The notes beneath the pieces are model-generated. The model was not told the DNA's origin. It saw only the letters and a program-made list of their open reading frames with translations, and did not search any database. 64,000 nt of DNA, from positions 12,205,501 to 12,269,500 of the forward strand of contig JASXTE010000004.1 in NCBI GenBank assembly GCA_030280995.1, written 5' to 3'. The stretch comes from Hemileia vastatrix. Lineage: Eukaryota; Basidiomycota; Pucciniomycetes; Pucciniales; Zaghouaniaceae. Below are positions 1-64,000 of the stretch, piece by piece (the stretch's first letter is position 1; every line of letters starts with the position of its first letter). The position numbers and the translations under genes were made by a program.

Positions 1-10
1 GGTGCCTTGC

Positions 11-1770
11 CAACATTAATTTCAATCGAAATTACTTTTGATACTGGCATATTGCATGGTGTCTATTCCTGGAAAGTGTAAGTGGCGAAGTGTGTATTCA
101 TTGCGTATTGGTCAACATTAATTTCAATAGAATTTAATATTGACATTTTCATATTGAACCCAAACCAGCAAACGACCCAAAAAATTCTTCATAAAACTGC
201 TCATTAATTTCGATCGAAATTAGTGAGCACCATATACATATTGAATGGTAGTTATATCTGGTGTGTGTAAGTTGTAAAGCTTGTGTTCAATGTTTATTGG
301 TCAACATTAATTTTGATTGAAATTAATATTAATGTGTAAATGATATTTACATGCTCAATATGCATTGTAATGTGTTTACTTAAGAATAGAGTGCCCTACT
401 TTTCATCTTACATAAAAATGCTTGGTGGCATGTCAAATTCAATTTTTATTAAAATTAATGTTGACATGTTACCATGCATAACAGTAAGCAACTGACTGAA
501 TCAATTGATGATAATCATGAACCTTAATTTTGATTGAAATTAATGTTGCCAAGTGCAGATTGAAAAAAAGCTATGCCACTTACACTAGCCAGGCATATCT
601 ACTATTTATTATGTATTGGTCAACATTAATTTTTATAGAAATTAATATGGATATGTAAATTTTATATTTACCCTCAACATGTATAGTAAATTTCAATACT
701 TAAAAATACTTTCTGTCCTTTACATGTCATGCAAAAAAGCATTATATCATTTCAACATTAATTTTGATCAAAATTAATGTTGGCATGCCATTATGCATTG
801 AAACAACTAACTGACTGAAAAAGTTCATGATCAAAATGCTCATTAATTTTGATCAAAATTAATGTTGACCAATACATATTGAATATAAGTAATCTCTGCT
901 TACTCAGACCAGATATAACTACCATTCAATATGTATATGGTCAGCCTTAATTTCGATCGAAATTAATGGGAAGTTTTATGAAGAATCTTCTGGGTTGTTT
1001 TCTGGCTTGGGTTCAATATGCAAATGTCAACATTAAATTCAATCGAAATTAATGTTGACCAATACATAATGAATACACACTATGCCACTTACACTTTCCA
1101 GGCATATATACATGCAATATGCCAGTATCAAAAGTAATTTTGATCAAAATTAATGTTGGCAAGGCACCATGCATAAAAATAAGCAGTTGACTCCAGAAAT
1201 TCATGATTATCATGCTCATTAATTTCGATCGAAATTAATTTTTGATACTGGCATATTTAATGGTAGCTATGCCTGGCAAGTGTAAGTGGCATAGCATGTA
1301 TTCATTATGTATTAGTCAACATTAATTTCGATTGAAATTAATATGGACATGGACTATGCATAAAATTCCTATAAGTATAGGTAAGCTAAGCAGTTAGATA
1401 AACTGGTTTGATCAAGTACACCATATAAAAATTGATGTTTTAATGCCTTGGTTAATTTCGATCAAAATTAATTTTAAGCCATGCATGTTGAATTTTATCT
1501 ATGTCTGTGTAGTCCATGTGAAATGGCTTGTATTCAATATGCAGGGGTCTATATTAATTTCGATCAAAATTATGAGGTTCATTGCCTCATAAATTTGATG
1601 GTTTCTGTCAGTGTTTCATGCATGGTGCCATATGATACTTGTTGATTCCTATCAAAATTAATTTCAACACCAATATATTGAATACAAACCATGGCACTTA
1701 CAGTACTTGGTCATAGCTAAAATTCAATATGCTAGTCTCAAAATTAATTTCAATAGAAATTAATCAGGAT
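11..1770. repeat. Palindrome array 1: 18 AT-rich palindromes in a higher-order pattern
   Basis: About 18 copies of a short palindrome whose half-site is ATTAATTTCGA followed by its reverse complement; many copies are degenerate (TTTTGATCAAAA, TTTCAATAGAAA). Centres are near 25, 127, 214, 316, 447, 534, 634, 768, 851, 956, 1042, 1144, 1229, 1331, 1461, 1564, 1653 and 1753. Spacing falls into three classes: about 85, 102 and 131 bp. Spacers are not unique: the 25-127 spacer recurs inverted at 1042-1144 and direct at 1229-1331; the 127-214 spacer recurs inverted at 956-1042; the 214-316 spacer recurs inverted at 851-956. The 5' limit may lie outside the window. No coding function is seen. Confidence 0.9.
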
Positions 1771-2797
1771 CCATGAAGTTTATCAATAGTGTATGAGTTA
1801 AGTTTCAAGTCATATGTTTCATCATTTTCTTGCACCCATTTCTAGGTTATCTCAACAATTTTTTTCAAGTTTTATTATATTAATCAAAACTGTGGTAAGT
1901 TGTGAAAAATTAGCTAATCCAAATCTCAAATTGAATATTAATATTTTAATAATTTTGAATGTTGCTTAAGGTATTTCATTGGGTGATTCATAATAATATT
2001 TTATCAACTTAGTAGTCCTATAACTTTTGAAAAGTAACAATATTGGTATAGTTAGGGACAACAATGCAATATCTTGTGCAGACTAAGATATATTTCAAAA
2101 TAAAACTATTCAATTTTTTTTTCCCTTAGTTGTATCCAAGTTTATCAAAGGTCTGTTCACGGTGCCCACACCCTAGCCTGACACTCCTCCTGTCACTTAA
2201 AAAACAAATTCTTATCTTAAATTCTAATGTTACCAATTTTATATTTATAATTCATTTCTTGTTTGATGAGGAATATCAGTATATATGTGAATCTCGCATT
2301 GTCATCTGAAAGTAAATTTAACAAATATTCATAAAGTATTATCCTTTTTTTTCATATAATATACTAATTAAGTGTATCTCCATTGTTTAGGAGTAAATTC
2401 TAATTTAAAAAAATTTGTATTTACCCGTGGCAATTTGCATATGGGATATAAATTTGTTATTATTTGTTTTTCACACTAAAAGTCCCCAAAGAATTACTAG
2501 TATTTTCTGTTAGCAACATCAAATTTTGCTTCAATATAAACAGATTGTGATTTAGCATGTTACTCAGTTTACCCCACTATGAATAATACATGTTAAAAAA
2601 AGCTCAAATAATATAAAATCCCCCTCTTTATGTTTTCTGTTTCTTTCATCCTCACTTTAATTTTAATCTTATTCAATTTTTTATCCTATTAAATTATCAA
2701 CTTCAATTTTCTAGAATAGAGTTTCTTATAATTATTCATCATATTAAATCATAATTTTTTGATATCAAATACTTTTTTTTAATATTCATTAATCAAT
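1771..2797. other. AT-rich 5' flank of gene A, no gene seen
   Basis: No convincing reading frame. A short GC-richer patch at about 2155-2205 (CACGGTGCCCACACCC and following) stands out from its AT-rich surroundings but was not matched to a known element. The stretch just before 2798 is T-rich and presumably holds the gene A promoter; no clear TATA box can be singled out in such AT-rich sequence. Confidence 0.4.
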
Positions 2798-5224
2798 ATG
2801 TCTAGTATACAAAATCCTACACCTCCACTTTGTATGTATATCATGTTCCTCTCTCTTAATTTATATATTTCACTTATGTTCTATATCTTTTTTTTCAAAA
2901 ATTTGATTTTCTAGCACCCAAATGTGTTTCATCCCACTCTCTGATTGATACTCGCTTTGAAGCTTTTGAGCTTGCACCATGTCTGCCACATGGCATGGCA
3001 CCTAACCCTCCTGTACTTTGCAATGAGAGGCAGGAAATAACAAGAGTTCAGTATCACAATTTACTTGAATTGGCTAGAGATAAAACAGAAGAGCTAGTCA
3101 AGATCCTTAACAATAATCCTTCTCCTTCATATTTATCTAACCCTTGTAATGACTTACTCCAATATATGAAAAGCCTTGAAAAATGTATGTTCATCACCTT
3201 TTTTGTCTCCTTTTAAATTAGTAGATAAGATTATTAATATTTTTTTTTCTTCATATATATTTGTAGCTTATGAGGAGGGTATGATTCCTCCTGATGAAGT
3301 CATTGTCATTAGGGATGATGATGAGACAGATGAACCATCAGCTTCAACTCATGCTTCAACTTCTAAGGAAAATCTTGAAACACCTGTTATCCGCTCCAAG
3401 AAAAAGCAATTATCCCAAGGCTCCTCTTTTGTTCGACGTATTAAACCGGCTTCTGCTAATGAATTTTCTGATGTATCAAATAATAAATCTCAAAAAAAAG
3501 CAAAGGTTTTGATAATGAGTATATTCTTGTTTCCTTTTTTTTATTGTTATTCTTTTATCTTTAAAATTCAATCATATATCTCTTTTATTGCTTACATATT
3601 GTACTTTTTATCTTTCTTTTGATATTTTGTACCAGAAACTCACCTGCTGTAGATTGTTCCATCTATAAACTCCCTCTCCCTGATGAAGATGATGAAAAGA
3701 GCAATGAAAATAGCGATGATCAACTGTCAGAATATGAAGCTATGCTTGTTCATCAAAAAAAGCAAAGTTTAAAATCTTCTTCAAGACATGTTGATATGTT
3801 TGATAAAGATGATGATTCAAACAGCTCATCACCAAATTCCTTCATTTCTAAGAAGCAATACCCATCACCTCCTAAATTACCTACTTTGACCTCTTTGAAA
3901 GCTTCTCTACCAATGAAATCAACTCCAATCAAGATATCGAAAAAACCTCTAACTTATTCACCCTCAGTTCTAAAAGAATCTGATTTGCAGGAGGAATTCT
4001 GTAAAATTCATAATTTTTATAAAGGTAGAATCAGCATGGCAAAGGTCCTCAGGTCGTGGTTGGAAATTGTTACTCTCCTCGAATTACGCTCTTCTACTTC
4101 TTCCCAAGAACCCATGTCAAATATTCCAATGTTTACTTTTCATTGGGAAAAATCTTGTGGAGAAGATTGGCTTTCAAAACTTACTGAGTTATGTAAGTTA
4201 CCATAATTTTTAGTCTTGACTTTTGTTCTTTTACTTATTTTTTTTTTCCTTTTGTAGCAAATATTTTTTTAGAGATTGATAGCTCACAGCTATGGGTACT
4301 CAATAATATTGATTTCAAAAAAATGGAAGATTTATGTGATCCTGATGGTTTAAATACTGAAATTCTTTCCTCAACAAAGAAAACGGATCACCCTGAATCA
4401 AATCTTATCCGAATGCTCATGAGATTAATGATCCCAAGTGACCACTGCCGTTCTTCATGGGTATCTCTTATATCATCTTCACTTTATCTGACCGCACATG
4501 AATTCAGCCAGCTTCCATCACATCAAAACATTAACTCAGATTGTCCAATCGAACATGGTCTTCAGCTTCTAGCTCACCTTTCAAATCTGAAGAGTCCGAT
4601 TTCTGATGGCTTAGAAGTTGGTCCCACTGCACTTCAAACCCGTGATATATCAATGTCAACTCTTCTTCAAATCAGCAATATTATCATTGATATAATTATG
4701 TCAATTATCATTCTTAAATCAAAATATTGTGCTGCAACAATATCAAGTGGCAAGATTAGTGAAGCTCAACAATCAAGTGAGAAAAACGAAAATACTGAAC
4801 TGACTATAATGAGAGAGAAACAAAAGGCTGCACTAAACAAAATAAATTCTGAATACTCCCACCACCGATATCAATCTTTCACATTCTATATAATTGATGG
4901 TGTCCGTGGTTTATTTCTGAGCTCTCAAGATCATAGATTGGCTTCAGCAGCTGATTTCTTGGAGGTAATATCAGAAGTTAAGTTTCTTAATTTACATGAA
5001 AAAAAAATCATTTGATGGAAGAAATAATTTGGAAAAATTTAAATAACTATATTTTAACATTAATAAAACCTTTTATAGGCAAGCGTGATCCATTTCCTTT
5101 AAAATTTGATACCCCAAGTCCTCCGGGAATTGCTAGGGCTATTTCTGCAGATTTTCTTAATCACTGGAGCTCCATTCAGCCAGTATCACCTTTTTTTGCT
5201 AAACATAGCCTTTCAATAAATTAA
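2798..5224 (+). CDS. Gene A: multi-exon gene of unknown function, paralogue of gene B
   Basis: Proposed exons: 2798-2831, 2915-3184, 3267-about 3510, about 3652-4192, 4258-4964 and 5084-5224. Introns are short GT-AG (for example 3185-3266 and 4193-4257) and the phases fit; the intron around 3510-3650 has more than one possible solution. The start MSSIQNPTPP is the first ATG giving a continuous frame across intron 1. The product is roughly 600-650 residues: a Ser/Asp/Glu-rich low-complexity first half with PPDE then VIVIRDDDE, and a helical, leucine-rich second half containing GVRGLFLSSQD. Gene B shares the order of segments, the PP[DE]E/VI motif, the intron before the NIFLEIDSSQLW-like segment, and GVRGLFLSS. 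No catalytic motif or known domain is recognised. Unlike nearly every other coding unit here, no internal stop is needed, so it may be functional. It starts about 1 kb after palindrome array 1 and is convergent with the TET/JBP-like pseudogene. Confidence 0.65.
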
Positions 5225-6023
5225 TATTCCAACATGTAAATAGATAAAGTTCTGTCTATATGATATATCTTGTATAATTCAAGTTATTTTCCTTCAAATA
5301 CGTCAAAAATGTGACCATCTTTGAAATTTATTAAGTAACCTTTGACATGATTTTCTAAATTAATTATTAAAAAAAATTATTGTAAGTCCAGCAATAACAA
5401 AGATTTTAAAATCTACTTATATGATTTCAAATACTTGTATTAAATTCTTAAATATTTTATTGTTTATATAAAAATATGATAACTGCTCTAGTTTTGTTAC
5501 TTTACCTTTAATATTATATAATCTATTAATTATTACAAATATTTTCGTTGATTGTAACATTTTTAATCAGAAGTAGAACAATTTAAATAATTAAATGAGT
5601 ACATTCTTAAAAAAATACAATATAATCTATTATTGATTCAAAATTCTTTCTTCAACTCTTTATTATTAACTTTTTTATTAATAAGCCTGTTTGACCTAAA
5701 ATACTATACAGTTAATTTGGTAGCATTAAAAGCACATTTTTATGGCTAATATATTTCAAATTCTTTATTATAGTTTTTTTTATTTTAGAACCTTTGCTAC
5801 CAATTTAATAAAAATGACATTTAAAGATTTCACAACTTATATATTTCCTCAAAAGTAAATCAAATTTTCTTATAATATTATGAAAAAAAATTATTTTATT
5901 TCACAAATAAAAAAAATAGATAATACTATAATTATCAAAACTGAAAATGTTACAGCTACTCCCAGTATTTATCATGTTTAAATTTGCATTAAGTTGTGTA
6001 TATATAATATAAATTTTTAATAT
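5225..6023. other. AT-rich intergenic between convergent genes
   Basis: The 3'-to-3' spacer between gene A (+) and the TET/JBP-like pseudogene (-). Very AT-rich with many short homopolymers; no frame, repeat array or structured element was found. Confidence 0.5.
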
Positions 6024-7231
6024 TTATATATCTAGATTTTTTATATTTGTCTTAACATTAGATAAATAATACTTTGCTGATTCTATTTCTTCCTCTATTA
6101 AGTCATCTCTTTTCAAAAAAACTCTCAAAGCACTAATCAAATATTCTAACCTAAATTTTTCTTTTTTAATTTCTAAGTATTCTGAAATATCAATATCAAA
6201 AACATTAAGCTTTTCTATAGCATGAAAAAGTCTAGTGCTGATTTGAATAGAAGAACCTATCCTAGTGAAGCCAGGAATTTCATGACATCTTGAGGTAAAA
6301 TGCCTTAGTTAATTGGCAGGCCATAATGTCACTGTTATTCCATTAGTTGCTTCAAAGTTGATTTTACTTCGAATTTCGGGAAACATAAGTTCTCAACCTA
6401 TTTGTCGTGGTTGGGTCTTATCATACTTCATATGAATGGTGTTTTTTTCTGTATCTTTAGGAAAAAATATTCCTAAAGTATACTCACTTGCATCCTTATC
6501 GAGATGAACCTCATTAGAGAACCCATTACCATTCCCTCCAGATGTCCAAGTTAAATTACTAGCAAACGGTACACCCTCTTCTTCACTAGAAACTTTTGAA
6601 AATCCAGGAATACCAAGTTTTGCGCAAAGATTAGTTGCCTCATTGTACTTTACATATGATATTTTTTTAAAAAAATATTCAAAGTACATTGCAATCCTCT
6701 TCATTCGTTTTTTATATTCATCCGTTTTTACAATATCATCAGTGTATTCATCTGCAAGGAAAAGCATTCAAAAATTCAGTATTTAAATTAAAAAAAGTGA
6801 TACTTACAAATATGTAAAGATTTCTTTCTATCTAAAATAAAGCCACCACCAAACATTTTTCCAAAACCACCAGCTCTTTGATGATAACCATTATTTTTAA
6901 TTTCATGTTCGCAGTAAGAAAGATCCTTAATGCATTGCACCGTAGCTTCTAAAATATCTAGTTCTTTGAGCTCATGAATTTCAAAAGTCTGCACAAGAAC
7001 ATTAGGTATTAAGACACCTTTTGGTTTATAAATACTACATCCAGGAAAAAAATTGTAATAATTACTGCAATCTGTCATATTATTTGCATAAGATCGTGCA
7101 TAGAAATGTGGCTTCTTCCCGTTTGTATCCATTCCAAGAGCGTTTACAAGTTTCATTCCAGTAGCAATGTCTTTTGCCCACCTATTGTTAGAGTTCTTCC
7201 CTGGCCGTTTTTTTTTCAAATCGTTACTCAT
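6024..7231 (-). pseudogene. TET/JBP-like 2-oxoglutarate/Fe(II) dioxygenase, two in-frame stops
   Basis: Members of the TET/JBP family oxidise 5-methylcytosine or thymine in DNA; in fungi they are often linked to transposons. Start chosen at MSNDLKKKRPGK (ATG 7229-7231). Exon 1 runs to 6808; a 56-bp GT-AG intron (6752-6807) joins in phase to exon 2 (6751-6024), ending at TAA 6024-6026. The double-stranded beta-helix core is visible: EVHLDKDASEYTLGIF, holding the HxD iron ligands, then FPEIRSKINFEATNGI and a distal LRHFTS that supplies the second histidine. An upstream GGFGKMFGGGFILDR segment aligns with GGIMIGFDWRPGF of the second copy. Stops lie at 6393-6395 (TGA) and 6309-6311 (TAA, between WPAN and LRH), both before the distal His, so a read-through product would be inactive. 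Reading past the stops, the frame stays open. Family assignment is by recalled motif; an HMM search would settle it. Confidence 0.65.
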
Positions 7232-7481
7232 TGATGGTTCAATACTAAGAGAATTCAATTTTGATTTAAAATAGAAAAAAATCAAAAATTAGAAAATAGT
7301 AACATAATTTCAATTATCAGTCAATGATACCTTTAACTTTATCATATCTTCAATATTAGAAATACAAAAGTTAGCATATCTACATATTAGTAAATTTATA
7401 TACTTTTTCTTTATTTCAAATATTAAGAAAGCATTTCAAAGGTATACTTTATTAAATTATACATATAAAGAGTATAGCTTT

Positions 7482-7824
7482 ATCCTGTATGCATTCAGCA
7501 AGTACGAGATTTGGCTCTACACTTAATATTAATAATATAATGAAATTATAACTCCAATACACTAGTAATATTAAAAAATTTACGGAATTATGATATCCAC
7601 ATATATAAAATGAAAAATCTTGCTCTGATCAATATATTGACTTAGAAAGTTATACTTCAATAAATTATTAATTTTTAAATTGTAGCATTGTCCTGTATGC
7701 TTTCAGCAAGTACGAGACTTTGAAACAACTTAAAAATCAATAAATTAAAGGTAAAGTACAAACAATCTAATTATTATTATGAAAAGCAAAACATTATCCT
7801 GTATGCTTTCAGCAAGTACGAGAT
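7482..7824. repeat. Three copies of a 28-29 bp repeat upstream of the TET/JBP-like gene
   Basis: Copies at 7482-7510, 7691-7718 and 7796-7824 share TCCTGTATGC[AT]TTCAGCAA followed by GTACGAGA. They are in the same orientation at spacings of 209 and 105 bp, so the interval is roughly two units then one. The sequence between copies is AT-rich and loosely similar. They lie 250-600 bp upstream of the pseudogene start on the minus strand. Confidence 0.85.
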
Positions 7825-8977
7825 GATGTTTTACTTTTCATATTAATAATATAATGGTTGAGAAAGTATTAAAGAAATATAGAAAAATGATAAGCAAAAC
7901 ATGAACTTACATGTCTATAAAATCTTCTTCCATTTGTAGCTGATTGATCAAAATTAATTATAAAGTTTATTTTATAATCACTGTTTTAAAAAATAAATGG
8001 TTAGATAAATAAATTGAACATTTTTGATAAGGAATAAAGAAAAGTAAATTGACAAACAAATAAAAAAACTTTAAGTTAACTGAAAAAGAATTATTTTATA
8101 ATGGATCGAAAGGGTACAGTAAAAGATACAATAAAAATAAATTCAGAATTAGAATCATTAGATTAACTTGTCAAAAGTGTAAAAAAGTGTAACAAACCAA
8201 AATGATATGAAATGCAATAGCAAGAAAAATTTGCTTACCGGTAATCAGATAAGGTCAAGAAAATAGTACCAATAATTCAAAATGATAAAGCAAAAATATG
8301 ATTGATAATTTTTGAAAAAGGTAAGTGAGAAAGAGAAAGGAAAAATAAATTGGGTGGCAAACAGATGTATATATCATGAATTTTCACTGATCACATTTTC
8401 AAAAAAATGCAGCTCTCCAAGTCATATGGTAAACTTCATCTAAATTCCAAGAATGATGTTGCCAAGGCACTGTACACAGCATGATCATTTTTTCCTATGC
8501 ATATACTAATTCCAGCTAGAATTTACTTGGCTGCATGTTGTACAGATTCACATTTGTGGAACACTGAATTTCACATCTAAAAAAAATTGACGCCACATAA
8601 TTCTAGCTACCATGTTTCACATAGCTAAAAAACATACACTCATCACATTTAAATTTACATTGCGCCAAAATTAATTCATTTTTTAATTTTTTTAAAGGAA
8701 ACTATAATGTGCACCACCTATTTCTAAAATATGAACCTCCGCACCATATTAAATTGGGAGACTTTTAATTATGCAATTTTTTTGCCGTGACCTTTTTCCT
8801 GATCTTACTTGGTTCAAAATATTGAAACATGGCCAATGTTGATGAAAGAAACATTTGATTTTGTTTCTATGTGTAACAATGGAAGGCTGTTTCTTACTGG
8901 CTGAAGAGTGTTGTATATTTTATTTGAACAAATTTTTATTTTTTTATGTATTTTATTTAAAAAATTTACTTTTTATT
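7825..8977. other. AT-rich intergenic, no gene seen
   Basis: No coding frame of note. Composition becomes slightly less AT-rich from about 8390 towards the hairpin chain. No terminal repeat or target duplication could be identified here. Confidence 0.4.
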
Positions 8978-9678
8978 GCAGCCAGATTTATACTGGCTGC
9001 TTTTTAGAAACCTTAATTTATGACCCAAGCCTTTGAAATTGGCTTGGGTCCCTTACATTGCAATTTAGTACTTCCAGCCAGGTTTCCCCTGGCTGGAAGT
9101 GTCTCTTTCAAGCAATTGAAGTCGCTAAAAGCGACTTCAATTGCTTGCTGTAATGTTTGCCACCCTCCCAGCTAATTTACTAGGCTGGGAGGTGGCCAAA
9201 GCAGTGTGCAACGCGCGTTGCTGCTGCAAGTAACGCACGTTGCACAATCGCTACCATATTTCATGCAGCTGATATCAAGTCAGCTGCATGAGATATGCGC
9301 AGCATGTGCAATGCGCGCTGCATGCAGCAGAAACGCGCGTTGCATGCAGCAGCAATGCAGGCTGCATGTGCTGCATGCAGTGCATTGCACAGTCAGTTTT
9401 TTTCTGGCTGTGCAATGCACACAGAGAAACCAAAGTCCCTGCAAGGGACTTTGGTCTCTAAAATGGAAGCGACTTTCCCTACCAGGTGCAATCTGGTGGG
9501 AAAGTGAGAGAAACGTTAGACCGAAGTTGTTTGAAAGCAACTTCGGTCTTAAAAACATTAAAAATCATAAAAAAAAAGAGAAATGTAGAAAAAAAAAATT
9601 AAAAATTAAAATGTGAGTATAAGAAAAAAAATAAGTGCTAGTGATACCAAAAATCCAAGCCAATTTCATTTGGCTTGG
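8978..9678. repeat. Chain of about 13 different GC-rich hairpins
   Basis: Consecutive perfect or near-perfect inverted repeats with 3-12 nt loops, each of different sequence: 8978-9000, 9022-9050, 9070-9100, 9109-9147 (18-bp stem CAAGCAATTGAAGTCGCT), 9159-9196, 9206-9245 (GTGCAACGCGCGTTGC), 9261-9291, a compound GCATGCAGCAG palindrome region at 9300-9380, 9380-9420, 9423-9459, 9472-9505, 9518-9549, and 9655-9678 after a gap. Stem arms are GC-rich with CG dinucleotides, unlike the AT-rich flanks. Open frames crossing it are by-products of the inverted repeats. Function unknown; it could be subterminal DNA of an element, a structured RNA, or a recombination product. Confidence 0.9.
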
Positions 9679-12600
9679 TTATTTAATAATTATTTTTTAA
9701 TACATTAAATTTAAAATTCAAACACCATAAAATATATGAATTTTTTTTATATGAATATTATAAATTTAATCTACCCCTTTCTCATAATTATATTTATGAT
9801 TTTGTTTTTTTAATTTTTGACATTTAAGTTTATTTTTTGGAAATACAAAATTAAATTTTCAACTAAATTTTTTAGTAAGGTAAAATAAATTATAAATTTG
9901 ACATTTTGTAATTGAATAATGAAAAAAATTTTAAATTTATTTAAAAAATATTTTTGTTAGAAGAATACAAATATTTTAAGGGTAGAAATATGGTGCAAAT
10001 TGTAAGTAAAAAAAATTATATTTTTTTTTGTGAGGGGTTATATCTATTTTTAAAAATATTTTTCAAAAACATTCATTAAATACTGAATTAAATTACTTTG
10101 AAACTCAAATTTTTTGTAAAATAATTAAAAATGAAATAATAATATTGTTGTATTTGATATAAAATTTGAATTGGTAATATTAATGTCTCTTTAAGTAAAT
10201 TTGAAAATCATTTAAAAAGACCATGTTGATAAGTACTTCATTTTTGATATACAATGGTTATATATATATCTTATATATATTTCTTGAGTGTTATTTTTAT
10301 ATACATTCAATAAAATTTGTAATATAAAATGCCATTTAATAATTAATTAATGTTCAACTTAGTTATAACAACTTCATATTTAATACCAGCCACTAGTATT
10401 TACTTTTTAATTTAAAACTCCAATATAATATGAGAGTATCCTTATTTTGTCTGTATGTAATGAACAACAATAACAGACCATAAATAAGTGGGTGATTAAT
10501 TACAATAAATAGTTGAAGAATAACCTATAAGAAATGATAAGTTTATCAAAAAGAGTACATTAAAAAAATATACTTTTGAATTTTTTTTGATATAATTTGG
10601 GTAGTTAAATGAAAATTTAAATTATCAGACATCAAAATGGATAAAATCTAAAAGTAGTGTTTATATAATAAGCCTCATATAAAAAAAGGATAAAAAATCT
10701 ACTATGTAACTAAATTATTAAATGTTAAGGTATTATTAAAATTATTGAAAAACTTATTTTACAGTTATAATGAAATCTAAATGTGAAAATAATGGTGGGA
10801 TAATAGTAAGACTATGTGGAAACACTTTAATTTATACATACTTTCAACTATGTTCAGATAAAAAAATTGTTAAAATTGTATAATAACATCTAGTTAATAG
10901 TGATGCAATTTTATTTAGATCAAGAATAAATTTTTCTGAGGAAAAACTAATTAAATTGAGATATGGCCATCTCCTTTCAAGAGATAGAATAATAATAAAA
11001 ATCTAAAAAATTATAATAAGTATTCTTAATCACCATTTTTGAAAAGTATCTAGTAAAATTCATTATAATATATCATTCATTGATTACATTATATGGAGTT
11101 TCATCTTGAAGTAGTGATGTGCAGCTTTGAACTTATGTTATGAAAAACAAAAAAGTTAAAAAATATATAGTTATACTAATGAAAAAGCCTAAAATAAAAA
11201 TACTATTATAAATTAAAAAAATAAAACTACATAAATTTTATTCTGCTCTAATGATGGAAGGGTACTATGTATGAATTTCCACATGTTAAATCCAAACCTG
11301 CTTTAAGGCTAGTTTACAGGTAGAGCTATTAAGTTTCCTTAAATTCTAAAAATAACTTATGCATTTTACTAATTATTTTTTTCTTGTTTTCTTTCCAAAG
11401 TTGTTAGAGTTGCTTAATTAATACTGTTATCTTGATTGTAAGATATATAATTTTTTTTGAATACATGATTTATTGTTTCAAAAATTATATTATAAATTTA
11501 AATCATTTATTTCATTTTCTAAAGCTTCATTGTCAAAGACACAACTCCATTTTCTATTACTTAACAAATATATAAAATGTGATAGTAAAATTTGAGGAAT
11601 TTTCTTTTGAGAGGGTCAAACTATATTGTGAAGATTTTTATCTAGAAATTCTTGTACTCTAAAGCCAAATAATTTTCTCCCTTAAGTAAGCCATTTCAAA
11701 AATATGAGAATATAAACAAGAATATTAAATTATCTTATTTTTATTTTCTTTACTGAAAGTTTTAGTTCAATCCCTTTTTTTATATGACATTAGTATAAAA
11801 ACATGGTTAAATGCTACTATATAATTAATTTTTATTATATATATATATATATATATATGAAATATTTAGAAGGTCATCCTTTTTTATTTACTTGAATAAA
11901 TGGCTCAATTATAATACCCAACACTTATTAATGTTTCCCAAACTCAATAACAAATTTCTCATATGAAATATTAGCTTCTAATATAAGAAGTTTATCTATA
12001 GATGATATTCAACATGTGATTTTACTTTTTAGATTCAGCTAAAATTAAACAAAAGGAGAAATCATGCATATGTGTATAAATGGTAACCATATGTTACTTA
12101 GAGGATTGTGAAATTCACTCATCAGAATAATTTAAGTATTAAAATAAATTGAGGTCATTATTTTCTAGTATTTGAAACTAATTAGGAAATTATTCTAAAA
12201 ATATATTTTAATGTGTATCATGTTTAAAAAGTTGGAAATATGATTTTTGAAAATTGTGAGTTTCTGATGAGATACCAAGCTTTAGTTTTCATTGTTTCAA
12301 GTAGAATAGAATTTTAGTATTAGAAATTGAAAGCAATGTACCATTATCAGATTTTAACTGTGTTCTACTTATAGAATGATTACATAACATTAAACATTAT
12401 TTAAATCAAAAAGGTTTAAAAGATATTTAGAATTTTACCAAATTTCACCATTTATTAATCTTTGATTTGAAAACAAACTATGATGTACACTCACTAGAAA
12501 TAAGCAATCCCAATTTTAACATAATTTATCAATCCAAAAATAATGAGTCAATTAACATGAAAATATATATTATTTCAAAACCAATTCTCTAGATTTAAAA

Positions 12601-13573
12601 TATGATGCTTTAATGAAAAATTATTACAAAACTTTAATGAAATGAAGTCTCTTAAAAAATTCAAAAATAGAATATCAAAACAAGTAATTTCTGCAAAAAA
12701 ACTACTAACTATTGTAGATAAAGCATAAGAATAAGTCATATTTTTTAAAAAAATGATCAAAAAATATTTATTTTTGTTAAAAAAATCAAAACATTGTTAA
12801 GTTTGCTTGTTATAATAATGTTAAAATCCACTAAACATTATCTAAAGGTGGTAAAATATGTTAAAAATAAGTTGAATTTTATGAGATAAAAATCAACAAT
12901 TTTGTATCATTTCCTGTTGTGCTATGACTTTATTCCACCCTTTTTATCTGATTCTTCCAGTATTACTTTGCTATGATCACTAGTTTTCAAGTTAAAATTT
13001 ACAAATGTTCATTATACTTGATAATATGAAAAATAACTCAAACTTTTATAACTACAAAATAAGATTTTGTAACTCCTTCTTTCAATCAATATTTGAAGAA
13101 ATTTTTAGTTTATTTGAGTAATGATTTTAAGAATAACAAAAAATTTGAAATTCACAAGGAATTATTTCCAGAGACTATAATTATTTACTTGTGTAATGCA
13201 TGAGCTACTTATCAATGATGTAAAACATCAGAAAAGTAAGTTATAGTTATAAATCTACAGATTATAATGTTTCTGGTATATATATCTTCAATAAATCTTT
13301 TAAACTTATCTTAGCCTACATACCACACAATAGAAAATCATTATATTAAAAAAGAAAAAAATTCTATGATAATATCATAAAGAATGATAACCATGGATTA
13401 ATATTCCATAAAAATGGTTAATAATATTTTAAGAGAACCTAAATCAGTATTCTTTCATCAAAATATATCCTTTTTGTCTTTGTAATTTATTCCAAACAAA
13501 TTTTTTGAAAGTTGAATCTATATATCTAATGCCAAAACCACTATTAAGTTCCCTCTTAGACTTTTTAAGAAAT

Positions 13574-13604
<31 letters not shown>

Positions 13605-15508
13605 TATTTATCAAAAATTGAAATAAAGAATAAAAACATAATTTTATTTACCTTTAATTATTTAAATATAGAGTATTTTCAGAATGCATTGTGGTTACTT
13701 GTGAAGGTTAGAAGATTTGAAGTTGGATTTATGAGTTTTTAGAAGGGCAAATATTGTAAAATTCTTTCATAAATATTTATTTCATAGTTTCAAATGTTGA
13801 AATCTACAAACTAATGGGATTTAAAATTATATTGAGATTTAAAATCTGTTTTCTACTCAAGTAAAATAAAATAAAATGATGATATCAAAATTGAAATTAA
13901 GTTTAAACTTTTGATATGCTCTATCTTCAATTTTATTGATAGTGCATCAAAAATTTAATAATATTTTTTTCCTTCATCACTTTTTACATAAAAGATAGTT
14001 TTATCATTTTATGAATTAAAGATTGCTTATATAAATTTAACATCTATGTCAACTGTTTATGACTATTAATCTATATAATAAATTTTTTAGAAGAAAAAAT
14101 AACATCAGTATATACTGACTTTGAAATTATTCAATTTAAAATAGTTTACAGGTAGATAATGAAGGGTGATTTCATTTTTGAATATGAATTATAGAAGTCT
14201 TATTTTGTCAATTTTAATTCTTTTTGAGCTCAAATGTATCCACCGCAACTTATGTAAGAATAAAAATTATTTTTATTGAAATTTACATGAGAAAGTATGC
14301 CTATTATTCAAAATCAAACTTGCTCTAATGGTGTTTTTCAATCATTATTTCCATTCATAACAATAAAAAACATTTCAATTTGCTGATGTTTTAGTTTTTG
14401 ATATCCCCAAGTTTATATCTCAGGTGTACTATTCACAAAATTATTAAAAATATAATTTTTGAAATACATGATAAACTTGAAAGTGAGGGGGCATTAAATT
14501 TTTAAAAATGAATTCTAAATTCAGGATGGATAGTATTTTTTCTATTTTCACAAATGAACAATTTTTTGTTTCAATTAATCCAGAAAGAAAATTTTGTTGT
14601 AAGCATATTATATTATATTTATTATGATTTTAAATACTATATTTTCAAGATTTGTGTTTAATATTTCCTGTGAAAGTTAATGTTAATGTGAATTTAAAGT
14701 AAGCTTGAAGATATTTAATCAATAGGCATATTGGATATTTAAAATAATATTTTGCTCCAATCTTGAATCATCCTGGGCTAAAAAATATCCCAAATAAGGT
14801 TTTTGTGGGTCAATTTGGATTTAAGTAGGATTAAGTGAGGTTTAATAAAGGACAGATAAAAGGCTAAATTCATTACTAGTGACTTTTTTCTCAAAATAGT
14901 TATAAAATATGTATCATTATGGAATCAAGCTACAATAAAGTTGAATTGAAACAGAGATAATTTCTAGCAGCACAACACCATATTTACAAAGGTGTAAAAT
15001 ACCTCAAATATTACTCATAATATAGGAAGGCAAGGAATCTACAAAATTCACATTTCAAACAAGGATTTATATTTTGAATTTGAAATTGAGAAATGGAATA
15101 TTATTTTCCAATTTAAATATCTATTAGTCATTTTACCAAAAGTTTTCAGTAATCAGATTGAATTTTGATGGTATTTTGTTGTAGATTAATCATTTTGATG
15201 AGACATTTACTCAAAATTACTGGTTTCGTTTCTAATATTCCATGTGAAATTCATTACGAATCTTTTTGAAAGTGAATAGTTGACATATTGGATATGCAAA
15301 AGCTTATGTTAGATCAAAGTGAGATCAAAGGGAGTTCAACTGATGATCAAATTAGGATTTTACAAGATCAAACGGTGATCAATGTAGGTTCATCTTGAGC
15401 TCAATTTGTGACAAATCTCTGACTAAATGTAAGGCCAAACAATTTCCTACATGGTGATGATGTGTGCATAATTCAAGCATAGATTTGTGGCTCAACGGAG
15501 TTCAAGCA
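9679..15508. other. AT-rich desert with two AT microsatellites
   Basis: Nearly 6 kb without a convincing gene: frames are short and composition is extremely AT-rich. Simple (AT)n tracts lie at about 11836-11859 and 13573-13606. Near 15300-15420 a GATCAA-type motif recurs several times. No retroelement or transposase motif was recognised; this may be decayed repeat DNA. Confidence 0.5.
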
Positions 15509-15518
15509 AGGGGTATTT

Positions 15519-17214
15519 CTAGCAATACCCCCCCATTTTTTCTGTGGTGATAGTTGTTGATTTTGGAAAATATGGTTTTGTAAGACTATTTTCATTGGTG
15601 TCTTCACCCTTTGGAATAAACTTTTCCATTTCAGATTGGACAAAAGTATTAGTTTGAGGATTCCAGAACATCCATCCTTTACCACTGTCAAGGAACCTGA
15701 AAACCCTACATTGCATTGCTCGTGGCTCCATTCTTGTGCGCTTTTTCAGTAGGTATGTGTACATACGCACATTGACCAAATATTCTTCTTGGTGATAGAT
15801 CAGCTTTCCATTTGAATATTATTTGAAAAAGTGTAGTATCATGAATACGGACACTAGGTATCCTGTTGTGTATATATGAAGCCCAGCAGTATGCCAGTGG
15901 CCAAAAGGTGTCAGGTAGATTTGCTGCAAGTAAAATTGTACGCGCAATTTCTCCAATTGTCTCATTGAAACACTCAGCCATACCATTCTGTTCATGGTGG
16001 TATGGCATTGAGTGCTCATGTAGGATAAAATTGTCGGAAAGAAAGTCGGAGAACTTTTTATTCATATATTCTTTACTGTTATCTGTGCATAATGTCTTTA
16101 GGCGGCCTCCTGTTACGTTTTCAAGTCTGTTTTTAAAGCATAAGAACGCTTCAAAAACATCGGTTTTTTTACGGAGGACGAGTATTTCTCCGTATGTGGA
16201 GAAAGATTCCCTAAAAGTAGGGACATAAACTTCACCATTTTCAGTTATATCTACCATGGGACCAACTAAATCTGATACCACCAAATCCATCAAACCATGT
16301 TCCCTTTTTGTAGTAATACATAAGTTTCTGCGTTTGCTTTTTGAGACTGCACATATGTCACAGTGTAGTTTTCATGATGGAAAATATGTTGGTGCACCAG
16401 TGCATAGACCCATCTTTGCAATCCGCTGGAGGACTCTCAAACTGATGTGTCCAAGTCTCCGGTGCCAATCCATAATGGAGTCCGGGATTGCCTTTGGATA
16501 AGGAATGTTTGATGGAGGAGATGGTACAAAAGGGGCAGGTAATGAGAAAGAAGATAAAGATTTAAAATAATCAATTGCAAAAGGACTAGTCTCTAGATTA
16601 CATGGATAGACTAAATCAACCGTCCATCATCATTCACTAGGTTTTATAGGAGCAATAAATAGAATTTTTTTGTTTTTTGAAATAACGTAGTCATGATTAT
16701 TATTAAAACTAAGAGTGATATCATTCAGTAAAAGATCAAACAGTGAAATTAAAGTAGACTTCACCTTGTCACAAAAGAAAACACCCTTAATAGTGATTAA
16801 CTCTTTGTCAACTCCTTTTATTATCATGTTTCCGTATCCCGTTATAAAAGCAGCCATTGAATCAGTAGCCGTTTTTACAGATATTGGGGATTTGAGTGCT
16901 GTAAAATTTGAAAGTAGAAGTACATCACCTGTGACATGATGAGTAGCCCCAGAATCAAAAACACCTTTCACCCCATTAATTTCTAATTCTTTCAACCAAT
17001 CTTCACTGCCCAAATCTAGTTCATTAAGGGCCGAGCTAAGATCATTTAAAGCAGTAGAATCAATTTCATTCAATCTGACTTTTGAAGTGTTTGATTGTTT
17101 CCCTTTTTGGTCATCTAGTGAGTGTTGTATATGATTTACAGCATTGCGAGCTTGTTGGAGACGAGCTTCACATTGAAAGCTGAGCCATTGGAATTGTACG
17201 GGCATGTTTTCCAA
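15519..17214 (-). pseudogene. Copia protease-integrase region, broken and 3' truncated
   Basis: Frame 16630-17214 contains the aspartic protease signature FDSGATHHVTG near residue 88. Between 16300 and 16630 is a degenerate gag-pre-integrase segment ending in a CDICAVSK-like zinc-binding motif. Frame 15706-16293 is the integrase core: MMDLVVSDLVGPM with the first catalytic Asp, then LCTDNSKEY with the second Asp, and HHEQNGMAECFNETI containing the catalytic Glu (DDE). Frame 15519-15779 continues after a frameshift and stops at the truncation. Nothing resembling the reverse transcriptase follows. Confidence 0.85.
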
Positions 17215-18279
17215 AAATTTTCACTTGAATGACATAAATGACAATAGTTATCGCTCTTACTAACAGCAGGCAGATAACTGTCGGTTTTTCTTCTCCTGAA
17301 GGCAAGGGAAGCTACAGCATCTTTGTTATGTTCAATTGTCGTTGCAAGGGAGGTGGACATTGTTGGGGCATTACTTGACACATGTGTGACGGAATCGGTG
17401 AATGCATTTTGGAGTACATCCATCATCTCATCAAACGATGGTTGAACAATGTCTTTACGCAGTTCAAAATAACAATTAGCTTTGACATATAGATGAATGG
17501 CAGTGGAAGGGAGAAGTAACTGTGCAAACATGGCCGCAAGCTCGTCAAAACCAAACATAAAACCCGATCGTTGAATTTCTTCTAAAATTGTTTATATATT
17601 TTTTCTGTGAGTCATGACGTTATCAAATGAGGAGCTTTTTATCTTTAGCAATGAGTCGAAGAGAGACATCCTGGAAGTATGGGAAGATTTGTCAAACTTT
17701 TTTCTGAGGATGTTAAAAGCTTTGTAACAGGAAGTACCAAAATCAATGAAGGATTGAAGCTCCTCATCGAGGGTGTAGTACAATACTTGCCAACGCATCT
17801 CGTCTTCAAATTTTTTGATTGGAGTTTCAAGGCTCAGTGCTTCTGTCGTGTCAATTCAAAAATAAGTGTAAGTTTTTTACCCGCACTTTCCAGTTACCCC
17901 CATCAACCTTCAGTTTAGGTAAATGTTTGGTCTTTGTGATGATATCCTCTATGACTTCAGCACAGTCTTTTCCTTTATAATCGGTCAAAGGATTTGACGT
18001 AGTAGCTTGGGTTTGAGGAGGCATTGCAGGGGGAGTTTTAGGGAAGTTGCCTAGTAATGATTTGGCAACAAGTAACGGAGAATGGGAGGAAGATGAATAT
18101 GCGAGGAGCAGTGAGTTGGGTGGTGAAGTTTCAGCCGGTAGGAAAGGACGTGCTGTGTTTCCACTGGTGGAAGAGACTGGTGATGTGGTATGAGTGAAGG
18201 ACTTTGAATGGCGGCAGTCACGATCACGTGTTGTAATCTTTGGGTGTGCGGTGTTAGAGATATGTGGGCGAAGGTCCAA
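17136..18279 (-). pseudogene. Copia gag polyprotein, frameshifted
   Basis: Fragments at 17851-18279, 17592-17830 and 17136-17558 together make a gag-like protein. The N-terminal part is Ser/Pro/Thr-rich and ends in KLKVDGGNWKVRVKNL, typical of the entry to the Copia gag domain. The middle has DEELQSFIDFGTSCYKAFNILRKKF in two pieces, and the C-terminal part carries a zinc-knuckle-like CHLCHSSENFWKTC. At least two frame changes separate the pieces. In a working element gag packages the RNA into virus-like particles in the cytoplasm. Confidence 0.75.
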
Positions 18280-18902
18280 ATTATGGAGTTTGCGCTATAA
18301 TCTAGGTTCGGATTTAAATGGATTGGGGTTGTTGAGATTGATGGGCATGAATTAAATGCCCAGTATATATGCTCTGTTTTGGGGTGATGAAACGCAGAAG
18401 AAATAGAAATTGGGATTTGGTCATCCAGAATTAATAGAAGCCAAGGGAGGCATGTTTAATGTGGGACAAACACAGGATACATACTTGCTTCCGAGAGAAT
18501 ATTACAAGAACTTCAGTTGTTCAGGGACAGGCCATAACCTATGGTAGCAATGTCAGTGCTATCTCTGGAGTGAACCCTTAATATTTCATGAAGACTTACC
18601 TATGGTAGCAATGTCAGTGCTATCTCCAGAGTGAACCGGGGAAAGCATGACCTCGCACCATAGGATTATATACTAGACTATGTACATAACACATAAATCG
18701 CTAAGTACATATGCTTATGCCCATAAAAACCTGAAGCCATGCTATATAGTTCCATATGAACCTGGCTTCAGCCGACTTGGTGGCCACCCAAATTTTAGCT
18801 GATGTAGCACCCATCCCCCACGTTGGCCCAACGTTGGGGCAATGTCGGGGTGATTTTGTCAGCTGTTTGCATGTGGTGTAAGTAGCTATAAAGAACTGTT
18901 TT
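18280..18902. other. Spacer with a 41-bp direct duplication
   Basis: Between the two Copia elements. Copies at 18537-18577 and 18597-18637 share ACCTATGGTAGCAATGTCAG and the following CTATCTC/GAGTGAACC, with two or three differences. It may hold remains of the 5' LTR or leader of the truncated Copia, but no TG...CA ends were located. No gene is seen; the open frame at 18701-18961 runs across the next LTR and is spurious. Confidence 0.5.
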
Positions 18903-18907
18903 GGATT

Positions 18908-19536
18908 TGTAAAATTACATAGGTCTTTCATATTCTCAGTTCTTCTGTACACTTTTGACATGACGTGCTCATTGCGTTACTTGTACTATCTATGTGTCAC
19001 GTATTTTTATATTTTCTATTTTTGCGTATTGTTTTGAGAATATTATACATGTTTGTGCTATTCAATCATATCCAACTTACTGATGAGCGTGTTTATTGGT
19101 ATATATAGAGATGTTGTGCATTATTTTTCTCCATCTCTGACTATTCTACTCATCAAGCTGTTTTCACCTTTATAGGTTGGATATGTTTTATTCTTCATTA
19201 GCTACACATATTGATGTTTTATCTTTTATCTTATTACTATAGGTATTTGTTGGCAGAGATCACTTTATTTGAGAGGTTGGAACGTTTATTATATTTATAA
19301 AAGGTTGATTCTCCTATTTTGAAATATGATCCCTGACTATTCTGCTCATCAAGCTGTTTTCACCTTTATAGGTATTTGTTGGCAGAGATCACTTTATTTG
19401 AGAGGTTGGAACGTTTATTGATAAAACGTTTATTATATTTATAAAAGGTATTTATTGGCAGAGATCACTTTATTTGAGAGGTTGGAACGTTTATTATATT
19501 TATAAAAGGTATACCGGTAGCTTTTGGATTCTTTCA
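18908..19536 (+). repeat. 5' LTR of the full-length Copia
   Basis: 629 bp, TGTAAAATTACATAG to GGATTCTTTCA. It contains three tandem copies of a unit starting GTATTTGTTGGCAGAG and ending TTATATTTATAAAAGG, where the 3' LTR has two, which accounts for most of the length difference. The Pol II promoter and the RNA start presumably lie within it; GTATATATAGAG at about 19098-19109 is a plausible TATA box. Confidence 0.92.
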
Positions 19537-19555
19537 GGTTATGGGCCCAGGCCTA
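19537..19555 (+). promoter_or_regulatory. Putative primer binding site of the full-length Copia
   Basis: GGTTATGGGCCCAGGCCTA directly follows the CA end of the 5' LTR, where Copia elements place the tRNA-priming site. The priming tRNA cannot be assigned without a search. Confidence 0.55.
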
Positions 19556-19630
19556 TATTGAATGTCATCAAATGATACATTTGATATCCCATCACCAGCT
19601 CCTTCAAACTCAAAATCATAAGAATCCTCA

Positions 19631-22600
19631 ATGTCTACCACACGACCTACACCTCTAAAAATGGAAAGTACCAATAGTTCCAACAATTCCTCTTGTAACA
19701 TTCCCATTCTTTCCTTGGACAATTTTCACAAATGGCGCATCAGAATGATTGCTCACCTAACACTCCACAAACTTAAGTCATTAGTCCTAGGTAAAGAAGG
19801 TCAACCTGCAGATACCGCTCCTCAAAATCTTATTGACGAATTTCAAGCAAAAGTTGATAAAGCAACCGACATAATCATTTCTAAAATTGATGCTGGAAAC
19901 TTAGCTGCATTTGTCACAGATTATGATATGGAGAAACCATGGCAAATCTGGTCCAAATTATGTGCTCAATATGCTGCCGACGATGCTTCTAATAGAGCTT
20001 CAATATTTTTGCATTATCATGACTTTAAATGTCAGGATAAAGGTCTTAAAAACTTTGTTAATGAATTAAGGACTCGAATTAGCGAGCTCAGAGCAGTAGG
20101 AGTCTCTGTTGAAGGTGAACTTGAAGCACATTGAATATTGCGATTACTGCCTGAATCATATCAGACTCACAAGGCACTAATTCTTCTATCCTCAGAAGTT
20201 TCTCATCAAAAACTTTCTGTTCACAATCTTCTTTCAAGACTTGCTTGACTTTCTATTGAAGTGGACTCTGACTCTACTGAAAATTCAGCTCTCACTACCA
20301 CCACTAAAAATTCCGATAAACCCAAATGGCCAGTTTGCCAAAATGGCAAACACACCCCAAAAACAAAACATAGTGAAGAAAATTGCTTTGAGATTCATCC
20401 AGAAAGAAGAAATCTTGAGCAGCTTCTCAAAATATTTCAACAACCAAGCCAGAAATTCATGCAAATGTCAGTTATGGCCCTACTAAAATTTTCAAGGCCT
20501 GTTCAAATAATCATGGTATTGGAAACCTCATTATTTTTGATAGTGGAGCAACAGTTCATATGTTTAGACATCGTCAACATTTTAAAGACTACCGCCCTTG
20601 TCAAAAGCCAATCAAACTTGGCAATGGCTCAGTCATTTACATTCATGGTTCCGGTTCTGTTAACCTCATCACCCCTAGAGAAGTTATCACTCTCACGAAC
20701 TGCCTCCATGTTCCTCAAATAAATCAAAACCACATTGGTATTGGTCCATTTATTAAACTTGGGTGTCATCAATCAAAAATTCCTGACGGAAAAGTTTCTA
20801 TTTGTAAAGATGGAGAAGTTATACTTGATGGACATTGGGATCCATTGGAAGGTCTCGTCATTCTTAATGCAAAGTTCTGTGAGTCTTTCAATTTTTCTTT
20901 CAATTCTTTCTTATCTTCTAATTCAAAGTCGCTTTGGCATTTCAGATTAGGCCACTCAAATAATAACTATCTCGATAAATTACAAAATTGTTTGGGCTTT
21001 AAATTTGTTGAATATCTTAGCATTTGTGAGCCCTGTGTCAATGCCAAACACCATAATCATCCAATCCCTGGAACTTTACCACAAGGAACACAATTTCTTG
21101 AATATATTCATTGTGAATTAAGTGGATTAATTACACCACCATCAGAAGGAGGATCCCGTTACTATTTCAAGATCACTAATTCATTTACATCTTATCGATT
21201 TGTATATATTATTAGCAACAAATCAGATACTTTTGATGTTTTTCAGAAATTTAAAATTCAAATTGAAAATATTTTGTTACAAAAAGTTGCACATTTAGTT
21301 TGTGATAATGGAACCGAGTTCATTAAAAAAATTTCTTAAAATTGAGTTCTAAAGAAGGTTTTAAAATAATCATGACTTCCCCATATACACCTCAACAAAA
21401 CCCGATTGCAGAACGAGGCAATTGTATCACAACAGAAATGGCAAAATCACTCCTTTTTCATGCAAATATGCCAGTGGAGTATTGGGGAGAAGCAGTGAAC
21501 ACTGCTGTTTACATATAAAATCGTTTACCATGCGTATCTATCAATTTCATGACTCCTTTTGAGAAACGATTCAATAAAAAACCTAATCTCTCTCATATGC
21601 AAACATTTGGTTGTACGACTCAACAAAGGTCTAAGAAAAGGAAAATTTGCAGCAAATTCTATCAAGTGCTGCTTTCTTGGTTATTCAGAAGACACAACGT
21701 CATATCGATTGTTAAGGCTTGATAATAAGAAAATCTTATATTCACATAGTGTAATCTTCGATGAATCGACCTTTCCTCTAAGTGCCAAAAGCCATAAGAA
21801 CCTTGAATTAGTTGAACTTTTTACTGAGGATTTCAAACTTTCAGATGCAGCCAACAATTCTCATGATACAGAGTCAATCACATTAAATCCAGTTGAACAT
21901 GATGTAGACCTCAGTGATGACTCTTAGAATTCTCCCAATGACAATATGGCATCAAAATCGTCAAAATTTTGGGAATACAAGTTAGTTTCTGACAAAGCCG
22001 CTAAAAATTTTGACTCAAACATTGACACCAACAATATCATAGAGGGACCAAGAACCCAAAGTCGTTGTGTACTTAATTCAGCAGTTCTAATTGATGAATA
22101 CTTATGTAACACAATGGCCTTATCTTCACACTCCAAACATGACTTCACATCAAACTCAGTCTTTTCTGATCCTCTCACTTACTTTGAAGCCATTAACCGA
22201 TCTGATGGCGATAATTGGATTGATGCTATAGATAAAGAGTTAAAAATGATAGAGGAACAAAAAGTATGGGAAGTTGTGGAAAAACCTGATAAAACTTCCA
22301 CCATTGGCTCAGTTTGGGTTCTCAAAATCAAACGAGATGCAGATGGTAATATCAGTAAACATAAGGCAAGGTTGTGTGAAAGGGGTTGTTCACAAAAGGC
22401 AGGTATTAATTACTTTGAAACTTTTGCGCCCACTGGACGTTTAACTACGCTTTGTGTACTAATCAGTCTAGAAAATAGTGAAAATTGGGAATTTGCTCAG
22501 ATGGATGTCAAAGGAGCTTTCCTTCATGGCAAACCAGAAGAAGAAGTTTTCATGAATCTCCCCTTAGGCATGAAGAAACCTGCCAATTTCAACAACCCTG

Positions 22601-23775
22601 TGCTTTTACTCAAACAATCACTCTATGGTCTGAAGCAAGCATCACGCTATTGGTATAATGAATTACTAAACTTTTTCTACTCAATAAATTTTCATCCTTC
22701 ATCAGCAGACCCCTGCTTGTTCATTCATGAAAGTGAAACCAATCCATGCTATGTTCACATTCACATTGATGATATTTCCATTTTTGGAAGAGACATCACA
22801 TGGTTCAAGGAAGCAATCAAAGCGCATTTTGAAATGGATGACTTGGGTGATGCGAAGTTTATTTTGGGGATGCGAGTTACCAGAAATCGAGAAGCAAAAA
22901 TTATTTCACTTTGTCAAGATCAAGAAATTAGAGATCTACTTCAATCTTATGAAATGACTGACTGTAAGCCAATCTCAACACCTATGATGATGAATACACA
23001 ACTAGAAAAGGCAACAGAAGATGAAATTGAAGAATTCTCTAAATTGAACATCAATTATTGACGAGCTGTTGGAAGACTAAATTACATTAATCAAGCAACT
23101 CGAGCTGATATTGCCTTTGTCAATAGTCAACTAGCACAATTTCGGAATGCACTGGGAATTAAACACTGGATTGCATTCAAGAGAGTTTTGCGCTATTTAA
23201 AGGGGAAGATTAATGTTTCATTGAATTTTAAAGGATTTGATGTTTTCTCTAATAATGGAAATTACAGTCATTCATTACCTGATAGTTTTGCTGAAGCTGA
23301 CTGGACAGGATGTTGTGAAACACGTCAATCAACAACTGGATATGTATTTACTATAAATGGGACAGCAGTTAGTTGGTGTTGTAAAAAGCAACCAACTGTT
23401 GTCCTTTGTACTTTTGAAGCTGAAAGTAAAGCCATGGTTGACGCAAGTCAAGAAGCAATTTGGATGCAAAATTTACTCATTGATCTTGGATATGATAAAA
23501 AGACGTCTTTGGTTCTTTTCTCTGATAATCAAGGTAGTATTGCGCTCTGTAAAAATCCTGTCTTTCACCCAAGAACAAAACATATTGAAATTCAATTTCA
23601 TTGGATTAGGGAACAAATTAATAATGGCAAAATTGATCTTAGATACATTCCTACCACGGATATGGTTGCAGACATATTTAAGAAATCACTAAGCAGAGAA
23701 AAATTCACCAAGTTCACCAAGAAAATTGGTTTGCTGGATATGATTGACAGCAAGGAGGGGTGTAAAAGTACATAG
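19631..23775 (+). pseudogene. Copia gag-pol polyprotein, several stops and frameshifts
   Basis: Gag starts at or near 19631 (MSTTRPTPLKMES) and contains LDNFHKWRIRMIAHLTLHKL, typical of Copia gag. A zinc knuckle CQNGKHTPKTKHSEENC is at about 20335. Protease DSGAT is near 20541. Gag-pre-integrase HFRLGHSN is at about 20940 and zinc ligands CEPCVNAKHH at about 21030. The integrase core is split at 21340, with YTPQQNPIAERG at about 21390. Reverse transcriptase occupies 21946-23061 (KHKARLCERGCSQ, QMDVKGAFLHGKPEE, and HIDDISIFG in place of the usual YVDD), and RNase H 23188-23775 (SDNQGSIALCKNP). Lesions: TGA 20132-20134, frame changes near 20250, 20500, 21340 and 21640, TAA at about 21517, TAG 21925-21927, TGA 23059-23061. 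The stop codon lies 15 nt inside the 3' LTR. Confidence 0.9.
23752..23760 (+). promoter_or_regulatory. Polypurine tract of the full-length Copia
   Basis: AAGGAGGGG immediately precedes the TG of the 3' LTR, the expected place for plus-strand DNA priming. Confidence 0.8.
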
Positions 23776-24313
23776 TTCTTTCATATTCTCAGTTCTTCTG
23801 TACACTTTTGACATGACACGCTCATTGCATTACTTGTTCTATCTATGTGTCAAATATTTTTCTATTTTCTATTTTTGCATATTGTTTTGAGAATATTCTA
23901 CATGTTTGTGCTATTCAATCATATCCAACTTACTGATGAGTGTGTTTATTGGTATATATAGAGATGTTGTGCATTATTTTTCTCCATCTCTGACTATTCT
24001 GCTCATCAAGCTGTTTTCACCTTTATAGGTTGGATATGTTTTATTCTTCATTAGCTACACATATTGATGTTTTATCTTTTATCTTATTACTATAGGTATT
24101 TGTTGGCAGAGATCACTTTATTTGAGAGGTTGGAACGTTTATTATATTTATAAAAGGTTGATTCTACTATTTTGAAATATGATCTCTGACTATTCTGCTC
24201 ATCAAGCTGTTTTCACCTTTATAGGTATTTGTTGGCAGAGATCACTTTATTTGAGAGGTTGTAACGTTTATTATATTTATAAAAGGTATACCGGTAGCTT
24301 TTGGATTCTCTCA
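23761..24313 (+). repeat. 3' LTR of the full-length Copia
   Basis: 553 bp, TGTAAAAGTACATAG to GGATTCTCTCA, closely similar to the 5' LTR apart from one fewer internal repeat copy and scattered substitutions. The following GGATT is the 3' copy of the target duplication. Confidence 0.92.
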
Positions 24314-24318
24314 GGATT

Positions 24319-24590
24319 GAATAAGTTTAGTGCTGAAAATGATGGCTGTGGGGTAAAAAACAGAGAAATGTAAAATGCAAGTTAATAGTAGTAGGGTTTA
24401 AAAAGGTGAAAGATGAATAAATGAAAAAACAAAAGTAGAAAATGACATAGAAACAATTGATTTTAGAAATAGGAAAGATGCGCATAAGTAGAAAATGGTG
24501 TAGTTTGATGGATGTTCAGATTTCAAATTTTCCAACTTACAGCTAATCCTGAAAAGATTGTGGTTGTTTCGCATCTCAATTCCCCCATTA
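24319..24590. other. Short spacer, no gene seen
   Basis: A-rich sequence between the Copia insertion and the Harbinger-type inverted terminal repeat. No frame or repeat recognised. Confidence 0.4.
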
Positions 24591-24720
24591 GGGGGTATCA
24601 ATGTTGACCAATCTGCAATTAAATTAATTGCGGATAAAAATCAATATACCTCAATTATCTTCTGCAATTATTTTTGCTAATAATTGGGTTATTAGACCTT
24701 CTATGTGTCAATGTTAATTT
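24591..24720 (+). repeat. Harbinger-type terminal inverted repeat (left-facing copy)
   Basis: Starts GGGGGTATCAATGTTGACC after TTA and runs to CTATGTGTCAATGTT. It matches the reverse complement of 35703-35826 over about 125 bp with few differences. It could be the left end of an 11.2-kb element reaching 35826, or an isolated end from a related insertion; a target duplication shared with 35826 was not evident. Confidence 0.75.
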
Positions 24721-25187
24721 TGCATAATATTGGAGCTTCTTTAAAAAAGTATATAAGCGTGGAAGACGGAAATTCCCTTCTCTGTGTCATAATTTTAAGA
24801 ATTTGATTGCAACTAATGGCAAAGAACATGCTCAAAACAGCACTTTAACTGAGGGCACTTTAGCACTCTCATGTGTCTCACCGATGCGGGTACCATTGCC
24901 TCAACACTTGTATACCTGATAGGATCTCTTATATAGCGTAAATAGATAATAATACTCAAAGAATTAATTACTCGGGCCTCTTTGCGTTATCAACTCTTAG
25001 GTAAATTGGGAGGGTAACTATATTGCTAATTTATGCGGACAATGATAAAAATTTTAGAAGTTTTGTAATTAACCTGCTACTGTCAACCCATTCCTGCCTT
25101 TAGTCACGGCACTAACTCAAGACGCTATCGGAACTTGTCATGATGGAACCTTCACCAGATGTCAAGTAGCCTGTCACTACAATTTCT
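24721..25187. other. GC-richer unique sequence, no gene seen
   Basis: Composition is visibly less AT-rich than the window average and contains CG dinucleotides. No TE motif or frame was recognised. It forms the 3' flank of the secreted-protein gene. Confidence 0.4.
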
Positions 25188-25558
25188 CTAAGCTTTGTCA
25201 ATAGCCACAGCGTCACAATCCTCTACACAGACAGTCTCCTATAGAATCGTACAACCAATCAAGGGTTATAAAGAAACAATAAGATTATTGTACGGACAGA
25301 TACTTGGGTGATATAAGTTGAATAATAAAATATCAATCATGGGCTTACTCTGTAGTGGGGTCGGTGGTGGTGAACGCGGTGGTAGTAGTGGGGACGGCAT
25401 CCATCGCAATCGTACTGGAATGATGCCAAGCCAAAGTTAAGACCACAAAAAATTTGAGAACCTGAGATCTCACATACACGGTGATGGTGGTTAGGTTCAG
25501 CAAGGGCAGCAACCAAGAAGAGGGCAAGAACGGTAAATGAGGCAATTACGGAGCGCAT
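25188..25558 (-). CDS. Small secreted Cys/His-rich protein, candidate effector
   Basis: Start ATG 25556-25558 (MRSVIASFTVLALFLVAALA); the upstream ATG at 25591 would bury the signal peptide. Residues 1-20 form a classic signal peptide with a hydrophobic core and AEA-like cleavage region. The mature part has CEISGSQIFC and CDGC, four cysteines, then a His/Tyr-rich tail. Without splicing the frame ends at 25337 (73 aa). A GTAAGC donor at 25348 and a TATAG acceptor at 25239-25240 would remove a 110-bp intron in phase 0 and add ETVCVEDCDAVAIDKA, giving 86 residues and six cysteines; this model is inferred. A TATA box lies about 95 bp upstream. The gene sits in a GC-richer non-TE island, as candidate effectors of plant-pathogenic fungi often do. 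No homologue is recognised. Confidence 0.65.
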
Positions 25559-25650
25559 CTTGATAAAGCAGAAGAAATGATTTGTACTCAAGTGTTGAAT
25601 GGAATGGAAGAATTGAAAGTAGATGTAGTAAAATGATCAAGATGGGGGTG

Positions 25651-25658
25651 TTTTTATA
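25651..25658 (-). promoter_or_regulatory. TATA box of the secreted-protein gene
   Basis: TATAAAAA on the minus strand, about 95 bp before the proposed ATG at 25558, in locally GC-richer sequence where such a motif is unlikely by chance. Confidence 0.55.
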
Positions 25659-25800
25659 CGCATTCTGCACTCTCAGAGAAGCCGTTGATCGCCATCATGC
25701 CAATTCTCATTCTCAGAGGGCAGCTCCAAGAACGAGGGCGCGCAAAAACGGACCTGTCAGTTGGGATGCTGAGAATGGCTTAGTAGCTCTCAGTTTATGA

Positions 25801-26727
25801 CACATCTATCCTGAGCGGAGAATTATAACCTTGGCCATCCAGTCATAAAACTCCCTCTTCCCGCATAGCGTGATAACCCTTGCACTGAGGTTGGCGATCC
25901 TGGAATTCCGGTGCAAATCGGAAGCCGTAGTAGTGTAATGCTGGCGGTTAACATCTTACTACTAAGATAGATCTAAGCGAACTGCTTTGTCAACCAATCC
26001 ACATTCTTTCCTTCTTCGTCTCAGCGTGACAACTTCTCTGCGCGCGTCGGATGCTAGATAATCCTCATCCAATTCTTTCCACCTTCCATCCGTCTCTATT
26101 CTTTTGATAGACACAACCTACTAGGGCACAAAATAATGGCGCATAAAGAGCGATCAAAACCAATATGTAAAATTTTGGTTCAGTTACTTTGCCTACTAAT
26201 ATTAACACCGATGCGAGGCGTAACCTTAGCACAATTGACGGAGATGCCAAGTCATTTGTTTCCTTTTCTCTCGTTGTAATCAACTCTTGGAATATTGCTC
26301 AATCACTAAATACATTGGAACATCAAGTTACTGGAGCTTATCCTTAACTCTGTTTTAGTTACCCTGGTTGAACTTTTGACACTCACTGCATCAGTTTTGC
26401 GTGCTACGAAATAATAGTTTGTTTGTTGTTAAGGATCACTTGTATTTTGAGTGTTGAAACCTAAAAATTTTGGGGCAATCATTCTTTTCAATATGAATGT
26501 GAAATAAATTAACGGCAACAAGCACACTTTTAAGAATCCAGATCTCTATCATCTTCGCAGTTATTACACAGCAAAAGCGTATTTCCCTGAAAAATTCCAC
26601 TTTTACATTGACATTTTTCCATAATTGCTGATTCTTTCAAGAATTTATTTACTCTTTCGTTGCAAGAAAATAAAGTTTAGAAATATTTTTTGTCACTGGA
26701 AGAAAGATGTGGCAACTGGGCCCCTAA

Positions 26728-26729
<2 letters not shown>
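25801..26729. other. GC-richer flank of the secreted-protein gene, no supported gene
   Basis: Sequence with moderate GC and CG dinucleotides. A minus-strand frame at 26065-26283 has one hydrophobic stretch (FYILVLIALYAPLFCALVG) but no other support. No TE motif seen. Confidence 0.4.

Positions 26730-26768
<39 letters not shown>
26730..26768. repeat. Poly(T) tract, 39 bp
   Basis: Uninterrupted T run; on the minus strand this is a poly(A) tail-like tract, possibly marking the 3' end of a retroposed sequence whose body would lie at about 26769-26940. No target duplication was identified. Confidence 0.8.
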
Positions 26769-26769
<1 letters not shown>

Positions 26770-27529
26770 GTTGTCTGATTATAACTTCTTGAAATCATTA
26801 TTCAAGCCCAATAGAAATTTTCGTGTAAAAAAATGAGGGAATTAAAAAGAAAGGAGACATGCAGGTATTTCAGAGAGTCATCTATCCCAATTGAGATTTC
26901 GGCATTGTGACCTAGGTGTCCGCGAGTTCGAAAGACAAACATAGCTTTATGTTTTTTAATTTTTTCCCTTGTTTTCATTCCCTAGAATTTTTTTTTTTAA
27001 AAAAAAATACTCCTTTGGTTAGAAGAAAAAATACATTGATGGAAAATTTTAAAAATTTTATAAGAAGTATAAAGTAAAAAATGATAAAGAAAAATCAGCC
27101 AATGACATCTTTATAACAAAATCTTGTAATAGAAAAGATGGGGAAAAAAATAAAAAATGAAAATGAAATAGTACATTTTTTTTACCTCCTTTAATAATTT
27201 AGGCTTCCTTTTAAGATATCATTATATTCATAATTAGATTAATATTTCAATGTTTTCAATGTGTTTAATCAATATATATAGCGTTGAGAAACTATGAACA
27301 AAAAGGAAATGTGTTCCTTGCAGCCTTCAATGATCCAAATTAGATGCAATTCAAAGGATTTTTTTTTTGACTCTTTCAGAATTCTCACCACATACACTGA
27401 GTGAAAAAAAATAACAGCTGGTAGGCAAGTTGTTTTTTTGTGCCCCAGACTACCCTCAGAGTAACCTCAGTAGTAACCTCAGCAGTGTCAGTATTATTGT
27501 TGCTCGTTAATTTTACTTTCTGTAAACAA
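26769..27529. other. No gene seen
   Basis: AT-rich sequence with short homopolymers. The patch GTCCGCGAGTTCGAAAG at about 26919-26935 resembles a tRNA T-arm/B-box but lacks a matching A-box at tRNA spacing. Confidence 0.4.
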
Positions 27530-27876
27530 TCTTTACAGTTATAAAATCCAGTGAGAAAAGGCGCTCTTAGACAATATTACGGATTGTTAACTGACCTTTA
27601 CAGTTATACAGTCCAGTGAGAAAAGGCGCTCTTAGACAATATTACGGATTGTTAACTGACCTGTAAAGAACAAAAGAAAGTGGATAATGAGCAGAGAAAT
27701 GAGCACAATGATGATTATTATTGCATCCATATATATATCTAATGATAATACTGCTAACCTTTACAGTTATACAATCCAGTGAGCAAAGGCGCTCTTAGAC
27801 AATATTACGGATTGTTAACTGACCTTTAAAGAACAACAGAAAGTGGATAACGAGCAGAGAAATGAGCACAATGATG
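27530..27876. repeat. Three copies of a 65-120 bp direct repeat
   Basis: Core CTTTACAGTTATA...CCAGTGAGAAAAGGCGCTCTTAGACAATATTACGG (shown in part) at 27530-27596, 27597-27662 and 27757-27823. Copies 2 and 3 also share the downstream tail GAACAA[AC]AGAAAGTGGATAA to about 27714 and 27876. Each core ends in an ACAAT/ATTGT mini-palindrome. Copies are nearly identical, so the duplication is recent. Confidence 0.88.
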
Positions 27877-28568
27877 AAGTTACAAACTACCATGTACTAC
27901 AATATATTTAGTGCTCTAACTGTACTGCAAGTCCCACACTTCGACATTTTTCTCTTTTAAATTGTGTTAGAAGAATCTATCGGAATACTAAGTTTAAGTA
28001 TAATGTATAAATAAAATATAACAAGACTGTATCAACTATTCTTACAAGTAGTTCTACAAGGAGTTTGAGACTCACTAAAGTAACTTTCAAAATTTATTTA
28101 AGCACATTGGAAGAAGGAACTTACCAGTATTTTACCTAACTTTGGTGTTTCATGCAAGGGTAGGATCACTGTCTTGAATCCAATCACTTAAAATCCCTGC
28201 TGCCCCCCCCCCAACTGATTGCTCATGTTTTCCTGTTCTTCAATCTTCCAACTCTTTCTAATCATTATCTTGAGTGAAACCCTCTTTTATCAATCCACAT
28301 ATGCTCTCATATTCAACTCTGCACTCATGCACTGTGACTCCCCTTTCAAAACATAAGCTTCAAAAAAATTATAGGCAGATTTAGCTTATTTAGATTTTTT
28401 TGTTTTATTTTTATTTTTTTATTTGATGAATTTCAAAGACATTGATTGGAAATTTATACTAACCTAGATATTTTTAATTTTTGAATTTTTTGATCCTTTA
28501 CTTTTTTTTTTTTTTAGAAAAAAATGTTGATTTTATATAATTTAGATATTGTCAATATCATTTTATTA
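27877..28568. other. No gene seen
   Basis: AT-rich sequence with a C run at 28202-28212; no frame or repeat of note. Confidence 0.4.
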
Positions 28569-28620
28569 GGGGGCATCAATGTTCAGGGATCCGCAATTAG
28601 GGATCAGGAATTTTTTTTCC
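28569..28620 (+). repeat. Harbinger-type terminal repeat upstream of the transposase
   Basis: GGGGGCATCAATGTTCAGGG followed by GATCCGCAATTAGGGATCAGGA; it shares GGGGG-ATCAATGTT and GATCCGCAATTA with the 35826 end. A nested hairpin (CCACTAGCCC...GGGCTAGTGG) lies just inside at about 28658-28680. Confidence 0.65.
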
Positions 28621-28947
28621 CGGGATCAGACATTATTAATTGCAGAAGATTCTTATCCACTAGCCCTGGGGCTAGTGGATAAGAAATCCACGATAATGCA
28701 TTATGCCGCCTCTTATACCCCAATTTCCATTCCTAATTCCTGATCCCAAACTCATCTCATCCATGATGGATTTTCAAGAAAGTCACATGACTCATAATTG
28801 CTGATGCCATCCTTAAGTCTCTCCTCACTCTATGCTACTTAATTTTGGTGGCGAACACTTAAGTTTTTTTTCTATCTACACACCCCAACTGCACATTTGG
28901 CGGTGAATTCCCAATTCCCTCATCACATAACCCTTCCACCGGCAACA

Positions 28948-30207
28948 ATGAAACACCTCTCTACTAGGAAGCTACTTCACTCAACAATGAATGCTATTAC
29001 TTTTCTTTTAGTTCTTTACTATAAATCTGACTCTGATTTGGAAGATGCTTTAGCTTATATGTGTTTTCTTTCCAAAAAGCGTTACATCATCACCAGGGGG
29101 CCAAATCTTTATCATGATCCCCGATATGATCTGGCCTCCATTCTCAACATTCCTCATTTAAACTTCACACAACTTTTTAGAACTTCTCCTGATTCTTTCT
29201 TCAAACTTTATCAACTCATCTCCAATCATCCTATCTTCCATAACAATTCTCATAACAAACAGCATAATCCTGCCATCCAACTTGCTGTTGCTCTATGTCG
29301 CTTTGGCTCAAATGGAAATGGTGCTGCCGTAAGACGTTTGGATAATCTCTTTAACATAGGATATGGTACCGTGATATTATACACCAAGCGCTGTATGATT
29401 GCTATCCTTTCCCTCAAGTCTCAAACTCTTGCTTGGCCAACTCCAGAACAGCAACTTGAATCCTCTCAAGTAATGCAAGCTGAAGGTTTCCCTGGCTGTA
29501 TAGGTTTTGTTGATGGCACAACCATCCCTTTGAGTCAAAAGCCTGCTCATGATGGAAACCATTATTTTGATTGCAAAAAAAGGTTTCTTCAAAATCTCCT
29601 CCAAGTTCTCATCTTTCACAATCTAACTTTTCATCTTCTTTCTAGATACTCTATTGCTGTTTAACTTGTATGCGATGTCAATAAAAAATTTATTGCTTTT
29701 CACAGTGGCTGCCCTGGATCATGTCATGACTCTTCCATCTTCCAAAGAATGAGGATTTCTCAATCCCCTGACTCATACTTTGACGAATCTCAGTACCTCC
29801 TTGCAGACTCAGCATATGCAAGTGGAAAGTACATTATACCTGGTTTCCGTGGTGCAAATTCAGAAAATGACCCCAAAACTAAATTTAATTATCACCTTGC
29901 ACAATCAAGAGTACAAATTGAACATGCTATAGGTATTTTAAAGGGACAATTTTCTAGTCTTCGGGAGCTCAGAATCCAATTTCAAAAAAAATTGGAGATC
30001 AAAACTGCAAATCATTGGATCATGACTTGCATAATACTCCACAATATTCTAGCTGATTTAAAGGATGAGTGGAATGATATTTATGAAGAAGAGGATCCTG
30101 AACCACCACTGGCACTCCCCTCCCTTGATTCACAAATCATTCAATCAACCGGCATACGCCCCATTATAATGCCAATTACTCTCCAACATTTCTCTTCACC
30201 CTTTTAA
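28948..30207 (+). pseudogene. PIF/Harbinger (HARBI1-like) DDE transposase, one in-frame stop
   Basis: The first ATG in frame is 28948 (MKHLSTRKLL). A 63-bp GT-AG intron at 29583-29645 (acceptor TTTCTAG, branch-like CTAAC) restores the conserved CKKR-YSIAV junction in phase 2. Catalytic triad: Asp in GFVDGTTIPL (about residue 190), Asp in LLADSAYASGKY, Glu in RVQIEHAIGILKG, all typical of the DDE_Tnp_4 fold; ILHNIL follows as in the family. The only lesion is TAA at 29662-29664, just after YSIAV, where family members usually have Gln, so CAA to TAA is the simple explanation. The acidic C-terminus (NDIYEEEDPE) is also usual. Length, about 400 residues after splicing, is normal. Its partner is the Myb/SANT-like gene at the other end. 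Confidence 0.9.
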
Positions 30208-30719
30208 TTTTTAATTTTTATGTTTTCATACTTTCCAAATGTCCTCTTTGTGTACTTTAATCACTTGGTTTTGTATTTTGGTTTGTTGCATATTCATTTT
30301 TTTTTTGAATTTAGGGTGAATATCTTTTTTTTGGATGGCTCATTGGTTTTCTTTCACTTCCTCAACATGAAATCGCATATTTTCTTATATCACATATTTT
30401 GTCAGTGATTTTTTTTTTTCATTCATCACTCATATCCTTTTCATCCTCTTCTCAAACATCCCTCAAATATTTTGGTTGCATTTATTTTCTCAACTAAACT
30501 CACCAGGTAGGTCATTTTTTTTCTTTTTTCATGGCTTTTTATTTGCTAATCATGATTTTTTTTTTTTTTGCTTTTTTTTGCTTTTTTTTTGCTTTTTTTT
30601 TTTTTTTTTTTTTGTAAGTGCTTCTTTTATTTTTGTTCTAGGGTAAACTAATTTTTGTTTTGCTTTTTTCTCTTTTTTCTCTTTTTTTTTGTTTTTTTTC
30701 TCTCCTTCACCCCTCTTTA
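30208..30719. other. T-rich 3' flank of the transposase
   Basis: T-rich on the plus strand, with long T runs at 30559-30568 and 30590-30614. No coding frame beyond spurious Phe-rich ones. Confidence 0.5.
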
Positions 30720-31390
30720 TCATCCTCAAGGCCCCCCTTTTTCCCTCTCTTTACCTGTCTCTGACCCCCTTTTTACCCCCTTTCCCCCCTCTTTAGGTCC
30801 CTCATCACCCCCCTTCCCCTCTTTTTAGGTGCTTCAATACACCCCCCTTCCCCTCTCTTTATGTCCCTCAAAGCCCCCCCTTCACCTCTCTTTTGCCGCC
30901 TCAAACCCCCCCTTCACCTCTCTTTACCCACATCAAACCCCCCCTTTCCCTCTCTTTAGGCGCCTCAAACACCCCCCCTTCCCCCTCTACCCAATCCTTA
31001 CATCCTCCTCTACCCCCCCCCCCCCTGATTATTAACAAACGATCGTTACAGATCGTTCGTTAACAAGGAGGTGGGGGGGGGGGGGGGGTAGAGAAAGTGG
31101 TAAAGGTTTGGGAGGGGGTAAGGTGATTGGAAGGGGGGGGGGGGTTTGAGGTGCCTAAGGAGAGGGGAATGGGGGGGGGGTTTGAGGCGCCTAAGGTGAG
31201 GGGAATGGGGGGGGGGTTGAGGCGCCTAAGGTGAGGGGAATGGGGGGGATTTGAGGCAGCTAAAGAGGGGGGAATGGGGGGGGTTTGAGGCAGCTAAAGA
31301 GGGGGGAAGGAGGGTGATGAGGGACCTAAAGAGGGGGGAAAGGGGGGTATTTCAGGGGGATTTTGAGGCAGGCAAGGAGAGCATTTGAGG
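30720..31390. repeat. Giant inverted repeat of C-rich and G-rich minisatellites
   Basis: Left arm (30720-31025): tandem units of about 36 bp built from CCCCCCTTC, CCCTCTCTTTAGG and CGCCTCAAAC. Right arm (31068-31390): the reverse complement, as GGGGGGTTTGAGGCGCCTAAG and GAGGGGAATGG units. The centre at about 31030-31062 is a palindrome with arms AACAAACGATC and GATCGTTCGTT. Strand asymmetry is extreme, with G runs up to 16 (31073 on), so both a long hairpin and G-quadruplex structures are possible. Frames across it are spurious. Confidence 0.92.
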
Positions 31391-32025
31391 GGGAAAAGGG
31401 GACATTTATGGGAGATAAAGATGGGTTACCAACTTTCAAATAAAGATACTAACAAATTTTTGTTTGTAATTTTGATTATTTTTTTTATTTTTTTTGCAGT
31501 AATATAGAAAAAAAAAAATTCTTTCTGATAAGGACTGTCCCTCTTATTTACAAAACAAAAAAGGTTTATAATTTTATTTTTAATTTTTCTATAATTAATT
31601 TTTGTGATTTTGATTTTATTTAAATAATTTTTTTATTTTTTATTTTTATTTTACTGATTTTTTTTTTTTTTCATGATCTTGTGAGAAGGTTTTTAATAAC
31701 CAATCTTCAGGTTCACTTTTAATTTTTTTTTTAATTTTTTTTTTTTGTGATTTAATTTTTACTGAAATTTTCTTTTTTGAATGAATTTAATTATTAATTT
31801 TTTTTAATAGGATTTTGCTTTTATTGTGTTTTTTAAAATAAAACCTCAGGTTTTTTTTTTATAAATTTTTTTTTTGGAAAATTTTTTACTGATTTTTTGG
31901 TTTTTTTTTCAATTTTATTTTTAAAATAAAAAAACAGCTTTTTTTATTATTAGGGAGGAATTTTTTTTAAAAAAAATTTGAGTTAAAATTTTATTGACAA
32001 TTAATTTTTTTTTCAGATCAAAAAA
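31391..32025. other. T/A-rich stretch upstream of TET/JBP-like gene 2
   Basis: Long T-rich low-complexity DNA, with no gene. It presumably holds the promoter of the following gene, but no motif can be picked out. Confidence 0.4.
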
Positions 32026-33276
32026 ATGTCTTCTTCTTCTGATTCACCCCCTTACTTTTCTCTTATCTTCATCTTTATCTTCTTTATCATCTTCATCTTT
32101 ATCATCTCTATCATCTTCTTTGAAATCAACTCTATCATCTTCTTTGAAATCAACTTCCATACAATCATCTTCTAAATCATCAAAAAAAATTAAAGATAAT
32201 CAGTCTCATCAGAAGAAAAGATATTTAAAAAAAAGATTCTCTGCAAAAGTTATTTTTGTCATATCCCAAACATTTTTTTTTTATAAAACTAAAGTAGATA
32301 AAAAAATTCAATATCCGAAAAAATTCCCAGAAGATATCAAATATCTAACAGAATTTGGAGATGATCGAGTTGTTGCAGTTATCAGCAATGCTTTTAAGCC
32401 TCAATTCATTTTGGAAGTTCATTCATTCAATGGTGTAAAAGATGAAGCTTTTAATCAACTATCCGATCTTATCATAACTCTTTATCAAATGGCTTTGGTT
32501 CGGTTACCTATAAGGAATAATAATTTGTTGGGTGGTATCATGATTGGTTTTGATTGGAGACCTGGTTTTGTCAAAGGATATTCTCTTGGTATGTCTAATA
32601 ATTTTTGTTCCATTCTTAATATCATTTCACTTATTTCAATTATATAGGTATATATTCATTGCTCAATTATATCACTAAAGCACAAAAAGATGAAGATTTT
32701 CGCTTATGGGACACTCTACCTTTCTTTAATTCTTTTCTTGCTCTTCGACTCAAAAAGCTCTGTAATAAGGCATTTGAAAAAAATCATGAACTTGCAACCA
32801 AAGTTGGAATACCGAATTGGTGTGACTCTAAATGGGAAGATATCATCCACGAATATCTTTTATTTTCTAATGTTATTATCACTCATTCTGGATTCCACAA
32901 TAGGATTCATATCAATAGGAATGATGCCAATTTTCTTACTTTTGGAATATTCTCATATATCAAACTGATAACTGGCCACCCAATACCATCTCCAGCTAAA
33001 ATCAAAGGACATGGTTTATATTTTCCAGACCACCGGTGCATCATTGATTTTGGTTTGGGAAATGGTATCATCGAAACTATTTGGAATTCTTCTAAGGATA
33101 ATCATCAAACGACCAAAGCTCCTCCTGGTTTGGAATCCTGTCAAGATTTCACTCATTTCAGTTGTTCTTTCCAAATAAGTCAAAAGTTGATTCAAAGAAT
33201 CAACAAAATAAAGAAAGAAGGTAAAGTTAATCAATTTAAAAAAACTTTATCTAGATCAAAAAAGTATGGGGATTAG
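32026..33276 (+). CDS. TET/JBP-like dioxygenase gene 2, HxD aspartate replaced by Asn
   Basis: Exon 1 to 32588, a 59-bp GT-AG intron (32589-32647), exon 2 32648-33276; phase joins YSLG to IYSLLNYITKA. The likely start ATG 32026 (MSSSSDSPP) is one frame off the rest, so a small indel lies in the Ser-rich N-terminus, or the start is elsewhere. After a Ser/Lys-rich leader come GGIMIGFDWRPGF and the beta-helix core: FHNRIHINRNDANFLTFGIF, then GLYFPDHRCIIDF, GNGIIETIWNSS and NHQTTKAP. Alignment to the other copy in this window puts HIN over HLD, so the iron-binding Asp appears to be Asn (AAT), one G-to-A change from GAT; a neighbouring Asp (NDAN) might compensate. The distal His is kept. No internal stop after the N-terminus. 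It is probably inactive, or has altered metal binding, unless the alignment is shifted. Confidence 0.65.
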
Positions 33277-33570
33277 AGTTGTCATCAAAAATTTTATATT
33301 TTTTCATAACTTTTTAATAAATATTTTTTATATATCAATTTCCTCAACTAAAGTAATGGGCCAACAAACTTGTGTTGTATAACAGGTAATCATGATAACA
33401 TTTATTTGTTTCATGGGGTTCCTCTTGCCTATACCTATGGAAAGTCCCAAACTTTTGTTTCTCGACTTGGTCAGCATTTTGGCTTGAGGAATTGTCATTA
33501 CTTTAAACTAGGGAAATTGATATATATTAGATATTTATTTAATAATTTATGTAATTATATTAAATTTAGA
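33277..33570. other. 3' flank of TET/JBP-like gene 2, no gene seen
   Basis: AT-rich; a short plus-strand frame at 33370-33573 has no recognisable features. Confidence 0.35.
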
Positions 33571-33970
33571 TGACTTCCACCCCTTACTTCAATAAAATGC
33601 AGGGGGGGGGGTATTGCCAAATTTTCAAATCTGACATGTGAAATTGATGACTTAGAAAAATTTTAGTGATACCCACCCCTTGCTTCAATAAAATGCAGGG
33701 GAGAGTATTGCCAACTTTTTTAAACAGATATAGAATTTTTTTGACTAGTAAATATTTTTGTGATACCCGTCCCTTACTTCAATAAAATCCATGGGGGGTT
33801 TTGCCAAAATTTCTTATAAGACTTGTGAAATTCTTGACATGTAAGTATTTTTGGGATACCGGTAAAATGCAGGGGGTAGTAAAGCCAAATTTTCATATAA
33901 AACTTTCAAGATTCATGACATGAAAGAATTTTTGTGATACCCACCCCTTACTTCAAAAAAATCCAGGGGT
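33571..33970. repeat. Tandem repeat, about 95-bp unit, five copies
   Basis: Units start near 33571, 33665, 33763, 33855 (partly deleted) and 33936. Each has GATACCCACCCCTTACTTCA then ATAAAATGCAGGGG, followed by TATTGCCAAATTTTCA. Unit length varies from about 80 to 98 bp. The CCCC and GGGG blocks within each unit could pair. It lies between TET/JBP-like gene 2 and the Myb-like gene. Confidence 0.85.
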
Positions 33971-34126
33971 GGGGGATTGTCAAATTTTCAAAGGAGACTT
34001 GAAAATTTTATTTAAAAAAAGAATATTTAACATTAAAATACGATATTTCAAGAAATACAGAAAATAATGATAAAATTTATGTACAAATAAATATGAACAC
34101 ATGAAGTGTGAAAGAAATAAAAGAAA

Positions 34127-35476
34127 CTAGTCAACAAAAAATTTCATTAATTTTTCTATTTCTTCAACAGATTTTTTTGCTTTAATGCATTCAATCAAGA
34201 AATCTTTCTTTTTAGAAATTTCTTGAAGATCATGCTTATACTTCATCTGTTCCATTAAGTTTTGATGCTCGAGTGTTTTTTCCTCTTTTTTGCATTTTTC
34301 AATACTAGGAGTTAACTCGAACTTCTTCTCCTCCAAATCTTGGACCCGATCATCCTTCTGTAAGGAGAGCTCGTACTTCCTCTCTTCCAAATCTTGTACT
34401 CTGTCATCCCTCCTTAAAGAGAGCTCGTATTTCTTCTTTTCAAAGCTTAGAGTCTCTTTAGCAATTTCCACTTGTTCTAGAGTGAGAATAAAAATTAACA
34501 TAAAGTAGAAGAAAAGCAGAGTAAAGTAATAAGAGGTATGATATCACTTACCAGCATCACGTTTCTATAAAAACTGTTCCATCAAAGAAAAAATTGTTTG
34601 TGATGAAGTATCACTTTTTCTTCTTCTTTGGGAGAGGAAATTTAGACTACTTGAAGCCCTTCTCTTTTTGTTCAACGTAGCATTTTCCTCCTCATAATTG
34701 TCACTAGCTTCAGACTCAGTTGATTGAGGATCCTGGGTTTGTTCATCAGCCTTTTAAGAAATAAGAAAACGATAAGTAAATAAAAAATAGAATTGATTAG
34801 ATAAAAGAAAAAAGAAACAGACCTGAGTTAGATTTGGTTGGGTTAAATCACCTATAGGATCTACAGAAAAGCTATCTAGATATGACACATTCAAATGAGG
34901 GGAGGCTTGAGTGGAGGAAGAGGATGGCAAAAGATTTGCTTCGACATCATGTTCGGAGATAGGATCTTCTCCATCCAACATGTTCACAGGATTAACATCA
35001 GCTCTCTCTCCAAAAATTGCATCCATATCTTTAAAGTAAGGACATAAAGAATCAAGTTTATCGTCTATGGATTTTATGCCCTTAGTTATATCATTGTCGG
35101 TAATCCCAAAACCAGTGGAAGATGAAAGAGCCTTTGCCTTCTTGTATTTTTCTCGGTAATGCTTGAAGCGTTCAGACATCTGTTTAGGCAAAAGATCAAT
35201 CCTTCCCTTGGTCTTATTACGTAATTCATTTGCCATTAGAAGATAGCCATTAACTTTTGATGCGGGGGGCCATCCTACTTTAGTGGCATACTCAGTACCA
35301 AAACAAGAATCATAGTTAGATTTGGTTTTCAGCCAGTTGATAAGAATGAGATGTTCATCTTTTTTTAATTGAACGGTCTTTGCTTTCTCAGCTGAGTGGG
35401 GGAAAGAGGAAGTAGTGGGAATTGAAGAACAACTGGGTGATAGCTGCCTTTGAGAAGATCTAGGATGATGAGGCAT
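34127..35476 (-). pseudogene. Myb/SANT-like accessory protein of PIF/Harbinger, one in-frame stop
   Basis: Such proteins bind the transposon ends and help import the Harbinger transposase into the nucleus. Exons 35476-34823, 34750-34552 and 34476-34127 join in phase across two short GT-AG introns (donors GTCTGT and GTAAGT; acceptors AAAAG and CTCTAG). The start is MPHHPRSSQR; the upstream ATG at 35512 adds only a hydrophobic leader. Residues 45-140 form a trihelix/Myb-like domain (LINWLKTKSNYD, NGYLLMANELRNKTKG, MSERFKHYREKYKKAK). The C-terminus is a charged coiled coil with the duplicated KYELSL[RQ][RK]DDRVQDLEE. A TAG at 34565-34567 interrupts exon 2 (consistent with CAG to TAG). The gene reads inward from the right terminal repeat. 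Confidence 0.8.
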
Positions 35477-35702
35477 GTTATTATAAATGAAGATGAAAAG
35501 GAGGAGAAACAAGCAGATGAGATAGCAAGATGAAAAGGAGAAGAATCAAATAGATGAAATGGGGAGAAATTCTGAGCGGATAGAATGAACAGGATGGGAT
35601 GAGAATGGAAGTGCGCAGCAAGGTAGAAGGCTGGGATATCCAGAAAGTTGTCCAAGATGTGGTTATCAAATATTGAGGATAAAAATTTCAGATAAGAGGT
35701 GA

Positions 35703-35826
35703 ACATTGACACATAAAGTGTCTAATAACCCAATTATTAGCAAAAATAATTGCGGAAGATAATTGGGGTATGCAGATTATTTTACGCAATTAATTTAATT
35801 GCGGATCGGTCAACATTGATACCCCC
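35703..35826 (-). repeat. Harbinger-type terminal inverted repeat (right end)
   Basis: Minus-strand GGGGGTATCAATGTTGACC then GATCCGCAATTAAATTAATT and on to CTTTATGTGTCAATGTT, matching 24591-24720 in inverted orientation. It also contains a small inner palindrome AATTAAATTAATT. Confidence 0.8.
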
Positions 35827-36381
35827 TATTTTATAAGTGGTTAAGAATTGTTAACTGGCTGTTTAAAATTCTCTATTTTTTTACTTTTTTTCTTTAAATT
35901 TATTTTTTATCTTTTTTTTTCCTTTCTTCAATTTTGATCCATTTTCTCAACATAAACAATTGAAAGTTTATAATTTTTCAGATTATTTTTTCTTACTCTT
36001 TTTCTTTCTTGTCTTTTCTTACTAGTTTATTTTTGAGTTAATTGATTGAAACCACAAGCTATGTTTTATTTTTAATTCTTTTTTTGATTAGGTGGACATT
36101 GAAAATATGAGAAGAGAGTAAGAAAGAAAAACTGATGTGCAAGAAGTAAGAGAAGAGAAGCAAGAGGAAAGGAAAGTAAGAAGAGGAAGAGAGCAAAATA
36201 TATGTATGTATGTATGTATATAAGAAGCAAAAAAAAGCAACAAGATGTAATGGGAGAAAGAACCAGTTCATATCCTGAAAAGACAATGTGTCTTTTCAGC
36301 ACGTGACCTAGTGCTTACTCACATTCACCTTTGTATGAGATGGATCACTAGTCACTTCACTTGTGATTTATATGGCCAAAG
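35827..36381. other. No gene seen
   Basis: AT-rich sequence outside the right Harbinger end; a TATG tetranucleotide microsatellite (about 36201-36218). Minus-strand hydrophobic frames here look spurious. Confidence 0.4.
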
Positions 36382-37075
36382 GTTTCAGTGTATGCTAGTA
36401 TCTAAGTATCATTTAATAATAAATATGAATGGTCCTACTACTTATTTGTAAATGATTTAGTTATTAAACCTCAGGGGAAAACTAATAAAATGGTTATCCT
36501 CACTATTAACCCACAATATTTAGATTTCTGGGGGCTAGTGGTGGAAAATAGGTTAATAAAATATAGTTATAGCTAATAAAAAGATAATACCAATAAATAA
36601 ATGCTTTAAAATATATTTGTGTATGATAATAATTGTTTAATAATGTTTATTTGAGTTGTAGTAGGTAAATGATTGATGTCCAATAACCTTTCAAATCCTT
36701 CCTTACTTTTACCAAAATCCACTGGAGTGCACAGACCTTCAATCCAGATGATTGCACTTTGAGGGATCATCACCTCCCCATGGCTTCCAATTCAAGAAGT
36801 TTCAACACCCAGACCTCCAGTAAGGACCCTCAATCACAATTAATGATATCATACACCCGTACCATAAATAGAGAAAACAGATAAAAGCAGTTACCATAAA
36901 GAAACAGGTAAAATAACTCATCCAAAGAGAATAGAGTGAAACCCAAAGCATAAAAAGGAGCCAAATCATTTTTCCAAGCCCCCAATAATATCCCCAAGCA
37001 TCCATATTAACCCAGTAATCATATCCCAACCCATAAAACTGTGAAAATCCATAAAATGAAGCAGATCAAGTTGTC
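36382..37075 (-). repeat. Truncated or solo LTR of the chromodomain Gypsy family
   Basis: About 690 bp clearly similar to the 59652-60340 part of the Gypsy LTR: GGTCCTACTA, ACCTCAGGGGAA, CTGGAGTGCACAGACCTTCA, ACACCCAGACCTCCAGTAAG and CATAAAGAAACAGGTAAAAT are shared. Similarity begins at the LTR 3' end (TCAGTGTAT) and stops after about 37075 (TTGTC), so the first third of the LTR is missing. No Gypsy coding sequence adjoins it. The short Trp-rich frame here also occurs in the other LTR and is non-coding. Confidence 0.85.
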
Positions 37076-40000
37076 AATTATCTAGTTAGATCATAAGCTT
37101 ACCCATTATATCATAAAACAGTTTTTTCATTGAAAAAACTGTTTTCATTAATTAAAAGATTGAAAATATGTTTAAAGTTAAGCTTTTGTTGAGAAATGCT
37201 CATGTCCAGAATGACATTAAGATTTAAATCTTGAATTGATCTGGAATGAAATCTATTTTGATTTGAAAGAAAAAAAATTTCTGCAGATATATTTTTATTA
37301 AAGAAGAGGATTTAGAAAGTAATTCTTCTTACATAATCCAAAGTAAGATAAATGAGGTAAAAGCAAGTTAAAATTATGTGCTTTATTTTTATAAAATTAA
37401 CTGGAAAAAATCATGTATATATGGAAATATGAAAAGTAAAAACTTAAGCAGATAGTGAAAGTGTGTAAATAGTTCTTGTGTGAAAATTTGAGTTAAATTT
37501 TATGGTGGTAAAAAATAATTCTTACCTGAATATCCTCAATTCATAGGAGATTCAAAAAAATTAAATGGATTGTAATCCTCATTTTAAAGGATGTTTCGTA
37601 AATTTTGATTATTTTTTTTTCAAGTGTAGGACCTCTTTCCAATTGTGGTAATTTTTTTTAAAGTTTTCCTCAGTCATAATCATTGAGTGTGGTTTAAGCA
37701 AATAATTTTTACAAAAATTACATCTTTACCCTTTTTAAATATTTATTTCTTTTGGATTTTTCTCTTTTTTTGGGTCAATGCTGAAAGAGCTATAATATTA
37801 TGTATTATAATTGATCTTTGGTCAAATTTTTCAATCTACTTCAAATTATATATTAGGTTTTATCAATTAAAAAGATAATTATACAAATAAAAAATTCAAA
37901 ATAATAAATATCATAAAAATACATCATATTGATCCATGAGATCTTTTATCATTCTTTTTTCATTCTGCTTCCTTTTTAAATATTAATAAATATTTTATTC
38001 AAATATATGATTATCTTCTCAAGATCTTTTGTAATTATGACTAAATCTCTAATTTTTTTTTAAAGATTCAAGTTCTAATAAACCAAATCAAAGTATAATA
38101 CAGTAACTTTTTTCAAGTACCACCACTAAATATTTTATTGAATGTTGAAAATAATAGGAATTCCCACTTAAATCTTTTTGTTAAATAGAATGAGTTGTGG
38201 GTAAAATTAAAATATTCAAAATTTAAATTTTGAAAGTTTTTAAAATCAATGTGATTGATTTTATTTCTATTATATTTATATGAAGAAGATTTATTTATTT
38301 TTAGAACTAGGAGTGGCTAAAACTGTAACTTTATTAAATTTTCTTTGAGTATCAAAACAATTTTTTCAATTTTTTTTTGTATATTTTTTTTTTGAATATA
38401 TTTCATTTTTGTTAATAAAATTCAAACTTTATAAGTTATGTATCACTCATCTTGATTTTTTATATCAAAATAACTATTCATTACTAACTGAGATACTTTA
38501 AAAGTGAAATTGTTGATAAATTATTATTTTTTGCAAGTTCATTTTTCAGGAGATATACTAAACCATTTAAAGTAGTTTTTTGATAAGAAATATTTTAATT
38601 TTTTTAATTCACAATATATTTAAGTACTACCTGTAAAATCCAATTAAAAGCTATCATAATTATTACAAGTAAAAAATTTGGTTTTAAATATTTTTACATA
38701 AAAATCTTACAAATTATTTCTTCTCTTATTTAAAATAAATTAATGCTGAACATGAATTTATTTTTATTTTATCTAAAAAAATATCTCATATATTACAACC
38801 AGAGTTGCATCAATCTTTTTAAATATATTTCAAAAAATTATTTGTATAATAAGATACACCACACTAGTTAAATTCTTTCTATTGAAATATTATTAAATAA
38901 TTTATAAGTCAAATGAAAATGATAAGTTTTGAATTTTTGAATGAGAAAATGCAAACGTTACTAAATTTATTCATTACATGTATTTAAACATTTATTTTAA
39001 TCCCTTTTCTAATGTTTTTTATCTTTTTAGGATAACATCACCATGATTGATATTTAAAATATTCAGTTTTTATCACCATAATATACTGAGTTTTTAATAA
39101 TTTGACTGAGATAATTCTTTAATATTTTTATTTACTCAATTTCTGTTTTTAACTATTTCTTTCCATATTTATTAATTTAAATATATTTAATTATATATAT
39201 ATAAGATATTTGTTTTAAATTTATTCTTATTATTTTAATCAAGAGATCTTAAGAAATTTTTTTGATAATGATCCAGAAAAACAAATCTCAAAATTTTACA
39301 TGTAAAAAATTATTTCTCATTTGAAGTTTGCTATTTTAGAATTTTTAATCTTGAATCATATAATACCTACAGCAAGATTTAAACATCTTTTTATTTGGAA
39401 TCAAATCATTATTCATTGAGGTTTAATCCTTCTTCAAGAAGGATACAGGGAAGTTTACACTTTTTTTCATGTATATTTCAACACTAACTCAATCTGTACT
39501 CACTTTTATATGAATTGGGTTTCAAGGTTTTAGACTTGCTAGCAGGTCTGCACCACATATTGGGTGGTGATTGGTACGTGAGTCATCATGATTTAGAGCT
39601 TGACACATGTATAACAAATTTTCATAAGTTCTTTTCCCAAAGTATTCATCTATCTGGGGATAAAGAGGACACATAGAACTGAGCTTTTTAGAAACAGAGG
39701 TGAATCATTGTTTCTCATCATTTTTAAAAAATCCAAGGCTAGTTAAAGAAGAAAACATTTTTTCCTTCTTGTATTTTCCTTGATGAATTAAAAATCTTTC
39801 CATAATTTTATTTGAAATAAACACCACCAAATATGGGGGGCTGAATTTCTAGCAAGTCCCCAACCTTGAACCCAAATTAATATTTATCTAAGCACATGAT
39901 GAGGAAGTGGTTAAAAAATTATGAAAAGCTAATGGATTTTACTTGAACACACATGAAGAAAAATTTTTATCATTTATTGAATTATAGGTGATCAAAAGTG

Positions 40001-40659
40001 CAAAAAATATTGAGGCTTGGATTACTGGAATTTTTAAAGGAGTATTACTATTAGTGAATCCCAATACCAAGCCAGGATCTTACATGCCTATGATTTTGAA
40101 ACATTATTTTTTTCATTTTTTAAAATATATAATTTCTCATGTAAGTTTAATTTTAAAATTTTCTTCAAGTTTTAAAATTTTATTTCTCTATGGGCATGTA
40201 GAGTAGTAATCCAATATCATAAGAAATTATTCATGAAAAAAAAATTATTGAATCTATATTGTTCATAAAATATTTATTCTTAAAATTTCCAGATATAACT
40301 TTATTTTCTCCTTGCATCAATTGAAATTATGAAATATTATCAATTTTTAAAATATTTGGGAAGGGACACAGCACTCTTAAAACTGACTCCAGAATAAATT
40401 GAGTTGGTATTATAGTTTAAAAAATTGATATTTATACTATATTATTAAAATTAATAAAAATATGTGTACAATTTTACTTAAATATAACTTACAACTATTT
40501 GAATTATATAAAATAAATAAAGGTATAATTTTCATAACAGTAAACCATTTGGCTAACAAGAATTGCACAAACTTTAAAGGTTTTTTTGGGTGGTTTCTTG
40601 CCCTTAAAATTTCTAAGGGTTATATTATATTATATATATATACTATTTTTGTATTTTTT
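37076..40659. other. AT-rich desert, no gene seen
   Basis: 3.6 kb without a supported gene. A short inverted motif AATTTCTAGCAA between GGGGGG and GTCCCC runs at 39835-39860. Other frames are short and low-complexity. Confidence 0.45.
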
Positions 40660-41420
40660 TTTCAAAAATCTCTCTCCCACTTTGTCGCTCTCATTAATCG
40701 TGTATCATATTCTTCCCCCCTCTGACATTTTTTCTATCTTTTAAATCTAACTTCACTATCCATAGTCCTCTCCTCTTCCAATCAATTTGGCCCCCTTTTT
40801 TACCCCTCTTTATCCCACTTCACCCAAAATAACTTGATTACTCACCTTTAAAACTCTTTTACTCCCCTCATTACCCCTTTCTTTCTCACCACACCACACC
40901 TCACTCCTTTATCTCTCCTGTCCATCCCTTTTACTGCATGTGAAGTAAAAATGGTGATATGGAAAGCAAAAGATCTTGGTAGAAAATAAAAAAGGTAAAT
41001 TTGGGTGGGAAGTGGAAATTTCTGGGGTAGGGAGTGGAAATAGTGGGAGTGAAGCTAAATGGTTGCAATTGTCTTAAAAATAGGTGGGGTAGGGGGGAAG
41101 AAAATTAGAAGGGTAGGTTGTGAGTTTAAAGGGGTTGTAAGGGGGTGGAAAGGGGTAGGGATGGGAAAGAAAGGGGTGAGAGAGTATGAAGAAGGAAGCA
41201 AAAGAAGTAGAGTAGGTTACAAAATTAAATGTGACAATAGGGGAGTGGTGAGGAGAGCTTCAACTTGGGGTGGGAACATTGGGGAGTTCAGCAAAGGTGT
41301 CATAGTTACAAACAAAATGTGAGAGGTAATAAAATAGCTTAAAGGGATAAAATGGAAGATAAAAGTGTGTAGCAAGGTGGAGAGTGTAAAAGGAAGTAGA
41401 AAATAATTTAATTTGAACTC
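40660..41420. repeat. Pyrimidine-rich block followed by purine-rich block (imperfect inverted repeat)
   Basis: 40670-40935 is strongly C/T-rich (TTCCCCCCTCTG, TACCCCTCTTTATCCCACTT); 41000-41410 is strongly A/G-rich (GGGGTAGGGGGGAAG, GGGGTGAGAGAGTATG). Segments are approximate reverse complements (CCACACCTCACTCC against GGGATGGGAAAG, for example) with AAAAATGGTGATATGG near the centre at about 40950. The layout mirrors the block at 30720-31390 but is older and more diverged. Confidence 0.65.
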
Positions 41421-42322
41421 TGTTGTTCAGTTGAAAAAAATAGTGCACCCTGTCAATTGAGATGTATAATATTCTAATATAAAAAATGAGAAAAAATTAT
41501 TTTCAGGCTTAGTTTAAGTACAGACACATGAATATCTTGATTAGTCAGTAATATAGAATACTTTAATGGTCCACTATGAGTTTTTTTTCAAATAAAATTG
41601 AGTATTAAAATATAATTCAAGTAAATGTTCTCAGTAAGTTAATCTTACTTATTATAAATGGTATACAGTTTATGGTTGGTAGAAAAATAGAACTAATGAT
41701 TTAAAACAATATTTAATAGCCTTTAAAAGTATTTATGAACTTTTATTGTAATGGTTTGGTTATATGTTTTTAAGGTGATGTAAAAGAATGTATAATAGAA
41801 GCCCTGAACCTCCTCCTTTTATACCCATGAATACTTAATGTTCCCCCTTAAATTACCAATCCCTTACATGGACAATGATTCTCCAATCTAGAAGTTACAC
41901 ATTCCTATCAACCCAAGGATTTTCAAATGAAAAAATAAGAATTATATCACATGCCAAAATACAAGAATAACTTCAGCCAATCCATCAAAATAAGGTAATA
42001 ATCCAAAAGGAGAGTATATGTGTGAAATTCTTAAAATAAATAACCAAATAAGGAAATTAACTAATTAAGTGATATCAAAAGTAGAAATTAAGACGTTAAA
42101 TATATAAAAGTTTTATACATGAAATACCTATTTAAAAATAACCAATAAAGCCTGAGAAACCATTGAGAAACCCAAAAGAAGACATGACAAATGGGGTGAC
42201 TGAATGCAGACTCTTGGAAGGCACTTGCACAGGTAAATCCTTGACTAAATAGCTACTTTTAAGTGTTTTTTGTAATATGGGTTCCATTCTTGAGGTTATT
42301 AATGAAATTAGTGCACATAATA
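41421..42322. other. No gene seen
   Basis: AT-rich; nothing beyond short spurious frames. Confidence 0.4.
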
Positions 42323-42520
42323 GGGGGTATCAAAGTTAGAAATCTTCCATTTCAAAATACCTCTTTTTTCAACCAAATCAACCAAGGTTATTTTTTAAAA
42401 TATGCCATTTTGTGCCCCCAAAACAGCTTCTTACTGAGAATAAATTTCAAGTTTGTGGCTTTCTTTTTGTGTGGCACAATACAGTGAAAGTAATTACAAA
42501 TTTCTAACTTTGATAACCCA
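42323..42520. mobile_element. MITE, 198 bp, with Harbinger-like ends
   Basis: Ends GGGGGTATCAAAGTTAGAAA (left) and TGGGTTATCAAAGTTAGAAA (right, minus strand) form terminal inverted repeats of about 20 bp. TAATA flanks both sides (42318-42322 and 42521-42525), a possible target duplication. The terminal GGTATCAA-GTT core resembles the larger Harbinger ends in this window, so the resident family may have mobilised it. The internal frame is spurious. Confidence 0.75.
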
Positions 42521-42525
42521 TAATA

Positions 42526-43429
42526 AGATCAATGCACTAATAATGAAATTAGGTTACTAAAAAAGTGCCTCTTGCCTATTTTAGTGTGTTTACACATATG
42601 GAGCATACACTGTGTTGTAATTTTTGTGTGAAGTTACTAAATTTGTTAATAATGAAGATATGCACATGGGATAAATTCAGGCAGCATAAGTTCAGTACAA
42701 ATAAGCCATTTCTAGCATAAAAAACATAAATTTTCTGAAGTGTTATTTTTAGACATTTAAGTAGCCAAATCAATTGTACTAAATAAGAAAAGTTTATCTG
42801 TCAAAACAAAATTTCAATATTATTAAATTCATAGCACATATATCCAACTTTTGAGTGATTTAAAGCCCATTTATCCATTATTTCACTATAATAATGAAAG
42901 ATCAGCTTTAAAACCACTTAAAATATTATTATCCTTATCTCTAAGGTTCTTAAGATTACCCTATCATATTCCTACCTAATATTAAGTACATAAGACCTAT
43001 AAAAGATGGATATATGCTTGTATTTAAGGTATTCTAATGGCGTATATTGTATTAAATGACTTATTTCACTTATGTATACATATTGTATACCTTTGCTTAT
43101 TGTCCCCATGTGTAATAAATGTGTTAAGCATATTAAATATGGTTGTTTCACTCATTACTAGGAATATTCAGACTGAAAATCACCAGGCCAAAAGTTAGAC
43201 GACTTGCAGTAAAGTGGTTGTTTAGTACCTGTGGTCTAACCTGAGTCAAACCTGTGTTGGAACTTTGGTGGGAAAATTTTTCATCATGACACATAGCTCA
43301 TAGCTGAATCATTAGGACCAATTTGAATTCTTCATATATTGCTTTTTGCATAATTTCCAACAGGCAATAGATCATACTTTGGTGTCTAAAAGGCATATAT
43401 TAAATTGATAATTGATATTACAAAGGTGA
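42526..43429. other. 3' flank of the Tnp2 gene, no gene seen
   Basis: AT-rich sequence. The end of the CACTA-type element could lie here, but no CACTA/CACTG terminal repeat was matched. Confidence 0.35.
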
Positions 43430-46400
43430 TTAATAGGAACCAGCTATACTACATAATGACATTATACAGACAGTATCAGATAAAACACCACCAAAGCCAC
43501 TAGGATTGAGAGTTCTTGAAGCATGTCCAATAATATCTTTATGAGTAATAATAACATTTTTAGACCATCTATTGTAGCACCAAAATGTTTTGAATCCTGC
43601 TTTGGAGAAAGGATTTTCTATTTTTTTTTCAACAGCATCATACAATCCAACTAGAATAAAGATTTGATCTGGGAACTTCTTTGACTCCCACATTCTTAAC
43701 ATCACTCCAACCTTGATGCCTTTTGATAATTTGATCTCAATATTCCCATTCCCTTGATGTTTTCAGTATAGTGAGAAGTATTTACCACCAAGGTTAAAGT
43801 ATTGGAGATCAGTAATTTTAGATGGAAGAAATTCTAAAGCACCAGTCAATTTATCTTTTTCAAAAATATTTGAAAAACACTTTTTACCATCAATCTTGTT
43901 TAAATAATCCAGCCATAAAACGTATTCTTCATGGAGTAGTTTAACAGTTGATTTTGAAGTCTTTTTTTTTTCTATATCAAAAACATCTTTCATTTTGTTT
44001 TCAAATAGATTGTCATTCATCTCAAGAAGAGATTGAAGCTGCCCAGTCAAGATAAACATTTTCATAAATGTTTTGTCCATTTCATCTAAAATAAAAAATA
44101 TTAAAGTAAATAATTATGAAGAACAAAAAGATTATAGGAGCACATACTTTTTTATTATTGTGTGAGATAGATCCCAACATTCCATTTATGCGCTCATGAG
44201 CCCAAGCTGCTGCTGATGGTTCTGGCTCAAATTGTCACAGAACTTCAGGAAAATGTTGAGCTAAGTGGACATTAGGCTTGATGTCAATATGTGGCCAAAA
44301 CTCTTTAAGACATTTCATATACTATTTTAGATGATCCTGAAGAGATACAATTTGTTCTTCATTTAATTCAAAGGAAGTTAAAAGGTTGATAATAGATACC
44401 AACAGGGAAAGACACTTTATCAACTTCTTCTCTCAATATTCAGAATTTTCTATATTCCAAACTGGGAACAAAGCAAACACGTAATAAATTTTCTTTAATA
44501 AAAGCCATTCAGCTGCCTTGAGATTTGTTCCAGTCTCCCCTACATGGTGTGGAACACGGGTTAACCATGAGGGAATGAGTTTATGCCAAATACAATTTTG
44601 AACAATCATCAATTCGCTAGGCCTTAGATTTAAATCAGAAGTTAAATAATTTGGTGCTGCAGCTGATCCCAAATTGATTTCAGGTCTAAAACGGGCAGAA
44701 AATTCCTGAAATGTGGACTCTAAAGAAAATATTTATTAGGAAAATGTTTAATTAAAAGTAATTCAGTATAACTTACTTGAACTATCTACATCAGAGCTTG
44801 ATTCTTCTTTCTCTGAGCTGGCTTCAACACCCTGCGGATTAGTACTTCTTGATGGCCCAACCATTTTTAGAGCTTTTCCTGCCTTCTCCTGCCCAATTTC
44901 ATCATAAGATAGTTTTCGTTTGAGGTTTTTTCTCAATGGCGGTATCACTACACAAACTGTACTTTTTGTCTTTATACTTTTACTTGAATCATGAGAAGTA
45001 GAGTTTGAGGGGAATGATGGTAGTTTTGAAATCTTTTTTTTTGTTAATATCTTAAATAAAGATGGATTAGAGGAGGAGCTGGAAAATGAATGGTGACTGG
45101 ATTTTGAACAGAATGAATGGTCATCCTGAAAGCCTTTTTTTGAAGATTTTTTCTTTTCTTTTTGAATGTAATCACCAGCTGCTGTAATAAGAAGGTAATT
45201 CTTACTGAAGTCTTTGGCAATACCAAGAAGTAAGCAGTGCATAAGTTCTATTCCAACAAAAGAGACTGGTTGCCAATATGGAAGTTCAAGAAGAGACAAA
45301 TATCAAACACCTTTGTTATCAAAGATCTTCTTTCTTGCTTGGGCACTGGAAGCATTTTTCCATTTAATAGCTTGAGTTCGGTGCTTGGAATCAGTGCGTG
45401 ATAGGAACTCAGCAGGAAGTTTACCAGATTTCAAATCTTCTTTAGAAATTAAGTAAAATGAGCATGGATTATTTGAGCTATAGCTGGAAAAACCAGAGAG
45501 CTTCTGGATAGCTGGTAGGTCACCAATTAAAGGAAATATTGCAGCATGTATTGGTCTTCCTTCAGGATAACGAAATGTCTTTGAAAAAAAGCATCCTTTC
45601 CACAGCTTTTGAAGTTCTTCTAAAAGAGGTGAAATAACATGATTACACTGGTCCAAACTAGGTTCATCTGGCCCAGGTGTGATTCCTGCCAAGAAAACGT
45701 GTTGCTTTTTATATTGTAAATGAGGTGGAAGATTTAGACAAGTCAAAATAAAAGATCCAAATGACACCTGACTATGACCACCAATTTTATTCCCAAAAGG
45801 ATTAAACCAATCAATATACAGGCTGAAAACAAGATTACCACTTTTATTTGTAAAATAATCTCCTTTTATATCTTTAAATTCCTTCCAGACTGAACCATCC
45901 CAAACATTGCACATTTTTCCTCGTGTATTATGTGGCCTCCTTAATGAGTAATCCAGATTGTCCTCAAACCCTGGAAGAAGAAGAAGGCGGGCTAGCCAAG
46001 ATATAAGAGATTGAGTTTTAAACTTTTGGACTGGAACTAAATCCAATTTTCAATCATCTTTTTTCTGAAACAATGGATGATTGAATTTCAACACAACATT
46101 CTTTATACAAGGTATGGCATTGAGCAAAATTTGACTACAATGGGCATGTTCAAAGTTGTATTTGTTAGCTGGTTTGAAAGGTTGATGAAAGCAATTTGGA
46201 CAACATAGAAGAGTTGTAAGCGGCGCATGTAGGTTGAGTCGGTTGAGAACAGTGTAAATGCTATGAGGAAGCTGTTTAGAATCATGCAGGAGTTTTTTGG
46301 CATCTTTATAAGTTTTAGATATTAAATTGATCTTGAAAAATTCAGCTTGAATCCGTATTTTAATTTGCCTATGTGATAAGTTTTGAACCAGAAGGCCATG

Positions 46401-46862
46401 TGCCAGATCAATAAGTATAAAGAAAATCAATGGTGATAGATGTGCAAGAGCAGGAGGAGAGAAGGCGGAGGTTTCAATTTGTAATAAATTTAAAAAGGAA
46501 GAAGAAGAACTTTTGAAATTTTTTGATTTTTTGACAATTGAAGTGATTGACTCAGAATCATCAGCATCAAGACTTAATGAGTGTTTTTGGCCAAACTAAT
46601 GAGATAAATATGTTAAAAAAAAGCAAGAAATTAAAATCATTATAAATTTAAGTAAACTTTAGGTGCTTACCTCCTCAGTAGTGGGTAAGAATACTTCATT
46701 TGAAGAGCTTGCCACAGGAAAAGAAGAAGAAGAAGATTCTTGGTGAGAGCTACTTTTGGCCAGAGATTGGTTCTCAGGAGCTGTGGATTGGTTGATCAAC
46801 TGACTTTGTTTCCTAAAAAGCAGAATTTTATCTTGATGCTTGTAATATGCAGTTGTAGACAT
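43430..46862 (-). pseudogene. CACTA/EnSpm Tnp2-family transposase, at least two in-frame stops
   Basis: N-terminal exon 46862-46659 (MSTTAYYKHQ, Ser-rich), then a zinc-finger region with CCPNCFHQPFK and CSQ in frame 46050-46600. The Tnp2 core is at 45303-46046: YIDWFNPFGNKIGG, LNLPPHLQYKKQHVFLAGI, PGPDEPSLDQ, FRYPEGRPIHAAIFPLIGDL and GFSSYSSNNPCSFY, strongly typical of basidiomycete Tnp2. It continues at 45299-45180 with LLELPYWQPVSFVGIELMHC and LLLGIAKDF. Further exons, less conserved, are at 44433-44672, 43763-44080 and 43430-43705. Stops: TGA 46050-46052 and TGA 45303-45305; the latter falls in GV*YLSLLELPYW where the family has Arg, so CGA to TGA fits. The Ser/Lys-rich insert at 44763-45180 may contain an unspliced intron. 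No terminal repeats were found. Confidence 0.85.
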
Positions 46863-47140
46863 TGAAAGCCCCTGAACTATCTCACATTCACTATTGGTGA
46901 AAGATTTTTAATTGCAACCAAGCTCAGAGCAAGTGCAAACAACATATCTAGTAGGCATGTTCAGCAGAGAGTATGTTAAAATAATAAGAAAACAATTTTT
47001 AAGTGGTGGTATTTGGACAAGATGGCATAAAAAGGAGAAAATAATGTATTCAAATTCTAAAATAATTTTACTATTCAAAATGGCTATTCAATACAACTTC
47101 ACCAGGAGGAAAATTCTAAACAAAATTTACAGGTGAAACA

Positions 47141-48240
47141 CTAAAGCAGATGGGAGAGAGAATGGATTGTAAAAGAAGGATTATGGCATATAAGTAAAAA
47201 CTGAGAAAGGCTGAGATTATCAATGTTGTAACAATTGGTGGGAAGATTACTAGGACACACAAATGTATGTGAAGCAATACTTGAGTCTTTTCTAAGAGAT
47301 ACAATATTTTTAGAAATATGTCCATGATTTTTAGATCCTCTTATCAAGTTAAGAGTAATTTGATCAACTTGTGAGTAAAAATTTAACAATTCCTCAGAGC
47401 ACCAAGATGGTTTCCTTTTCCAAAGATTTCCTTTCTTGATCTTCTTCAGTTTCAGAGTGGAAGCAAGGATTATCAAACAAAAAGAGAAGTTTGGCATCAA
47501 GACAAGCTACAGCTTTTTTCCTACAAGAAGCATGCAACTGAGAAGAAAATTATTAATAAAAATTTACAAAAAAAAATTCTCACTCACTTTCTGCCTAGTA
47601 TCCATCATTATTCTTCTATTTAGCTTAGAAACATCTAAAGATTTACTGGTTGAAATTTTTTCTCAAAGCCATCATTCCAGAATTAGAGGCACAAACTTTA
47701 TTATTTCTTCAGAATGATCTATGTGATACTGATCAAATGCCTGGTACTTATGGGCATAGCAATAGTTCTTTGTCAAGTGTTGAATGATTCTTTGATTCCA
47801 ATCTCTGTGCTCCATGTTGAATGAGAGGCATAAGCAGGGAACCCCAACATTAATGGCATCTTGATGGCAAGTATGGTAAAAAACCAGGGGAATAGTTTTT
47901 TGGCGTCCAGATGGTGATAAAGAAATTTCTTCAAGGGTGTACATATTTTCAGGTGGTGGAGATAAATTAGTAGTAACTAGTTCATTTGAAAGAGATGATA
48001 ATTCAGCAGTGGTTGGTGGAGGTGGGAAATCATCCAGCTTTTGACATTTTCCCAAGACAAGTTTCATGAAGTCAATAACTGAAATGGTGGAAGCAGCCTT
48101 AGAACTTGGAACACCAATTTGGGAAAGAATTTTGTTAAAAGCACATGTGCTCTTGAAGCCTGTGGTAGGAATCAAAGTAGAAGCTAATACAAGAGGTGAA
48201 CAAATTGCTTTTAAAAAAGAATGAAAGCCTTACATGTTGG
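47141..48240 (-). CDS. Unidentified gene remnants between Tnp2 and SNF2
   Basis: Two minus-strand frames, 47672-48175 and 47141-47500, look protein-like (varied composition, FYHTCHQDAINVGVPCLCLSF; RKPSWCSEELLNFYSQVDQ) but no family is recognised. A short in-phase linker near 47510 (VACLDAKLLFLFDNPCF) suggests one broken multi-exon gene. It could be the second gene of the Tnp2 element or a separate host gene. Splicing was not resolved. Confidence 0.35.
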
Positions 48241-48704
48241 AAGAATTTTTGAAGGTATTTTTTCTATAATCTATAAATGTGAAATGTTTCTAGATTATTA
48301 AAATGTAAGGGTATAATCACCTCCATATATATTATTTTAAAAATATGCCCCTTTGTGTAAAATTAACAAAGGAATTTAACATAAAAAAATTTCCTTTGTA
48401 TTTGTGACACAGTAGAAAATTTATAAAAAAAAATACATGGCTAAGCTACTTAATTGATAGTGGTCAAGTACACTGAAGACTTCAAAATTTTATTAAGGAA
48501 AATAATTAAAAAAATAAAGTTTAAAATTTAATGTTTCATTCAGGAAGGGCAAGACTAATAAAAAAAATAAATTTTAGTTTGATGGTGATGAGATGGTAGA
48601 GTTAATGAAACATACTTAGCAACATCTAACTTAATGGTTTTTACCTAGATCAACAATAATTAATAAGAGAGAATTTTTAAATGAATGTGAAAGAAATGGT
48701 GCTG
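48241..48704. other. No gene seen
   Basis: AT-rich spacer between the unidentified remnants and the 3' end of the SNF2 gene. Confidence 0.4.
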
Positions 48705-50947
48705 ACACGTGAAATATTTTCCTCAATAGTAGATTCAACAATATACTTGTATACATAAACTTCTTTTTCTTGGCAAATGCGATTAACACGACCAATTGCC
48801 TGCTTCTCAGAAGCTGGGTTCCAAGTTGGCTCCTAAAGAAAAAATCTTATAAATGAAGGTTCTTGCTAAAATTATAAATACTTACCATTAAGAACACATG
48901 AGATGCCATAGTGAGATTCAATCCTTCTCCACCAGCCTTTAGATTCATCAGGAGTACACCAGTCTTGATAAGTGAAAATGACTTGAGAAAATTCTTGCGT
49001 GTACTTTCATTGGTTGTGCCATCAAATAGAATGTGACATATTTCATAATCATCAAGTGCAAATGAAATCCTATTTTTTTGAAGACATATCAGTTTTAACA
49101 GCAATGAAATGGATTTAGGGATCCAGTATTAATTTCCAAAAAACCTACAACTTCAGGGTAGTAGTCCACTCTGAGAAAATAATGCACTTCACATTTGAAT
49201 CCTGTGAAATTAAGTTGTGAAGTGTTTTAATAAGGTTAACCAATGTTGGACTATCCCTCCAATTCATATGCTCAACAGATTTGATCTCTGAGTCATATGG
49301 CATTTTGGGATGAGTACAAAATCTACGCAAACTGGTCAATTTTGCTAAAGTTGATTGATCTTTTGAATGCAGATTGTCACTACTGCCAATTCCAAGAGAT
49401 TGAAAAGTTTTTGAATGCCTTTTAGAGTAAAGACAAGCAAGGTCCTCAGTAAGCTTTATGGATATTGTATTTTCATGCATAGAGGGAGTGAGCTGATCAT
49501 TAATCGTGTCTAGGCCAACTAATTGTCGGGATCGTCTGATCATTACATCACCCAAGATATCCTGGATAAAATTTTTGACCTTTGTGTAATTTCCTTCTTT
49601 TTCATGCTGTGCCACATGCTGATTCCACCCAGCAGGAGTAGTGAATGGTGCAAGTCAAAGGAACCTGAAGATGGCATACAAATCTTGACAGCTATTTTTA
49701 ATTGGTGTTCCAGTAATGCACAGCCGTTGAGAGGTCTTCAAGCAAAGTACTGCCGTTGAGGCCTTGATTCTTGATTCACAAATGTGGCTTCAAAATAAAT
49801 TGGACTTAGAAGTAAAAAAACTAAGAGTAGGAAAATTTTCAACTTACTGAGCTTCATCTAGAATAACACAAAACCAGAGAACATGATATAACCCCTTGCT
49901 TGTGTTGATATCCTCCAAGTCATTTATCACCAGATTGTAGCTAGTCAGAACTACATGTGAATCAAGCCAGATGTTGAAAGTTTTGTGTCGTCCTCTGCCA
50001 TGGTAGATAGTGATTTTGAGATTGATATCAGCTGATACATGCCAGATGATTTCATCTTTACATTGCTGAAGCAAGCTTCTAGGGACAATTATTAAGGTTG
50101 CCTTTAGTCTTGGATTGCTTGACTGTGCATCAACAAGGTGGGAAAATTGAGAAGCTTTGTCTAAGGTGTTGAAAATTAATGCAATAGTGGTAACTGTCTT
50201 TCCTAGACCCATTTCATCTGCTAGCAGAATTGATTTGGAAGGAGGATTCTGGAGGAGTTTTCGGCTCAAATAATTTTCCCAGCTATTCTCCCCTGTCTGT
50301 TGCCAAAGGTAAGTTTGGGTGCGGGATTCTTGAGAGAGCATAAAAGAAAGCGCATTCTTTTGATGTGGTAGTAGTGTTGTATTTAAATTTTGAACATTGA
50401 TTTCGTGTATAGGATGATAAGGTGCAGAGGGAAGTAAGGAATTGGTGGAGATAGATGGTAGTTGATTGCTTTGATTGAATAAATCTTGTATGGGACAGTA
50501 CAAGTGAGTTGATGGGTTATAGCCAGGTGGAAGAATAATTATGTTGTAGATTGATGCAAGTGCATGGGGGATGGTGAATAAGAAATTAGAAATACAGAAA
50601 ATCAAAATATTAATTTTTAAGGGACAGTCAGCACCCTTTTGGGGTATCAATGTAGCTTCAACCCATAAAGGGGGTTAATCCTGCCCAGGAAGCCAACCCC
50701 CAACAGGAGCAACTAACGTTTGATAACCTGGTTGGCCAAGTAGGTCATATAGGATTTGAGAATGAGTAGGGCACAGTTTACCAATGTTTATATGAGGTGA
50801 TTGTGGCCTGACCCTTATAGTATGTTTTTTATGAGAGAGATAAAGTGATTCAGGTTGCTCCACCAAACCTTGGAAGCTAAAAGAGTCAGATATGTGAGAT
50901 TGAAGCAAGCCGATGCAGACAGGAGAGGTAGAAGAAGATGATTCCAT
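48705..50947 (-). pseudogene. SNF2 helicase (RAD5/RAD16-like, no RING), one clear in-frame stop
   Basis: Multi-exon ATP-dependent DNA translocase. N-terminus MESSSSTSPVCIGLLQSHIS at 50947-50675, then frame 50650-49844: LLPHQKNALSFML, Walker A LADEMGLGKT, IIVPRSLLQQ, and Walker B ILDEAQ. Motif III CITGTPIKNSCQDLYA lies at about 49730-49690 after a short intron. Frame 49615-49145 has MIRRSRQL and IIFSEWT; 49104-48847 has GVLLMNLKAGGEGLNL, and after a further intron EPTWNPASEKQAIGRVNRIC (48833 down) and IVESTIEENI complete the helicase C domain. A TGA at 49655-49657 (FRFL*LAPF, normally Arg) interrupts it, and the 50650-50675 junction needs an intron or holds a lesion. The RING finger that RAD5 and RAD16 carry between motifs III and IV is absent; the N-terminus has a weak HIRAN-like look. 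Confidence 0.85.
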
Positions 50948-52399
50948 CTTAAATAGAAATAAAATTTGAGAGAAAAGATGATAATTCAGGAAGAAGTGGG
51001 TATTTACGCAAGATACAAAAATTTCATTTCCAAGCAGTCACATGATCTAAATAAAAACTAAATTTATCCATGTTGATTAAAGTCATGCCAAACTCTGTAG
51101 GTCCAGAAAAAATATGACAAAAAAGATCAGCAAGTGATATTAACTGTGTTAAACTTTTTACATAGATTTAAATCTCAGGAGGTACACATAAGTCATAAGA
51201 GATTTTTAAAATTAAATATTTTTTTATTCATAAATAATCTAAACAGCACTTGTAGGATTTATGAATTTAGTTTATCTCCCAAATAAAAGCATATATTTGG
51301 AAACCTTGAAAAAAAAGAATATATTGAATGTTCCACCTCTTCTAGTGGAGAAAATAATTTTTGGACTGAATAAAAGTTTCTATGGACACAGAACTACATC
51401 CATTAATTTTTATGTTTCCATTACACAGAATGGCAATGAGAAGGCAGGATCATGAATATTAGAAATATGACTTCATTTACAAAACTTCTGTTCTTACACT
51501 GTTCAATTCAATTGGTTAAATTATCTGTAGATCACAGCCAATGAGTATGGAAAATCTGATATTGTACAGAGCTTATAATTTAACTTGTGGGATCTTGTAA
51601 ATACAAACCACAGATTACACTTAATAGAGTCAAACAGGTGCTGGAAAGTTCACAAGATCATTTATTTTCATTAATATAATGAATTATTTATATAAAATAT
51701 AAAATATATACTCCTCCCCTTTATTTTTCACAAAAACATTCCAAAAATTGAAACTAAATTTTAATTCAATATATTTATCATCCAGTACATACATATGAGT
51801 AAAAATAAAAATTAAACTTATAATATTAACACAACACTTGCACAACTGGAGGGGGGGTACACTAGTGTCCAGGGGTGCACCACCCAGCCCCTTTCAGGCA
51901 GGTGCTAAGCCCCAATCAAGAATTTCAAAACGCCACTCACTTCTTTTAAGTTAAATATTATGACAAATTTCTTTATTAAAATGGACTATCATTTTTACTT
52001 AAAAATTTTCTTATTAATAAATCTTTTGAGCTTTTTCAAAAAGCAACTTCTGTTGATATAACCAATCACATATTCAAGAAATAATAACTATATATATATA
52101 CAGTAAAAACACGCAGATGGCAAGGACAATGCATTATGTAATCACAATAATTGAAACTATATATTAATCAAGCAAAAGGCTAGTGGAGATGAAATAAGAA
52201 GCATACATACAGGGTAACACATTTTCCCTCATGCATTTCTCTTTTCAATCAGCATTCTAGAAACATAATTTTTTTTTTTTCATACACCATCATCAAAATG
52301 AGAATCAAAAATTTAAAAAATGTTTTTTATACATTTCATTCATAGAAATAATGTGTATACATGCTGTTGTGTGTTTTCTTTTTTTGGGGCACCAATATT
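50948..52399. other. No gene seen; one GC-rich patch
   Basis: Mostly AT-rich. A GC-richer patch at about 51850-51915 (GGGGGGGTACACTAGTGTCC, then CAGGGGTGCACCACCC) contains CACTAGTG and could be an element end, but no matching inverted partner was found. Confidence 0.4.
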
Positions 52400-53717
52400 G
52401 CATACATGAGGCGACATGTTGCCTCATGTATGCATGTAAGTCAAATATTGCTGGGCTACTTTAAAACTGAGAAGCAAGTTAAGTTTGAAATTGCATACAT
52501 GAGGCGACATGTTGCCTCATGTATGCATTATGGGTGCTCCTATATAGAATAAATATAACAGCACTTATACATTTGTCTGTTGAAACATGCATAAATGAGG
52601 CGATATGTCGCCTGATGTATGCATGCATGTGTAATAGTATTAATAGGTCAATTTTACCTATAGTTTTTGACCCTAGCAGAGGGCCTGCATGCATATATGA
52701 GACGACATGTTGCCTCATATATGCATGCTTGTAATTGATCAATATTATATATTTATTACCTTGTATTCCACATGCATACATGAGGCAACATGTTGCCTCA
52801 TGTATGCATGTGTGTTAGCCCATGTAAATATACAAAATGACTATGTAATATATACAATTAAACATGTGAGTATTGCATACATGAGGCGACATGTCACCTC
52901 ATATATGCAATAAAACACCATCCTTGCCTTTGAACTGTATTAGTAGCCTGGCAATGACTTTACTTACCTGCATACATGAGGCAACATGTCCCCTCATGTA
53001 TGCAATATCTCTACATTTATAATTTTAAATTTTACTTAAAAGTTGCTTAAATGAGGCAACATGTCGCCTCATGTATGCAAAATTGATTAAAATGTATTAA
53101 ATTGAATACATGAGGGGACATGTCGCCTCATGTATGCAAAGTACAAGTTTTTGTAGTGGCTATTAATAACCCTGCTTACTATTTTGCATACATGAGGTGA
53201 CATGTCGCCTCATGTATTCAATTTAATACATTTTGATCAATTTAGCAAACATGAGGCAACATGTCGCCTCATGTATGCAACTTGTAAGTAAAATTTTAAA
53301 TTATAAATGTAGAGATATTGCATACATGAGGCAACATGTCACCTCATGTATTCAGGTAAGTAAATTCATTGCCAGGCTACTAATACAGTTCAAAGGCAAG
53401 GATGGTGTTTTATTGCATACATGTTTAATTGTATATATTACATAGTCATTTTGTATATTTACATGGGCTAACACACATGCATACATGAGGGGACATGTCC
53501 CCTCATGTATGCATGTGGAATACAAGGTAATAAATATAATAATATTGATCAATTTGCATACATGAGGTGACATGTCGCCTCATGTATGCAAAGTACAAGT
53601 TTTTGTAGCGGCTATTAATAACCCTGCTTACTATTTTGCATACATGAGGCAACATGTCGCCTCATGTATTCAATTTAATACATTTTGATCAATTTTGCAT
53701 ACATGAGGCGAAATGCT
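52400..53717. repeat. Palindrome array 2: 34-bp palindromes inside a giant inverted repeat
   Basis: Seventeen sites with half-site GCATACATGAGGCGACA and its reverse complement, two of them half-copies. Whole sites start at 52400, 52493, 52589, 52691, 52774, 52875, 52970, 53045, 53104, 53186, 53245, 53330, 53479, 53556 and 53638; half sites at 53415 and 53697. Spacers are mirrored about the spacer 53138-53185: each left spacer recurs reverse-complemented on the right, back to the site at 52691 and out to 53556. The central spacer (AAAGTACAAGTTTTTGTAG) then recurs directly at 53590, so a further piece was appended. Frames here are spurious. Confidence 0.95.
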
Positions 53718-53997
53718 ATACATGGTTCCAAACGTTATTTATATAGTCTCATAAAATTGCAAAAAGATGTAATATTTTTAATTTATTTGTATTTGGCGCA
53801 TTATAGTATGAGTTATGCTTTACTTTTTTACATTAGTTGCACAAATGTAATGTAACCTTCCTTAGTCATGCATTCAACTTATGCCACCATATTTTGCATT
53901 GAATTTCTTAATATAAGCTGAGAAGTCTACCTGTCTCATCCACAAACTTCTCTACTCTTAACCACCTCTTTTCAAAAACCATGAACGCAGAACACAG

Positions 53998-56544
53998 ATG
54001 TCTCAACAAGCTCAATCCACAGCCTCAACCCCCAGTCAGGCACCTCCCAGCTCACCCTCCTCTCCAGATGTAGAGCTGCCTCAACAAAAATCCAGTTCTA
54101 ATGATTCATACCATTCCCTGTTGTCAGCTCAAGATGTGGATCCTCAGGTGAATCTGACATCTGGTGAGTAATTTTTTTTATATAGAAGTTAAAACCTTTA
54201 TTAAAATCTCATTTTATACATTGTTTTTATTCATGTAGAAGCTTTAACTGTTGCTCCTCAACAACCTTCCAACACTTTGGAGTCAGGTGATGCAGTGAAC
54301 AGTGAATCTGACACATCAGGTCAGAACCAGTAACATTGTTCTTTCTACAGAAGCTGATTGTTTTTTCATAGATGACATACCTCTTGCTCAAGAAGCCAAA
54401 GAAAGAAAACCATCTTCTTCAAGCCATGTATTGAAAAATGAGGTGTATAAAATTTCTACTGAGGAGTTTATCTTGCAGTACACTAAATTTCAAACTGGTG
54501 TTGAATCACTCTTAAATGGAACTTTATTTGCGGATTCAGCTATGAAGAAGGTGAAGGATCTTTTGGATCTTGTCCAAGAGCAGAAAAATGGTCAGTTTTT
54601 TTCACTGTTTTCATTATAAGTATTTAGTAGTAATTTTTTCTTTCAGCTGTTTCTTCTGGGTCTCAGCTTCCTCCAGAGGAAAAAATGGTTATCATTAACC
54701 TCACCACTGATGATCAACCCTCCAGGCATCCAAAGAGAAAATCAGCTGAAGCAGCCCCTAACTATAATATACCTACTGATTCTGAGGATGAAACCTTCAA
54801 CCCTGCTTCAAAGAAGAAGAAACTTACAAAAAAATCACTCACCACGACAACCACCAACCCTTCCACCCAATCTTCAGCTCCTTCAACATCAAAAATTGTG
54901 TCTGATAAAGCCATCCCTACTACTGCTTCTCCAACTGCTCCTGCTCTTTCTCAACCTGTAGTTTCCACCCTTACAACTGCTTCCCCTCATCCCACTTTAC
55001 AAGCCCCAACTTCATCAACCTCAGCTCCTTTAAATGTTGCTTCCAGACCTCCACCACCAAAATCAACCCAGCCTCCAAGTGCCAAAGATACCACCGTTCT
55101 ACTCTCTAAATCCAATACCCCAGCTGTTACCACTAAACCTCTCCCCTCTTTCACTACTTCTGTCCCAGATGCTTCTCCACCTTTAGCCACTGGTCCTACT
55201 TCTATCCCACTTTCTCAGCCTGCTCCCACCCTCACACCCACCTCAGCTTCACAGACTCATTTAGGACCCTTTCCAGCTCCCCCTCTCCCTGAATCAACCT
55301 CAACTTCTACCAAAGAAAGTGACAACTACATTCCCCCCTTTGAGAGATCCTACCAGTTTATCTTTCCAGAATTCAGAGACAAAATAACTGAAAGTTGTAA
55401 AATATATGAAACAAGATTACCCAACGAGTCCTGGAGAAACTTGGCATTCTGCTCCTATGAAATCCTCAATCAAAATTCTGCTCTTAAATCTCAGTCGCCG
55501 ATGGATTTAAGAAACATTAAACTTAAATTCAAGTCATCATCTTCTACTGTTGGAGAGTGGCTCAGTGAGGTCACTACACTTGGTAAATATTTTTTCTTAT
55601 TTTTCACTTTTATTTTATTTATCTGGCTTACAAGTTCCATAGCCCCTTTGTTCCTCCAACCATCTGCCTTTGAACTTTGGAACAGAAAGGATGTTTTTGA
55701 CATGAAGATTTTGAAGCAGAGGTCTGCTAATGTTACTAGTTTATTCATCAACCTTTCTTCTCTTGCACTTCCATCCAAATCAAGTAAGCGTGATTGGGCA
55801 AGCTTAATCATGGAATCAATCCAGATATCAGGAAATACACTTGAATCATCCATAAGAGATGTTTTCAAAGAAAATGTGAATGAAGAAAGTGTTCTTAATA
55901 TTATCCAGGACATTGATAAGATGATGTACAAGCAAAAGGTGGACGTTGCCAAAATCGGCTCAGCTTCTGATGAATCATCTCTCACTATTTCCGTCAAGCA
56001 TCTGGCTAATCTATACAAAAAGATTCTTTAGATGGTTCAATGTCTGGCACTCTTAAAAGGATATTCAAATTGTGATGATTTCCTGCAAGATAGAGTAGCA
56101 TCAGGCTCATCAGTGCAAGAGAGCTCAGCTAGGGCAGGAGCAGGACCTATCCTTGCTACTTCAAGGTCAAAGTTAATTTTTTCCCACCTTGCTTACTTTT
56201 TTGCTGCTGGTGTTAGGGGACTCTTCCTGAGCTCAAATGATGCTAGAAGGAAAACTCAATCCACTTGTGGGGAGTTGATTGAGGTAACTAACCTGTTGAT
56301 GAGAAGTAGTTCACATCAGCATGATGTTTCATGGCCCAGGAACCATGCTCTCATTGTTGATACCATAGTTAACTCACTATGTCAAAAACAATTTTACATT
56401 CCTGTTTCTCTTTCTCTGGAGCAGGTCTCCAAATCTATTTTACATGACTTTATAGAGCAATGGACTATTGATATAAGTGAAGGAGAAATACCATGGATAA
56501 GAACATCTGCTAAAAGATGTAGACAACCACAACTTACTTTGTAA
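53998..56544 (+). pseudogene. Gene B: paralogue of gene A, one in-frame stop
   Basis: Exons: 53998-54163, 54239-54319, 54351-54590, 54647-55582, 55643-56544. All junctions are GT-AG and in phase, though the second intron would be only 31 bp, so it may be eroded. Start MSQQAQSTASTPSQAPPSS. The first half is Ser/Thr/Pro-rich (the 54850-55330 stretch is almost wholly S, T, P, A); PPEEKMVIINLTTDD matches gene A PPDEVIVIRDDDE. The second half has FERSYQFIFPEFRDKITES, then LFLQPSAFELWNRKDVFDMKI, matching gene A across a conserved intron, and ends with GVRGLFLSSNDARR. TAG at 56029-56031 separates the last 170 residues. No known domain or catalytic motif. It begins 280 bp after palindrome array 2. 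Confidence 0.65.
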
Positions 56545-57152
56545 TTAGATTTATTGATTTTTTCTTGAAATTCATTTATGTTAATTGTGTTGTTGAAACC
56601 ATAGTTCAAAAATATGAGATTCAGTTGGCTGCATGAAATACACTTTTTTTAAATTTTTTTAAACATTTATCACTTTGTTATTCACTTGCTGATATTTAAT
56701 GGATTTTCTTTTGATTATTTTTACATATGATGGTGTTGCAATGAAATTTTCTAAAATCTAATAATATGAAATGTTATTATGAAGTGTATGAATGTATATG
56801 AAACTTATTTTTTTGTATGTTGATTATTGGATTTGATAGCTCACAAATTATAACAGTAATTGTGTCTTTCTCTTTTCTCACATTTCTGTTCATAAATTTT
56901 TTGGATCATTTTGGTGAAGCCAAACTTATAATGCATAATGCATGAAAAATATTTTTGCTCCAAATAAAATTTTGGAATTTTTACACCTTCCTTAAATCTT
57001 ATTTAAAACAACCACCATTTACAGTCTTTGTTTCAAATTTAATTTAATTTTATAACAAGCCAATACATTAAAGATGGAACCTATTAGGGAAAGTATGTCA
57101 ATTTTATTTTTATATTTCTAATTTTCAAATATTGACAAGAAAAAAAGTTGTT
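56545..57152. other. AT-rich spacer between genes B and C
   Basis: No coding frame or repeat recognised. Confidence 0.45.
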
Positions 57153-59291
57153 ATGACTGATCCTCAGGAAGGCCCTGAGTCACCACACTCTCAATCATCT
57201 GAATCTGTAATTAGAGAATGCCTGCAGCACTAACACAGTCATCAAAGAAGCCTTTCTCAACACCCAAATCCTTCTGAACATGATTCTCAATTACACTACT
57301 ATTTTGATCCGTATATTGGTTCACCTAGTACTAGATCTGATTCTATCCCTTTTACCCAAGACTCCCCTGGCCCATCACATACTGCTTCCCCATATCCACC
57401 ACCACCAATACAACTCCCACAATACTCATTCACCCCTCAACCTCTTCCTCCTCCTCCTCCATCCCCATATCATCAATCACCTTTACCACCACCTGGTCTA
57501 CCAGGTCCACAAGACCCACCACCACCAACACCAGGTCCACCACCTCCACCACCTCCACCCCCACCAAATCCTCCCGATGTACCATCCAATCCACCTGGAC
57601 CCAGTGGTGGGGAAACTGGTGAAAATCCTAATGGTAAATAAAATTAATGTTTGGTTTTTTTATTGCAAATAATATAAACTTATAACTTATTAATTTTTTT
57701 TTTTGGTAACAGGTTAGTATTTTTAAATGATTGGTTTTTTCATATGGAAAAAGGACAGATAATCACATTTTATCTTTTTCAGAAACAGCACAACCTCTTG
57801 ATGATAGAGAATTTTCAGAATTTTTTGCTAGTGATCATGATTCTGCAGAGTGTGGTATGTTTGAAAAATTCATTATTTTTGTATATAATTTCTAATCTCT
57901 ATGTGGCCCATTTCAGGTACAGCTGGCTTGGATCCTAAGTCATATATCAAATTTCACAAGCATCATGAACAAACCTCCAAGAAGAGAAAAACTGAAGATG
58001 CTACAAAAAAGAAAATTGCCAATTTGGCTTCTAAATCACCTATCCCTTCTGCCTCTGCTCCATTGGGTCGCTCCATTATTTCTTTTGCTAGACTCCTCCT
58101 AGGAATAGACCCAGCTACTCATAAAATTCCTGATCCTCCTTCCAATGAGATAGTCAATCAATGGAGCACTTCCCAAACTGAGAGGGAGAGGATGATTAAA
58201 GCAATTCAGGATAAGCCATGTACAAAATTAACCCCAGCTCAGCGACAGTTAGTCATTAAAGTTGAAACCCAAAAACTTTTTTCAACCTTCAAAAATGCAA
58301 AATTTGTCCCAAATACCGACTATGCTTTACCTCCTGGCTAGATGATTAATACAAAGTGGAAATGTCAAGCTGAAGCACAATTGGCCCAAACTGTTATAAG
58401 CTGTTTTTGCTATCTTTGGGGATCTAGTATGGATGGAGACTGGAACTCTACCATAATCACTCACATTGTTCTTGGATAGAAGGCCTGCTATCATGGGAAG
58501 GGTTTGATAAACTTTTCAGTTTCAGATGAGTCTGTTACAGATAAAGCAGTTTTTAGCGTTCTAGAGAGGTGGATCTCTGGGAAGTCTAAAAAATTTTCTG
58601 ATATGTCAAAAGATAAATCATCTGAAACTGAAAAGCTTGAAAAGGTGAAGTTGAAAAAAGTAAAGGTTCAAATGTCTAAAAGAAGAAGAGAGGTAAGCAT
58701 GTTCATTTTATAGCTTTTCAAAAGTTTTTGAGACTAAATATAATATTTTTATATTTGCGTGATGGACGAATAAACATGGCTTCATCTTTTTTGGTTCCTG
58801 AAATGGCTGGATTATTCAAAGATATCTGTATTCACTCTGATACTGAGACAGGCCAAGATGGGAGTAGATTAAAACTTCCGATTCCTTGGAGAAGTGCAGG
58901 TTTGGTTCGATGTTTAAATGGACTTGACAGGGGGTCAATGTCCAAATCACTTGCAAATTCTAAATCTCAAACAGCCAAGGCAGCTATCAAAAAAAAGTTT
59001 GATTGAAAATTGAAGGTCCCTCAACCCTCAGGAATGGAAGGTGGTCAACCTGTTTCAGGTCCCAGCAGTTTCCCTATGGATGATATTGGTGAAGAAGCAT
59101 TTCCTGGGGATCTTCCAAAAGCCTTTTTAGATGAAACATACTACAATAATTTGTCTGTGGTAGAGCAGTCCTTTGTTGATACTGAGACAAAAGTCAATTT
59201 GGAATATTTAGCAACTGTTATAGAATTTTACTGTTTCAAAAGTCAAGCTACTTTGAATGCAGAACAACTTAAATTGTTAAAGAAAAATTAA
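57153..59291 (+). pseudogene. Gene C: proline-rich protein of unknown function, four in-frame stops
   Basis: Exon 1 57153-about 57636 (MTDPQEGPESPHSQ), then 57783-57854 and 57917-58692, joining in phase; a later exon covers about 58770-59291. Residues 60-155 are a proline-rich tract with runs of up to ten prolines. Then come a basic segment (SKKRKTEDATKKK), a helical segment (RSIISFARLLLGIDPATHK, LTPAQRQLVIKVETQKLF), and a late LPIPWRSAGLVRCLNGLDR segment. Stops: TAA 57231-57233 (in a Gln/His run), TAG 58339-58341 and TAG 58477-58479 (after PG and LG, where Trp is likely), and TGA 59004-59006; the frame resumes unchanged after each. The family is not recognised; it may be the second protein of a DNA transposon. 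It follows gene B on the same strand. Confidence 0.5.
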
Positions 59292-59651
59292 ATGCATTAC
59301 TTGTTCAAATTTATTGAAGCTATACTATATTTGGTAAAAAAACTTTCTAAATATTAACCTTATTTTTCATCATAGCTTGGAGGAAACATGTAATTCCTTT
59401 CCCTAAGTTAATAAAATTTTCTATAAGCTAAAAAAATATTTAAAAACAGAACTAGAATTAGAATGAGTATTAGAAGGGGTTTGATTGACTATTGATGATT
59501 AGTGAAAATATTTTCTTTTTTCACCTTTTTATAACTCTAAATTCAGTGTAATATTTTTTTACAACTCCTATTGTTTATTGCTATAGGTGAAACCTCACTT
59601 GAACAAATCATATAAGTTTTTTTTGAACATGGTGAACTATATCCCTGAAAC
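59292..59651. other. Spacer before the Gypsy LTR, no gene seen
   Basis: AT-rich; GAAAC at 59647-59651 would be the 3' copy of the Gypsy target duplication, but the other copy lies outside the window. Confidence 0.4.
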
Positions 59652-60826
59652 TGTCAGTGTATCTAGTATTTTAGTATGATATAATAGTATTTATTTATGG
59701 TCCTACTAATTATTGATAAATGATTTAGTGATTAAACCTCAGGGGAAGACTAATAAAATATTTATACTCAAATAAAACTCACAATACTTGGATTTAAATG
59801 TGTGCTGGTGGTTGAAAATAGATGAATATAATATAGTTATAGCTTATATAAAGATAATATCAATTTATAATGGCTTTATAATATATTTATAAATTCTAAT
59901 AATTGTATTTTAGTGTTTGTTTTAATTTTAGTAAGTGAATGATGATAAATAACTGTCAAAATCCCTCATTACTTATACCCAAATCCCCTGGAGTGCACAG
60001 ACCTTCAATCCAGATGATGTCACTGCTATCCGCGGCAATTACAGCACTGTGAGGGCCCATCACCTCCCCATGGCGTCCACTTCAAGAAGATTCAACACCC
60101 AGACCTCCAGTAAGGACCCTCCATCACAATTAATGATAGCACAGACCTATACCATAAATAGAAAATCCAGATAAAAGCAGATACCATAAAGAAACAGGTA
60201 AAATAAGCAATCCAAAAGAGATTTAATGAAACCCAAAGCATATAAAGGAAACAAATGAAGTTTCCAAGCCCCCAATAACATCCCCAAGCATCCACATTAA
60301 CCCAGAAATAACCTCCCAACCCATAAATTGTGAATATCCATCTAAGGAAGCAGATTAAGTTGTCCAAACAGAGTGTATGCGCCTGACATAGATTTCTATG
60401 CTTCTTTAGGCGTTGTGAATCCACTTATTTTGTCCATATGACCTAAAATCAGCAGAAAAACAAAGTTTATAGGCTATTAAGAGGCTAAAACCCACTTATA
60501 GACCTAAATATACATAATATACTGCATATTTCACTGAATATGAGTTTTATGTATACATTTAAGCTTATGTATGTCCATAATTACTTAAAATCACTTAAGA
60601 TAAGTCTATTATGACTCCATTAACACCTTAATAAGTATTATTAGGCTTTAGAGAGGCTATTTAAACTACTATAAGTTATATAATAGTGTAATAATTATAT
60701 ATATATGTAAAATAATCATATATATAATTGTTTTAACCTTAATTTTAAGAGATAAGCTAAATGTACTTAAGGTTATTTTATTTTAAGCATAAGAAATACT
60801 CAGTCCTAGGGATATCTAGGCTGACA
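59652..60826 (-). repeat. 3' LTR of the chromodomain Gypsy
   Basis: 1175 bp with short terminal inverted repeats TGTCAG (60826 end) and CTGACA (59652 end). The TG end lies directly after the polypurine tract. The distal two-thirds matches the truncated LTR at 36382-37075. The Trp-rich open frame at 60092-60424 lies wholly inside it and is not a gene. Confidence 0.8.
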
Positions 60827-60847
60827 CTCCCTCACCCAAAAAAAACC
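60827..60847 (-). promoter_or_regulatory. Polypurine tract of the chromodomain Gypsy
   Basis: Minus-strand TTTTTTTTGGGTGAGGGAG ends exactly at the TG of the LTR, the usual plus-strand priming site. Confidence 0.75.
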
Positions 60848-60943
60848 ATAAAAAAATGTTAAGACATTTTAATTAATAGTAAGGAGTGAAATAGAAAAAT
60901 AATTTTTTAAAATTTCTATAATACATATACTGAATAAACAGTT

Positions 60944-63900
60944 TTATTTTGATTTAAATTTTTTCAAGAGATTTTTAAGATCAGAGATTTCATTTTCTGG
61001 AATCCACTGGTCATATTCACTTGATTTATTTTTAAATCTTAATAGATACTCAACTCCCTCTTCTTTAGTAAGGTGTCTCTTTTTAAGTATCTTTTTAATT
61101 TCTGCTTTTTCAACTATTTCTTCAGGTTGCTCTTTATACCTTCTTTATCTTCTTGGAAATAGAGCAGTATCATTAGAATGGTATGGTTTTATAAGAGATA
61201 TAGGAAATACTGGATGTTTTCTATCATATGGTGCATATAGAATAACCTCAACAGCATTGTTACCAACCTTCTTTTTCACTACAAATGGTCCAATGAATGG
61301 ATCTTTCAATTTAACATTACCATTCAAATTGAAATAGAGTGTAGAAATAAGGACTTCATCACCCTCTTTGAACATTTGTTCTTTATGGGCTTTATCCCAT
61401 CTTTTCTTCTCATACTCAAATGCCTTATTTATACATTCTTGAGCATTTTTTCTGCATAATTCTTGCATTTGAAGACAAGACTTAGTACCTGGATGGATAT
61501 CCAATCTAGGTAATTTATTAAGAGTTTTAGCAGGGGTATTAGGTACATAACCCAACCATAACTCAAATGGCTTTTTGCCAGTGACAGAATGTATTGTACT
61601 ATTGTATGCAAATTCTAAACCTGGGATAAGGGTTACCCAATCATGCGTGAATTTGTCATTGTCTTTAAAGTTAAGACCAAAAGCACAATATCTTCTTATC
61701 ATATCTTCTAAAGTTTGTATCATTCTTTCTGCTAGTCCATCAGTTTGTGGATGGTGTGCTGTAGAAAGTTTTAATTGACACCCTGAAACATCCATAAGTG
61801 ATGTCCAGAACTCAGAAGTAAATTTAGGATCTCTGTCAGAAACTATTGCTTTGGGGAAAGCTGCTATATTTAAAATTTGTGTCCACCATAAAAAAGCTAA
61901 GTCCTTTGCAGAAACCTCTTTATGAGTAGGAATAAATTTACACATTTTTGTAAATCTATCAACAACTACCCAGCAGGAGTTATAACTCTTATGTCCTGCT
62001 ATTGGCAAACCTGTTACAAAGCCCATGTTAACTATTTCCCATGGAGCTTTGGGTTGCTCAATTTGTTGTAATAAACCAGCTCTTTTGCCTGTTAATCTTT
62101 TAGATTTTTGACAAGAATCACACGTCTCAACATATTTTTGAACATCATCAGACATGTTAATCCACCAAGCTGTGTTTTTTACTCTAGTTAATGTTTTATT
62201 GAAGTCAAAATGACCTGCTAATATATCATCATGACATATACTTAACGTTAACTCCTTCATTGAAGGGGGAATTACAATTACATGACTTAATTTTTTCCTG
62301 TAATATATAAAACTATCCTCAATGGAAAATTTTCCTTTTTCTAATGCCTCTTTATACTTATTTGGTAATGTTTTTATTAAAACATTCATTGAAGCATTAG
62401 ATGGATCATTTAATATTGTAGTGAGTTTACTCAAGTCAGGATCTGAATCTTAATTATCAAGAATTGATTGCATAAATTCATCCTCAAGATCTACAATATA
62501 AATGCCATAAATGTTAATAATATCTGACTCAGGAACATAAGCAGGATTATCATCATTATTAGGCAGAGGTACTCTAGATAACAGATCTACATTAGAGTGC
62601 AAGGTTCCTGCTCTATTTGTAATAGTCATCCGGCCTCTGTATTCTTGTACAGCTAATTTCCATCTAAACATGTGTCTATTAGGAGTTTTCATGTTTAAGA
62701 GTGACTTAACTGCACTACAGTCAGTTATTAACTCAAATTTTTGGTCTTCAAGGTAATAATGTAGCTTCTCAAGAGCCCATAATACTGTTAAACATTCAAG
62801 TTGAGTAGCACCATATTTCAATTCACTACTTCACAGAGTACGTGAAATATAGCAGATTACTACTTCTGACATTCTCTCTTCAATAAGTTGTTTTTGATGC
62901 AAAGCAGCACCCAGACCAATAAAACTTGCATCTGTATATAATACAAAAGGTAATTGGAAATCTGGTAATCCCAAGATAGGACCTGTCATCAAACATTCTT
63001 TCAACTTATCAAAAGCCTGTTGTCTTTCATTATTCCAAATGAAAGCTTTTGATTTCTTTATCAGTGTGGTCAATGGTGCAGCAATTAATTGGTAGTTTTT
63101 TATATATTGTCTATAATAACCACACATGCCAAGAAAAGATTGTACATCCTTTACGTTTCGAGGAATGCCAATATTCTTTATTGCAGCCACTTTATTTTGG
63201 TCTACACATATTTGTAAGCCAGATACAATATGACCAAGCACTTTTAAAGATTCAAACCCAAATTTACATTTTTTTAATGCAAGGGTAATTTTTATTTCAT
63301 CCATTTTCTGAAATACCTTCTTTAAATGGATTAAGTGTTCATCATATGTTTTAGAGAACACTATGATGTCATCAATGTATACAATTAACCATCCTTCAAT
63401 CATTTCATTATGGAATGTTATATACATTAACTTCTGAAATACTTATGGAGCATTTTTTGGTCCAAATGGCATTCTGACATATTTATAAATTCCCATATGT
63501 GTTGTTATTAACAAAAAGTTCTGTGAATTCTTTTCAACAGGAATTTGATGGTACCCTTAATTTCCATCTAGGCAACTTATATACTTAGCACCTTTAATGG
63601 TAGCATGTATAGAGGCAATCCTTGGCAAGGGATAAATATCATCTACTGTAAATTTATTTAATGCTCTATAATCACCACACAGTCTTGCTTTATCTTGTTC
63701 ATAAGAAATAAGCACTGGTGATATTACACAATATTTTGGTGTAGTTTCAACCTTCTCAATAATGTTCATTTTTAATAACATCTTAATATTATCCTCTATG
63801 TCTTTCCTCTTCATTGGTGAAGAAGGGTATGGTTTCTTTTTAAGACTAGCAGGAATATTATCCATATCACAGGCTAAACTAATTTTCATCTCATGGTCTT

Positions 63901-64000
63901 TTAAAAGGCCAAGTTCATTTGTACCATGTGCAAAAGCCATTGGAAATGCTTTAATTAAGTCCAAAATATTATTTTTCTCAGCTTCACTTATCTGAGTGCC
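60944..64000 (-). pseudogene. Gypsy pol polyprotein with C-terminal chromodomain, five in-frame stops
   Basis: Reading from 64000 down: RT start (KPYPSSPMKRKDIEDNIKM, RLCGDYRALNKFTV), RT catalytic YIDDIIVFS at about 63370, then FLGMCGYYRQYIKNY and RNase H (LYTDASFIGLGAALHQ, ELITDCSAVKSLLN). The integrase follows: a zinc-binding H-H-C-C segment (HDDILAGHF to CDSCQKSK), then DDE residues in VVVDRFTKM, VSDRDPKF and HPQTDGLAERMIQ. After FIGPFVVKKKVG comes a chromodomain (EKAEIKKILKKRH, VEYLLRFKNKSSEYDQWIPE) ending at TAA 60944-60946. Chromodomains steer integration to particular chromatin. Stops: TAA 63557-63559, TAA 63443-63445, TGA 62831-62833, TAA 62450-62452, TAA 61145-61147. Reading continues in the same frame after each, so the copy is young but dead. 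Confidence 0.93.

Follow-up and report, generated by a model that had tools for sequence, protein, structure and literature searches.

A mirrored array of 36-bp palindromes in the interior of a CACTA/EnSpm-type transposon of Hemileia vastatrix

Foldback transposons such as FB and Galileo end in long inverted repeats that are made up of subrepeats. VANDAL elements belong to a superfamily other than CACTA/EnSpm, namely MULE. For rust fungi, EnSpm families with CAC..GTG ends and 3-bp duplications have been described (Kojima 2025, PMC12730594); in the available sections of that paper no internal palindrome array is reported for the rust EnSpm/CACTA elements, and the term 'palindrom' occurs once, for the borders of the TET gene. 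For plant CACTA elements it was proposed that a TNPA-like protein binds subterminal repeats (PMC2613891, accessible excerpts), and the anti-silencing VANC proteins are described, in the corresponding excerpts, as acting on noncoding binding-motif repeats of VANDAL elements (PMC5735166, PMC10398659). For inverted duplications formed by fold-back, a single-copy centre between inverted homologies is given as the signature in the part of PMC3907307 that was accessible. An array comparable to the one reported here was not found among the open-licence papers listed, as judged by title and start of abstract.

The array is located in a window, by which the whole analysed stretch of 64,000 nucleotides is meant (H. 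vastatrix assembly GCA_030280995.1, contig JASXTE010000004.1, positions 12,205,501 to 12,269,500 of the forward strand). It extends from 52399 to 53711, without an assigned strand, and is composed of 15 whole and two partial 36-bp units. Taken as a whole, we consider it rather probable that this is an internal cis-acting array which originated by fold-back copying and whose palindromes would be bound by a dimer. By a pattern search allowing up to three mismatches all 15 whole units were located within 52399-53672, while 100 shuffles yielded none each; the partial units are found at 53414-53423 and 53696-53711. The first-pass annotation had counted 15 whole and two half copies of a 34-bp palindrome. 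This count was confirmed, and the unit length was corrected to 36 bp on the basis of the symmetrised consensus TGCATACATGAGGCGACATGTCGCCTCATGTATGCA, which is a perfect palindrome. When the consensus and five window units were folded, each was predicted to form a hairpin, with energies ranging from -8.4 to -18.7 kcal/mol. The best scores in the window apart from the whole units (at 52204 and at the half unit 53696) were above the mean of 20 random windows and below their highest maximum, so that no decayed older units were detected elsewhere in the window. No result was obtained with the palindrome core in viral and in bacterial/archaeal contigs, with the array in plasmids and phages, or in searches of RNA families and tRNAs. 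A CRISPR-like array appears improbable, as the units are palindromes inside a eukaryotic transposon.

The spacers between the units follow the order 0+ 1+ 2+ 3+ 4+ 5+ 6+ 7+ 8+ 9+ 8- 7- 6- 5- 4- 9+ 8-, in which minus signs denote inverted copies. A young mirror is formed by a left arm with the spacers 4+ 5+ 6+ 7+ 8+ (52726-53138, plus strand), an unduplicated centre consisting of spacer 9 (53139-53184, no strand, with the palindromes 53103-53138 and 53185-53220 on either side) and a right arm with the spacers 8- 7- 6- 5- 4- (53185-53554, minus strand), which includes the partial unit 53414-53423. A direct repeat of the centre with the spacers 9+ 8- and a half unit at its end follows on the plus strand (53555-53711). 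The two arms are 92% complementary over 244 nt (52900-53143 and 53180-53423) and 97% complementary over 120 nt (52748-52867 and 53419-53538), the mirrored spacer pairs are identical at 58/59, 54/54, 40/41, 37/39 and 22/23 positions (95-100%), and the repeat of the centre matches at 91% (53080-53263 and 53532-53715). Both the spacers mirrored around a central spacer and the direct repeat of the centre at the right end, as originally noticed by the model reader, were borne out by these comparisons. The left border segment (spacer 0, 52339-52398, no strand) is a diverged inverted copy of spacer 2 (z 7.9, 0/200 shuffles; 0/1000 in the comparison of consensus sequences), with a score that is barely the best among all 120-bp pieces of the window (40.5 vs 38.5).

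It is nearly certain in our judgement that the array belongs to the interior of a CACTA/EnSpm transposon which is 17 kb long and dispersed through the genome. The CACTA/EnSpm-type copy carrying the array occupies 43181-59652 of the window (no strand assigned), and about 670 bp of its right end, including the right terminal inverted repeat (TIR), are missing or displaced; the left TIR is located at 43181-43226 on the plus strand and reads CACCAGG(T/C)CAAAAGTTAGACGACTT.... In order to map the ends of the element, five other loci were fetched with 35 kb each. The sharp left end, at 43181 in the window, was present in four of these five long copies with about 95% identity, the exception being C348, which does not reach it intact. 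Four long copies extend past the point matching 59652 to a shared right end, which C34b does not reach. The start CACCAGG(T/C).. is common to all five sequences shown, the window among them, and ..ACCTGGTG closes all four copies that reach the right end, which the window copy lacks; the element thus ends in CACCAGGTCAAAAGTTAGACGACTT... and its inverse (CACCAG..CTGGTG). Copy C502 has a length of 17,038 bp, the first 25 bp of its left TIR are identical to the right end with similarity extending to about 46 bp, and its right TIR lies 673 bp past the point matching 59652. Target site duplications (TSDs) of 3 bp (ctg, tac, ttg) were found in three of the three copies fetched with both ends, and the long copies sit in different flanking DNA. 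Ends of the CAC..GTG type, a 3-bp TSD and a Transposase_21 domain together identify a CACTA/EnSpm element. Since other copies continue beyond the point where the window copy stops, the latter is truncated or interrupted at 59652. A Ty3 element is located at 61145-63964, to the right of this stop.

Within C502 the distance from the array to the left end is 9.2 kb and that to the right end 6.7 kb. The array therefore differs from Foldback transposons, which have their inverted repeats at the termini: unlike those of FB and Galileo, the inverted repeat is internal here, and its subrepeats are palindromes. In the terminal 1 kb at both ends of copy C502 no repeated 8- or 10-mers were found above the level of shuffles, and the left end of the window copy contains a single T-rich pair and a single inverted pair of 13 nt. 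Subterminal repeats of the CACTA/EnSpm kind are accordingly not seen in C502; they are a feature described for plant elements and are not taken here as defining for fungal ones. According to the excerpted text of PMC2613891, the soybean element Tgmt* resembles the element described here in its large size (20.5 kb vs 17 kb), its 3-bp TSD and its stem-loop repeats; its repeats are, however, subterminal (within 159 and 732 bp of the TIRs) with motifs of at most 17 bp, whereas the palindromes here are central and 36 bp long. The array could be a transposition site, namely a TNPA-type binding region that is required to bring the two ends of the element together, moved inward and has no regulatory or anti-silencing role. 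The stem-loops formed by the plant subterminal repeats and the lack of repeats in the terminal 1 kb at each end of C502 agree with such a shift, but the plant repeats in that excerpt are no farther than 159 and 732 bp from the ends and the array is several kilobases away from both, and we regard this explanation as improbable.

The frames assigned to the transposase are located at 44763-46430 on the minus strand. A Transposase_21 (tnp2) domain, PF02992, was recognised within 45303-46046 (Pfam E 2.1e-17), and the frames adjoining this domain were assigned to the transposase by position only. Fragments of an SNF2-family gene follow on the same strand at 49145-51037, with an ATPase domain at 49844-50650 (Pfam E 6e-24) and a weakly matching remainder at 49145-49615 (Pfam E 0.0012). 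The nearest and only significant solved structure for this fragment was RAD5 (phmmer against the PDB, E 2.9e-08). This RAD5-like gene inside a CACTA transposon may be a repair or remodelling gene captured from the host. A TET domain was absent among the searched frames of the element, in contrast to the TET-positive EnSpm families of rusts, which carry a TET gene according to the available sections of PMC12730594. To the right of the array, orphan open reading frames on the plus strand occupy 53998-59291, the first ATG being about 290 bp from the array. Pfam searches gave nothing at E 0.001 for the two large rightward frames and only sub-cut-off matches for six smaller ones, no protein homologues were found for 56032-56544 and for residues 215-448 of the 54685 frame, and the structure prediction of 56032-56541 was uninformative (pLDDT 39). 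From this arrangement the array appears to lie between the 5' sides of a leftward block (transposase, SNF2) and a rightward block of frames. When changes at third and other codon positions were compared between copies, the ratio exceeded 1 in 7 of 19 frames with 1.88 as the highest value. The sampled copies thus seem to evolve mostly neutrally, as expected for mostly dead copies, and since there is no consistent excess at third positions, any selection must have operated in the source elements.

The genome comprises 747.6 Mb in 791 contigs. A search with the array returned at least 242 matching pieces, of which several fall on one locus and some are mirror matches (40 of 663 candidates scored), and the 24-bp core, with CpG wobble allowed, occurred 2,453 times in the genome in comparison to 0 for the reversed control. 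The 50 core places listed first group into 11 clusters, which span 21.7 Mb of a single contig, and extrapolation from these 11 clusters gives a rough estimate of 380-540 arrays genome-wide. For the comparison of arrays, the window and stretches of about 4 kb from 20 other loci were used, giving 21 arrays. Homology to the window flanks the array on both sides, up to the edges of the stretch, at 19 of the 20 loci; at L024 it is confined to the left side. The mirrored order, continuing after spacer 9 to 5- and 4-, was present in 17 of the 21 arrays; the young mirror is absent from L023, L025 and L026, which form one subfamily, and L024 breaks off right behind 8-. The first description had raised the point whether other arrays exist and always carry mirrored spacers: other arrays do exist, and the mirrored order is frequent among them, not universal. 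As this order is common to 17 of the 21 copies, the inversion is ancestral, and the young mirror is inherited and arose before the spread of the family, not at the window locus.

An assembly artefact or independent MITE insertions would be other ways to account for the pattern, and nothing beyond its strangeness speaks in favour of them. Misassembly was ruled out by the same order at 17 of 21 loci, with the long copies lying in different flanks and the arms differing in detail. Independent insertion of MITEs is refuted because the spacers are mirrored, shared by the copies and alike in order, and inspection by eye showed no direct target duplications next to the units. The likelihood of such explanations is therefore negligible.

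The number of whole units per array ranges from 9 to 15 at the threshold used. A duplication of the module 7+ U 7+ was found in nine of the 21 arrays, with a weakly matching first copy in three of them. Between the spacers 5 and 6 of the left arm just 5 bp remain (5+ ATGCA 6+) in 12 of the 21 arrays, and palindromes have been lost fairly often; judged by eye, the short stubs left by these losses are compatible with deletions between short repeats, CATGT for example.

Copying by fold-back or template switching quite probably gave rise to the mirrors. A strand, either nascent or resected, would snap back at one palindrome onto a neighbouring palindrome and copy the array backwards, and the spacer between the two palindromes would be left as an unduplicated loop. 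Because the palindrome is homologous to every unit in both orientations, the end of a snapped-back strand could prime such reverse copying. At least two events of this kind are proposed, an old one centred on spacer 1 and a younger one centred on spacer 9. The earlier argument that mirrored spacers need inverted copying, by fold-back or template switching, gains support from the single-copy centre flanked by inverted homology. An unduplicated centre between inverted homology is shared with the fold-back inverted duplications of PMC3907307, but the events in the accessible part of that paper are chromosome-scale and human, whereas here modules of 60 bp within a transposon were duplicated in at least two events with the palindrome serving as homology. 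In the two palindromes next to the centre, the alleles of the outer halves are mirror images of each other (A3 in 20/20 and T34 in 20/20). Moreover, the unit between 4- and 9+ has T7 in 13 of 16 cases, like the unit between spacers 3 and 4, and G30 in 14 of 16, where the latter unit has A30 in 21/21. Such a hybrid of halves places this switch inside a palindrome; in the window, L009 and L013 the 4-/9+ unit has C7 and the hybrid is not seen.

Traces of an older mirror were found in subfamily B (three loci), in which the array extends to the left by four further spacers, two of them present in L025. The scores of the inverted matches b2~4-, b3~3- and b4~2- were reached by 0, 0 and 2 of 1000 shuffles, respectively, while b1~5- was not significant (99/1000). 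The sum of the four spacer pairs has a z of 6.8, and this assignment ranks second of 384 possible ones. Taken together, the pairs 1~6-, 2~5- and 3~4- do not support a third mirror centred on the unit between the spacers 3 and 4; their respective scores were reached by 7, 659 and 131 of 1000 shuffles. L023, L025 and L026 have extra units on the left and another right array border (TATTGTTCAGAATG...), and L025 is without exactly two spacer-plus-unit modules held by L023 and L026.

Over the older mirror the palindrome is conserved in comparison to the spacers. In three old-mirror spacer pairs 33 of 151 aligned bases differ (22%), and with gaps included there are 118 identities in 192 columns, i.e. 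38% of the columns are non-identical, whereas the palindromes have 7 differences at 256 non-CpG sites and no gaps. The comparison of substitution rates proposed along with the first-pass annotation was also performed between copies, and transversion divergence was 3.2% in spacers (569 sites) and 1.5% in units (448 non-CpG sites; site permutation p 0.0005, the sites within an array not being independent). The suggestion that the palindromes are better conserved than the spacers consequently holds for the older mirror of related copies and fails for the mirror pairs of the window. There, the four whole pairs of units have 17 differences at 144 sites compared to 4 substitutions at 215 sites in the mirrored spacers 4-8. 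Twelve of the 17 differences fall on four CpG positions, leaving 5 differences at 128 sites outside CpG. The palindromes of the young mirror in the window are, as judged from these counts, more diverged than its spacers, mostly at CpG, and the CpG positions of the window palindromes thus decay fast.

All 21 arrays have the T7/A30 allele in the unit between the spacers 3 and 4, the old-mirror partner of this unit has it as well, and A3 and T34 are likewise fixed (20/20 each). Fixed position-specific alleles argue against free homogenisation along the array, which would erase alleles of the T7/A30 type, and selection is favoured for the rest of the unit. The pattern suggests that the near-identity of the units is better explained by selection in source elements than by homogenisation. 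Pervasive conversion between the arms is not general: spacers 4, 5, 7 and 8 differ between the mirror partners within a copy at least as much as between copies (4.6/3.8, 7.8/4.4, 14.7/9.5 and 1.7/1.7% within/between, matches below 0.55 of the full score being dropped). Spacer 6 has the reversed trend (2.3/5.9%), its inverted copy being present in three arrays only (the window, L009 and L011). Near-identical arms do occur in some copies, with 0/59 differences for spacer 5 in the window and 1/59 in both L010 and L011. The right arm of the window reads 6- TGCAT 5-, which is the mirror image of the left-arm deletion ATGCA. The arms do therefore copy each other, and this deletion is a trace of later arm-to-arm copying.

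These findings bear on the possibility that the array is a selfish structural repeat, i.e. a functionless palindrome whose hairpins multiply, rearrange and correct the units, the conservation being no more than the outcome of copying among units. Its modules of spacer plus unit were indeed duplicated and lost, as for 7+ U 7+, and the mirrored deletion of the window attests copying between arms. Complementary double changes in the arms of the units are also in excess over all copies, with 57 observed and 37.2 expected under independence; they could stem from hairpin copying or may reflect subfamily structure. On the other hand, unit exchange is rare, as alleles are fixed by position over the copies and one of them, T7/A30, is common to both arms of the old mirror. 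The arms of individual window units are no more alike than arms across units (27/270 vs 382/3780), so that hairpin correction within the unit left no sign in the window and at most the mild excess seen over all copies. We consider a purely selfish repeat unlikely.

The window has 31.9% GC and CpG at 0.29 of expectation. In the copies of the element, C was changed in 140/420 cases in the context TCG, 37/175 in CCG, 51/257 in ACG and 30/265 in GCG, corresponding to C-to-T rates at CpG of 33%, 21%, 20% and 11%, respectively. Within the palindrome, C changes at GTCG (90 and 75 of 244) were about five times those at GGCG (18 and 16); the 244 units are those directly between two recognised spacers with a score above 0.6, partial units and units adjoining unrecognised spacers being left out. 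This TCG-biased decay looks like TCG-type RIP, and RIP-like targeting of TCG is described for Microbotryum in the excerpted text of PMC10502011. Folded as single-stranded DNA, 52726-53554 reaches -377.7 kcal/mol compared to -90.1 (sd 5.6) for 20 shuffles. The near-complete fold-back of this 829-nt stretch and the strong mutation of the CpG positions of the unit, GTCG most of all, would suit a hairpin or small-RNA source, or a trap for host repeat mutation, in which the inverted repeat leads to double-stranded RNA or silencing. The TCG bias is, however, element-wide, as the TCG and GCG counts above show, and a transposon would not conserve a silencing trap, which makes an explanation of this kind very improbable.

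With about even confidence we propose that the array serves as a platform to which a dimeric protein binds. Each 36-bp palindrome would constitute a two-fold symmetric site for a putative dimer, probably encoded by the element, and the bound dimer may act on the promoters or on the silencing state of both gene blocks, following the model of TNPA on subterminal repeats of plant CACTA elements or of VANC on VANDAL repeats. Dimer sites are the simplest reading of a perfect 36-bp palindrome that is better kept than its spacers and present in 9-15 copies between gene blocks. The position between the frame blocks is consistent with this platform, as are the ends of C502, which are without repeats where plant CACTA elements keep theirs. 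A binding protein was not identified, the rightward frames being without a recognisable domain and the two pieces searched being without homologues. As far as the accessible text of PMC5735166 goes, VANDAL elements and the array described here both have noncoding repeats whose number varies between copies of the family; the VANDAL repeats are tandem, with inverted or palindromic forms unmentioned in a term search of that text, whereas the array is built of mirrored palindromes. It is conceivable, though doubtful, that the palindromes both recruit a dimer encoded by the element against silencing by the host and seed the fold-back that rebuilds and enlarges the array, so that a regulatory site would multiply itself.

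The related arrays, probably some hundreds, constitute a natural series of ordered inverted duplications that makes it possible to distinguish between copying by fold-back, exchange between arms and selection on the palindrome. Should a protein of the element bind the palindromes, this would show that CACTA elements can hold recognition repeats internally, and the array would be the fungal counterpart of repeats that serve anti-silencing in plant transposons.

The window is rich in eukaryotic transposon sequences, including Ty1/copia, Ty3, DDE_Tnp_4 (Harbinger-type) and Transposase_21 as well as a TET-like gene. When 735 relatives of the copia protein were ranked, proteins without an organism name came highest; those of the rust Austropuccinia psidii, with about 40% identity, were the best placed of the named ones, and plants and others ranked lower. 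A TET-like 2OG-Fe(II) oxygenase is encoded at 32659-33276 (PF20515, E 6.8e-28) near a DDE_Tnp_4 transposase, and this neighbourhood resembles the TET-carrying rust transposons in the available sections of PMC12730594. Additionally, a second mirrored pair of arrays was observed at 30775-31347, between the DDE_Tnp_4 frame (29749-30207) and the TET-like gene. It consists of about 6.5 tandem and then about 6.2 inverted copies of a C-rich unit of 32-33 bp, centred on a small palindrome (TTAACAAACGATC..GATCGTTCGTTAA), and inverted arrays in the interior may be more widespread among the transposons of this genome.
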